A stretch of 64,000 nt of DNA, from assembly GCA_036874045.1 (NCBI GenBank), contig CM072340.1:4107001-4171000 (forward strand), read 5' to 3'. This DNA comes from Cymodocea nodosa (Eukaryota > Streptophyta > Magnoliopsida > Alismatales > Cymodoceaceae). Below the pieces are notes generated by a model that searched no databases, was not told where the DNA came from, and saw nothing but the letters and a program-made list of their open reading frames with translations. The translations under genes and the position numbers were made by a program. Shown here one piece after another: positions 1 through 64,000 of the stretch (its first letter is position 1; the number at the start of each line of letters is the position of its first letter).

Positions 1-537
1 AATGAAATACAGAAAAGGATCCGTGTCTATTTCAAGATAATGTAGTTTTTTCTATTTCTACAGATATTTCAATATATTCCTCTTCCCATTTCCATTCATT
101 TAGGTCTTTTATAATCCATATTTGAAATTTCATCAATTCATCCCACCATCTTATCAAACATAAAGTAGGATCATCATATTCATTATACCACATTCCTAAT
201 TAAATTTTGTCATATTCTGCAGATGATGGTTTAGCTATATCACTCGGTATGGGCAATATTTCTATAAAGTCATTATCATAATTGTCTATACTTACTATGT
301 ATAAATCTGATCTTAATGCAACCGATATATCTAACACTAAATATATATATGCATCAAGTATGACATGTATATTGTTAATTAATACTTTATGTCCTAGATA
401 TATCATAGTATTTTTAGTCCAAGATCTATTCAAAAAATTATACACACTTAAGCATAAATCCTCATCCTAATTTCCAGTTGGTCTCCAGTAATACAATTTT
501 TCAGGAATGGTTGAATTTTTATCAAAAAATGTTAAAG
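1..537 (-). pseudogene. F-box-like gene fragment, C-terminal half, of gypsy copy G0
   Basis: Read on the minus strand, this matches the C-terminal half of the F-box-like gene found intact in outline in G1 (12787-15861) and G2 (48053-57111). Shared words include YNFLNRSW, ILPIPSDIAKP and the Trp-rich segment around 100-190. The order is reversed relative to G1, so it belongs to a minus-strand element. It is cut at the left by the window edge and at the right by the G1 insertion. A stop (AAT TAA) at about 197-202 breaks the frame. The F-box motif itself is not in this fragment. Its missing N-terminal part is not found elsewhere in the window. Confidence 0.75.
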
Positions 538-542
538 TTGAC
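538..542. repeat. left target-site base pairs of G1 (TTGAC)
   Basis: The five bases before the first LTR base of G1. In the other F-box copies the same place reads GTCA(A/G)CTTTAA on the gene strand, so the bases are original host sequence. The matching right-hand copy was not found, because the right end of the G1/G2 block has been deleted. Confidence 0.5.
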
Positions 543-893
543 TGTTTAGAATGAAAAAGTGCATATTATTAACGGTTAAATGATGGTTAATTGCATAATA
601 TTTAGCTTATCATATGAGAATTAAGCCATTATGTTATAATTGTACTGTTATATGCTTTAATTGAAGAATCTACTTAATTTTGGGGAATTAATGTCAATTT
701 AGTACATTTCTGAACTATCAGTAAGTTGAAGGTTGTGAAATTCTTAAGTATTCGAATTTTCTGATATTTCGAACAATTATGTGTAACAGACTGAACATGT
801 TGGATAGTTATTTTTAAATTGCCGAACAATTATGTTTTCAAAGAATATTTTATTATTTCCTAAAGTACACGTGTTAAAACCCTAATGCATGAC

Positions 894-1285
894 TTAAGTG
901 AACTTTCGGTGAGTTATCTCTAACTATCCGAAATTGCAGTTGGGCATCAGACAGTTATATGTGTAACCCTTCGAAATCTCTTTTTATTTATAAAATAGTT
1001 GTGGGCACGTGTCATGTTCTAGTAAAGTGACTTAAGTGGACTTTCGGTGAGTTATCTATAACTATCCGAAATGCATTTAAGCATCGGATAGTTAGACCTG
1101 TAACTCTCCAAAATGGGTATTTTATTATTAAACTACTGCTAACACATGCCAAGATTTGGTAGATTTACTTAAGTTATATATCGGTGAGTTAGCTGTAACT
1201 ATCCGAAATGCATCTAAGCATCGGATAATTAAGTTTATAAGTACCCGAAATGCACCTGAGCATTAGATAGTTAAATTTATGCACG
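894..1285 (+). repeat. three imperfect tandem units in the U3 of the G1 LTR
   Basis: Units begin near 894, 1030 and 1163, about 135 bp apart. Each has ACTTAAGT, then CGGTGAGTTA, then TAACTATCCGAAAT, then a reversed half such as GCATCGGATAGTTA, so every unit is also an imperfect inverted repeat. Similar units occur in the G2 3' LTR (59260-59490). Confidence 0.8.
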
Positions 1286-2376
1286 CGTTTTATAGTTAAA
1301 TCAACGAAGAAAGTCCGTTGAGTTATCTGTAACTCCATAGACTATTTATTTTCTAATATGCCATTGTAGCGGTTGCAGAAATAGGACAGTTGGAAGAAAA
1401 ACCACGATTGCATGTATTGCGCAGGGAGAAGAAATCATCACCGTTGATATGAATGAAGGAAATCCAACCGATCATTCAAGCAGAAGCAGTTACTACTAAA
1501 GAAATATAAAAGAAAAGAAGAAAAAGAAGTAGGTGTGATCGATGGACGGTTAGTGTATATAGAGGAGGAGCACCGAGCTTTCTATAGATAGTATCAGTGA
1601 TTCTCCAAAGTATCACACCAACCATCGTTACCACCACCATATCCACCATAATCGCCAACCATTGGAGGTTTGTGAGAATACTTTCTTGATGTCGGGACGA
1701 TTCTGAGCCAAACACAGTGCTTGACAACCATTGTGAGGAGTGATCGCGTCGCGGGAAGGGAAGCCATTTTCACCAAGCGTCGACTCATATTTCAGGTGAT
1801 CGTAAAGCTTTTAGCCTTGGCTTCGGGTTGATGCCTGTATGCTGAAGAGAAGATTATCTTGCAATTCTGGACTCGCGATTCTATAGGGAGAGGAGATAGA
1901 ATTGTAAGTGGTTTAATTTTCAGTGGTGTAATCGCGTTGCAAGTAGTGTTGGAAGTATTTACTGTCGAGTGAGATTACTTTACATTTCACCTTTCACCCA
2001 TTTCCATGTTCATATTAAACCAAAAATACCAAAAACAATTTATCTATGTTTGTATGTTGTATTTGAGTGTTGTATTGTTTGTGTTTTATCGTGATTAATG
2101 TTATCTTTGTCAGTATTGTGATTATTTTATGTTTGTTTTAGTTTTATAGTTTACTGAAATTGGTTCGTTCAAAAGACTTAAAGATTTTAATGGTTACTGT
2201 TTGAATTATCTGAATGTTAGTATTGCTTGATGATAAATCCAATGTTTACTAACATTAAAGAGCTTAATTGATGTTATTTACAGTCTGTGGAATCGCCCAA
2301 TGGTTGGTCGAATTCCTTTGTAAATAGCAGTATTAAAAAAAAAGACAAGCTTATAGAGTTAACTTAAGTCCACGAG

Positions 2377-2462
2377 GTTAGTCCGTTGAGTTAGCTATAA
2401 CTCAATGAACTTTATCCGTTGAGTTAACTGTAATTCAACGGAGAGCTTATTGAATATATAAA
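2377..2462 (+). promoter_or_regulatory. LTR promoter region: CCGTTGAG palindromes plus TATATAAA
   Basis: Alternating TCCGTTGAGTTA and TAACTCAACGGA-type half-sites lie at about 2380-2443, followed by TATATAAA at 2455-2462. The LTR end is some 285 bp further on, a plausible R-U5 length. The solo LTR E keeps the same order in reverse (13775-13825). Promoter function is inferred. Confidence 0.5.
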
Positions 2463-2754
2463 TTTGATTGTTAACAAACGAACAGTTCTCAAATTCTTCA
2501 GCAATTCCCTATGGGATCGACCTGTACTTGCACACTGATACAATAGACATTGTGCACTTACAATTAAAGTACAAATTGGAATTAATATCTAAATTGTATT
2601 AAAGGTTGTTTGTTTACTTCTAAAAGAAAGAATAGACATAAAGATAAATTAACTAAGTAAAAACAGAAGTAACAAATCCAAGCTTTTCTGGTATGTTATT
2701 GGAGATCTAATTAGATATTTTGGTGTAGTGCTGAAAAAACACAAACTAGTTTTA

Positions 2755-2772
2755 TGGCGCCGTTGCTGGGGA
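2755..2772 (+). other. primer binding site of G1, tRNA-Asp type
   Basis: TGGCGCCGTTGCTGGGGA, seven bases after the LTR. It differs by one base from the intact tRNA-Asp-type site in D (19755-19772), which is typical of the Athila/Tat branch of Ty3/gypsy. Confidence 0.88.
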
Positions 2773-2858
2773 ATTGAATTGAATTAATATAAGCAACTAT
2801 TAGAGTTGTTTTGTTTTAATAGCCAGAGAGTTGTGTGTTTTCTTTTGTAATTGAGAAT

Positions 2859-3773
2859 ATGGCATATGCTTATGCTCAAAGATTTCTGAAACCTTTAATT
2901 AGCATATGTGAATTCTGCAATTCTGAAGGACACGACATTTCTGATTGTTTGAAATTGAGACATTTACAGATTGATAGATCCCATGAACAACAAATGAATT
3001 ATCCTCAAAATAATAGAGTCGAGTATGAGAATCCTATAGTTTACCCAACTGATGGTCAGTATAGAATGTGTAATATGATGAGAGACACTGAAGTTTGGGA
3101 TAGCTATGACAGACTGGAGCATAGTATAGAGCAAAATTTGGACAAACTGGAATACTTTGTGTGTCAACAACAAGAAGTCAACCAATTAAACTATAAGGAG
3201 GCATATTCAGAACCTAAACAGGATATAATTTATGAAACTGAAAAAGTCATAAAGAAAATTGATCAAAAATTGAATGCAATGAAATTAGATGATCTGGAAA
3301 CAAAATTAAAAGCATTAGACAAAAATGCAATGAAAATACAAGTTTTACAACAGGACAATGAAAATTATAATGTTATAAACCTGCACAACTTGCAAAATAT
3401 ACAACAAACAGAAAACACAAATGTAAGAGAATTTAAAGAATGCACTTTAAAACTAAAAACAATTGAAGATCATAATTACGAAAATAATATACAAAAACAT
3501 CATAAGAGTAATGAAAATCTAGAAGATGTATGTGTAACATTAAGATCTAGAACTGATATACCACTAAGAACTCAAAATGAAAATGATATGAAGGCGGATA
3601 AGAGTAAAAATCAAAATGATAATGAAAATGTAATAGCTAAAAATCTAGAAATCACTGAAGAACAATTTGAATCTGCTAATGAAGCTAAAAATGATCAAAC
3701 AAATCAAATGAAAGAAAAAGAATCTTTAAAATCAAAATGTTTAGCACCCTATCCTGAAAGATTACAATAAACA
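2859..3773 (+). pseudogene. G1 gag-pol frame, N-terminal part with CCHC zinc knuckle
   Basis: The first ATG (2859, conserved in G2 at 24709) lies 86 bp after the primer site. At 2907-2948 a CCHC zinc knuckle reads CEFCNSEGHDISDC, the nucleic-acid binding motif of retroviral nucleocapsid. A long Lys/Glu/Asn-rich, probably coiled-coil, stretch follows. There is no capsid domain before the knuckle, where Athila elements normally have it; that domain is found at 11325-12596. The frame ends at a TAA (about 3768) which by context was CAA, since the text after it continues in the same frame into the protease. The real product was probably one polyprotein to 7497. Confidence 0.78.
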
Positions 3774-4400
3774 ATACTTGAAAAACAAGAAAAAATCAGA
3801 GAAATTTTTGAAAAAGTACAAGTTAACATTCCTTTGTTAGATCTATTGCATAAAATGCCACCTTGTGCTAAATTTTTGAAGGATTGGTGTACTAAGAAAA
3901 GAGAGCGAAAAGTTCTTAGAAAGGTCTTTTTAGCTGAGCAAAGTAGTTCCCTATTTCTGCCACAAATTCCTAAAAAGTTATCTGATCTTGGAATCCCTAT
4001 TATATCATGCACCATAGGAAACACCATTTTAGAAAGAACCTTAATAGACTTAGGTGCAGGTATAAATATTATGCCAAGTGATATATTTGCATCCTTAGGA
4101 TTAGAAGGCTTAACTCCTACTAGTACGGTTATTCAATTAGCTGATAGAACTATAAGATACCCTAGAGGAAAAATAGAGGATGTCTTAATTAAAATCAAAA
4201 ATTTTATATATCCTATTGATATTGTAATTTTGGATTCCCAATAAATTAAGCATAAAAATAGTGATACATCTTTAATTTTGGGAAGGCCATTTTTAGCAAC
4301 ATCAGGGGCTGTTATAAATTGTAAAACTGGAGTAATGAAGCTAGCATATGGTAATGAGGATACTCAATTAAATATTTTCAAACTAGAAAGGTTTGAGGAA
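3774..4400 (+). pseudogene. G1 aspartic protease region
   Basis: Same frame as the preceding ORF. The segment KVQVNIPLLDLLHKMPPCAK is the typical Athila spacer before protease. The active-site motif is DLGAGINIMP (about 4050-4080), followed by ADRTIRYPRG and, after an in-frame TAA at about 4242 (CAA by comparison with G2), by ILGRPFLATSGAVINC. These are the usual landmarks of an Athila-type retropepsin that would process the polyprotein. Apart from the stops the motifs are complete. Confidence 0.85.
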
Positions 4401-5458
4401 TTAGAAATGTCCTTACATACCATAGACTTTTTAGAGGATGAAGGAGATATGTTAGATGATGTGATTCAAGAAGAATTAAATAGGCAAATCAATTCTGAAA
4501 CTTTAGAGGAAAGTGAAAGCATAGATATAGAAGGAGATCAGGAAGAAATTAATTTAGAAAATGATGATGTTCAATTAGGAGCTCTAGCTTCTGATGGGCA
4601 GCATTTAAAATTAAAACTTTTACCTCCTGAATTAACCTATATATTTCTGGAAGATAAACAAACCTGTCCAATCATTATTGCTTTAGATTTAAAAGAGGAT
4701 CAAATAGCTAAATTAAAAGATGTAGTAAAAAGTTATAAAGAAGCAATAGGATGGACTATGACTGATATAAAAGTGTTAAGTTCAACTTTATGCTGTCACC
4801 ACATATATTTAGAAGAGAATGCTAAACCTGTTAGAATACCTAAGAGGAGATTAAATCCAAACCTTAAAGAAGTAGTCAAGAAGGAAATAGTGAAATGGTT
4901 AGATAATGACATAATTTATCTGATTTCTGATAGCTCGTGGGTTAGCCCAATCCATGTATCTCCCAAGAAATCAAGATTAACAGTTATTAGGAATGAAAGT
5001 CAAGACTTGATACCAACTAGAATTCAATCAGGCTGGAGAGTATGTATAGACTATAGAAAGTTGAATGCTGTGACTAAGAAAGATCATTTTCCCTTACCTT
5101 TTGTAGATCAAATGCTGGAAGGATTAGCAGGGCAAGAATATTTTTGTTTCCTAGATGGGTATTTAGGTTATAATCAAATTCCAGTAGCATTAGAGGATCA
5201 AGAGAAAGCAACTTTCGCATGTCCTAATGAAACTTATGCTTTTAAGAGAATGCCATTCGAATTATGCAATGCGCCAGCTACCTTTCAAAGGTGTATGCAG
5301 GGCATATTTACTAGAATGACTGAAGATTTCTTAGAAATATTTATGGATGATTTTACTGTATATGGCAACTCATATGAAGTTTGTTTAAGCAATTTAGACA
5401 AATATTAAAACGCTGTGTGGAAAAAAATCTGGTTTTAAATTAGGAAAAATATCACTTC
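4401..5458 (+). pseudogene. G1 reverse transcriptase
   Basis: RNA-dependent DNA polymerase region of the polyprotein. Visible landmarks are WVSPIHVSPKK, GWRVCIDYRKLNAVTKKDHF, FCFLDGYLGYNQIPVA (catalytic Asp), FELCNAPATFQRCMQGIF and the active-site box FMDDFTVYG (about 5340-5366), the FMDD form seen in Athila. A 1-bp deletion near 5400 shifts the frame (G2 reads NLDQVLKRC there), and a TGG-to-TAG change follows at about 5440. The enzyme is therefore inactive in this copy. Confidence 0.9.
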
Positions 5459-6205
5459 ATGGTTAAACAAGGAATTGTCTTAGGGCATGTTGTTTCTAAG
5501 AAAGGGTTGGAAGTAGATAAAGCTAAAATAGAAGTAATTTCTAATCTACCAGAACTTAAATCAGTAAAAGATATTACATCATTTCTAAGACATGATGTTT
5601 TTTATAGAAGATTTATTAAAGACTTTAGCAAAATAGCTAGACCTTTAACTAATCTATTAAAAGATGTCCCATTTAACTTTGATAAAAACTGTAAGGAAGC
5701 ATTTTTCAAACTTAAGACTAACTTAATTTCAACTCCTATAATTCAAGCACCTGATTGGAACCATCCATTTGAATTAATGTGCGATGTTTCTGATTTTGCT
5801 ATAGGAGCAGTGTTAGGATAGAAAATAGAAAAATCTCTTAGAGTGATTCATTATGCAAGCAAAACCTCAAATGATGCTCAAGTTAATTACACAACTACTG
5901 AAAAAGAATTATTACCTATTGTGTTTGCCTTAGAAAAGTTTAGATCATATCTGATTGGAGCTAAAGTGATAGTATACACGGATCATTCAGCTTTAAAACA
6001 TCTAATAAAGAAAAAAGAGACTAAACCTAGATTAATTCGATGGATATTATTATTACAAGAATTTGATTTAGAAATTAAAGATAAAAAAGGTTGTGAGAAT
6101 GTAGTAGCAGATCATTTATCAAGATTACAAATAGAAAAATCAAATATTGAAATTAAGGATAATTTTCCTGATGAACAATTAATGACCATCAACACAATGC
6201 CTTAG
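5459..6205 (+). pseudogene. G1 RT connection and RNase H
   Basis: Begins with FMVKQGIVLGHVVSKKGLEV, the end of RT, and [17 protein letters not shown]. RNase H follows with the Asp of ELMCDVSDFAIGAVLG, the Glu of TTTEKELL and the Asp of [10 protein letters not shown], then [11 protein letters not shown], typical for Ty3/gypsy. The role is to degrade the RNA strand of the RNA-DNA hybrid. In-frame stops at 5819-5821 and near 6203 break the frame; it is shifted one base relative to the upstream part because of the deletion near 5400. Confidence 0.88.
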
Positions 6206-7497
6206 TATGCAGACATAGTTAATTACTTAGTAACTGGTTTAACACCTAAGGATTGGAATAGACAGGATAAGAAATTGTTTTTCTCAAGAGTAAAGTATTA
6301 CTATTGGGAAGACCCATACTTATTTAAGAAATGTCCTGATCTGGTTTTTAAGAGGTGTGTTCCAGAAATTGAATATCTAAGCATATTGTCTTTCTGTCAT
6401 GACCAAGCTTGTGGAGGGCATTTTGGTTCAGGGAAAACTGCTGCAAAAATTCTGCAATGTGGGTTTTATTGGCCAACATTATTCAAAGATGCTCATAAAT
6501 ATTTCTTAAGTTGTTTAAGATGTCAACAAATAGGAAGAATATCAAAGAGGAATATGATGCCTCTTAATACTATTGTTGAGGTTGAAATCTTTGATGTGTG
6601 GGGAATAGATTTTATGGGTCCATTTCCTATGTCTAATCAATTTAATTACATATTGTTGGGGGTGGATTATGTATCTAAATGGATAGAAGCTATTCCTACA
6701 AAAACTAATGATAACAAAGTGGTAATACAATTTATAAGAACAAATATATTTGCCAGATTTGGAATACCTAAAGCTATTATCAATGATAGAGGAACTCATA
6801 TTTGTAATAGAAGTTTTGAAGCCTTAATGAAGAAATATGGAGTAAACCACAAAATTGCAACATCATATTATCCGCAAACAAGTGGACAAGTAGAAAGTGC
6901 AAACAAACAAATTAAGTTAATCTTAGAAAAAGTAGTAAATCCTACTAGAATAGATTGGGCTAATAGATTGATAGATGCACTTTGGTCTTATAGAACTGCT
7001 TATAAAACAAGCTTAGGATGTCACCTTTTAGGCTAGTATATGGAAAAAGTTGTCATTTACTTGCTGAAATAGAACATAAAGTTTATTGGGCATTAAAAAT
7101 TCTGAATACTAATTTATATCAAGCTTCTGAAAATAGAAAAATGCAACTAATTGAATTAGAAGAATTTAGAAATGAAGCTTATTCGAAGATTGTAAAAGAA
7201 AAAGAAAAAATTAAATTCTGGCATGATAGAAAAATTATTCCAAAAGGCTTTGAAATAGGACAAGAAGTATATCTTTATATGGCTAGACTCCATAACCATC
7301 CAGAAAAATTAAGATCTAGATGGGGAGGACCTTACATAGTTCGAAATATTTATCCTTATATTGAAATTGAAAATCCTACAAATCAAAATATATTTAAAGT
7401 AAATAGACAAAGACTTAGACCTATTCTGAAAACACCAAAAAGTTCCTTTGGAATTATAGAAGAAGTCAGAGTAGAGGATTACTCGAGCTTTACTTAG
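6206..7497 (+). pseudogene. G1 integrase
   Basis: The HHCC zinc-binding part reads FCHDQACGGHFG and LSCLRCQQIG (about 6395-6535). The catalytic core has Asp in WGIDFMGPFP (codon 6608), Asp in INDRGTH (codon 6785) and Glu in GQVESANKQIK (codon 6893), so the last two are separated by 35 residues: a DD35E core. A 1-bp deletion near 7015 shifts the C-terminal part (7018-7497), which has the GPY/F-like motif RWGGPYIVRNIYPY. No chromodomain is visible, as expected for Athila. Ends DYSSFT and stop, as in G2. Confidence 0.9.
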
Positions 7498-7559
7498 TAA
7501 GAAATCAGTTATTATGTTTATATATAAAAAAATTTATAATAAAAAAAAACACATTAAAA

Positions 7560-7591
<32 letters not shown>

Positions 7592-8115
7592 AATATCAAA
7601 ATCGTTACGGTTCAACCGATCGAATCCATCGATATGATCGGAACATAAAAAAATATGTATATTAATTTTAAGAAAAAATGTTGGTTTTACCGAAACATAG
7701 TATCGGTTCAACTAGAAAAAATATTTAGGTCTGACCGAAACATAGTACCGGTTAAACCGAGAGAAAAAAGAAGAAGAAGTTAAACAGAAAAACTATTATC
7801 TGTAGTATTTTTATTATTATATCTGTTTGTACGGGGAGTCCGTTGAGTTATGTTTAACTCAACGAGCTTACTCCATTGAGTCTTGAGTTACTCAACGAGC
7901 TTATTCCGTTGAGTTAACTATAACTCAACGGAGTACTATAGCTAAGACCGCGAATAAAATAGTAATAGTTGGTTCGAGAAATGACCCGATTACCTACCTA
8001 AACTTAGGGCTTATTTAAACTAAAACCTAAGGTTTTGGGGGCATTATCCGGCAAATCATTTAGAATCTAGAATAGTAGAAATCAGAGCGATTCCGTGTTG
8101 TTGGGTAACTCCACG
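7498..8115 (+). promoter_or_regulatory. spacer between pol and env-like region of G1
   Basis: No coding sequence supported. In order: a poly(A)/TA stretch, short palindrome-like units of the TCGGTTCAACCGA type at 7605-7765, a CCGTTGAGTTA / TAACTCAACGG cluster at 7838-7940, a TATTTAAA box at about 8012-8019, and the start codon of the env-like frame at 8116. The same order is kept in G2 (42523-43258). An internal promoter or RNA structure is suggested by this arrangement but not shown. Confidence 0.45.
7568..7591. repeat. TA microsatellite
   Basis: Roughly 12 TA units. Absent at the matching place in G2, so it expanded in this copy. Confidence 0.9.
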
Positions 8116-10311
8116 ATGAGGAAAATGACGCTTGAATTCTGGGAAGATGCAGTGGACACCGCACAGTTTCTGAAGGAATTTGAAGAATGGCACACGCAGC
8201 AAAAGATCCAGAATACAACAAGAGAGAAAGAGCTACAAAAGGTAGAATCAGAACTCTTTAACTTGAGGAAAGTTTTAGTTGAGTTAGAAATACAAATACC
8301 ACAAATAATGGAGACACGAATCAGAGTAGCAATAGAAATTGCAGTTAGTAAAGAAAGAAGAATCAGGCCAAACAATGAAGTAGCCCTAGAGTTAATTCAA
8401 CGTAAAGCCAGATTGTGGTTTAAGAAACGCATTGCTGGTCAAGGAAGCTAGGCAATATGGGAGTAGCAACGAGCAAGAGAATAGGAAGAATCGACTGCTG
8501 AAAGACCTGTTCTTGAGAAACAACAGTCAGGACCTCCAGTTTAGCTAACAAAAGCGTTGCCACGATTAGCATTTGTTTGGCCGAGAACTGATGAAGAAGA
8601 GAAAGAATTTACTAGCTTCGTCAAAATAGCAAGAGACCAAGGTGATACTCAAGAAATAGCTACGGCTAAGGCACATATTTTATATGATGCCATTAAGAGA
8701 AAAAGGGTCGAAGAAAGGATAAGGGCCCAATACAAAATAAAAGTTGAACAGTATCAAGCAGCAGCTACTGCCAAACCTGCTGCAAAAGGAGATGAAGCTG
8801 GTCCTTTGAGACCAGCAGTTATAGAAAAAGTTAAATAGGAAAAGCCAATACCTATGGCTCGAAGGCTTACAGAGCCTACTTTTGTAGATTTAATTTCAGA
8901 AGATGAAGAGGAAGAATAGGCACAATTAATCAAAAAAAGAAAGGAAAAGAAAAAGTGCCTGAAAATGAGGAAATTAAATCTGAAGTACCAATTTTTACAA
9001 GGCCTGTGGAGCAAATTTTTATAAACCTGCTATCCGATTCTGAGGAGGAGCAGGAGGAGCAAAGACAAGAAGAAAATCAGGTTTAAATTAATCTACAGCC
9101 TGTATAAGAAGAAAAAACAGAAATTAGGGCAGAAACTGAATTTCCCGTGACTCCATCCCAATCTATTACAGAATCAGAAAGAACAGTAACAGAACAGATT
9201 GGTAGTTAGGAGGAAGAAGAAAGAGTAGAAAATGAAGAGAATGAAAGAAGCCATTTGGACAAAAATAATTTCACAGATTCCACTGAAGAGCAAGAAACTC
9301 TTTAGCAATATATGGAAAGAATTCAAGACAAAGTGGAGAGTTCTGCCAGCTCACCACCACAAACAGAAACAGAAATTCAGGAATCTGTAGAAAATATTCA
9401 AATGCAGCCTATGTTAGAGGAAGAGCAAGTACAAACCCCTCTAGAACAACAAAGTCACCTTCCTGACTCGACTGAAACAACAATTTTGAATGAAGTACAT
9501 TTTTGTAGTCAAAAAGCTTATACCAAATACCAAGAAATAAGGGGTTACGATATTATTTACAGTAGACCAGTAAATTAGGATGGAATGCAAGAAATCAAAG
9601 ATCTATTTGAATTCCAAGGTCTACTACAATTCATTTCTCAAGAGAGAGGGCATGCAGTATATGAGAATTTAGTGTCCTATTTTTATGCAAATTTAAGAGA
9701 GAGAAGGAGGATTAATTTCAAAGGTGGAGGAAGCTGATGTACAGATAACACTAGAGCTTCTCCACAACATTTTTGGATTAAAGAATGAAGGAATAAAAAT
9801 TTTGGAAGGTACAACTGCCGTCGAGTAGACTGAACAGGAAATCAAAGATTGTTTAGCTATCAATCCTAATGTACCTTTATTAAACAGATTGAAGCATTTA
9901 AGTGGTAAAGCACACATGATAGCTAACATTCTGATTAAAAATGTCTATCAACGACAGGGTCATGACATAGAATTAAGTTAATTTGTCAAATGGGCCACAT
10001 ATGCAGTTGTAAACAGGATTCAAATAAATTGGTCTACAGTTTTTATCTCCAAGCTGAAAGTAGTAAAGAAAAAATTGTTTTATGGAGATTTTGATTCTAT
10101 TACTGATGGTGGACTATATCGATTTTACTAAATGGACATCAAAAAGGATCAGATCGAGAACCATTTCAGTGAAAGAATACAGAAATTTTGTAGTTGCAAA
10201 GATAGCTGTACCTCTAGAGGCATTACAAGAGCTGTAGAGAGAATTAATCAATTAGAACTTCAATTAGAAAAACTCCAGAAGGAAGTAGATGAACTAAGGA
10301 ATAGTGATTAA
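8116..10311 (+). pseudogene. G1 env-like ORF (putative plant transposon domain type)
   Basis: Starts at ATG 8116, matching ATG 43259 in G2. An N-terminal helical part (FWEDAVDTAQFLKEFEEW to about 8448) is followed by an acidic, Gln/Glu-rich linker with many stops. The C-terminal domain (9497-10311) begins VHFCSQKAYTKYQEIRGYD, then DLFEFQGLLQFI, FGLKNEGIKIL, KAHMIANILIKNVYQRQGHD and VVNRIQINW, ending in a short coiled coil (INQLELQLEKLQKEVDEL). The pattern resembles the putative plant transposon protein domain found in env-like ORFs of large plant retroelements (from memory, not searched). No signal peptide or membrane segment is evident. Function unknown. The same domain occurs in copia elements B and C. 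Confidence 0.68.
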
Positions 10312-11324
10312 ATTGTATTGTTCGTCTACTTATATAATTGTATGAAAATGCACGATGTATTTGTAATGTAAATTGATTCATATTAATGAATATAATTTTT
10401 TAGATGTACTTTTCATACGTGTTTTGGATGTGAAATGAATGGAATTTATTGAATATTACATAATTTGTGGAACTTTATGAATGAATATGTAACAGATTTA
10501 CAATTTGCTGAATGACAAGATAAATGCTTAAAAATTTCTACATGTTGCAAGGAAAAATGTAAATTCTGCATAATATAAAATGACCTACAAGTTAAATCTT
10601 TATATAATGTTCAGATTTAAATGAATTTTGATTAGAATGATGCATTAATGACATAGATTTAACTTTATTTCAGTTAGCAGAATGAAAAAAAAAAAAGTAG
10701 AGAGAAATTTACGAGAGTAAACTTAGAAGTTGCTAAGTGTTAACTCAACAAAGTAAGTTCGTTGAGTTAACTGTAACTCCACGAGGTCAGTAATATAATA
10801 TAAGGTCACTCCGTTGAGTTATCTGTTACTCAACGAAGTTAGTTCGTGGAGTTAGTAATAGTAACTGACTATGTTCCGTTGAGTTATCTGTAACTCAACA
10901 AGGTTAGTTCGTGGATTAAGCAGAATGGTTATTCTTTTAACCAAGAATGAAACTTCGTCAGTTTAGCGGTTACCAAAATTTAAAATTAATAGTGGTACAC
11001 GTACCTATAAAAACAGGAACCACGATGCACGTTGCAAGACACGTTCTTGCAACGAGATTTATTCACTTTATGGATGCACATTATATATATAAATCAGAAT
11101 GTTATTTACGAGTTACTAGCACTTTTAAAAGAAAGGAGAATGCTTTGGAGGAACTGAAAGGTGAAGCAGTTGATTCAACTTCATCCGACAATAAATATTT
11201 ATTGAATGGAAAGCTTCAAACTGGTATGTAATTAATCTTCTGCTATTTATTTATGAGCACATAGACTCGTTCTCTAAGCACTAAGCGATTAGTAAGAACA
11301 CCTACCTAGGAATTTTCATTGCAG
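10312..11324 (+). promoter_or_regulatory. spacer between env-like and gag regions of G1
   Basis: No conserved coding. It contains four or five CCGTTGAGTTA / TAACTCAACGA-type sites at 10743-10910 and a TATATATAAAT box at 11085-11095. A candidate intron (GTATGT at 11224, TTTTCATTGCAG ending 11324) sits just before the gag frame. The small ORF at 10947-11231 is broken by an early stop in G2 and is probably leader. Confidence 0.42.
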
Positions 11325-12596
11325 AGGAGTACTGAAAAATTTTCTAAACTGAACTTTAACGAAATTCTTTGGGGTGTAGCTAACCTTTCTTTAAAAGAGA
11401 ACGTAGAGATGGCTGTTTTAGTAGAAAAACCATTAGGAGAAATTCTGTATCCGGAATTAGTTGATGAACTTTCATGTATTCGATTGCCAAACTTTGAGGG
11501 AGATAGGTTTGAACTGAAATCTAATTGTATTAGTCAATTGCCACATTTTCATGGATTAGAAAGAGAGGATGCCTATTATTTCCTTAGAGAATTTAATGAA
11601 GTTTGTCAAATGATGAAAATGCCAAAAATGAGTATAGATGCTATTAAACTTAGATATATTCCTTTTTCTTTAAAAGACATAGCTAAGAGATGGTTATATA
11701 CTCTATCGCCTGATTCAATTTCTACATGGACTGAATTTTGCTCTATTTTTCTGGAAAAATATTATCCAACACATCAAACGATTAAAAAGAAGAAAGAAAT
11801 CTTAATGTGTAGCCAAAAACAGGGTGAATCATTCTAGAAATATTTTGAAAGATTTAAAGATTTATTGACTTAATGTCCACATCATGCAATGAGTAAAGCA
11901 CAATTAATAGGTATAATTTATGAAGGCATAGATGTTTCAACGAAATCTTTATTAGAATCTACTTGTCAAAATGGATTTTTAAAGTTATGTAGTGAAGAAG
12001 CATGGGCATATTTAGAAAACTTTGCAAAAAGAACTACACAGTCGGAAAATTCGGTTGAAGCTATTGCAGATAAAAAAATATTGCTAAGAGGAATGCATGA
12101 ACTAGATTCAAATACTATGATTGAGGTAAAATTAAATGAATTAACAAAGAAAATAGAAGAGTTATCATTAAATCAAAAGCTAGCAGAAAAGAATGCAAAC
12201 ATAAATGATTTAGATATTATTTATGCTAGAAACCAGAGAGATAACTTGGGAAATTCTTATAATCCTAATTGGAGAAATCACCTGAATTTCTATTGGAGAA
12301 ATAACAATTTCTAGGGAGGAGAAAATATAAATGAGAAGAATATAAGTTATGAAGCATTACTGAAACAAGGATCTAGAATAGAGAAATTAGAAAAGATAAT
12401 CCAACAATTAAATAATCGTCTAGATTTTGTACTTGGAAATGCTGCAATTCAAAATCAGAATAGAAATATACCACTTAGACAGAAGGAACCAATGGAAGAT
12501 AGACCTACTAGAGGATTGCCAATACAAGCTATACCTAATCCTGTCAATAGAATGGTCAATGAAATTGATACCTCTTCTGGGAGGGTAGCTAAATGA
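11325..12596 (+). pseudogene. G1 capsid gag region, located downstream of pol
   Basis: Structural gag protein that would form the particle. It carries the retrotransposon gag core: HFHGLEREDAYYFLREFNEV, then IKLRYIPFSLKDIAKRWLY, SISTWTEFCSIFLEKYYPT, YFERFKDLL, CPHH and GIIYEGIDVSTKSLLEST. Its C-terminal end has YNPNWRNHLNFYW, RGLPIQAIPNPVNR and SSGR, equivalent to the end of Athila gag. The CCHC knuckle is missing here and is found at 2907-2948. In-frame stops at about 11835, 11871 and 12312. The conserved reading begins right after a splice-acceptor-like CAG (11324); the first in-frame ATG is 11409. Confidence 0.82.
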
Positions 12597-12786
12597 AGCA
12601 GCATATCTGAAGCAACTATCTGTATGTATATATGTTTTTATTTTAAGTTAATAGTATCGTAGACTTAGTCCTTAACTCAACGAACTTAGTCCATTGAGTT
12701 ATGCCTTAACTCCACGAGGGTGTGCAGTAGTTATATTAATTTTTTGTCTCTGCTAAATTTTTGTTTGTGTTATACAGAATCAACAA
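12597..12786 (+). promoter_or_regulatory. spacer between gag and F-box-like gene of G1
   Basis: Contains CTTAACTCAACGAACTTAGT and a CCATTGAGTTA half-site (12668-12718), then a pyrimidine-rich tract ending TTATACAG (12777), ten bases before the F-box ATG. G2 keeps this tract as TTATATAG. This looks like a 3' splice site, but no donor has been proven. Confidence 0.4.
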
Positions 12787-13525
12787 ATGGAATTGATGTA
12801 ATTACCGTTGGATGCACTAAGGGAAGTACTGAGTAACTTGTTAGCCAAATATTTGTGCAGGCTGTGTTGTGTATCAAAGGAAATTAAAAACTGTATTGAA
12901 GAAAAATATTTTCAAGGACTACAAGCTGCAAAAATGACTAAGATTAGAGATGGATTCATATGGAGGTCATTTAATCGTAGTTCAATTAACCATGAATATC
13001 TGGCTATGGAAGAAACTACTGGAATTCCACCTAATGCATTAGAAGGAATAAATCATATTATTGGGATAGATGAAGGATTAATCATATACAAGACGAGACC
13101 AAGGTATGCAAGTTTATTATTACCTAATATTTTGATAAGAAATCCTATAACAAGAGAAGAATGGAATATAGGAAGACCTAATAGATTTGAAGTACCAACT
13201 GTAAATTGTGGGTCAGCTTTAATATTTTCTGATAAAAATTTTGCAACTCCTAAAAAATTATATTATTGGAGACCTACAGGAAACTAGGGTGAAAATTTAC
13301 GCTTAAGTGTGTATAATTTTTTGAATAGATCTTGGAATGAAAATATTATGATATATTTAGGATAGAAATCATTAATTAACCAAGCACATGTCATACTTGA
13401 TGGATATATATATCTTGTCACAGATATTTCAATTGCATTTGGATCTGATTTATACATAGTGAGCATAGATAGTTATGATGAATATATAGAAATTTTACCT
13501 GTACTGAGTGATATAGCTAAACCAC

Positions 13526-15455
13526 TGTTTGGGTTTTCCCAACACTACACTAGAAAAACTTGGATTTGTTACTTCTATTTTTACTTAGTTAATTTATCTT
13601 TATGCCTATTCTTTCTTTTAGAAGTAAACAAACAACCTTTAATACAATTTAGATATTAATTCCAATTTATACTTTAACTGCAAGTGCACAGTGTCTATTG
13701 TATCAGTGTGCAAGTATAGTCGATCCCATAGGGAATTGCTGACGAATTTAAGAAATGCTTGATTGTGAACAATTCAAATTTATATTCAATAAGCACTCCG
13801 TTGAGTTACAGTTAACTCAACGGACTATCCTCGTGGACTTAAGTTAACTCCACGAGCCTGTCTGTTCTTTATAATACTGCTATTTATAGAGGAATTTGGC
13901 CAACCATTGGGCGATTCCACAGATTGTAAATAACATCAATTAAGCTTTTTAATGCTAGTTAACATTAGATTTATCATTAAGCAATACTAACAATCAGATG
14001 ATTCAAACAGTCACCATTAAAATCTTTAGGTTTTTTGTACGAACCAATTTCAGTAAACTGTAAAATTAAAACTAACATAAAACAATCATAAAACTGATAC
14101 AGATAACATTAATCACGATACAACACAAACAATACAACACTCAAATACAACATACAAACAAACATAAATTGTTTTTGGTATTTTTGTTTTGATGTGAACA
14201 TGGAAATGGGCGAAAGGTGAAATGTAAAGTAATTTCACTTGATAGTAAATACTTCCGACACTACATATGATGCGATTACACCACTGAAAATTAAACCACT
14301 TACAATTCTGTCTCCTCTCCCTATAGAATCGCGAGTCTAGAATTGCAAGATGACCTCCTCTTCAGCATACACACATCAACCCAAACCCAAGGCTAAAAGC
14401 TTTACGATCTCCTGAAATATGAATTGGTGCTTGGTGAAAATGTCTTCCCTTCCCACGACGCGATCACTCCTCATAGTGGTTGTCAGGCACTATGTTTGGC
14501 TTGGAATCGACCCGACATCAGGCAAGTATCCTCACAGACCTCTAATGATTGGTGATTATGGTGGTGATGGTGGTGATAATGATGGTTGGTGTGATACTTC
14601 GGAGAATTGACGATACTGTCTGTAGAAAGCTTGGTGCTCCTCCTCTGTATACACTGGCTGTCCATCGATCAAACCTTCTTCTTTTTTTCTTCTTTTCTTT
14701 TATATTTCTTTAGTAGTAACTGCTTCTACTTGAATGATCGGTTGGATTTCCTTCCTTCAGATCAACGGCGATGCTTCCTTCTCCATGCGCAATTGAATTC
14801 CTACGTGATACGTGCAAACGTGGTTTTTCCTTCTAACTGTCTGTTCCTGCAACTGCTATAGTGGCATTTTAGAAAATAACTATAAAATACATGCAATAAA
14901 GAAATAAGCCGCTAACCTAACGTGTTACTTTAGTGTATATTCATGTAACTCAACGCGTACAGTTATGCTAACTTAACGAGTTAAACATGTGCATCTCACA
15001 TGATATTCTAAAGCATTTAAATTCAACACGTGCATAAAATACATGCAATAAAGAAATAAGCCGCTAACATAATGCGTTACTTTAGTGTATATTCATGTAA
15101 CTCAACGCGTACAGTTATGCTAACTTAACGAGTTATAACTTAAGTAAATCTACCAGATCTCGACACATGTCAGCAGCAGTTTAAACATAAAATAACATTT
15201 CGGAGAGTTACAGGTATAACTATCCGATGCTCAGATGCATTTTCGGATACTTAAGAATTTCACAGCCTGCAACTTATCGACAGTTCATAAATGTACTAAA
15301 TTAACATTAATTCCCCAAAATTAAGTAGATTCTTCAATTAAAGCATATAACAGTGCAATTATAACATAATGGCTTAATTCTCATATGATAAGCTAAATAT
15401 TATGCAATTAACCATCATTTAACCATTAATAATATGCACTTTTTCATTCTAAACA
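13526..15455 (-). mobile_element. solo LTR E, gypsy family, minus orientation
   Basis: Bounded by TGTTT and AAACA and flanked by perfect 5-bp duplications ACCAC (13521-13525 and 15456-15460). Removing it and one ACCAC restores the F-box reading (CTAAACCACCATCTGCAG as in G0/G2). It is the same family as the G1 LTR, reversed: U5 at 13640-13740, CCGTTGAG cluster at 13796-13850, GC-richer middle at 14300-14650. About 1930 bp. Loss of the body by LTR-LTR recombination is the usual origin. Confidence 0.93.
14882..15135 (-). repeat. two 102-bp tandem copies of a copia-like U3 block in solo LTR E
   Basis: Copies at 14882-14983 and 15034-15135 are nearly identical. Each contains CCGCTAAC, ACTTTAGTGTATATTC, GTAACTCAACGCGT and TAACTTAACGAGTTA. 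The same series, with small changes, is found in the copia LTRs (49318-49400 in C; reverse of 28003-28100 in B). It is not present in the G1 LTR. Confidence 0.82.
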
Positions 15456-15861
15456 ACCACCATCTGCAGAATTTAATAAAATTCAAATAGGAATGTGGTA
15501 TAATGAAGAAGATGATCGTACTTTATGTTTGATATGATAGTGGGATGAACTGATGAAATTTCAAATATGAATTATGGAAGACATAAATGAATGGAAATGG
15601 GAAGAGAAGTAAATTGAAATAGATGTAGAAATAGAAACTGCTACATTACCCTAGAACCAAAAAGGATCTCTTTCTGCATTTCATATTATTAATGGTAATA
15701 CACTTGTATTTGGAATTTATAATATATTACACGTTTACAAATTAAGAAGGAACAAGAACTATATGAAAACAGAATTAATAGCAAGAAGAGCTATGCTTAA
15801 AAAGTTTGCTTGGATTGATACATTTATTCCATTTGTTCCTACTTTTCAATCCTATTCTTAA

Positions 15862-17134
15862 GCTGTAATTTTGTGTGTTTAATGTTGTGTGTATTCTACA
15901 TTTATGTATAAATAATAAAAAACAAAATATCAATCCAGTTTGTTGGTATCTGTTCTGGGAAACCAACTGGCTTGCTTGTGAGCCACTAGAGGCATAGAAG
16001 ACTAGGTTCCACATAAGACACTGAATTATCAATATCTGTTAAGTGTTTTTTTGTTTTATATTTTGCTTTTATTTGTGAATGAAAAGTTTTCAGAATCAAA
16101 AATTGGAATATGCAGAAGGAGATACAAATGGAACAAAGTATGTAACCATGTAACCAATTACTTACCCTAAATTTTAAATCAAACAAAACTGTATTCATGC
16201 CTACTACAATTACTATACTTATTGTCAAATCTTTTACATTGAGGACAATGCAAAATGTAGGTATGGGGGGGAGGTAATTAAAGTAACAGCTATGTAGGTT
16301 TGTTAATTAAAGAAATTAAAATGGTACTGCAAAGTTGTGGAAATTGAAAATTTTTATGAACTTGCTGTAACTATCTGATAATTGAGACTGTAAAATTTAT
16401 AATCTGTAACTGCTTGAATGTTGTATTTAGAAGGCTATATATGATGCTATAGAATTTACTATTTATGCAAATCTAGATATAGTATCTTATGATTTTTCTG
16501 AATTTCATGAGTTTAATAGTTTCACGATTTTAAAATGAAATCAGAATGCTTAATGAAAAATCAATAAATTATCTAAAGTCCTAAAGGAGCTTAGATGTGA
16601 ATTCTAGATTAAATGAAACACATATGATTAAAGATACAATTAATTTGATTGATTGAACTTGTAGAATGATTTATGTGTAGATCTAATTAAATTGCAAAAA
16701 AAGTATGAGCTTATTGTTATGGATTCATATTTTCAGTAAATGATAGAAGCAGGACTATATGAGATTGGTGTTTTACTTCATCTGTATTAATGAAATACAC
16801 ACATATACAATATGTGATTAATGCTTTGTTTTGTGTGTATTTTGATTCAAAAAAAAAAGAAAAAAAAAAGAGAGTTTATTAACTTGTTTGATCACAAGCC
16901 TTTTGTACTTGAGCAGATAGGTATGTAAGGATTGTTGACCTGAAAAAGGACTCTTAAAATTTGGCAACCTAAGATCCTGATCAGATCTGAGATTGTTGAC
17001 CTGAAAAAGGACTCTTAAAATCTGGCAACCTAAGATCCTGATGAGATCTAGGATTGTTGACTGAAAGCTCGTTACATGGGTACATTAGAAAGCTCCTATA
17101 TGATTCAAGCTTGTCAAATTACCTTTTAAAGTAC
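15862..17134 (+). other. 3' non-coding region of G1
   Basis: No gene. It holds the hairpin-like CATTGAGGACAATGCA at 16237-16252 followed by a G-run (GGTATGGGGGGGAGG), seen also in G2 (57592) and D (20852). From about 16440 on it resembles B 34890-35460: TTTTGTACTTGAGCAGATAG, GGCAACCTAAGATCCTGATC and ACTGAAAGCTC. It is cut at 17134 by D. Confidence 0.75.
16931..17052 (+). repeat. 61-bp tandem duplication in the G1 3' region
   Basis: Units 16931-16991 and 16992-17052 both read ATTGTTGACCTGAAAAAGGA at their start and differ at a few bases. G2 and B have one unit only, so this is a recent local duplication. Confidence 0.88.
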
Positions 17135-19748
17135 TGTAAGGAGTAAAATTGTGCATTTTTATGTGATATTATTTGTGCTTCTTATGACTTAAATGTTAAA
17201 TAATGCATGATTATAATTGAAATATCATCACATAGGCATTTACATGAGTATGCATGATTATGGGATTTAATGACTTAAATTTGCATAACTTAGCCCTTTT
17301 GTTGATTATTGACTTAATGATCATGGGAATGAATAGTGATTATTTACTTAGATGTCTTAGATGTTTTCTTCTTGTTATATTTTAATTTGTTTGCTTAAGT
17401 TTTAAAGGTTATCTAAAGGAAATAAGATGGATGAATCTCAACCATTGGATCTACCAAGGAAGAGATCAACTACCAAGTCTATTTAAAGGGAAGGACAACC
17501 CAAAACTAGGTTTTGTCTTCTCCTCTCCAAGCAAAAACGTGGCTCCTTCTTCTCCTTGGATTACCGACGGCCAAAGCTCCTTGGAAGCAAGTCACTTCCT
17601 CTCCAGTGTTGCTGATTTCGGTGGTGCATGGAGAGACCAAGTTGGACCCAAGGGAGGCATGTTCGTGGAAGCTCCAAGGAAGGACATGGATGCATAGAAG
17701 GTGATTTTGTTGGGTGCAACTCCCCTTCTTCTTCGGTGTACAACTTTCTTGCGTGGAGGACAGTAGGAACCTCTTGTGGAGAGGCCTCTTCATCCGGTTT
17801 GGAGGTGATATGCGTGGAGAAAGCAAGGAAGGAGCCAACTAGGGCATGGTTGGTGGATGTCCATGAGAAGGAAGCTTGTTGCCTTCATCCTTTGGTGAAA
17901 TATTGAAGCCCCTTAGTATTTCAAGAGGAAAACGTGGTGTGACAGGCCATGTTGGAGTCTTGAGGACGTGAGGGAGGCCAACTTCGGGAGCTTACTTCAA
18001 GGTGTTGGAGATTTAAAGGTATAACTTGGAGTGGGTTGACCAAAAACTAACATTATGTTTGCATATGTTGTGTCTTATCATTGTGTTTGATGTTGTTTGT
18101 GTATTGCATATGTCTTTGCATGTTTAGGTTTATTTTTGGTAGTATAATATTCATTTTTATGTTGTAAAACTCTTAGTTCGTTTAATGAAACTTGCCTCTA
18201 AAAATGAATGATTTTCATGTAGATATGTGAATACATGTAGTCAAGGTGTTCGTTTACTGTAAAGACAGAACTTTCCTTGTGTTGTTTTCTTTGTAAATCG
18301 AGTTTTTCTCAATGGTTTTCATCGATTCTTAAGCTATTTTTGTAGAGAAATAAAAGAAGATTCTTTCTGTATACTTTGTTTAATTTTTCGAGCATGTTTG
18401 GTTTGATTTTTCCATTTTATACGAAGAGTGTATTCTCAGTCCGAAATCACATTTTTGATCAGTAGTTTTACAGAAATATCTGATGCGACTTGTCCCTCTT
18501 TGCAGTATGTTTTTTTTATTAGATTGATAAGTCTACTTTTGTTCAGCAATAATTTCATAGATTTTCATGAAGAATTGATAAAGTTGTCGAGTTTTTACTG
18601 TGAGTGCGCGTTTTGCATTATTTCAAGATTATTTTGCGCACCTTACTAGGGCTTAATGTTATTTTCAATTGAAGATGATTTAGACTGTAAAATCACCATT
18701 TCCTTTTAGATAACTTGAAACCCTTTCTAGTTCATATTTTTACATGATTTCTCAATTCCTATGTTGGGAGAAATTATTATTATAAGTAGAGATATTTTCT
18801 GTGATTTTGGAGAAGAAGTTAGGAAGGGAGCAGATTTTTGTAGTTCCGGATTCTAGCCAAACAGAATCCTGCCCTACATTTCTCATTTCATAAAAGACGC
18901 TTTTAGTAGAGTTTTTTAGTGTTTCTTGATTCTATTTTGTAAGAAATTTCGTGTAGATTACATTCATGTAAATTTTGTATTTTTTTAGAATGTATTTCAT
19001 TGGTTTTTGATTTTTTCTATCAGAGGTTGCAACAGTTTTGAATTCCTGTTCGGACGCCAGTTTCAGTGCTCAACACCTGAGTGTTTCCTGCACTGCAAAC
19101 TTTATGTAAAGCTATTCTGTTAATTTTCCATATTAGTAGTACGAGTCTTTGTTCAAAGCCCTCTGATTTCGCAGGATTTCATGGAGTTTTGACCTAGTTA
19201 TGATTTTTGCACCAAAGGTGCATTTTTGGAAAGTTTACATAACGGTTCTGCGCCCTGTTAGTAAATCCAACACTTCTAGATTTTTCTAATGATTAAGTCT
19301 ATGAAATTACTTCCATTTCGAAGATAATCGAGGATCTTTCCAATCAATATTTTCTCTAGATTTTTCAATGTCCAGGTTGGATGTAAGGAGAGTTAGAAAT
19401 TGGGCTTAATTTCTGTAATTTCAGAGATGAAACTCATTAATTTTCTTGAGTTTCCTAAGGTTTAACCTTAGGAGCTTATTTGATTTATGACGATACTTGA
19501 ACTCTTTCTCTTTATTGTATTTATGTAATTATTACCTATTAATATGTAATTAAAGTTTTTATCATGGTTTTAGTGATGTGAATATTTTGCTAAGCATTTA
19601 TTTCATTGAATTCATTTAAGACAAGCTTCTTGTGGATCGACCCGCTCTTGCATATGCTTAATACAATAGGTACCGTGCGCTTGCGGTTTATAAATGTAAA
19701 ATTTTGGATTTTCGTGTTTTAATTCTAAATACAACAAATTTCCTTACA
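17135..19748 (+). repeat. 5' LTR of D
   Basis: Begins TGTAAGGAGTAAAATTGTGC and ends AATTTCCTTACA. Has the Athila-like U5 (GGATCGACCCGCTCTTGC, then GTGCGCTTGCGG) at 19633-19690. A GC-richer segment at 17490-17950 contains overlapping short ORFs on both strands; about 440 bp of it is missing from the 3' LTR, so I do not call a gene. Confidence 0.88.
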
Positions 19749-19754
19749 AGTTTT

Positions 19755-19772
19755 TGGCGCCGTTGCCGGGGA
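19755..19772 (+). other. primer binding site of D, tRNA-Asp type
   Basis: TGGCGCCGTTGCCGGGGA, six bases after the LTR end; appears fully complementary to the tRNA-Asp 3' end used by Athila/Tat elements. Confidence 0.92.
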
Positions 19773-20225
19773 GCTTGGTGTTTTAATAGTCTTTGAAATT
19801 GTGTTTAGTGAATATATTCCTTTGTGTATTGCATTTCTCTTCTAAATATTTTACTTTCTTTTTTCTTTCTTTTTCTTGGAAACACCATATGAGTTAAATA
19901 TATATTTAAGTGATGGTGTGAATGTCTTTTGGAATTGAAATGATAATGTTTGTGTAGTCAATTCATAGTGTTGTATGATTTTTAGTACAAAATTGTTTTA
20001 AGAATGTGATTTGAAAAACTTTTCTGGTTTTTAAGCTAGATGTAAAATCTGAGTTTCATGATTTTCCTGAGTTGCTAAAATGTTTAAAGTTTCATTTAAA
20101 TCAGTATTTGTTGAATTTGGAATTGTATTGAGAGATTTATGAATTTGTGAAGATGATGGTGTTATGTAGTCTTGCCACCCTACCCAAGCTTTACCAACTT
20201 TGCCAGCCCCTCCCCAGCCTTCTAT

Positions 20226-20440
20226 TATGGATTTAGAGAAGAGATTAATTGAAATGGAAAAAGGCATCCAAACGATGCTAAAGATAACACCTGTTCTGAC
20301 TGAGCATTCACTTGCAATTCAGCATATAGAATCCTAGCTTGCACAGTTGTCACCTGCCTCTACACCATCCACGAATAGGCAATCATTGCCTAGTTAGCTT
20401 GTGCCCAACCCTAGAACCAATCATGGGGGGGAGTACTTCT
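20226..20440 (+). pseudogene. gag C-terminal remnant in D
   Basis: Reading from ATG 20226 gives SLAIQHIES, a stop, then LAQLSP, SLPS, a stop, and LVPNPRTNHGGE. This recalls the end of Athila gag, where a helix ending in a GQLA-like word is followed by LPS and NPK/NPR. No capsid core or zinc knuckle is left. Recognition is by eye and the piece is short, so confidence is moderate. Confidence 0.45.
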
Positions 20441-22192
20441 TGATTTTATTCTCACAAGTGGTAGTGTAAAAAATAAAAAAATAAAATAAAATAAAAATTT
20501 CTACTTTATATGTCTTTATTTCATATGCTTTGTATTCTATTTTCTTCAGTTTTGATCTGTTTGTTAGTTTTGTAGTTTCCTTTGTGTGTCCAAGAGCAAG
20601 GTACGCAATGCTACATCTCTCTACTCTCTATTGCATTTGCACGAATTTTATAGTATACATTTTTCTATGGATATGCTACGCAATCTCCATTACATGTCTT
20701 TAGGAATGAAACTTTATATGCTTTATGCTTATGTTTGCACATCTCGGAGAGACATCTGTTTGCTTACCTTACCTTTTACTTCTTATTTGTTCAGTGTAAT
20801 AATAGATCATCTACATGCATAACATTTCCATACTTAACTGTCATAATAGATTCATTGAGGACAATGCATCATTTAAGTGTGGGGGGGTGGCATGTAGATT
20901 ATTCTCGTTATTTTTATTGTGTTTTCATTTTTTTTTGTGATGATAGTGAATTTTCATGTGTTTTTCTTGTTATTTTTGTTGTTATTGTTCTTACATTGTG
21001 TTTTGATTAGACCCAAGTGATGAGATTTTGAAACTCAAGAAATGCTATTAGGATTTATGGGTTTAGCCCCATTTCTTTTTGAGTGGACTCCAGAACCTAA
21101 AGTGTGGACCTATTGTTATGTTCTTTAGAGAAAGATGAGTCTCATGTTAGTTGTGCCTTGAGTGAAGTCTTCTTTATCACTAGGATTAATGCCTTGTTTG
21201 ATGCACTTATTTGAGTGATCCCAAGCTGAGTGCCACCAAAAAGATGTTTGCATATTATGTAACCTTAAGGTGAGAATTTTTTTTTAGGATCCTCCCAAAC
21301 TTTTATGAGATTTTGAAAGATATGCCTAAGAAAGTATCAAGGTTATCATTACTATGTTAAGCAAGTTTTGTTGGGAATCAAGGTTCTAAAAAAAAAAAAA
21401 AATGAAAAAAAAGAAAGAAAGAAAGAAGAAGCAAGTAACGTTGAAAAGGGAGCTTAAAGATCATATGGGAAGAAAGAAAGTAGCTAACTTTCTTCAATTT
21501 TTAACTTTCCCTTCTTCTATGTATATGGTTGTTTGGCATGCTATGTAGTTGGTACCTTTGTAACTTGTACTAGACATTTTCCAACATTTCTCAATAAAAG
21601 AGAGGGAGTTGTAGTCACTACTTGTTATTTGGTTATTACTGCATATTCATAGTCATGTGCATTATATGTTCTTATGTGTAGTGCGGGTGAGATTCTTATT
21701 GTATCAAGGCAGATGGTCCTTTTGATAAAGTGACTCTTCTTACACTCTAATATGGGCCTATTGGAATCTAAAGAACTAGTGAGGTTTCTTTTCTACTGAG
21801 CCACCATTATGCTTATTGACCTTATAGCACCATTGAGCTTAATAATTTCTCATTTGAGTTTGATCTTTGTCTTTGTTTTGTTGTGTATCTTATTTACTTG
21901 TCTTTTGATTTTTTTGGTTGTGTTTTCTTTTTATTTTGATTTGGACTTTGTGGGTGTATCCACTGAAAACCCTCCGGAGACAAGACTTCGCCACTAGGGC
22001 AACCTAGGGGTTTAACAACTTACTACATATGCTAAATGTAGTCGTTACGCCTACGAAAAGGAGCGCTAGTTAGGATTTCCCTTTTGTTTTGTATTTGAAT
22101 AAAAGCTTCTAGTAATTGTCATTCTAATCATTTCCTAGTTTATATACTTGAATACTTGCTAGGGACTAGCAAGACTTAAGTGTGGGGGTATT
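20441..22192 (+). other. non-coding 3' half of D with conserved motif and polypurine tract
   Basis: No coding sequence supported. CATTGAGGACAATGCATC at 20852, followed by TTAAGTGTGGGGGGGTGG, is the motif shared with G1 and G2. An A-rich/GAAA low-complexity run lies at 21387-21430. The polypurine-like TTAAGTGTGGGGGTATT (22176-22192) touches the 3' LTR. Confidence 0.7.
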
Positions 22193-24345
22193 TGTAACGA
22201 GTAAAATTGTGCATTTTTATGTGATATTATTTGTGCTTCTTATGACTTAAATGTTAAATAATGCACGATTATAATTGAAATATCATCACATAGGCATTTA
22301 CATGAGTATGCATGATTATGGGATTTAATGACTTAAATTTGCACAACTTAGCCCTTTTGTTGATTAGTGACTTAATGATCATGGGAATGAATAGTGATTA
22401 TTTACTTAGATGTCTTAGATGTTTTCTTCTTGTTATATTTTAATTTGTTTGCTTAAGCTTTAAAGGTTATCTAAAGGAAATAAGATGGATGAATCTCACC
22501 CGTTGGATCTACCAAGGAAGAGATCAACTACCAAGTCTATTTAAAGGGAAGGACAACCCAAAACTAGGTTTTGTCTTCTCCTCTCCAAGCAAAAACGTGG
22601 CTCCTTCTTCTCCTTGGATTACCAACGGCCAAAGCTCCTTGGAAGCAAGTCACTTCCTCTTCGGTGTTGCTGATTTCGGTGGTGCATAGAGAGACCAAGT
22701 TGGACCCAAGGGAGGCGGTTTTAGTAGTATAATATTCATTTTTATGTTGTAAAACTCTTAGTTCATTTAATGAAACTTGCCTCTGAAAATGAATGATTTT
22801 TGTGTAGATATGTGAATACATGTAGTCAAGGTGTTCGTTTACTGTAAAGACAGAACTTTTCTTGTGTTGTTTTCTTTGTAAATCGAGTTTTTCTTAATGG
22901 TTTTCATCAATTCTTAAGCTGTTTTTGTAGAGAAATAAAAGAAGATTCTTTCTGTATACTTTGTTTAATTTTTCGAGCATGTTTGGTTTGATTTTTCCAT
23001 TTTATATGAAGAGTGTATTCTCATTCCAAAATCACATTTTCGATCAGTAGTTTTATGGAAATGTCTGATGCGATTTCTCCCTCTGTGTAGTATTTTTTTA
23101 AGATCTATAAATTGGTTTTATTAGATTGATAAATCTACTTTTGTTCAGCAGTGATTTCGTAGATTTTCATGAAGAATTGATAAAGTTGTTGAGTTTTTAC
23201 TGTAAGTGCGCGTTTTGCATTATTTCAAGATCATTTTGCGCACCTTACTAGGGCTTAATGTTATTTTCAATTGAAGACGATTTATACTGTAAAATCACGG
23301 TTTCCTTTTAGATAACTTGGAACCCTTTCTAATTCATATTTTTACATGATTTCTAAATTCCTATGTTGGGAGAAATCGTTATTATAAGTAGAGATATTTT
23401 CTGTGATTTCGGAGAAGAAGTTAGGAAGGGAGCGGATTTTTGTAGTTCCGGATTCTAGCCAAACAGAATCTTGCCCTACATTTCTCCTTTCATAAAAGAT
23501 GCTTTTGGTAGAGGTTTTTAGTGTTTCTTAATTCTATTTTGTAAAAAATTTCGTGTAGATTACAGTCATGTAAATTTTGTATTTTTTTAGAATGTATTTC
23601 ATTGGTTTTTGATTTTTTCTATCAGAGGTCGCAGTAGTTTTGAATTTCTGTTCGGATGCCAGTTTCAGTGCTCGACGCCTAAGTGTTTCTTACATTGCAA
23701 ACTTTATGGAAAGCTATTCTGTCAATTTTTCATATTAGTAGTACGAGTCTTTGTTCAAAGCCCTCTGATTTCGCAGGATTTCATGGAGTTTTGACCGAGT
23801 TATAATTTTTGCACCAAAGGTGCATTTTTGGAAAGTTTACATAATGGTTCTGCGCCCTGTCAGTAAATCCAACACTTCTAGATTTTTATAATGATTAAGT
23901 CTATGAAATTACTTCCATTTCGAAGATAACTTGAGTATCTTTCCAACCAATATTTTCTCTGGATTTTTCAATGTCCAAGTTGGATGTAAGGAGAGTTAGA
24001 AATTGGGCTTAATTTCTGTAATTTCATAGATGAAACTCATTAATTTTCTTGAGTTTCCTAAGGTTTAACCTTAGGAGCTTATTGGATTTATGATGATACT
24101 TGAACTCTTTATCGTATTTATGTAATTATTACCTATTAATATGTAATTAAAGTTTTTAACATGGTTTTAGTGATGTGAATATTTTGCTAAGCATTTATTT
24201 CCTTGAATTCATTTAAGACAAGCTTCTTATGGATCAACTTGCTCTTGCGTATGCTTAATACAATTGGTACCGTGCGCTTGCGGTTTATAAATGTAAAATT
24301 TGGAATTTTCATGTTTTAATTCTAAATACAACAAATTTCCTTACA
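22193..24345 (+). repeat. 3' LTR of D
   Basis: Begins TGTAACGAGTAAAATTGTGC, ends TTACA. Very similar to the 5' LTR but about 460 bp shorter, mainly because the segment after AAGGGAGGC (about 22716) jumps to GGTTTTAGTAGTATAATATT, skipping what lies at about 17660-18140 in the 5' LTR. Scattered substitutions show the two LTRs are no longer young. Confidence 0.88.
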
Positions 24346-24602
24346 GAACACATAAACTCCAATATAAAAATCGAAATAATACACAATTCTTACTCAATCT
24401 CTATGAGATCGACCTATACTTGCACACTAATACAATATACATTGTGCACTTGCAGTTAAAATACAAATTGAAATTAATATCTAATTTGTGTGGAAGGTTG
24501 TTTGTTTACTTTTAAAAGTAATCATTGTTAAAGGCATAAAGACAAACCAAGAACAAGTTCTTTGGTGTCACCTAATAAATAGAAGTTAACAAAACCCAAA
24601 CT
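24346..24602 (+). repeat. 5' LTR fragment of G2 (U5 end)
   Basis: Matches 2467-2747 of the G1 LTR: CTATGAGATCGACC, CTTGCACACTAATACAATA and AAGGTTGTTTGTTTACTT, ending AAAACCCAAACT. The remaining LTR upstream is missing at the D boundary. Confidence 0.85.
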
Positions 24603-24609
24603 AGTTTTC

Positions 24610-24627
24610 TAGCACCGTTGCTGGGGA
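24610..24627 (+). other. decayed primer binding site of G2
   Basis: TAGCACCGTTGCTGGGGA lies at the same distance from the LTR as the G1 site and differs from the perfect tRNA-Asp type site at three positions, all transitions. Confidence 0.8.
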
Positions 24628-24708
24628 TTAATAAGGTAAGCAACTATGAGTGCTATTTTGTTTTAATAGCAAGAGGAGTGTTGTGTGTTTTATTCTGTAA
24701 TTGAGAAT

Positions 24709-25643
24709 ATGGCATATGCTTATACTTAAAGATTTCTGAAACCTGTAGTTAGCATATGTGAATTTTGCAATTTGGAAGGTCACGACATCTTTGATTGTTT
24801 GAAACTAAGACGGTTGCAGATGGTTAGATCACATGAACAACAAATGAATTATATTCAATATAATAAAGCTGAGTATGAGAATCCTATAGTTTACCCAACT
24901 GATGGTCAATTTAGAATGTGTAATATGTTGAGAGACAAAGAAGTTTAGGATATGTAAGATAGACTAGAGCGTAGCTTAGAGCAAAACATGGACAAATTGG
25001 AACAGTACATGTGTTAGCAACAAGAAGTCAACCAAATAAACTATAATGAAGCATATTCAGAACCTAAAATTGATATTATATACGAAACATAAAAAACTTT
25101 AATGAAAATAGATCAAAAATTGAATGTAATGAGATTAGATGATCTGGAAAGAAAATTAAAGCATTGGATGAATATACAATGAAATTAGAAGTTATGCAAC
25201 AGGAAAACACAAATGAAAACTTTAATGTTACAATTTTGCATAATTTGCAAGATATATAGAAAAAAGAAAATACCAATGCAATAGAATTTAAAGAATGTAG
25301 TTTAAAACTAAAAATAGTTGAAGATCATAATCACGAAAATGAAATACAAAAACATCATGAAAGTAATGAAAATCTGGAAGATGTATGTATAACATTAAGA
25401 TTTGGAACTGATATACCACCAAGAATTCAATAAGAAAGTAACGTGAAGGTGGACAAGAACAAAAATCAAAATGATAATGAAAATATAATGTTTGAGAATG
25501 TAGAAATCATTGAAGAAAAATCTGAATCTGAAGATGAGACTAAAAATGATCAAATAAATGAAATGAAAGAAAAAGAATCTTTTAAATCACAATCATTAGC
25601 ACCTTATCCTGAAAGATTACAACAAACATTTCCTGAAAAATAA
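24709..25643 (+). pseudogene. G2 gag-pol frame, N-terminal part with CCHC zinc knuckle
   Basis: Counterpart of 2859-3773. The zinc knuckle CEFCNLEGHDIFDC is present near 24758-24800. The frame has many stops (for example codon 7, and at about 24946) and at least one frameshift near 25160; only the last part, KNDQINEMKEKESF to FPEK, is open. As in G1 no capsid domain precedes the knuckle. Confidence 0.75.
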
Positions 25644-27546
25644 GAAAAAATTAGAGAAATTTTTGAAAAAGTACAAGTTAACATTCCTTTGTTAGACTTA
25701 TTGCATAAAATGTCGCCTTATGCTAAATTTCTTAAGGATTGGTGTACTAGGAAAAGAGAGTGAAAAGTTTTAAAGAAAGTCTTTTTAGCTGAGCAAAGTA
25801 GTTCCCTATTTCTACCACAAATTCCTAAAAAGTTATCTGATCTTGGAATTCCTGTTATATCATGCACTATAGGAAATACTAGTTTAGAAAGAACCTTAAT
25901 AGACTTACGTGTAGGTATAAATGTTATATCGAGTGATATATTTGCATCCTTAGGATTAGAATGCTTAATTCCTACTAGGACTATTATTCAATTAGTTGAT
26001 AGAAGTATAAGGTACCCTAGAGGAAAAATAGAGGATGTCCTAATTAAAATAAAAAACTTCATATACCCTATTGATATTATGATTTTGGATTCACGACAAA
26101 TTAAGCATCAAAATCATAACACATCTTTAATTTTGGGAAGACCATTCTTAGCAACATCAGGGGCTGTTATAAATTGTAAAACTGGAGTAATGAAGTTAAC
26201 ATATGGTAATGAGGATACTCAATTAAACATTTTCAAACTAAAAAAGTTTGAGGAGTTAGAAATGTCCTTACATACTATAGACTTTTTAGAGGATGAAGGA
26301 GATATGCTAGATGATGTGATTCAAGAAGAATTAAATAGGCAACTAAATTCTGAAAATTTAGGAGAAAGTGAAAGCATAAATGTAGAAGGAGATCAAGAAG
26401 AAATTAATATAGAAAATGATAATGTTCAATTAGGAGGTTTAGCTTCTGATGGGCAGCATTTAGATTTAAAACCTTTGCCTCCTAAATTAACCTATATATT
26501 TATGGAAGAAAAACGAACATGCCCAATTATTATTGCTTCAGATTTAAAAGAGGATCAAATTGCTAAATTAAAAGATGTAGTAAAAACTTATAAATAAGCA
26601 ATAGGATGGACTGACTGATATAAAAGGGTTAAGTGCAACTTTATGCTATCACCACATATATTTAGAAGAGAATGCTAAACCAGTTAGAATTCCTAAGAGG
26701 AGATTAAATCCAAACCTTAAAGAAGTAGTCAGGAAGATAATAGTGAAATGGTTAGATAATGACATAATTTATTCGATTTTTGATAGCTCATGGGTTAGCC
26801 CAATCCATGTAGTTCCCAAGAAATCAAGATTAATAGTTATTAGGAATGAAAGTCAGGACTTGATACCTACTAGAATTCAATCAGGCTGGAGAGTGTGTAT
26901 AGACTATAGAAAGCTGAATGCTGTGACTAGGAAAGATCACTTTCCCTTATCTTTCATAGATCAAATGTTAGAGAAATTAGCAAGGCAAGAATATTTTTGT
27001 TTCCTAGACGGGTATTCAAGATATAACCAAGTTCTGGTAGCATTAGAGGATCAAGAGAAAACAACTTTCACCTGCCCTAATGGAACTTATGCTTTTAAGA
27101 GAATGCCATTCAAATTATGCAATGCACCAACCACCTTTCAAAGGTGTATGCAGGGCTTATTCACTAGAATGACTGAAGATTTTTTAGAAATATTTATGGA
27201 TGATTTTACTATTTATGGAACTTCATATGAAGTGTATTTAAACAATTTAGACCAAGTACTAAAACGTTGTGTGGAAAAAAGTCTGGTTCTAAATTGGGAA
27301 AAATGTCACTTCATGGTTAAACAAGGAATAGTCTTGGGACATGTTGTTTCAAAGAAAGGGTTGGAAGTAGATAAAGCTAAAATATAAGTAATTTCTAATC
27401 TGCTCGAACCTAAATCAGTAAAATATATTAGATAATTTCTAGGACATGCAGGATTTTATAGAAGATTTATTAAAGATATTAGCAAAATAGCTAGACCTTT
27501 AACTAATCTATTAAAAGATGTCCCATTTAACTTTGATAAAAATTAT
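25644..27546 (+). pseudogene. G2 protease and reverse transcriptase, left of insertion B
   Basis: The protease site reads DLRVGINVI where G1 has DLGAGINIMP, so the active-site Gly is replaced by Arg. GRPFLATSGAVINC follows at about 26136. RT landmarks: WVSPIHVVPKK, GWRVCIDYRKLNAVTRKDHF, FCFLDGYSRYNQ, CNAPTTFQRCMQG and FMDDFTIYG (about 27190-27215). Several stops, for example near 26596 and 27387. The frame runs through [12 protein letters not shown] into the insertion site of B; the RNase H continues at 40706. Confidence 0.85.
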
Positions 27547-27824
27547 TATTGAGTATTTTTGTTTTGATGATGTGTGCTGAATGAAAATAATCATATTTGC
27601 TCAATTACTATTGCTTGTGAAAAGAAATTAAAATCATCAATTAATACAGAAAAAGCTTACTAATATAAATACTTGTCTGTAATGGATCTGAAGTTAATAA
27701 CTAGTCGTTTCGTTGCGTTAATTTCTCATTTAGCTAAACGTTAAGTTAACGTGTGTTTTTATTGAAAAGCATGATATGTCTTAATGTTATATCTTCTGTA
27801 TCATGAACAGTGCACGTTTAGACA

Positions 27825-28295
27825 ACTCGTTAAGTTAGAGTTTTGTTTATATAGAGGTCACGTGAGAACTCGTTAAGTTAGAGGCTTAAAGGTTAAAATA
27901 GGTCACGTGATAACTCGTTAAGTTAGTGAGTAAAAGAAGAGACGAACTTGTTAAGTTAGTGTTATACACGTGGTGAAATTATAAGTTACGAATGTTGTAT
28001 TGTATCACGTGAGGTGCACATATTTAACTCGTTAAGTTAACATAACTAAACGCGTTGAGTTGCTATATTGAACACTAAGGCAACGCGTTAGGTTAGCGTT
28101 ATAAACTTAAGTTGTTATTTTTGCACGTGGTAAAATTCTTATTATAAAAACATTTGTTTATTACTGGTTCGTTGAGTTATCATAACACAACGGAAATGGT
28201 TCGTTGAGTTATCATAACACAACGTAGATGGTTCGTTGAGATAGCATAACACCACAGACTTAGTTCGTTGAGTTAGCTACAGTACTTGTCACGTG
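27825..28295 (+). promoter_or_regulatory. U3 enhancer-like cluster of B: G-boxes and short repeats
   Basis: Six CACGTG G-boxes begin at 27859, 27904, 27967, 28006, 28123 and 28290. Among them lie repeats of AACTCGTTAAGTTA (27823, 27867, 27911, 28026, 28311 area) and three copies of TGGTTCGTTGAGTTATCATA (28166-28250). G-boxes are known bZIP/bHLH binding sites in plants; regulation of this LTR by them is inferred. Confidence 0.6.
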
Positions 28296-28592
28296 AAATG
28301 GCACATGAGGAACTCGTTAAGTTAGAAACGTTAAGTTATATATATGCTTGTGTTACTTGTTTAGTTAACATTAAAGTAACGACTTCTTATTACACTGATG
28401 AAAAACTTTTGGACGAGAAAGTTTATTTTGCAGGAAATTTTTCAAAGATCCAAGACTGATGATTAAAGGAAATTCGAAATATAAACGTGGGTTAGAACGT
28501 TTGTGTTTCGATGAAGGAAAAAGAAAAGATGTGGAGAAGTGGAAAACTGGTAGTGGTTAAACGTGAAGGATATGCATGAAATGAAGATATAG

Positions 28593-28600
28593 TATAAAAG
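28593..28600 (+). promoter_or_regulatory. TATA box of B 5' LTR
   Basis: TATAAAAG, repeated at 40137-40144 in the 3' LTR, downstream of the U3 repeats and upstream of the hairpin region. Likely start of R about 30 bp further on. Confidence 0.65.
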
Positions 28601-28625
28601 GCATAGAATTCTCGTTGATCAATTT

Positions 28626-28704
28626 ATCCTTGCACACAAAACGAAAAATCTTTTCAAGGATCAAACCATCCTTGCACACCAAAAGAAAAATCTTTTTCAG
28701 GGAT
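28626..28704 (+). repeat. two tandem hairpins in the transcribed part of the B LTR
   Basis: Unit 1: ATCCTTG (28626-28632) pairs with CAAGGAT (28655-28661). Unit 2: ATCCTTG (28668-28674) pairs with CAGGGAT (28698-28704). Both units share a GAAAAATCTTTT core. The same pair is kept in the 3' LTR (40170-40250) and in both LTRs of C. Confidence 0.65.
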
Positions 28705-29170
28705 CAAAAACACCTTCTCGGGGAAAATCTCTCAAGTGGAATAAAGTTCAGTGAAGCATAAAAAGGTAAGATTTTCGTCACTGAAGATTTGAAGTATCAG
28801 AAGAAAGCAAATTCGATGAAGCATGAAAAGACAAGATATTCGTCACTAAAGAATTGCTGAAGAAGAAAAAGAAGAAAAAGAAGAAGAAGAAAGATCTCAA
28901 ATAGGGAGAAAAGTTTTAAATTATGCAAATTAGTTTTCTCTGTTTGTGGTTATGAAATTGTTTAGATGATACATGGTATCGAAATATAATTGCATCTACA
29001 ATTTATGAGGAGAATTGAATTGTATATTGTAATTGAAACCTTAAATAAAAATGATTTTATGAAAACAATGTCTCGATTTGTTTTTGAGTTTTAAAGTTTC
29101 AATTATATTTCAGAAAATATTAAAAATACACAATTCACCCCCCTCTTGTGTAGCCATATGATCCTACAAG

Positions 29171-29182
29171 TGGTATCAAAGC
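29171..29182 (+). other. primer binding site of B, initiator tRNA-Met type
   Basis: TGGTATCAAAGC, two bases after the LTR; one base differs from TGGTATCAGAGC, which C retains exactly. This is the standard site of Sireviruses and most plant copia elements. Confidence 0.9.
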
Positions 29183-29368
29183 TTTGTGAATAATCTTTGG
29201 TATAAAATCAATACCAACTTATTTAATATTATTGCTTATTCTACTTTCCTTGTTTTTAAATGGAAATTAATATCTGAGCATACGTTTAACTCTATTGATT
29301 TAAGGCTCAAGTTGTTTTAAAGTTTTTAGACTGTTTAAAATCAAATAGGTTGAAAAATCTAAGGTAAG

Positions 29369-31602
29369 ATGGCTACTAGAAATGGTAATTTTTCTTTATA
29401 TGAAGGCCAAAATCTTAATCGTCCTCCTTTATTTGATGGAATACATTTTGAATATTGGAAATATAGGATGACTGTTTTTCTTCAAAGTATAGATCATAAG
29501 TTGTGGTTCGTGATTTCTAAACCATATACTCTGTTAACTACTCCTTATAATACTTGGACAATTACTGAAAAAGAAAATGAAACTCTGAATGCTAAGGGCT
29601 TAAATATTTTATTTTGTGCATTGAGTTATGAACAGTTCAGTAAAGTGTCGACATATAAATCTGCTTATGAGGTGTGGCATGCATTAGAAGTTTCACATGA
29701 AGGTACTTCTCAAGTTAAAGAGACAAAAATAAACATGTTGATTCATAAGTATGAACTCTTTAAGATGCATGAAGACGAAAATATTTTTGAGATGTTTTCC
29801 AGATTTCTTGATATCATAAACTCTTTAAAATGTTTAGGAAAGAATTTTGAACAGAAGGATTTGGTGAGGAAAATTCTTAGATCCCTAAGTTCTAAATGGT
29901 CTCAGAAAGTAACATCAATTAAGGAATCACGAGATTTAAATGTTTATACTATGAATGAACTTATAGGAAATTTAACAACTTATGAAGTTCAATTAAATGA
30001 ATCACTAAGTCACAATAAACTAGAAATGAAGAAAGAAATAGCCTTCGAAATTAATTCAGATTCTGATATATCTACTGATTCTAACGAGGATTTGATTTTG
30101 CTGACTAGGAAATTCAAGAAAGCAAGGAAAGCTAGGAAACAGCAAAGGAACAAAAATGATAAACCCTCAATGTCAAAATCATTGAATGACAAAAATTCTT
30201 CATCTAGAAAGTATGTATGTTACAACTGTAAGAAACTTGGACATCTTTCTCCAGATTGTCCTATGAGGATAAATGAAAAGCAAAGTAGGACAAATCAGAA
30301 GAAGACGGCTCAGAAAACTCAGAAAAAGTTTTACAAGAAAAAGGCTTTGAAGGTCACTTGGGATGACACGTTTGAAGAGTCTGAATCTGAGGAATCAGCA
30401 TCAAAATCTTCACATTCAGAAGGAGAACAAGAGTTAGAAGACGTTGCTCATGTGTGCTTCATGGCAAATGAGTCTAAGGTAATATCTGATCCTGAAAGTC
30501 ATTCAGATTTCAACTTTGATGAATTATTATGTGCTTATCATGCATTATTACAAAAACTTAAAGTATGTAAACTAGAAAATAAGAATATTAGAAAATCTTC
30601 ATCCATTATGGAAGAAGAAAATTGTTTCCTGTCTACTACTTTAGAAAAGTTTAAATGTGATAATGAAAGTCATGCTAGATATTTGCAAAAATTTAGATTT
30701 AATGAATGTATCTTGCATGAATAAATACAGAATATAAATGCTGAAAAATTAAAGATAGAATCTGAAAATGAAATGTTGAGAAACAATATAAATGAACTTG
30801 AATTAGAGATAGATAAATTAAAACTGAGAGAGCAAGATTTAAATTCTACCATTGAGAAATGGAATTTAAGTCAAACTAAGTTAGACAAATTAACTAGTGC
30901 CCCTGCGGTGTCTTATAAATTTGGCTTAGGATTTGATTATCCTGAATATCCTCAATCTCAAGCCAATAAAGGATTTGTTAGTTGCATTTCAAGTAAATCT
31001 AAGACTAAAATTCCTTTTATTATGAAACAAGGTAATAAATATGTAGAAGTAGGTACTTCAAGGGATGAATCATGTAGTAATAATATAAATCAATGTGATT
31101 TGTCAAATTGTACTTCTAACATGATTATAAATGTTTCTAAAAATCTTGTTTCTTGTTCTAGAAATTCAGTTTTTAATGTTTCTAAAATCTCAGACAATTG
31201 TAGTAAACTGAAAATTCAGAAACCTGAGCATGTAATTCAATACACTGGTATTAGACCAAATACTCATTCTACATGTGATAAAACAAAAAATTCTTGTGTA
31301 GAAAAAGATTTTGTATGTACGGAAAATTTTAATACAAGTACAAAATCTTGATATGAACTTACTGAAATGTATAAGCATGACCAAAATAAATTAACAACTG
31401 ATAAAAATATGTTTGGTCTTGATTATACTACATCTGAAAACAAAAAGAATGATTGCAAAAGCAATAATGCTATATGTGAGTATGAAGCTAATGATAAATC
31501 AATATTACTTACAATTAATGAGAATATAAATGATAATGTTAAACTATTTTTAAACAAAAAGAAGAAATATGCGTTTAATGAACTTGGTCCTCAACAACAT
31601 TA
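29369..31602 (+). pseudogene. gag of copia element B
   Basis: Starts at ATG 29369 (MATRNGNFSLYEGQ, as in C). The N-terminal half is copia-type gag: PPLFDGIHFEYWKYRMTVFL, then a helical domain with VWHALEVSHEGTSQVK. A CCHC knuckle, CYNCKKLGHLSPDC, lies near 30208-30250. A long coiled-coil-prone tail follows, as expected for Sireviruses with long gag. Stops at 30722 (CAA in C), about 31349 (probably TGG) and 31600, where GPQQH is followed by TAG in place of the usual Trp. The tail is about twice the length usual for simple copia gag. Confidence 0.87.
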
Positions 31603-33132
31603 GGTACCAAGAAAAAGTTTTTCTTAATTTGTGTTGCAGGAGGAAACAACATCAAAATGGATCTTGGACAGTGGAGCGTCAAGTCACATGACCAGACAAA
31701 AAAGTCTATTACAAAATTTTACAAATACCATGAAAGGAAGTGTAACATTTGGAAATAAAAGCAAAGATAAAATCATAGGTATGGGCAATGTTCAAATAAC
31801 TCCTACTTGTGTTATTTCGAATGTACTATATGTAGAAAACTTAGGATTTAATTTGCTCAGTGTCATAAAACTAACTGAAAATGGATATTATGTAGTGTTT
31901 GAAGATAATGTATGCAAAATAATTGATAAAAATACAGATGAAATTAAGTTTATTGCTAAAAGAAAAGGTTTTGTATGTATTTTATCTTTACCTTCTGGTG
32001 TAGTTGATTTAAATTCATGTTTGCTAGCTGAAACTAGTGATGCATATCTATGGCATAGAAGGATTGGGCATATAAATATGAGACTGTTACATAAACTATC
32101 TAGAAAACATTTAGTGAGAGGTTTACCAAAGATTAAATACTCAAAGAACTTTATGTGTGATGCATGTGAGTTAGGTAAACTTCACAAAAACTCTTTTAAA
32201 TCCAAAACTGATATTTCAAGCAAGAGAGTCTTAGAACTTATACATATGGATCTATTTGGACCAACAAGAATCATGAGTCTTGGTGGTAAACGATATGTAT
32301 TTTTTTTAGTAGATGACTTCTCTAGATACACTTGGGTATATTTTCTAGCATCTAAGATAGAAGTTTTTGAAAAATTTAAAATGTTTTGCAATTTTGTTCA
32401 AAATGAGCAAAGTTTCTCTATTCAAAAACTTAGGAGTGATCATGGAACTGAATTTGATAATGATCAAATGGATAACTATTGTAATGAGCATGGCATTGGT
32501 CATAGATTTTCTTTTCCAAGAGCACCGTGTCAAAATGGTGTTGTTGAGAGAAAGAATAGATAACTTCAAGAAATGGCCAGAACTATGTTGAATGAACATA
32601 AGTTACCTCAAAATCTTTGGGCTGAAGCAGTAAATACAGCTTGTTATGTTATTAACAGAAGTCATTTAAGACCTCATGTTAATAAAACTCCTTTTGAAAT
32701 TATGTTTAATAGGGTTCCAAAAATTTCCTATATGAAATCATTTGGCTGCAAGTGTTTTATTCTTAATACTAAGGATAAAAGGGATAAATTTCAAGCCAAA
32801 TCGGATGAAGGAATTTTTGTAGGTTACTCTATTAGAAGTAAAGCCTATAGAGTATATAACAAGACCTCTAGGACTATTGAAGAAACCCTCCATGTAAGCT
32901 TCAATCAAAATTCTCTTAGAGAATCTCAATCTAAAGCTGATAATGATGATATGATCAATTTTCCAAATGAGTTAGAGATCAATAGAGAGATTGATGATTT
33001 ATCTAAGAAAATCAAAAATATGAACTTAAATGATCAAACTAATGATGAAAGTGATGGACTTTCAGATGTTGATGAGAATATTGAGGAAAATCAGAGAAAT
33101 TGGCATTATTCTTCATCACATCCCATTACTTA
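31603..33132 (+). pseudogene. protease and integrase of copia element B
   Basis: Continuation of the gag frame. The protease site WILDSGASSHMT is at about 31658-31693. The pre-integrase zinc region has HRRIGHINMRLLHKL and CDACELGKLHK. The integrase core shows LIHMDLFGPT, the Asp of RSDHGTEFDN and the Glu of GVVERKNR (about 32545); a TAA follows that was probably CAA. The C-terminal part has FGCKCFILN and EGIFVGYS, typical of copia integrase. It ends near SHPIT and a TAA before VIGNINEGV, again probably a former Gln. Confidence 0.9.
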
Positions 33133-34748
33133 AGTCATTGGTAATATTAATGAGGGAGTTAAAACTAGAGCTTCAGTAAATTTAAATAGTATGTGTATGT
33201 TTGTTTCTATGGTGGAACCAAGGAATATACAAGAAGCATTATTTGATGAAAATTGGATAGTGGCAATGCAAGAAGAACTAAATCAATTCATCAGAAATGA
33301 TGTATGGGAATTAGTTTCTCCACCAGAAAATCAGTCCATAATAGGTACAAAGTGGATCTTTAGAAACAAAACTAACGAAACTGGTCAAATTATAAGGAAT
33401 AAAGCTAGATTAGTTGCACAAGGGTATACATAGGAAGAAGGATTAGATTATTATGAAACATTTGCTCTTGTGGCTAGGTTAGAAAGTATTAGAATATTAT
33501 TGGCCTATGCTTGTTACATGGATTTTAAATTATATCAAATGGATGTAAAGAGTGCATTTCTAAATGGTTTAATTAATGAAGAAGTCTATGTAAAACAACT
33601 ACCTGGATTTGAAGATATTAATAATCCTGACTTCGTGTATAAATTGAAGAAAGCCTTATATGGTTTGAAGCAAGCACCTAGATCATGGTATGAAAGATTG
33701 TCTACTTTTTTAATAGAAAAAAGGCTATATCATGGGAAAAGTAGATCATACTCTATTTATTAAGAGAGATGGTAAAGATCAGATTGTTGTTCAAATATAC
33801 GTGGATGATATAATCTTTGGAGCAACCTTTGATAAGTTGATAGAAATATTCTCTAAAGAGATGACTAATCAGTTTGAAATGAGTATGATAGGAGAACTTT
33901 CATATTTTCTAAGACTTCAAATTAAGCAAATGGATAAAGGTATATTTTTAAATCAAGAAAAATATGCAGATGAAATGCTTAAGAAATTTAATTTTAATGA
34001 CACAAGGATTCGAGGAACTCCTATGAGTACTACTTTAAAGTTAGATATTGATGACATAGGAAAATCTATAGATCAAAGAAAATATAGAAGTATGGTTGGT
34101 TCTTTACTTTATTTGACTACTAGTAGACCTGATATTATGTTTGCTGTGTGTGTTTGTGCTAGATTTCAATCTAATCCTAAGGAATCACACTTAATTGCAA
34201 TTAAAAGAATATTTAGATATATACAAGGAACTAAAAATTTCAGACTGTATTATTCTAAGGATAGTTCAATAGATCTTATAGGATATACTAATGCTGATTA
34301 TGCAGGATCTAAATCTGATAGAAAGAGTACTAGTGGCACATGTCAATTATTGGGAAATAATTTGGTGTCATGGTTTAGTAAAAAGCAAAACTGTATAGCA
34401 CTTTCTACTACAGAAGCTGAATATGTTGCTGCTGCACTGTGTTGCACTCAGATTCTGTGGATAAGGCAAACTTTAGAAGATTTTGGATTATCTTATGATA
34501 CAACTGAGATTTATTGTGATAGTAGTTCTGCAATAAATCTTTCCAAAAATCCTATATTACATTCAAGAGCAAAGCATATAGAGGTTAGACATCATTTTCT
34601 AAGAGATAACGTAATTAAAGGAAAAATTAAATTAGAATTTGTGTCTAGTAAAAATCAATTAGCTGATATATTTACAAAACCTCTAGACGAAAATACATTT
34701 TGCAACATTAGATTAAATTTAGGTATTTGTAGGCTATGTGATGTGTAA
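33133..34748 (+). pseudogene. reverse transcriptase and RNase H of copia element B
   Basis: RT landmarks are GTKWIFRNKTNE, ARLVAQGYT (then TAG for CAG), YQMDVKSAFLNG (catalytic Asp), LKKALYGLKQAPRSWYERL and YVDDIIFGAT at 33798-33830. A 1-bp insertion near 33730 shifts the frame between the two halves. RNase H has ADYAGSKSDRKSTSGTC, SWFSKKQN and STTEAEYVAAA, ending at TAA 34748 after CRLCDV. Sequence type is Ty1/copia, Sirevirus-like. Confidence 0.92.
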
Positions 34749-36327
34749 AATGCTTAAACTCTACATAAAAAGATAAATATTATTGATGATGTTGTTCACC
34801 TCATAGATATTATATACTTAATATAAATATCTAAAGTAATATCTAAACTGTTGCTTAAGATACTATGTATTTATTGTAAAATCATAGTAGTATCTTATTG
34901 ATTTTAAGTAGTTTATCAATTTTAATAGTTTTTACGATTTTAAGTGGAAGTGTAAATGAAAAACATTAAATACTTCTGACATTCTGAAATTTTGATTAAA
35001 TGTTTTCTTTGAATCAAGGAAAATGCATATGATCATGCATAAATTTGACTTAATTGATTAAACTTGTAGAATAAGTTATTTGTAACTCATCTTAAACTGT
35101 TAATCAAAAGTATAAGCTTATTGAAACTGATTCATATTCTCAGTACAATCATAGAAGTAAAAATTGTATGAGATTTGTGTTTTATTGCATCTGTATTAAT
35201 GGAATACATATATACTGTGCTTAAAATGAAAAGTGCTTACAAAGTGAAAATCTTTGAGAGTTTATTTATCAATTTGATCACGAGCCTTTTGTACTTGAGC
35301 AGATAGGTATGTAAGGATTGTTGTCTTGAAAAAGGATTCTTTAAATTTGGCAACCTAAGGTCCTGATCAGATCTGGGATTGTTGACTGAAAGCTCATTAC
35401 ATTGGTACATTAGAAAGCTCTTGTATGATTCAAGCTTTTCAAACTAACTTTTAAAGAAAATTATCAATATTTACTGTTTTGAAAAGAAAAAGTTGTTTCA
35501 TTAATTACAGATATCTTTGAATCGCATATAGTTTATACCAATATGACTATTGATTTATTGAATCAACATTAGTACTTTTGAAAACGTTTATTTGAGATAC
35601 ATTCTTTCATTCTCCTTGAATTAATCGAATTGAGTTCAAAGTTGTGTTTTGATTCATATACAGTAAGAATTGATTCTGGAAATCATTTTTGATGATGTCA
35701 GGATAACAGAAGTCTCTGAAAAGAAAATGTAAAAGTATAGTTATACTTAACATCTATTGTCACTACAAGTATATTTTGTATTTTGATTGACTATATTTGA
35801 AGTATATTTGTAGGGGGAGGATTAACAATGTCGAAAACAGATTAATATAATTTAGAATACAAATCTTAGTTAATCTGAATTAATGTCCTCTTAAAATCTT
35901 GATGAAATAATTTAAAAAGACAAATAAACTATTTTAGATTCAAAGTTCAAATAATTTACAATGTTCTCAAGATAATGTTAAGTTTAGCATGTGTGTTGTT
36001 TACGGAACGTTTCAGTTGGAAGCATCCGAAAATTGTTTTAAGTGTACTAACTAGACGTTATATTAGATAAGGTAACGTGTAAAACTGCCTCTAGATAGTG
36101 TTTTACTCGTTAGGTTAGTTAACTCAACGAGTTATACTTGAATATTTCGGGTACTTTGATTGAATAAGCTTTATTCAATATTTATTTTATTTCTAAACCA
36201 GACTTCTCTTCACGTTGAGTTATATGCCTAAAAACCCTATTTAAACACTTATTACACGGGCACTTAGGTTATTTGTAAACTTTGTCAAGAAAATCTTTCC
36301 CGCTTGTTGTTGTTACAACCTGCGACG
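34749..36327 (+). other. spacer between pol and env-like ORF of B
   Basis: No coding sequence. About 34890-35830 resembles the 3' non-coding region of the gypsy copies (57840-58790 in G2), including CGAGCCTTTTGTACTTGAG, ATTGTTGACTGAAAGCTC and GTATGATTCAAGCTTTTCAA. TAGGGGGAGG at 35811 is polypurine-like. Near the env-like ORF come TTAACTCAACGAGTTATA (36119-36136), CACGTTGAGTTATA (36211) and CTATTTAAACAC (36237-36248), a TATA-like box 90 bp before the ATG. Confidence 0.75.
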
Positions 36328-38594
36328 ATGGTCTCCAAGTTCTACAAAGGTCGTGGCAGAGGAAAAGGCAAAAGCAGAAGAGATGCAAAAGGAAAAGAAA
36401 TAGAGAATGATGAAGTTCCACGTACTTGGTTCAAGAAAATATTTCGAGTGGACAAAAGGTTAGAAGAACTTTATAGAGATTACTTCTTTTCTCAAGATAT
36501 ATTAGATGAAGTTAGACAAGAACTTCAACATACTGATGCAAGTATTACATACATGGGTATTCGAAGCAAATATGATAGAGAATACAGAATGAAATGTGCT
36601 GAGATTGCATTTTTGGAACAGTATGCAAAATATTTGGAAAAAGGTGTAGGTTCATCATATAGAACTCCTCAAACTCCTATAAACAGTACAAGACTACATG
36701 TATTTGAGGAAGAGCATGAATCAGCTATCTCTACTCCTTTATATTCAAAACAAGTAGAATCAGATATTGCTGTAGACAAAACAAAAGTTGACAGTCTTCG
36801 AAAGGCCATTGCAATAGAAAGTGCCTTAGAAGAATTAAAGCAGAAAACTTTTATGGAGCAATTTGAAAACAAAGCAGCAATACTTGAAAAGGAGAAACAG
36901 AAATGTTATAGAAGAAGGAAAGTCAGAAAAATTATGTCTAAGGAAACAAAGTCTTTTGAAAAAGAAAAATCAGATGAAAATTTATTTCCAAAGGACAATG
37001 TATGTCTAGACATTGTACCTTATTGTGCATCTGATAAACTCATCAGTTCCGAACACACTGAAACTGATGAAGATAATGAGACTTTATTTTCCCTTGCTAG
37101 AAAACTTGAGAAGAAATCCAAGTCAAATATGAGCTTAAGTTTTTCTATTAGTACAAGTCCTGATGATGTAGAAATTGACAAATCAGAGTATCAGGCACTT
37201 GACATTGAACAAGTTATTGCAGATATAATTGACAATGTTGAGGCAGTAACTAGTTCAAAGGCTGAATTGTCTAGAGTAGCAGATATTGAAAATGTTAAGA
37301 CTCTAGAAGAGCTAAAAGTTAACCAGCCTTCTACGGAATCTATAGAAGCAGAGTCTGAGAATTCACAGCATGAATCAATGGAAATATCTGTTGAACAAAA
37401 TGAACAATTACAGACAGATACATCGGTTGTAGAATTTGTTGAAAAATTGTACTCTGAACATTCTATAGAGACTGAACAGATGAATGATGAGCATATTGAC
37501 AATGTTCCTAACACTGTTGAAGCTGAAGAATCAAGCTTACCTGAGTAGCTTCAAGATAAATTTTGGAAGAGGAACAACATGACATTCATTTTGAAGAAGA
37601 GGTTCTTGAAGATGAATTAAACTCTGAATCACGACTTCAGATATCACCTTCTTTGTGTACAATATTAAAAATTCAAGGTAATGCAATTCATTTTAGATCT
37701 CAAGAAGCATTGTAGAAATACAATAATCTGATTACATGTTAGATTCTGCATGCTCGTCCAATAAAATTCAGAAATTTGATGGAAATAAGAGATCTGTTTA
37801 AGTTTCAAGGCCTCATTAAATTCTTACCAGTAGGAACGAAATGGAAGCAATACATAGAGCTTATTACAGCTTTTTATAGCAATCTGGTCAAGAATGGAAA
37901 TTTTCTGAAAACTCAAATAAATGAACAAGAGTTTATATTGTCTCCTGAGTTAATTTTTGAGGTTTTAGGATTAAAGAATGAAGGTGTTGTTGTTACCAAT
38001 AGATTTGACATAATTAGACAACTAGAATGGAACATTCAGTCTTTATCAAAAATTCCAGATGTATATTTTGAAATGAGATTAATGGAAAATCTGAATGTAG
38101 AGGCAAGATTTATTGCAAATATATTGCATGCAAATTTATTTCAGAGAGTTGGACACAATTTGGAAGTCAGTAGAAGCTGTTTATATGCAACTTATGGCCT
38201 ACTGAATAAAATTCAAATAAATTGGTTTGATGTTTTTATGTCTCAACTACATCATATGAGTTCAAAGTTATTTTATGGTGATGCTGTATGTAGAATCCTT
38301 GCAAGCCAATTGACTTTATCTGACTGGCCCTCTGAAACTAAAGGCATGAGAGCATTTAGTGTCAAAGATTTGCAAAAATTCCAGGCCATGAATAAACCTC
38401 AACAACAACAACAACAATAACCTGATACAGACCATTTACAACAACAACAACAAAGTTATTCAGTTCAAGCAGAACAGCAAACCCAGCTACCTCCTGACTT
38501 AGATGTAGTGCTTAACGACATCAGAAATGATATTAGGCATCTAGGAGATAAAATATGTAATTCTATAAGTGATATACTTAGGAGGGGTCGATAA
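36328..38594 (+). pseudogene. env-like ORF of copia element B
   Basis: ATG 36328 begins MVSKFYKG with a basic Arg/Lys/Gly stretch (RGRGKGKSRRDAKGK), then a helical segment (RVDKRLEELYRDYFF) and a long acidic linker. After a TAG at 37546 and a frameshift near 37560 the C-terminal domain reads IHFRSQEAL, KYNNLITC, DLFKFQGLIKFL, LGLKNEGVVV, ARFIANILHANLFQRVGHN and LLNKIQINW, with a polyQ stretch near 38399-38455. The domain aligns with the gypsy env-like region (9497-10311). No membrane segment is obvious, so env function is only by position. The end is RRGR and TAA. Confidence 0.72.
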
Positions 38595-39090
38595 CTGTTT
38601 TTGTTTGTTTCTGAATACAAAATGTAATGTTTGTATTACTTGTTTGATTCATTGAACAATACATTTTTCTGTAAATGTGTTCAATTATTATTCTTGTTTA
38701 CAGAAATCATTGTTGTAATTCTCTTATATACATATATATATTCTCTGTAATTATCTTTTTGATTAATGACAAAAAGGGGGAGAAATATTATAAAAAGATG
38801 ATTATGATCTTAATTGCATATATATATTATAAAAGGAGATGCTATTTAAATGGTTATTGTAATCTAATAGATGATAATTAGAAAACTGATACTTATATAA
38901 TTATTGACATCTGAGAGTTTTAGTTATGAGAGGTAAAATTTACACAAACAATAGAAATATGCTTAAATGAACTTAAGTTAACAAACAAGTTTGTTGAATT
39001 AAAAGTTAACCCAACGAAGGTGCTTTGTTGAGTTAAACATATTTCATAATTGATTTAATATGGTTTTGTCATCATCAAAAAGGGGGAGAT
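38595..39090 (+). other. 3' non-coding region and polypurine tracts of B
   Basis: No coding. CAAAAAGGGGGAGA occurs at 38770-38783 and again at 39076-39089 directly before the 3' LTR; the second is the working polypurine tract by position. A TTGTTGAGTTAAAC / GTTAACCCAACGAAGG pair lies at 39005-39040. Duplicated polypurine tracts have been described for Sireviruses. Confidence 0.8.
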
Positions 39091-40700
39091 TGTTGAGTAT
39101 TTTTGTTTTGATGATGTGTACTGAATGAAAATAATCATATTTCCTCAATTACTATTGCTTGTGAAAAGAAATTAAAATCATCAATTAATACAGAAAAAGC
39201 TTACTGATATAAATACTTGTCTATATTAGATCTGAAGTTAATAACTAGTCATTTCGTTGCGTTAATTTCTCATTTAGCTAAACGTTAATTTAACGTGTGT
39301 TTTTATTGAAAAGCATGATATGTTTTAATGTTATATCTTTTATATCATGAACAGTGCACGTTTAGACAACTCGTTAAGTTAGAGTTTTGTTTGTATAGAG
39401 GTCACGTGAGAACTTGTTAAGTTAGAGGCTTAAAGGTTAAAATAGGTCACGTGATAACTCGTTAAGTTAGTGAGTAAAAGAAGAGTCGAACTCGTTAAGT
39501 TAGTGTTATACACGTGGTGAAATTTTAAGTTACGAATGTTGTATTGTATCACGTGAGGTGCACATGTTTAACTCGTTAAGTTAATATAACTAAACGTGTT
39601 GAGTTGCTATATTGAACACTAAGGCAACGCGTTAGGTTAGCGTTATAAACTTAAGTTGTTATTTTTGCACGTGGTAAAATTCTTATTATAAAAACATTTG
39701 TTTATTACTGGTTCGTTGAGTTATCATAACACAACGGAAATGGTTCGTTGAGTTATCATAACACAACGGAGATGGTTCGTTGAGATAGCATAACACCACG
39801 GACTTAGCTCGTTGAGTTAGCTACAGTACTTGTCACATGAAATGGCACATGAGGAACTCGTTATGTTAGAAACGTTAAGTTATATATATACTTGTGTTAC
39901 TCGTTTAGTTAACATTAAAGTAACGACTTCTTATTACACTGATGAAAAACTTTTGGACGAGAAAGTTTATTTTGCAGGAAATTTTTCAAAGATCCATGAC
40001 TGATGATTAAAGAAAATTCGAAATATAAACGTGGGTTAGAACGTGTGTGTTTCGATGAAGGAAAAAGGAAAGATGTGGAGAAGTGGAAAACTGGTAGTGG
40101 TTAAACGTGAAGGATATGCATGAAATGAAGATACAATATAAAAGGCATAGAATTCTCGTTGATCAATTTATCCTTGCACACAAAACGAAAAATCTTTTCA
40201 AGGATCAAAACATCCCTGCACACCAAAAGAAAAATCTTTTTCAGGGATCAAAAACACCTTCTCAGGGAAAATCTCTCAAGTGGAAGAAAGTTTAGTGAAG
40301 CATAAAAAGGTAAGATTTTCGTCATTGAAGATTTGAAGTATCAGAAGAAAGCAAATTCGGTGAAGCATGAAAAGACAAGATATTCGTCACTAAAGAATTG
40401 CTAAAGAAGAAAAAGAAGAAGAAGATCTCAAACAGGGAGAAAAGTTTTAAATTCCGCAAATTAGTTTTCTCTATTTGTAGTTATGAAATTGTTTAGATGA
40501 TACATGGTATCGACATATAATTGCATCTACAATTTCTGAGGAGAATTGAATTGTATATTGTAATTCAAACCTTGAATAAAAATGATTTTATGAAAACAAT
40601 GTCTCGACTTGTTTTTGAGTTTTAAAGTTTCAATTATATTTTAGAAAATATTAAAGATACACAATTCACCCCCCCTCTTGTGTAGCCATACGATCCTACA
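39091..40700 (+). repeat. 3' LTR of B
   Basis: TGTTGAG to CGATCCTACA, 1610 bp, same content as the 5' LTR, including G-boxes, TTCGTTGAGTTATCATAACA repeats (39711-39790), TATAAAAG (40137) and the hairpin pair. The ORF at 40107-40295 is stopped early in the 5' LTR and is not treated as a gene. Confidence 0.93.
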
Positions 40701-40705
40701 ATTGC

Positions 40706-41270
40706 AAAGAATCATTTTTCAAGCTTAAAACTAGCTTAATTTCAACTCCTATAATACAAGCACGTGATTGGAGCCATCGATTTGAATTAATGTGCGATGC
40801 ATCTAATTTTGCTGTAGGAGCAGTGTTGGGACAAAAGATAGAAAAATCTCCTAGAGTAATTCATTATGCATGCAAAACCTTAAATGATGCTCAAGTTAAT
40901 TATACAACTACTGAAAAAGAGCTGTTAGCTGTTCTGTTTGCCTTAGAAAAGTTTAGATCATATCTGATTGGAGCTAAAGTGATAGTATATACAGATCATT
41001 TAGCTTTAAAACACCTAATAGCAAAGAAAGAGACTAAACCTAGATTGATCTGGTGGATATTATTATTGCAAGAATTTGACCTAGAAATTGGAGATAAAAA
41101 AGTTTGTGAGAATGTAGTAGTAGATCATTTATCAAGATTACAAATAGAAAAATCAAATATTGAAATTAAGGATAATTTTCCTAATGAACAATTAATGACC
41201 ATCAACATAATGCCTTTGTATGTAGACATAGTTAATTACTTAGTTACTAGTTTAGCACCTAAGGATTAGA
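40706..41270 (+). pseudogene. G2 RNase H, right of insertion B
   Basis: Continues the G2 pol text from 27546: [14 protein letters not shown] words, then [37 protein letters not shown] and [10 protein letters not shown], with Leu for the usual Ser after [13 protein letters not shown] follows. Open for most of its length. The catalytic Asp, Glu and Asp positions are kept. Confidence 0.87.
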
Positions 41271-42522
41271 ATAGATAGGATAAGAAATTGTTCTTTTCAA
41301 GAGTAAATTATTACTATTGGGAAGACCTATACTTATTTAAGAAATGTCTTGATTTGGTTTTAAGGAGGTGTGTTCCAAAAACTGAAGAAATATGGAGGGC
41401 ATATTGTTGTTCTACCATGACCAAGCATGTGGAGGGCATTTTGGTTTAGGGAAAACTGCAACCAAAATTCTGCAATGTGGTTTTTATTGGCCAACACTAT
41501 TCAAAGATGTTCATAAATATTGCTAAAGTTGTTTAAGATGTCAACAAATAGGAAGAATATCAAAGAGGAATATGATGCCTCTTAATCCTATTGTTAAGGT
41601 TGAAATCTTTGATGTGTAGGGAATAGGTTTTATGGGTCCATTTCCTATGTCTAATCAATTTAATTATATATTGTTGGGGGTGGATTATGTATCTAAATAG
41701 ATAGAAGCTATTCCTACAAAAACTAATGTCAACAAAGTGGTAATACATTTTATAAGAACTAATATAATTGCTAGATTTGGAATACCAAAAGCTATTATCA
41801 GTGATAGAGGAACTCATTTCTGTAATAGAAGTTTTGATGCCTTAATGAAGAAATATGGAGTAAACCACAAAATTACAACATCATACCATTCGCAAACAAG
41901 TGGACAAGTAGAAAGTGCAAACAAACAAATTAAGATAATCTTAGAAAAAGTAGTAAATCCTACTAGGAAAGATTGGGCTAATAAATTAATAGATGCACTT
42001 TGGGCTTATAGAACTACTTATAAGATAAGCTTAGGTATGTCACCTTTTAGGTTAGTATATGGAAAAAGTTGGCATTTACTAATTGAAATTGAACATAAAG
42101 CTTATTGGGCATTAAAAACTCTAAACACTAATTTAAATCAAGCTGCTGAAAACAGGAAAATGTAATTGATTAAACTAGAAGAATTTAGGAATGAAGCTTA
42201 TTCAAAAACTGTAAGAGAAAAAGAGAAAATGAAGTTTTGGCATGACAAGAAAATTATTCCAAAAGCCTTTGAAATAGGACAAGAAGTATATCTTTACTTG
42301 ACTAGACTCCATAACCATCCAGGAAAATTAAGTTCTAGGTGGGCAGGACCTTATATAATTCGAAATATTTATTCCTATGGAGTCATTCAAATTGAAAATC
42401 CTAAAAATCAAAATATATTTAAAGTAAATGGACAAAGACTTAGACCTATTTTAAGAATGCCAAAAAGTTCCTATGGAATTATAGAAGAAGTAAGAGTAAA
42501 GGACTACTCGAGCTTTACTTAG
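41271..42522 (+). pseudogene. G2 integrase
   Basis: HHCC part around 41415-41545 with DQACGGHFG and CLRCQQIG, disturbed by stops and a small insertion near 41390. The core keeps ISDRGTHFCN and GQVESANKQIK; the first Asp region reads GIGFMGPFP, with Asp replaced by Gly. LGMSPFRLVYGKSWH shows the undamaged reading where G1 has a 1-bp deletion. C-terminal RWAGPYIIRNIYSYGVIQIE and the end DYSSFT as in G1. Confidence 0.87.
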
Positions 42523-43258
42523 TAAGAAATTATCTAAGTATTGTTTGTTTTTAAAAAAAAAAGAAAAAAAAAGAAACCTTATTTAAACATAGTCATAGAT
42601 CGATTGAAAGAAATTATCAATTTTATCGAAACATTTATTAAAAGAAAAAATCGTTGCAGTTCAACCAACAAGATCCATCGGTCTGACCGAAACATAAAAA
42701 CATAAAAAATCTATATATTATATTAAGTAAAAATGTTGGTTTTGCTGAAGCATAGTATTGGTTCAATTGGTAAGAAAAAAAGAGAGTAATTAATTTCGGT
42801 TCAACCGAGGAATAAAATGGTTTGACCGAAAATTCTATAATGTTGAAAAATTAAGAGTCGGTTAGACCCAAAATTCTTCGATCTTGATCGAAGTAAATAT
42901 TATTAATATAAGTATTTTTATTAGATATAACTTTACGGGAAGTCCGTTGAGTTACGCTTAACTCAATGAACTTACTCCATTGAGTCTAGAATTAAGTTAA
43001 CGAGCTTATCCCGTTGAGTAAACTATAACTCAACGGAGTACTGTAGTTAAGTCTACAGACTTAGTCTATGTAGTTAACCGTAACTCCGTGAAGAGGTAAG
43101 TGAGAGAGCGAGAGTTTGCGCGGTAAAATGACCTGATTACCTGCCTAAATTTAGGGCTTATTTATACTAAAACTTAGGATTTGGGGGCATTATTCGTAGA
43201 ATCATTTAGAACTTAGAACAGTAGAGATCAGAGTGATTTCGTTCCGTTTCGTTACTCC
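42523..43258 (+). promoter_or_regulatory. spacer between pol and env-like region of G2
   Basis: Counterpart of 7498-8115. Units such as TTCGGTTCAACCGAGG (42796) and TCTGACCGAAAC (42681), a CCGTTGAGTTA / TAACTCAACGG cluster at 42950-43090, GGGCTTATTTATACTAAAAC (43156) as TATA-like box, then ATG 43259. No coding sequence. Confidence 0.45.
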
Positions 43259-45498
43259 ATGATGACAAAGATGACACCAGAATTCTGGGAGGGCATAGTT
43301 GACACGTTAGAATTTCTTAAAGAGTCGGAAGAATGGCACACAAGGCAAAAGATCAAAAATATGATGAGGGAAAAAGAGCTACAAAAGGTAGAATCTGACC
43401 TTTTCTATTGGAGGAAAGTGTTAGTGGATTTAGGCATAAAAATACCTCAGATTATGGAAACAAGAATCAGAGTAGCTATAGAAGTTGTTGTAAATAGAGA
43501 AAGACGAATCAGGCCAAATAATGAAGTTGCCCTAGAATTGATCCAACGTAAGTCCCGACTTTGGTTCAAAAGACGCATAGGTAGACAGGCTCAGTGGGCA
43601 ATTTGGGAGCTATAGAGGAAAGGAAATGAAGAATAGGCCATTGAAGAACAACAAGAAGAATCGACTACTGAAAGACCTGTTTCTGAGGAACAGCAGTCAG
43701 GACCTTTAGTTCCACCAACAGAGCCATTACCACGAGTAGCATTTGCTTGGCCGAGAATTGAAGAAGAAAATAAAGAGTTTGCTAGCTTGGTCAAAACAGC
43801 AAAAGACCAAGGAGATGATGAAGAAATGGCTATAGCCAAGGCACATATTTTGTATGATGCTATAAAGAAAAGAAGGGCCGAAGAAAAGTTGAGGGCCCAA
43901 TACAAAATTAAAGTTGAACGGCATTAGGAAGCAGCTAGATCAAGTGCTGCAAAAAAAATTGAAGCTTGTATGTCGAGACCAGTTATTAAAGAAAAAATTA
44001 AATAGGAAGAGCTAGTACCTATGGCTTGAAGGCCTACAAAGCCTATTTTAGTAGATTTAATCTCAAAAGAAGAAGAGGAAGACTAGACACAATTAATTAG
44101 AAGAAGGAAAGGAAAAGAGATAGTGCATAAACATCAAGATGAGATTAAATCTGAAATGCAAATATCAGTAGGGCCTGTAGAGAGAATTTTTGTAAACCTG
44201 CTATCCGATTCTGAGGAGGAGTAGGAGCAGTAGTAGCAAGAGCAAAGAAGAGAAGGAAAACAGGCTAAAACTAATCTACAATCTGTACAAACAGAAGAAA
44301 TAGAAATTAGGGCAGAAGCTGATTTGTCTGTGACTCCATCCCAATTTGCCACAGGATCAGAAAGAACAGTGACAATGCAGATTGGTAGTTAGGAGGAAGA
44401 AGAAAGAGAAGAAGCTGAACAAGTACTCATTGAACAAGAAAGGAATGACTCGATAGATTCCACTAAAGAGGGAGAAACTCTTTAGTAATTAATTGAAAGA
44501 ATTCAAGATAGAGTAGAGAGTTCTGTTGGCTCTCAACCACAGATAGAAGCAGAAGCAAAAATGTAGGAATCTCTAGAGCATTCCCAGCCAATTCAAGTTC
44601 AGCACATGGAAGATGAAATTCAAGAACAAACCCCTTTGGAGCAACAAATTCAAATTCCTAACCCAACAAAAGCTACCATTTTAAATGAAGTACACTTTTG
44701 GAGTCAGGAAGCTTATAATAAATATCAAGAGATTAGGGGATATGATATTATTTATAGTAGACCAGTAAACTGGGACGGTATGTAGGAAATTAAGGATTTA
44801 TTTGAGTTCCAAGGTCTATTGCAATTTATTTCTCAGTAGAGAGGGCATGTAGTGTATGAGAATTTAGTGCCTTGCTTCTATGCCAATTTGAGAGAAGAAG
44901 AAAGTGGATTAATTTCCAACATGGAGCAAGCTGATGTACAGATAACACCAGAGCTTCTCCACAACATTTTAGGACTGAAGAATGAAGGAATAGAAATTCT
45001 GGAAAGCACAACTAGAGTCGAGTGGACAGAACAAATGATAAAAGATCAATCCTAGTGTGCCATTATTAAATAGACTAAAGCACTTAAATGGTAAAGCACA
45101 CATGATAGCTAACATTTTGATTAAAAATGTCTACCAACGACAAGGCCATGATATAGAACTAAGTCAATTTGTCAAGTGGGCCACAAATGTAGTTGTGAAT
45201 AAGATTCAAGTTAATTAGTTTGTAGTCTTTATCTCCAAATTGAGAGTAGTAAAGAATGAAACTATTTTATGGAGATCTGATTCCACTGTTGATGGTGGAC
45301 AATATTGATTTCACGAAATGGGCGTCCAAAAGGATAAGATCAAGAACCATTTTAGTGAAAGAATACAAAAATTATACTACTGCTGAGATTACTGAAGCTT
45401 CTGGAAACATTATTGGAGCTATAGAGAGGATAAACCAATTAGAGCAATAACTAGAGAAACTCCAAAAGGAAGTAGATGAACTTAGGAAGAAAGATTAA
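43259..45498 (+). pseudogene. G2 env-like ORF
   Basis: Starts MMTKMTPEFWEG and is open to 43615 (REKELQKVESDL, PQIMETRIRVAIEV). The acidic linker has many stops. The C-terminal domain begins VHFWSQEAYNKYQEIRGYD near 44692, then DLFEFQGLLQFIS, LLHNILGLKNEGIEIL and, after a frameshift near 45050, AHMIANILIKNVYQRQGHD, with the terminal heptads INQLEQ..LEKLQKEVDELRKKD. Closely similar to 8116-10311. Confidence 0.7.
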
Positions 45499-46576
45499 AT
45501 TATATTGTTCGTCTGCTTGTACTTATATTTGTATGGAAAATATCTAATTGATTGTAATGTAAATTATTCATATAAATGAATGAATATTTTTCAGATGTTT
45601 TTTACATTCATGTTTGAGAATGAATGATATAATTGATGAACTATCATGAATATTATATAACTATTTGAAAAATGTGCAAGACTATTTAAAAGATTTACAA
45701 AATTTTCTGAATGACATGATTAAAAGTACGATAATTAGTTAATGCTGAAAATATCTGCATGCTGAAAAGTAAAATGTAAATTCTACACAACAGGAAATGA
45801 ATTGCAAGTTAAATATGCATATAATGTTCAGATTTAAATGAATTTAAATTAGAACACTGCATTAAAGGCATGTATTTAACTTTATTTAAGTTGACAAAAT
45901 GCAGGAGAAAAAAATATAGAGGTTAATAAGAGGAGTAAGTTTTAGAAAATTTGCTAAGTGTTAACTCAATGAAGTTAGTCCGTTGAGTTAACCTTAACTC
46001 CACGAGGTCAATAATAGAATATAAAGTCACTCCGTTGAGTTAATTGTAACTCAACAAAGTTAGTCCATGGAGTTAGCAAATAGTAACCAAAGCTAGTCTA
46101 TTGAGTTAACTATAACTCAACGAGATTAGTTCATGGATTAAGCTGAAAGGTTATTCTTTCAGCCATGAATGAAACTTTGTGGGTTTAGTGGTTACTAAAA
46201 TTTAAAAATTAGAAGTGGAACACGTATCCATAAAAATAGGAACCATACTACACGTTACAAGACACGTTCTGGCAACGAGATTCATTTGCTTTATGGACGT
46301 GCATTATAAATATAGAACAAAATGTTATTACCAGCACTTTTGAAAGAAAAGAAAATTTGTTGGGGAACTAGAAGGAGAAGCAACTGATTCAACTTCATCC
46401 ATCAACAACTATTTACTGAAAATAAAGCTTCAAACTGGTATGTAATTAATCTTCTACTATTTTACTTTATGTAAGAGTTTATGAGCACATGGATTTGTTC
46501 TCCTAGCACTAAACGATTAGTAAGAACACCTACACAGGATTATTCAACATAGAGCCGTATTGAAATATTTTTTGAA
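45499..46576 (+). promoter_or_regulatory. spacer between env-like and gag regions of G2
   Basis: Counterpart of 10312-11324. Cluster of GTCCGTTGAGTTAAC / TAACTCAACGA sites at 45963-46135, TATAAATATAG at about 46304, and GGTATGTAATTAATC (46438) matching the candidate splice donor of G1. The acceptor region is changed to CAACATAGAG. No ORF is conserved. Confidence 0.42.
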
Positions 46577-47830
46577 TTGGACTTCAACAAAATCCTTAAG
46601 GGTGTAGCTAACCTTTCTTTAAAAGAGAACGAAGATATGACTGCTCTAGTAGAAAAACCATTAGGGGAAATTCTATATCCTGAATTAGTTGATGAACCTT
46701 CATGTATTCGATTGCTAAACTTTGAGAGAGATAGGTTTGAGCTGAAATCGAATTATATTAGTCAATTGCCACATTTTCATGGATTAGAAAGAGAGGATGC
46801 CTATTATTTCCTTAGAGAATTTAACGAAATTTGTCAAATGATGAAAATGCCGAACATGAGTATTGATGCTATTAAACTTAGATATATCTGTTTTGCTTTA
46901 AAATACATAGCTAAGAGATAGTTATATACTCTATCGCCTGATTCAATTTCTACATGGACTAAATTTTGCTCTATTTTTCTAGAAAAATATTATCCAACAC
47001 ATTAAACAATTAAAAAGAAAAAGGAAATATTAATTTGTAGCCAAAAATAGGGAGAATCATTCTAGAAATATTTTGAAAGATTTAAAGATTTACTGACTCA
47101 ATGTCCACATCATACAATGAGTAAAGCATAATTAATAGGTATAATTTATGAAGGCATAGATATTTCAACGAAATCTTTATTAGAATCTACTTGTTAGAAT
47201 GGATTTTTAAAACTGTGTAGTGAAGAAGCATGGGCATATTTAGAAAACTTTGCAAAAAGAACTGCACTATGGGAAAACTCGACTAAAGCTATTACAGATA
47301 AAAGAATATTACCAAAGGGAATGCATGAAATAGATTCAAGCACTATGTTTGAAGTTAAATTAATTGAATTAACAAAGAAAATAGAAGAGTTATCATTAAA
47401 TCAAAAACTAGCAGAAAAGAATGCAAACATTAATGATTTAGATATTATTTATGCTAGAAACTAGAAAGATAACTTTCAAAATTCTTATAACCCTAATTGG
47501 AGAAATCACCTAAACTTATCTTGGAGAAACAACAATTTCCAAGGAGGAGAAAATATAAATGACAAAAATATAAGTTATGAACCATTAATTGAACAATGAT
47601 CTAGAATAGAGAAATTAGAAAAGATAATTCAACAATTAAACAATCGTCTAGATCTTGTATTTGGAAATGCTGCAATTTAAAATCAAAATATGAATAGAAA
47701 TATACCCCATAGACAGAAGGAATCAATAGAACTTAGACCTACTAGAGGATTGCCAATGCAAGAAGTACCTAACTCTGTCAACAGAACTGTTAATGAAATT
47801 GATACCTCCTATGGGAGGGAAGCTAAATGA
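46577..47830 (+). pseudogene. G2 capsid gag region, downstream of pol
   Basis: Same domain as 11325-12596: LVEKPLGEILYPELVDE, HFHGLEREDAYYFLREFNEI, SISTWT, CPHH, GIIYEGIDISTKSLLEST, then YNPNWRNHLNLSWRNNNFQG and RGLPMQEVPNSVNR, ending GREAK and TGA. At least six stops (first at about 46919, a Trp codon in G1). No zinc knuckle. The first conserved ATG is at 46637. Its presence in the same place in a second copy shows that the gag position is a family trait. Confidence 0.82.
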
Positions 47831-48052
47831 AATAGTATAACTAAAGTAACTATGTATAATACAGTAAAATATAAAAAAATATAAAAAGAAAAAAATGTAA
47901 GTATAATTATAGTTAGTAATATCATAGAGTTATTACTTAACTCAACGAACTTAGTCCGTTGAGTTATGACCTAACTCCATGAGGGTAAGTAAGTAGCTTT
48001 GTTAATTTTGTCTCTATTAAATTTTTGTTTATGTTATATAGAATCACAACAT
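47831..48052 (+). promoter_or_regulatory. spacer between gag and F-box-like gene of G2
   Basis: AACTCAACGAACTTAGTCCG then TTGAGTTATGACCTAACTCC at 47939-47978, followed by a T-rich tract ending TTATATAG just before the F-box ATG, as in G1. No coding. Confidence 0.4.
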
Positions 48053-48259
48053 ATGGAATTGATGAAATTACCACTAGATGCATTAAGGGAAGTACTGAGT
48101 AACTTGCCAACTAAAGATCTGTGCAGATTGTGTTGTGTATCAAAGGAAATCAAAGACTGTGTTAGGGAAAAATATTTTAATGGACTACAAGCTGCAAAAA
48201 TGACTAAGATTAGAGATAAATTTTTATGGAAGTCATTTAATCGTAATTCAATCAACTAT

Positions 48260-49872
48260 TGTAGGATCGTATGGCTACACAAGAGGGGGGTGAATTGTGT
48301 ATCTTTAATATTTTCTGAAATATAATTGAAACTTTAAAACTCAAAAACAAGTCAAGACATTGTTTTCATAAAATCATTTTTATTCAAGGTTTCAATTACA
48401 ATATACAATTCAATTCTCCTCAGAAATTGTAGATGCAATTATATTTCGATACCATGTATCATCTATACAATTTCATAACTACAAACAGAGAAAACTAATT
48501 TACGGAATTTAAAACTTTTCTCCCTATTTGAGATCTTTCTTCTTCTTCTTTTTCTTCTTCAGCAATTCTTTAGTGACGAATATCTTGTCTTTTCATGCTT
48601 CACCGAATTTGCTTTCTTTTGATACTTCAAATCTTCAGTGACGAAAATCTTACCTTTTTATGCTTCACTGAACTTTCTTCCACTTGAGAGATTTTCCCCG
48701 AGAAGGTGTTTTTGATCCCTGAAAAAGATTTTTCTTTTGGTGTGCAGGGATGGTTTGATCCTTGAAAAGATTTTTCATTTTGTGTGCAAGGATAAATTGA
48801 TCAACGAGAATTCTATGCCTTTTATACTGTATCTTCATTTCATGCATATCCTTCACGTTTAACCACTACCAGTTTTCCACTTCTCCACGTCTTTTCTTTT
48901 TCCTTCATCGAAACACACACGTTCTAACCCACGTTTATATTTCGAATTTTCTTTAATCATCAGTCTTGGATCTTTGAAAAATTTCCTGCAAAATAAACTT
49001 TTTCGTCCAAAAGTTTTTCATTAGTGTAATAAGAAATCGTTACTTTAATGTTAACTAAACGAGTAACACAAGTATATATATAACTTAACGTTTTTAACTT
49101 AACGAGTTCCTCATGTGCCATTTCACATGACAAGTACTGTAGCTAACTCAATGAACTAAGTCTGTGGTGTTATGCTATCTCAACGAACCATCTCCGTTGT
49201 GTTATGATAACTCAACGAACCATTTCCGTTGTGTTATGATAACTCAACAAACCAGTAATAAACAAATGTTTTTATAATAAGAATTTTACCATGTGCAAAA
49301 ATAACAACTTAAGTTTATAACGCTAACCTAACGCATTGCCTTAGTGTTCAATATAGTAACTCAACGCGTTTAGTTATGTTAACTTAACGAGTTAAACATG
49401 TGCACCTCACGTGATACAATACAACATTCGTAACTTATAATTTCACCACGTGTATAACACTAACTTAACGAGTTCGTCTCTTCTTTTACTCACTAACTTA
49501 ACGAGTTATCACGTGACCTATTTTAACCTTTAAGCCTCTAACTTAACGAGTTCTCACGTGACCTCTATACAAACAAAACTCTAACTTAACGAGTTGTCTA
49601 AATGTGCACTATTCATGATACAGAAGATATAACATTAAAACATATCATGCTTTTCAATAAAAACACACGTTAACTTAACGTTTAGCTAAATGAGAAATTA
49701 ATGCAATGAAACGACTAGAAATTAACTTCGGATCCAATATAGACAAGTATTTATATCAGTAAGCTTTTTCTGTATTAATTGATGATTTTAATTTCTTTTC
49801 ACAAGCAATAGTAATTGAGGAAATATGATTATTTTCATTCAGCACACATCATCAAAACAAAAATACTCAACA
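48260..49872 (-). repeat. 3' LTR of C
   Basis: On the plus strand TGTAGGATCGTATGG to AAATACTCAACA, 1613 bp, the reverse of the B LTR. Contains the same CACGTG boxes, TAACTTAACGAG repeats and hairpin pair. It abuts ATCAACTAT of the G2 F-box. Confidence 0.93.
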
Positions 49873-50368
49873 ATCTCCCCCTTTTTGATGATGACAAAAC
49901 CATATTAAATCAATTATGAAATATGTTTAACTCAACAAAGCACCTTCGTTGGGTTAACTTTTAATTCAACAAACTTGTTTGTTGACTTAAATTAACTTAA
50001 GCTTATTTCTATTGTTTGTGTAAAATTTACATCTCAGAACTAAAACTCTCAGATGTCAATAATTATATAAGTATCAGTTTTCTAATTATCATCTGTCAGA
50101 TTACAATAACCATTTAAATAGCATCTCCCTTTATAATATATATATGCAATTAAGATCATAATCATCTTTTTATAATATTTCTCCCCCTTTTTGTCATTAA
50201 TCAAAAAGATAATTACAGAGAATATATATATGTATATAAGAGAATTACAACAATGATTTCTGTAAACAAGAATAATAATTGAACACATTTACAGAAAAAT
50301 GTATTGTTCAATGAATCAAACAAGTAATACAAACATTACATTTTGTATTCAGAAATTAACAAAAACAG
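49873..50368 (-). other. 3' non-coding region and polypurine tracts of C
   Basis: Reverse of B 38595-39090, with ATCTCCCCCTTTTTG directly at the LTR (49873-49887) and a second TTCTCCCCCTTTTTGTC at 50179-50195. No coding. Confidence 0.85.
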
Positions 50369-52267
50369 TTATCGACCCCTCCTAAGTATATCACTTATAG
50401 CATTACATATTTTATCTCCTAGATGCCTAATATCATTTTTGATGTCGTTAAGCACTGCATCTAAGTCAGGAGGTAGCTGGGTTTGCTGTTCTGCTTGAAC
50501 TGAATAACTTTGTTGTTGTTGTTGTATATGGTTTGTATCAGGTTGTTGTTGTTGTTGTCGTTGAGGTTTATACATGGCCTGGAATTTTTGCAAATCTTTG
50601 ACACTAAATGCTCTCATGCCTTTAGTTTCAGAGAGCCAGTCAGATAAACTCAGGAGACAATATAAACTCTTGTTCATTTATTTGAGTTTTCAGAAAATTT
50701 CCATTCTTGACTAGATTGCTATAAAAAGCTGTAATAAGCTCTATGTATTGCTTCCATTTCGTTCCTACTGGTAAGAATTTAATGAGGCCTTGAAACTTAA
50801 ATAGATCTCTTATTTCCATCAAATTTCTGAATTTTATTGGACAAGCATGCAGAATCTGACATGTAATCAGATTATTGTATTTCTGCAATGCTTCTTAAGA
50901 TCTAAAATGAATTGCATTACCTTGAATTTTTAATATTGTACACAAAGAAGGTGATACCTGAAGCCGTGATTCAGAGTTTAATTCATCTTCAAGAACCTCT
51001 TCTTCAAAATGAATGTCAGTTCCTCTTCCAAAATATTATCTTGAAGCTGCTCAGGTAAGCTTGATTCTTCAGCTTCAACAGTGTTAGGAACATTGTCAAT
51101 ATGCTCAACATTTATCTGTTCAGTCTCTATAGAATGTTTAGGGTACAATTCTTCCACAAATTCTACAGCCGGTGTATTTGTTTGTAATTGTTCATTTTGT
51201 TCAACAGATATTTCCATTGATTCATGCTGTGAATTCTCAAACTCTGCTTCTATAGATTCTGTAGAAGGCTGGTTAACTTTTAGCTCTTCTAGAGTCTTAA
51301 CATTTTCAATATCTACTACTCTTGACAATTCAGCCTTTGAACTAGTTACTACCTCAACATTGTCAATTATATCTGCAATAATTTGTTCAATGTCAGGTGC
51401 CTGATGCTTTGATTTGTCAATTTCTGCATCATCAGGACTTGTACTAATAGAAAAACTTCAGCTCATATTTGACTTGGATTTCTTCTCAAGTTTTCTAGCA
51501 AGGGAAAATAAAGTCTCATTATCTTCATCAGTTTCAGTGTGTTCGGAACTAATGAGTTTATCAGATGCACAATAAGGTACAATGTCTAGACATACATTGT
51601 CCTTTGGAAATAAATTTTCATCTGATTTTCCTTTTTCAATAGACTTTGTTTCCTTAGACATAATTTTTCTGACTTTCCTTCTTCTATAACATTTTTGTTT
51701 CTCCTTTTCAAGTATTGCTGTTTTCTTTTCAAATTTCTCCATAAAAGTTTTCTGCTTTAATTCTTCTAAGGAACTTTCTATTGCAACAGCCTTTTGAAGA
51801 CTGTCAACTTTTATTTTGTCTACAGTAATATCTGATTCTACTTGTTTTGAATATAAAGGAGTAGGGATAGCTGATTCATGCTCTTCCTCAAATGCATGTA
51901 GTCTTGTACCGTTTATAGGAGTTTGAGGAGTTCTATTTGATGAACCTACACCTTTTTCCAAATATTTTGCATACTGTTCCAAAAATGCAATCTCAGCACA
52001 TTTCATTCTGTATTCTCTATCATATTTACTTCGAATACCCATGAATGTAATACTTGCATTAGTATGTTGAAGTACTTGTCTAACTTCATCTAATATATCC
52101 TGAGAAAAGAAGTAATCTCTATAAAGTTCTTCTAACCTTTTGTCCACTCGAAATATTTTCTTGAACCAAGTACGTGGAACTTCATCATTCTCTATTTCTT
52201 TTCCTTTTGCATCTCTTCTGCTTTTGCCTTTTCCTCTGCCAAGACCTTTGTAGAACTTGGAGACCAT
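50369..52267 (-). pseudogene. env-like ORF of copia element C
   Basis: ATG at 52267 (MVSKFYKGLGRGKGKSRRD). Open to 51458, then shifted; 50978-51328 and 50640-50888 are later pieces, the latter with CQILHACPIKFRNLMEIRD. About 367 bp of the C-terminal domain present in B (about 37950-38316) is deleted: EFILSPE jumps to LSDWLSETKGMRAF. It ends RRGR like B. So the conserved hydrophobic core of the domain is gone, while the N-terminal basic/acidic part is kept. Confidence 0.72.
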
Positions 52268-53179
52268 CGTCGCAGGTTGTAACAGCAACAAGCGGGAAAG
52301 ATTTTCTTAACAAAGTTTACAAATAACCTAAGTCCCCGTGTAATAAGTGTTTAAATAGGGTTTTTAGCCGTATAACTCAACGTGAAGAGAAGTCAGGTTT
52401 AGAAATTAAATAAATATTGAATAAAGTTTATTCAATCAAGGTACCCAAAATATTCAAGTATAACTCGTTGAGTTAACTAACCTAACGAGTAAAATGTTGT
52501 CTAAAGGCAGTTTTACACGTTACCTTATCTAACATAATGTCTAGTTAGTACACTTAAAACAATTTTCAGATGCTTCCAACTGAAACGTTCTGAAAACAAC
52601 ACACATGCTAAACTTAACATTATCTTGAGAACATTGTAAACTATTTGAACATTTTGTCCTTTGAATCTAAAATAGTTTATTTGTCTTTTTAAATTATTTC
52701 ATCAAAATTTTAAGAGGACATTAATTCAGATTAACTAAGATTTGTATTTTAAATTATATTAATCTGTTTTTGACATTTTTAATGCTCCCCCTACAAATAT
52801 ACTTCAAATATATTCAATCAAAATACAAAATATACTTGTAGTGACAATAGATGTTAAGTATAACTATACTTTTACATTTTCAAATTTATGCATGATCATA
52901 TGCATTTTCCTTGATTCAAAGAAAACATTTAATCAAAATTTCAGAATGTCAGAAGTATTTAATGTTTTTCATTTACACTTCCACTTAAAATCGTAAAAAC
53001 TATTAAAATTGATAAACTACTTAAAATCAATAAGATACTACTATGATTTTACAATAAATACATAGTATCTTAAGCAACAGTTTAGATATTACTTTAGATA
53101 TTTATAATAAGTATATAATATCTATGAGGTGAACAACATCATCAATAATATTTATCTTTTTATGTGGAGTTTAAGCATT
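52268..53179 (-). other. spacer between pol and env-like ORF of C
   Basis: No coding. A TAACTCGTTGAGTTAAC cluster at 52460-52485, a TTTAAATAGGG box at 52349-52359 and CTCCCCCTACAAAT at 52785-52798. Compared with B, the interval matching 35047-35727 is deleted, with the join near 52880 (TACATTTTCAAATTTATG). That interval is most of the stretch shared with the gypsy 3' region. Confidence 0.75.
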
Positions 53180-53809
53180 TTACACATCACATAGCCTACA
53201 AATACCTAAATTTACTCTAATGTTGCAAAATGTATTTTCGTCTAGAGGTTTTGTAAATATATCAGCTAATTGATTTTTACTAGACACAAATTCTAATTTA
53301 ATTTTTCCTTTAATTACGTTATCTCTTAGAAAATGATGTGTAACCTCTATATGTTTTGCTCTTGAATGTAATACAGGATTTTTAGAAAGATTTATTGCAG
53401 AACTACTGTCACAATAAATCTCAGTTGTATCATAAGATAATCCAAAATCTTCTAAAGTTTGCCTTATTCACAGAATCTGAGTGCAACATAGTGCAGCAGC
53501 AACATATTCAGCTTCTGTAGTAGAAAGTGCTACACAGTTTTGCTTTTTACTAAACCATGACACCAAATTATTTCCCAATAATTGACATGTGCCACTGGTA
53601 CTCTTTCTATCAGATTTAGATCTTGCATAATCAACATCAGTATATCCTATAAGATCTATTGAACTATCCTTAGAATAATACAGTTCAAAATTTTTAGTTC
53701 CTTGTATATATCTAAATATTCTTTTAACTGCAATTAAGTGTGATTCTTTAGGATTAGATTGAAATCTAGCACAAACACACACAGCAAACATAATATCAGG
53801 TCTACTAGT
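53180..53809 (-). pseudogene. pol remnant of C: end of RT and RNase H
   Basis: Starts inside RT at TSRPDIMFAVCVCARFQSN and continues through RNase H (DRKSTSGTCQLLGNN, SWFSKKQN, STTEAEYVAAA) to CRLCDV and TAA. A TGG-to-TGA change at 53465-53467 breaks it. Protease, integrase and most RT are absent, so C could only have moved with help. Confidence 0.88.
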
Positions 53810-53855
53810 AATTAAATCTATCTTTAATTATATTCTGTATTAGATTGAAATCTAT
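53810..53855. other. templated filler at the pol deletion of C
   Basis: The join between gag tail and RT end contains about 45 bp that fit neither side directly. TCTATCTTTAAT occurs at 53817 and again at 53851; TATTCTGTATT is a copy of a word at about 53876; TTAGATTGAAATCTA (53840-53854) copies 53755-53769. Confidence 0.65.
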
Positions 53856-55241
53856 CTTTAATTTTTCAGCATTTATATTCTGTATTTGTTCATGCAAGAT
53901 ATATTCATTAAATCTAAATTTTTGCAAATCTCTAGGATGATTTTCATTATCACATTTAAACTTTTCTAAAGTAGTAGACAGGAAACAATTTTCTTCTTCC
54001 ATAATGGATGAAGATTTTCTAATATTCTTATTTTCCAGTTTACATACTTTAAGTTTTTGTAATAATGCATGATAAGCACATAATAATTCATCAAAGTTGA
54101 AATCTGAATGACTTTCAGGATCAGATATTACCTCAAACTCATCTGCCATGAAGCACACATGAGCAACGCCTTCTAACTCTTGTTCTCCTTCTGAATGTGA
54201 AGATTTTGATGCTGATTCCTTAGATTTAGACTCTTCAGACATGTCATCCCAAGTGACCTTCAAAGCCTTTTTCTTGTAAAACTTTTTCTGAGTTTTCTGA
54301 GCCGTCTTCTTCTGATTTGTCCTACTTTGCTTTTCATTTTTCCTCATAGGACAATCTGGAGAAAGATGTCTAGGTTTCTTACAGTTGTAACATACATACT
54401 TTCTGGATGAAGAATTCTTGTCATTCAATGATTTTGACATTGAGGGTTTGTCATTTTTGTTCCTTTGGTGTTTCCTAGCTTTCCATGCTTTCTTGAATTT
54501 CCTAGTCAGCAAAATCAAATCCTCGTCAGAATCAGTAGATATATCAGAATCTGAATTAATTTCGAAGGCTATTTCTTTCTTCATTTTTAGTTTGTTGTGA
54601 CTTAGAGATTCCTTTAATCGAACTTCATAAACTGTTAAATTTCCTATAAGTTCATTCATAGTATAAACATTTAAATCTCGTGATTCCTCAATTGATGTTA
54701 CTTTCTGACACCATTTAGAACTTAGGGATCTAAGAATTTTCCTCACCAAATCCTTCTATTCAAAATTCTTTCCTAAACATTTTAAAGAGTTTATGATATC
54801 AAGAAATCTGGAAAACATCTCAGAAATATTTTCGTCTTCATGCATCTTAAAGAGTTCATACTTATGAATCAACATGTTTATTTTAGTCTCTTTAACTTGA
54901 GAAGTACCTTCATGTGAAACTTCTAATGCATGCCACACCTCATAAGTAGATTTATATGACGACACTTTACTGAACTGTTCATAACTCAATGCACAGAATA
55001 AAGTATTTAAGCCCTTAGCATTCAGAGTTTCATTTTCTTTTTCAGTAATTGTCCAAGTATTATAAGGGGTAGTTAACGGAGTATATGGTTTAGAAATCAT
55101 GAACCACAACTTATGATCTATACTTTGAAGAAAAACAGTCATCCTATATTTCCAATATTCAAAATGTATTCCATCAAATAAAGGAGGACGATTAAGATTT
55201 TGGCCTTCATATAAAGAAAAATTACCATTTCCAGTAGCCAT
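53856..55241 (-). pseudogene. gag of copia element C
   Basis: MATGNGNFSLYEGQ at 55241, same domains as B gag: PPLFDGIHFEYWKYRMTVFL, VWHALEVSHEGTSQVK, CCHC knuckle CYNCKKPRHLSPDC, in which the Gly before His of the usual CX2CX4HX4C pattern is replaced by Arg. One CAG-to-TAG stop at about 54753. It retains CAA where B has a stop at 30722. The tail is cut after AEKLKI by the pol deletion. Apart from one stop this is the most intact gag of the window. Confidence 0.87.
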
Positions 55242-55427
55242 TTTACCTTAGATTTTTCAACCTATTTGATTTTAAACAGTTTAAAAACTTTAAAACAATT
55301 TGAGCCTTAAATCAAGAAAGTTAAACGTATGCTTAGATATTAATTTCTGTTTAAAAACAAGGAAGGTAGAATAAGCAATGATATTAAATAAGTTGGTATC
55401 GATTTTATATCAAAGATTATTAACAAA

Positions 55428-55439
55428 GCTCTGATACCA
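55428..55439 (-). other. primer binding site of C, initiator tRNA-Met type
   Basis: Minus strand TGGTATCAGAGC, two bases inside the 5' LTR; the standard Sirevirus site without change. Confidence 0.93.
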
Positions 55440-55441
55440 CT

Positions 55442-56285
55442 TGTAGGATCGTATGGCTACACAAGAGGGGGGTGAATTGTGTATCTTTAATATTTTCTGA
55501 AATATAATTGAAACTTTAAAACTCAAAAACAAGTCAAGACATTGTTTTCATAAAATCATTTTTATTCAAGGTTTCAATTACAATATACAATTCAATTCTC
55601 CTCAGAAATTGTAGATGCAATTATATTTCGATACCATGTATCATCTAAACAATTTCATAACTACAAACAAAGAAAACTAATTTGCGGAATTTAAAACTTT
55701 TCTCCCTGTTTGAGATCTTTCTTCTTCTTCTTTTTCTTCTTCAGCAATTCTTTAGTGACGAATATCTTGTCTTTTCATGCTTCACCGAATTTTCTTTCTT
55801 CTGATACTTCAAATCTTCAGTGACGAAAATCTTACCTTTTTATGCTTCACTGAACTTTCTTCCACTTGAGAGATTTTCCCCGAGAAGGTGGTTTTGATCC
55901 TTAAAAAAGATTTTTCTTTTGGTGTGCAGGGATGGTTTGATCCTTGAAAAGATTTTTCGTTTTGTGTGCAAGGATAAATTGATCAACGAGAATTCTACGC
56001 CTTTTATACTGTATCTTCATTTCATGCATATCCTTCACGTTTAACCATTACCAGTTTTCCACTTCTCCACGTCTTTTCTTTTTCCTTCATCAAAACACAC
56101 ACGTTCTAACCCACGTTTATATTTTGAATTTTCTTTAATCATCAATCTTGGATCTTTGAAAAATTTCCTGCAAAATAAACTTTCTTGTCCAAAAGTTTTT
56201 CATTAGTGTAATAAGAAGTCGTTACTTTAATGTTAACTAAACGAGTAACACAAGTATATATATAACTTAACGTTTCTAACTTAAC
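55442..56285 (-). repeat. truncated 5' LTR of C
   Basis: Begins TGTAGGATCGTATGG and follows the LTR for about 844 bp to TAACTTAAC, where it switches to the G2 F-box (CAAGGTATGC). The missing part, about 770 bp, is the outer U3 with the G-boxes. Confidence 0.92.
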
Positions 56286-57111
56286 CAAGGTATGCAATTC
56301 TATTACCTGATATTTTGATTAGAAATCCTTTCATTAGAGAAGAATGGAATATAGGAAGGCCAAATAGATTTGAAGTACCAACCAAAAATTATGGGTCAGC
56401 TTTAACATTTTCTGATAAAAATTTGACCATTCCTGAAAAATTGTATTATTTGAGACCAATTGGAAATTGGGATGAAGAGTTATGCTTAAGTGTGTATAAT
56501 TTTCTGAATAGATCTTGGACTGAAAATACTATGATATATCTAGGACAAAAACATTAATTAATAGCATACATGTCATACTTAATGGATATATATATCTAGT
56601 CACAGATATATCAGTTGCATTTAGATCTGATTTATACATAATCAGCATAGATAGTTATGATGATGACTTTGTAAAAATATTGCCTATACCGAGTGATATT
56701 GCTAAACCACCATCTTCAGAATATGATAAAATTCAATTAGGAATGTGGTATAATGAATATGATGAACCTACTTTATGTTTGATAAGATGGTGGGATGAAT
56801 TGATGAAATTTCAAGTATGGATTATAAAAGACCTAAATGAATGGAAGTGGGAAGAGGAATATATTGAAATTGATGTAGAAATAGAAATAGATACATTATC
56901 TTGGAACAGAAGAGGATCCCTTTCTGCATTTCATTTCATTAATGGAAATACACTTATATTTAGTATTGATAACATACTGCAAGTTTACAAGTTAAAAAGG
57001 AAAGCGGACTACATTAAAATAGAATTAATAGCAAGAAGAATTATGCCTAAAAAGTTTGCTTGGACTGACACATTTATTCCATTTGTTACTACTTTTCAAT
57101 CATGTTCTTAA

Positions 57112-58935
57112 ACTGTGATTTTGTACGTTTAATGTTGTGTGTATTCTGCATTTTTTTGTTAGAAAAAAGAAGAAAGAAAAATTTAGTTTTAGTTTTATTT
57201 TATAAAAGAAAAAGAAAAGAAAAACAAAATATCAATCTAGTTTGTTGGTATCTATTTTGGGAAACCAACTGGCTTGCTTGTGAGCCACCAAAGGTATAGG
57301 AGCTTGGGTTCCACATAAGACACTAATTTAACAAGTTATGTTTTGTTATTTTATCATATATTCTGCTTTTATGTGTAATGAAAAGTTTTCAGAATTAAAA
57401 ATCAGAGGATATTGAAGGAGATACAAAAGAACAAGGTATGTAATTGATTACTTATCCTGAACTTACATTTCAACTCAGTTTGTGGAGTTATTCATTAACT
57501 CAACGAATTAAGTTCATTGAGTTAGGTGCTAAGTCAACAAAACAATATTCCTACCTCCTAACATTTACTAAATTTATTGTAAAATCTTTGACATTGAGGA
57601 CAATGCAAAATGTAGGTATAGGGGGGAGGTAATTTAATTAAAAGCCAAGTAATTTTGTTAATTAGAGGAATTAGAATGGTACTGCAAAAGTTCTGTGGAA
57701 ATTGAAAATTTTTATGAATTTGTTGTAACTATCCGATGATTGAGACTATAAAATTTTTATGTAATTGTAACTGCTTGAATGCTATATTTATAATCTTACA
57801 AGATGCTACAAAATTTTACTATTCATACAAATCTAGATATAGTATCTTATGTTTTTGCTGAATTTTATGAGTTTAATAGTTTTATGATTTTAAAAAGAAA
57901 TCAGAATGCTTAACTGAAACTCAGTAAATTATCTGAAATCCTGAAGGAGCAGAAATGTTGATTTTTGGATTAAATGAGATGCATATGATCAAGGATACAT
58001 TTAATTTGAGTGATTAAACTTGTAGAATGATTTATGTGTAATCTTATTAAATGACAGAAAAAGTATGAGCTTATTGATATGGATTCATATTTTCAGTAAA
58101 TAATAGAAGCAGGACTATACAAGATTTGTGTTTTATTGCATCTGTATTAATGAAATACATATATATACTGTGTTGAAAGAAAAAAAGAGAAAAAAGAGAA
58201 AAACTTTGAGAGTTTATTGACTTGTTTGATTACGAGCCTTTTGTACTTGAGTAAATAGGTATGTAAGGATTGTTGCCCTAAAAAAGGACTCTTTAAATCT
58301 AGCAACCTAAGATCTTGATTAGATATGGGATTGTTGACTGAAAGCTCGATACATGGGTACACTAGAAAGCTCTTGTATGATTCAAGCTTTTCAAATTAAC
58401 TTTTAAAGTACAAATATGCATATACTATTTTGAAAAGATAAAAGTATTTTGTGAAATACAGATATCTTTTGAATCGAGTATATTTTTTATTATCTAAGAT
58501 TGCTGAAGTATGAATCTTGAATAGACTTTTGAAGTTGTTTATCTGAGATACAATTCTTTATTCTACTTGTTTTAATCATATTGAATTGGATTGTGTTTTG
58601 ATTCGTATGTAGTTGAAATTTATTTTGGAAATCATATTGGGAAATTCAGGATAATAGATATTTGAAAAGAAAAAAAAGATGATAATATAATTAATGCCTA
58701 TATGATGTTAATATATTTTGTATGTAATTTACATATGTTTTAAATATATTTGCGGGATGAAGAGGAGAAAACAAAGTTAAAACAGATTACTGAAAAATAT
58801 AGAATATCTATATAGTATTCTAATTTATTATTTTGAAGAAGAACAAAAGGAAGAATTAATTCTAGCACTTTAGGAAGACCTACTAGTTAGATCTTAGTTT
58901 GCTAAGGGACTAGCAAAATTTAAGTATGGGGGAAG
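57112..58935 (+). other. 3' non-coding region and polypurine tract of G2
   Basis: No gene. A CTCAACGAATTAAG / CATTGAGTTAGG pair at 57497-57523, CATTGAGGACAATGCA at 57592-57607 with a G-run, the block shared with copia B at 57840-58790, and GTATGGGGGAAG (58924-58935) as polypurine tract touching the LTR. It also defines what G1 lost beyond 17134. Confidence 0.8.
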
Positions 58936-60212
58936 TGTTTAGAATGAAAAAGTGCATAATATTAACTGTTAAATGATGGTTAATTACATAATATTTAGCT
59001 TATCATATAAGAATTAAGCCATTATGTTATAATTACACTGTTATATGCTTTAATGAAGGAATCTACATAATTTCAGGGAATTAGCATTAATTTAGTACAT
59101 TTCTTAACTGTCGATGAATTGTAGGCTTTTTAATTCTTAAGTATCCGAATTTTCTGTTATTTTGGAGAGTTATGTTTAATGTATTGGACAGTTATGTTTT
59201 AAATACTTAAAGAATATTTTATTATTTCCTAGAATACACATGTTGAAACCATAATGCATGACTTAAGTGGATTTTCGGTAAGTTATCTACTAACTATTCG
59301 AAATGCATCTAAGCATCGGATAGTTAGATTTTTAAGTACCCGAAATATCTTTTCATTGTAAAACTACTTGAGGACACATGTTGCATTCTAGAAACTTGAC
59401 TTAAGTTATCTTTCAGAAGGTTAGGTGCTAACTATCCGAAATGCATATAAGTTTCGGATAGTTAAGGCTTGTAAGTATCTGAAACATCTGAACTAGTTGT
59501 TTCTTTATTACACGTGTTTTATAGTTAAATCAACGAAGTAAGTCCATTGAGTTATCTATAACTCTATGGACCATTTATTTTCTAATATGCCACTATAGCA
59601 ATTGTAGAAATAAGACATTCGAAGGAAAACCACGATTACACATATCACGTAGGAATTAATTCGTGGAATGGAGAAGAAATCACCATTGTTGATATGAATG
59701 AAGGAAATCCAACTAATCATTTAAGTAGAAGTAGTTACTACAGAAAGAAATATAAAAGATAAAGAAAAATAGTGTGTGTAGAGGTGGAGGACCGCGCTAA
59801 CTGCAGGCAGCGTCGGAAGTTCCCTGAAGCTCCACACCACCACCATAATCACCAACCATCGGAGGCCTGTGAGGATACTTTTCTGATGTCGGGTCGATTC
59901 CAAGCTAAACACGGTGCCTGACAACCACTATAAGGAGTGATCGCATCGCGAGAAGGGAAGCCATTTTCACCAAGCACCGACTCATATCTCAGGAGATCGT
60001 AAAGCTTCTACCCTTGTTTCGGGTTGATGTCAGTATGCTGAAGAGTAGATCATCTTACAATTTTGGATTCGCAATTCTATAGGGAGAGGAGGCAAGATTG
60101 TAAGTGATTAAATTTTCAGTGGTGTAATCGCATCGCATGTAGTGACGGAAGTTTTTACTATCGATAAAGATTTTTACATTTCACCTTTCATTCATCTTCA
60201 AGAACATATTAA
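58936..60212 (+). repeat. 3' LTR of G2, truncated
   Basis: Starts TGTTTAGAATGAAAAAGTGC and follows the G1 LTR, including TAACTATCCGAAATGCAT units (59290-59460), the CCATTGAGTTATC site (59543) and the GC-richer middle (59760-60060). It stops at ACATATTAA, the place of 2015 in G1, and continues into reversed integrase sequence of G3. The last roughly 730 bp are missing. Confidence 0.88.
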
Positions 60213-60985
60213 TCTATTTGCCCAATCTTTTCTAGTAGGATTTACTACTTTTTCTAAGATTAACTTAATTTGTTTGTTTGCACTTTCTACTTGTCCACTT
60301 GTTTGTGGATGATATGATGTTGCAATTTTGTGATTTACTCCATATTTCTTCATTAAGGCTTCAAAACTTCTATTACAGAAATGAGTTCCTCTATCACTGA
60401 TAATAGCTTTAGGTATTCCAAATCTAGGAATTATATTAGTTCTTATAAAATGTATTACCACTTTGTTGTCATTAGTTTTTATAGGAATAGCTTCTATCCA
60501 CTTAGATACATAACCCCCAACAATATATAATTAAATTGATTAGACGTAGGAAATGGACCCATAAAATCTATTCCCCACACATTAAAGATTTCAACCTCAA
60601 CAATAGGATTCAAGGGCATTATATTCCTCTTTGATATTCTTCCTATTTGTTGGCATCTTAAACAACTTAACCAATATTTATGAGCATCTTTGAATAGTAT
60701 TGGCTAGTAAAATCCACATTGCAGAATTTTGGCAACATTTTTCCCTGAACCAAAATGCCCTCCACATGCTTGGTCATGGCAGAAAGACAATATGCTATGA
60801 TATTCAGTTTCTAGAACACACCTCCTTAAAACCAGATCAGAATATTTCTTAAATAAGTATGGTTCTTCCTAGTAGTAATATTTTACTCTTGAAAAGAACA
60901 ATTTCTTATCCTGTCTATTCCAATCTTTAGGTGTTAAACTAGTAACTAAGTAATTAACTATGTTTGCATACTAAGGCATTATGTT
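60210..60985 (-). pseudogene. G3 integrase, 3' truncated
   Basis: The core shows ISDRGTHFCN and GQVESANKQIK with 35-residue spacing kept, then TRKDWANRLI at the junction. The upstream HHCC part (DQACGGHFG, CLRCQQIG) lies at about 60645-60780 with stops. The C-terminal domain is absent. Confidence 0.85.
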
Positions 60986-61393
60986 CATGGTCATTAATTG
61001 TTCATCAGGAAAATTATCCTTAATTTCAATATTTGATTTTTCTATTTGTAATCTTGATAAGTGATCTACTACTACATTCTCACAACCTTTTTTATCTTTA
61101 ATTTCTAGATCAAATTCTTGTAATAATAATATCCATCAGATCAATCTAGGTTTAGTCTCTTTCTTTGCTATTAGGTGTTTTAAAGCTTAATGGTCCATGT
61201 ATACTATCACTTTAGCTTCAATCAGATATGATCTAAACTTTTCTAAAGAAAATACAATAGCTAACAACTCTTTTTCAGTAGTTGTATAATTAACTTGAGC
61301 ATCATTCAAGGTTTTGCTTATATAATGAATCACTCTAGGAGATTTTTCTATCTTTTGTCCCAACATTGCTCCTACAGCAAAATCAAATGCGTC
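60986..61393 (-). pseudogene. G3 RNase H
   Basis: Reverse strand reads [32 protein letters not shown], then a stop within the YTDH region (CATTAAGC on the plus strand) and [12 protein letters not shown]. Same domain as 5459-6205. Broken by several stops. Confidence 0.78.
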
Positions 61394-62400
61394 TCACATT
61401 AATTCAAATGGATAGCTCCAATCAGGTGCTTGTATTATAGGAGTTGAAATTAAGCTAGTCTTAAGCTTGAAAAATGCTTCTTTGTAATTTTTATCAAAGT
61501 TGAATGAGACATCTTTTAATAGATTAGTTAAAGGTCTAGCTATTTTGCTAAAATCTTTAATAAATCTTCTATAAAATTCTGCATGTCCTAAAAATGATCT
61601 AATATCTTTTACTGATTTAGGTTCTGGTAAATTAGAAATTACTTCTATTTTAACTTTATCTACTTCCAACCCTTTCTTTGAAACAACATGTCCCAAAACT
61701 ATTCCTTGTTTAACCATGAAGTGACATTTTTCCCAATTTAGAACCAAACTTTTTTCCACATAGCATTTTAATACTTGGTCTAAATTGTTTAAACACACTT
61801 CATATGAAGTTCCATAGATAGTAAAATCATCCATAAATATTTCTAGAAAGTCTTTAGTCATTCCATTAAATATGCCTTGCATATACCTTTGAAAGGTAGC
61901 TGGTGCATTACATAATCCGAATGACATTCTCTTAAAAGCATAAGTTTCATTAGGACAAGTGAAAGTTGTTTTCTCTTGATCCTCTAATGCTACTGGAACT
62001 TGGTTATATCCTGAATAACTGTCTAGGAAACAAAAATATTCTTGCCCTACTAATTTTTCCAACATTTGATTTATAAAAGGTAAGGGAAAATGATACTTTC
62101 TATAGTCTATACACACTCTCCAGCCTGATTGAATTCTAGTAGGTATCAAGTCCTAACTTTCATTCCTAATAACTATTAATCCTAATTTGTTGGGAACTAC
62201 ATGGATTGGACTAACCCATGAGCTATCAAAAATCAGATAAATTATGTTATTATCTAACCATTTCACTATTTCCTTCTTGACTACTTCTTTAAGGTTTGGA
62301 TTTAATCTCCTCTCAGGAATTCTAATTGGTTTAGCATTTTCTTCTTAATATATGTGGTGACAGCATAAAGTTGCACTTAACCCTTTTATATCAGTCATAG
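61394..62400 (-). pseudogene. G3 reverse transcriptase
   Basis: GWRVCIDYRKYHFPLPF lacks about seven residues (LNAVTKKD) present in G1, an in-frame deletion near 62095. Then FCFLDSYSGYNQVPVA, CNAPATFQRYMQGIF and FMDDFTIYG (about 61830). A stop precedes IPTRIQSGW (TAACTTTC region at 62153). The end, [17 protein letters not shown], is open. Confidence 0.87.
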
Positions 62401-63247
62401 TCTATCCTATTACTTCTTTATAAGTTTTTACTACATCTTTTAATTTAGAAATTTGATCCTCTTTTAAATCTGAAGCAATAATGATTGTACATGTTCCTTT
62501 TTCTTCCAAAAATATATAGGTTAATTCAAGAGGTAATGGTTTCAATTCTAAATGTTGACCATCAGAAGCTAAGTCTCCTAATTGAACATTTTCATCTTCT
62601 ATATAAATCTCTTCTTGATCTCCTTCTACATTTATGCTTTTACTTACTTCTAAAGTTTCAGAATGTAGTTGCCTATTTAATTCTTCTTGAATCACATCAT
62701 CCAGCATATCTCCTTCATCCTCTAAAAAGTCTATAGTATGTAAGGACATTTCTAACTCCTCAAACTTTTCTAGTTTGAAAATGGTTAATTGAGTATCCTC
62801 GTTACCATATGCTAACTTCATTACTCTAGTTTTACAATTTATAATCACCCTTGATGTTGTTAAGAATGGTCTTCCCAAAATTAAAGATGTATCATGGTTT
62901 TGATGCTTAATTTGTTAGGAATCCAAAATTACAATATCAATAGGATATATGAAATTTTTGATTTTAATTAAAACATCCTCTACTTTTCCTCTAGGGTATC
63001 TTATACTTCTATTAGTTAATTGAATAACAGTCCTAGTAGGGATTAAGCCTTCTAATCCTAAGGATGCAAATATATGACTCGGCATAACATTTATACCTAC
63101 ACCTAAGTCTATTAAGGTTCTTTCTAGAATAGTATTTCCTATGGTGCATGATATAACAGGGATTCCAAGATCAAATAACTTTTTAGGAATTTGTGGCAAA
63201 AATAAGGAACTACTTTACTCAGCTAAAAAGACTTTCCTTAAAACTTT
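62401..63247 (-). pseudogene. G3 protease region
   Basis: Active site DLGVGINVMPSHIFASLGLEG at about 63070-63135, with Val for the Ala of G1; then RSIRYPRGKVEDVL and GRPFLTTSRVIINC (62840-62878). The linker to RT (MSLHTIDFLEDEGDMLDDVI) is open in 62402-62878. A stop separates the two pieces near 62915 (CAA to TAA type). Confidence 0.83.
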
Positions 63248-64000
63248 TCACTCTCTTTTCTTAGTACACCAATCTTTAAGAAACTTAGTACAATGTGGCA
63301 TTTTCTGAAATAAGTCTAACAAAGGAATGTTAACTTGTACTTTTTCAAAAATTTCTCTAATTTTTTCTTGTTTCTCAAGAAATGTTTGTTGTAATCTTTC
63401 AAGATAGGTTGCTAATGGTTGTGATTTACAAGATTCTTTTTCTTTCATTTCATTTGTTTGATCATTTTTAATCTCATTTTCAGACTTAGATTTTTTTTCA
63501 TTGATTTCTATGTTTTCAGATATTACATTTTCATTATCATTTTGATTTTTGTTCTTATCCACCTTCATGTTATTTTCTCTTTGAATTCTTGGTGGTGTAT
63601 CAGTTCCAGATCTTAATGTTATACATACATCTTCTAGATTTTCATTACTTTCATGATGTTCTTGTATCTCATTTTTGTGATTATAATCTTCAACTATTTT
63701 TAGTTTTAAATTACATGCTTTAAATTCTATTGCATTGGTATTTTATGTCTATATATCTTGCAAATTATGCAAATCTGTAACATTAAAGTTTTCATTTGCA
63801 TAACTTGTAATTTCATTGTAAATTCATCTAATGCTTTTAGTTTTCTTTCTAGATCATCTAATCTCATTGCATTCAATTTTTGATCAATTTTCATTATGAT
63901 TTTTTCAATTTCGTATATGATATCAATTTTAGGTTTTGAATATTCTTCCCTATAGTTTAATTGGTTGACTTCTTATTACTGACACTTGTATTATTCCAGT
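63248..64000 (-). pseudogene. G3 gag-pol frame, N-terminal part, cut by window edge
   Basis: Counterpart of 3000-3830 in G1: Lys/Glu/Asn-rich sequence with NEMKEKESCKSQPLATYLER, EKVQVNIPLLDLFQKMPHCT. Stops in the part nearest the edge. The zinc knuckle would lie beyond 64000. Confidence 0.72.

What the first reader, a model, noticed from the sequence alone, without database searches (positions are those of the whole stretch)
2755..12596. Gypsy family with gag placed after pol and split from its zinc knuckle
In Athila elements the order is capsid gag, CCHC knuckle, protease, RT, integrase, env-like. Here the primer site is followed at once by the CCHC knuckle and pol, while the capsid domain with the typical gag C-terminus forms its own region after integrase and the env-like region (11325-12596). 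G2 has the same order (46577-47830), so it is not a single rearrangement in G1. A separate downstream gag cistron would need its own expression route and would change the gag to pol ratio. I know of no described Athila group with this order, but I could not search.
Basis: partly seen in the sequence, partly recalled or inferred. Interest (0 to 1): 0.9.

Follow-up and report, generated by a model that had tools for sequence, protein, structure and literature searches.

The report
Plant retrotransposons with gag after pol
A large group of plant retrotransposons carries its capsid gene after its enzyme gene, the reverse of the usual order, so it must make and balance its capsid protein in some way other than the usual joined gag-pol reading.

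Summary
The order is real and reaches well beyond the window. In family G (the window's), 10 of 12 copies examined have primer site or pol marker, pol, env-like region, then capsid gag and an F-box gene; the other two lost capsid by deletion. One complete copy has two LTRs and a 5-bp target duplication. The downstream capsid part is under purifying selection: dN/dS 0.19 against 0.76 and 1.06 in the other frames, and one copy has an uninterrupted 352-aa gag ORF. Of 15 gag loci examined in other families, 14 have an integrase end shortly upstream on the same strand. A family-X copy has both ORFs uninterrupted, 306 bp apart. No gag-first locus of this type was seen, but only 27 loci were looked at. 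Splice-like sites near the gag start suggest a spliced gag mRNA; that step is inferred. New variant of a known kind.

The parts
543..2745 (+). 5' LTR of G1 (TG...; about 2.2 kb)
   Evidence: direct-repeat partner of 3' LTRs in other copies; boundaries by motif
2755..2766 (+). primer binding site core, tRNA-Asp type (type recalled and from PMC1142308 passages)
2823..3770 (+). Pol leader ORF opening with knuckle CEFCNSEGHDISDC, then linker and LRSR segment
   Evidence: dN/dS 0.39; no Pfam match
3771..7497 (+). protease, RT, RNase H, integrase (several ORFs, decayed)
8071..10275 (+). coiled-coil and env-like region
   Evidence: weak PF20167 in L016; dN/dS 0.05 and 0.18
11225..11324 (+). intron-like stretch before gag (donor GGTATGT, acceptor YAG)
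   Evidence: donor kept in 10 of 11, acceptor in 9 of 11 aligned copies; splicing not shown
11325..12596 (+). capsid gag without knuckle; possible start ATG 11409
   Evidence: PF03732 (4.5e-19 in L030); fold matches to Arc/PNMA2 capsids, E 0.002 and weaker; dN/dS 0.19 and 0.29, last piece 0.51 not significant
12791..13525 (+). F-box gene, first part, preceded by a TACAG acceptor-like site
13526..15454 (-). nested reverse LTR of the same family, inside the F-box gene; not part of the element
15455..15861 (+). F-box gene, last part
16256..16272 (+). internal polypurine tract-like site, upstream of the 3' LTR site; family X has a similar pair

Best explanation
These are LTR retrotransposons of Athila type in which gag is a separate cistron downstream of pol, as an inherited trait of several diverged families. 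Shown: the order, its presence in LTR-bounded copies, purifying selection on the downstream capsid part, and open frames. Inferred: the full-length RNA is translated into Pol, which starts just after the primer site with its own CCHC knuckle; Gag is made from a spliced subgenomic RNA with its acceptor at or near the gag start; the Gag to Pol ratio is then set by splicing, and Pol enters particles by binding RNA or Gag rather than as a Gag-Pol fusion. Inferred origin: gag was duplicated behind pol, the first copy lost its capsid part but kept a knuckle and an LRSG-like tail fused to protease; family G later gained env-like and F-box genes and lost the Gag knuckle.
For: 10 of 12 family-G copies with pol then capsid gag; two LTRs, PPT and TSD CAACT in one complete copy; capsid dN/dS 0.19 [0.07-0.41] against 0.76 and 1.06, gag dS 0.23 within the pol range 0.19-0.27; uninterrupted 352-aa gag ORF; 14 of 15 gag loci of other families with an integrase end just upstream; family X with open pol and gag ORFs 306 bp apart; Pol N-terminal knuckle in G, X, Y, Z; 8 in-frame stops between pol and gag in X and a YAG 3-4 nt before the gag ATG in X, Y, Z; intron-like sites before gag in G.
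Against: No transcript or protein data. A strict acceptor/mini-exon/donor search hit only 4 of 15 INT-gag gaps (0.45 expected), three of them one family, and missed G, X, Y and Z. No primer site was found upstream of pol in Y or in the fetched stretch of Z. L047 has no integrase within 1.5 kb. Two of 12 G copies lack capsid. dN/dS among close copies is only 0.41 (control frames 0.57, 0.64). Only 27 loci of thousands were examined and the genome-wide order test never ran.
Confidence: 0.65

Rival explanations
1. Same order, but gag is expressed from an internal promoter or by internal ribosome entry rather than by splicing; in family G the palindromic arrays ahead of each downstream cistron would be the control elements.
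For: 41 palindromes in the window against 0-1 in five Markov controls, placed in the LTR and in each gap between cistrons of G.
Against: Arrays of this kind were not found in L031-L033 and only one match in L034, so they cannot be the general route; the same palindromes sit in unrelated copia LTRs.
Confidence: 0.25
2. The elements are non-autonomous: the downstream gag is a passenger and capsid comes in trans from an undetected gag-first family.
For: Every family-G copy seen is decayed to some degree; two of 12 lack capsid; non-autonomous Athila elements are described in Arabidopsis (PMC2410132, passages).
Against: Capsid dN/dS 0.19 and gag dS matching pol dS; both ORFs open in a family-X copy; no gag-first locus among those examined.
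Confidence: 0.08
3. Chance nesting, local rearrangement or assembly error brings unrelated pol and gag pieces together.
For: The window is full of nested insertions; the family-X copy is preceded by another copy's 3' end.
Against: Single collinear alignments across pol to gag on several contigs, a TSD-flanked copy, and the same order in families whose gags share 28-41% identity.
Confidence: 0.02

Closest known systems
Athila / Calypso / Diaspora lineage (Ty3-gypsy, OTA clade)
   Same: tRNA-Asp-type primer site a few bases after the LTR, CX2CX4HX4C knuckle, PR-RT-RH-INT order, long LTRs, env-like region after integrase in G (PMC1142308 and PMC6317226, passages)
   Different: There gag precedes protease in one gag-pol reading; here gag is a separate cistron after integrase, and Pol has its own N-terminal knuckle
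Plant LTR retrotransposons with extra ORFs between pol and 3' LTR (PMC7264820, part 1 of 3 read; Retand, PMC11963269, passages)
   Same: extra genes lie between integrase and the 3' LTR
   Different: those are env-like or antisense ORFs; here the displaced gene is gag itself
Foamy viruses (recalled, no call)
   Same: Pol made independently of Gag with the help of splicing
   Different: Gag is still upstream of pol, and there pol rather than gag is the spliced product

Membership tests
Athila lineage (Ty3-gypsy) | PR-RT-RH-INT order of pol | tested here: met
Athila lineage (Ty3-gypsy) | tRNA-Asp-type primer site next to the 5' LTR | tested here: met
   G and X by motif; not found in Y or Z stretches; the tRNA itself was not matched
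Athila lineage (Ty3-gypsy) | Retrotrans_gag capsid domain | tested here: met
   PF03732 4.5e-19 (G), 8.2e-20 (X), 4.6e-17 (Z)
Athila lineage (Ty3-gypsy) | gag upstream of protease in one gag-pol reading | tested here: not met
Athila lineage (Ty3-gypsy) | RT placed inside Athila on a tree with named references | not tested
   no named reference sequences were at hand
Athila lineage (Ty3-gypsy) | env-like / PF20167-type region after integrase | tested here: inconclusive
   weak PF20167 E 0.008 in G; in X gag follows integrase directly
Retrovirus-like splicing of the downstream gene | subgenomic RNA with leader-to-gag junction | not testable with these tools
   sites only

The most novel reading that the evidence does not exclude
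A whole clade of plant LTR retrotransposons has left the usual gag-then-pol plan: pol comes first with its own N-terminal zinc knuckle, gag second as an independent spliced cistron, so the Gag to Pol ratio is set by splicing and Pol is never made as a Gag fusion. The clade is old, diverse and abundant in this genome, and at least one copy has both ORFs open.
Probability: 0.6. Interest if true: 0.92.

Novelty: new variant of a known kind. Interest (0 to 1): 0.83.

Why it matters
Gag before pol is treated as universal for LTR retroelements (recalled), and the plant survey read here in passages classed 8453 Ty3/gypsy elements by that order (PMC6317226). A diverse group with the order reversed would show that a Gag-Pol fusion is not needed, would give a natural test of how Pol is packaged without it, and would mean that annotation that assumes gag first can mislabel such elements as gag-less.

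Tried and rejected
A single rearranged copy, a scar or LTR between pol and gag, and an assembly artefact: rejected. Gag-Pol readthrough in family X: rejected by 8 in-frame stops, counting pol's own. The Pol knuckle as Gag's own displaced knuckle: rejected because X, Y and Z have both. The palindromic arrays as a general cause or route: not supported outside G. Constraint on the F-box gene: ambiguous (0.41 in frame, 0.38 and 1.21 in the others), so not claimed. Checking the draft, I found that the C1 copy, first counted as having gag, has a deletion that removes the capsid part and keeps only the second part of gag; the count was lowered from 11 to 10 of 12. In one search three query fragments were out of frame; I rely for Y and for Z. 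The search for homologous proteins gave two short metagenome gag fragments for gag and nothing for the knuckle leader or the F-box protein. Two viral-contig scans found no relatives. Paper searches listed no description of this order; one search matched 173 papers and listed 25, one search matched 22 and listed 15; only open-access papers are held.

Full report
What was checked. The window lies in an unnamed 374.6-Mb genome of 28 contigs. Pfam finds protease (weak), RT, RNase H and integrase over 3771-7036, Retrotrans_gag in 11310-11834 and an F-box in 12802-13284. The primer site is at 2755 and the first ORF after it holds a CCHC knuckle.

Is it family-wide? One search found 3145 candidates for a pol fragment and listed 40. 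I examined 11 of those 40 plus G2. G3 was dropped because the window end and a truncation cut it off before the gag zone. Capsid gag lies after pol on the same strand in 10 of 12: G1, G2, both C19 copies, C15, C12, C3, C2, the second C12 copy and C24. The C11 copy lost gag through a deletion reaching into its 3' LTR. The C1 copy has a deletion that removes the capsid part and leaves the second part of gag and the F-box gene. For C2, C1, the second C12 copy and C24 only the gag zone was fetched, and the link to the pol hit is by coordinates on one contig. The C19 minus-strand copy has both LTRs, a polypurine tract GGGGGGAG and the 5-bp duplication CAACT; C3 has both LTRs, with 4 of 5 flanking bases alike; C11 has the duplication GTATG. 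LTR pairs differ by K2P 0.04 to 0.11 by piece, leaving out two off-register alignments in C11.

Is the downstream gag a working gene? Between the G1-type copies and G2, dN/dS in frame is 0.19 [0.07-0.41] for the capsid piece and 0.29 [0.16-0.63] for the next, against 0.65-1.06 in the other frames; the last piece, 0.51 [0.22-1.16], is not significant. Protease, RT, RNase H and integrase pieces give 0.25-0.34 and the knuckle leader 0.39. Gag dS (0.19-0.23) lies within the pol range (0.19-0.27), so the two have been carried together since the split; env-like pieces have higher dS (0.62, 0.99). Among mostly close copies the signal is weaker, 0.41 for the capsid piece with control frames at 0.57 and 0.64. 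L030 has an uninterrupted 352-aa gag ORF with PF03732 at 4.5e-19. Its AlphaFold model is poor overall (pLDDT 56); the best Foldseek matches are Arc, dArc and PNMA2 capsids at E 0.002 to 0.05, none below 0.001.

Other families. A genome search with the G capsid protein gave 5872 candidates, 150 scored, all at 90% identity or more. A search with the metagenome gag P0001 gave 5569 candidates, 150 scored, of several kinds. I looked beside 15 of those 150, all outside G: X (two copies), Y (two), Z (one) and ten more. An integrase end lies upstream on the same strand, within about 0.6 kb, at 14 of 15; L047 showed none in 1.5 kb. None of the ten stretches held an exact primer-site pattern. By tblastn identity, without a tree, these make at least six groups counting G. 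In the X copy on C11 the primer site (L034:1725) is followed by a pol ORF open from L034:1841 through the border codon (GCT) to L031:316, then 306 bp, then a 454-aa open gag ORF. Its upstream neighbour is another copy's 3' end, so no target duplication could be tested. The second X copy has two stops in pol. Gag proteins of G, X, Y and Z are 28-41% identical, and no capsid match below E 0.1 was found upstream of gag in G1, L034, L036 or L037. No primer site was found upstream of pol in the Y stretch or the Z stretch.

The knuckles. Pol starts with a CX2CX4HX4C knuckle in G, X, Y and Z. Gag has one in Y, Z and X, with the last cysteine changed in one X copy; the uninterrupted G gag ORF has none. 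Pol also keeps an LRSR/LRSG segment before protease in G, X and Y, while gag ends in a TSSG/TTSG segment in G and X. The simplest inference is a gag duplication with complementary losses rather than a clean split; the comparison with canonical Athila gag ends is recalled.

What is known. Neumann et al. classed 8453 plant Ty3/gypsy polyproteins as GAG-PROT-RT-RH-INT and could not reliably identify GAG in 159 Ty3/gypsy elements (PMC6317226, passages). Diaspora, an Athila relative, has gag, knuckle, protease, RT and integrase in one ORF and a tRNA-Asp primer site (PMC1142308, passages). Recombination and gag-only or gag-env elements are described for Arabidopsis Athila (PMC2410132, passages). My searches listed no description of gag after pol; they cover an open-access library only, and searches returned nothing. 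I file this as a new variant of a known kind.

Noticed in passing
window 1317, 2385-2439, 7842-7929, 10761-10899, 12659-12715, 57482-57538; also copia LTRs 28171-28255 and 39715-39799: Palindrome GTTGAGTTA-nnnn-TAACTCAAC: 41 matches in the window against 0-1 in five Markov controls, in the G LTR and in each gap between G cistrons, and also in a copia LTR.
   Followed up: partly
window 37776-38417: A nested copia element carries an ORF with weak PF20167 (1.4e-5) that resembles the G env-like protein (33% over 141 aa): an env-like gene shared by copia and gypsy elements.
   Followed up: partly
window 16621-17131 and 35026-35456: About 500 bp near the 3' end of G is 76-89% identical to a stretch after pol in the nested copia element.
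   Followed up: partly
window 12791-13525 and 15455-15861; L017:8359-9279; L029:974-2143: Family G carries an F-box gene, open over 306 aa in L017 (F-box 4.4e-9); constraint on it is ambiguous.
   Followed up: partly
window 17135 to about 24345: Element with two long repeats, a primer site at 19755 and a polypurine-like site at 20872: looks like a short non-autonomous relative.
   Followed up: no
L034:1-576 and L031:3426-4001: The family-X copy's 5' LTR is preceded by another copy's 3' end; 576 bp are 99.65% identical: perhaps a tandem arrangement.
   Followed up: no
window 1-542: The flank left of G1's 5' LTR is reverse-oriented F-box region of another family-G copy, so G1 seems to have inserted into a relative.
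   Followed up: no
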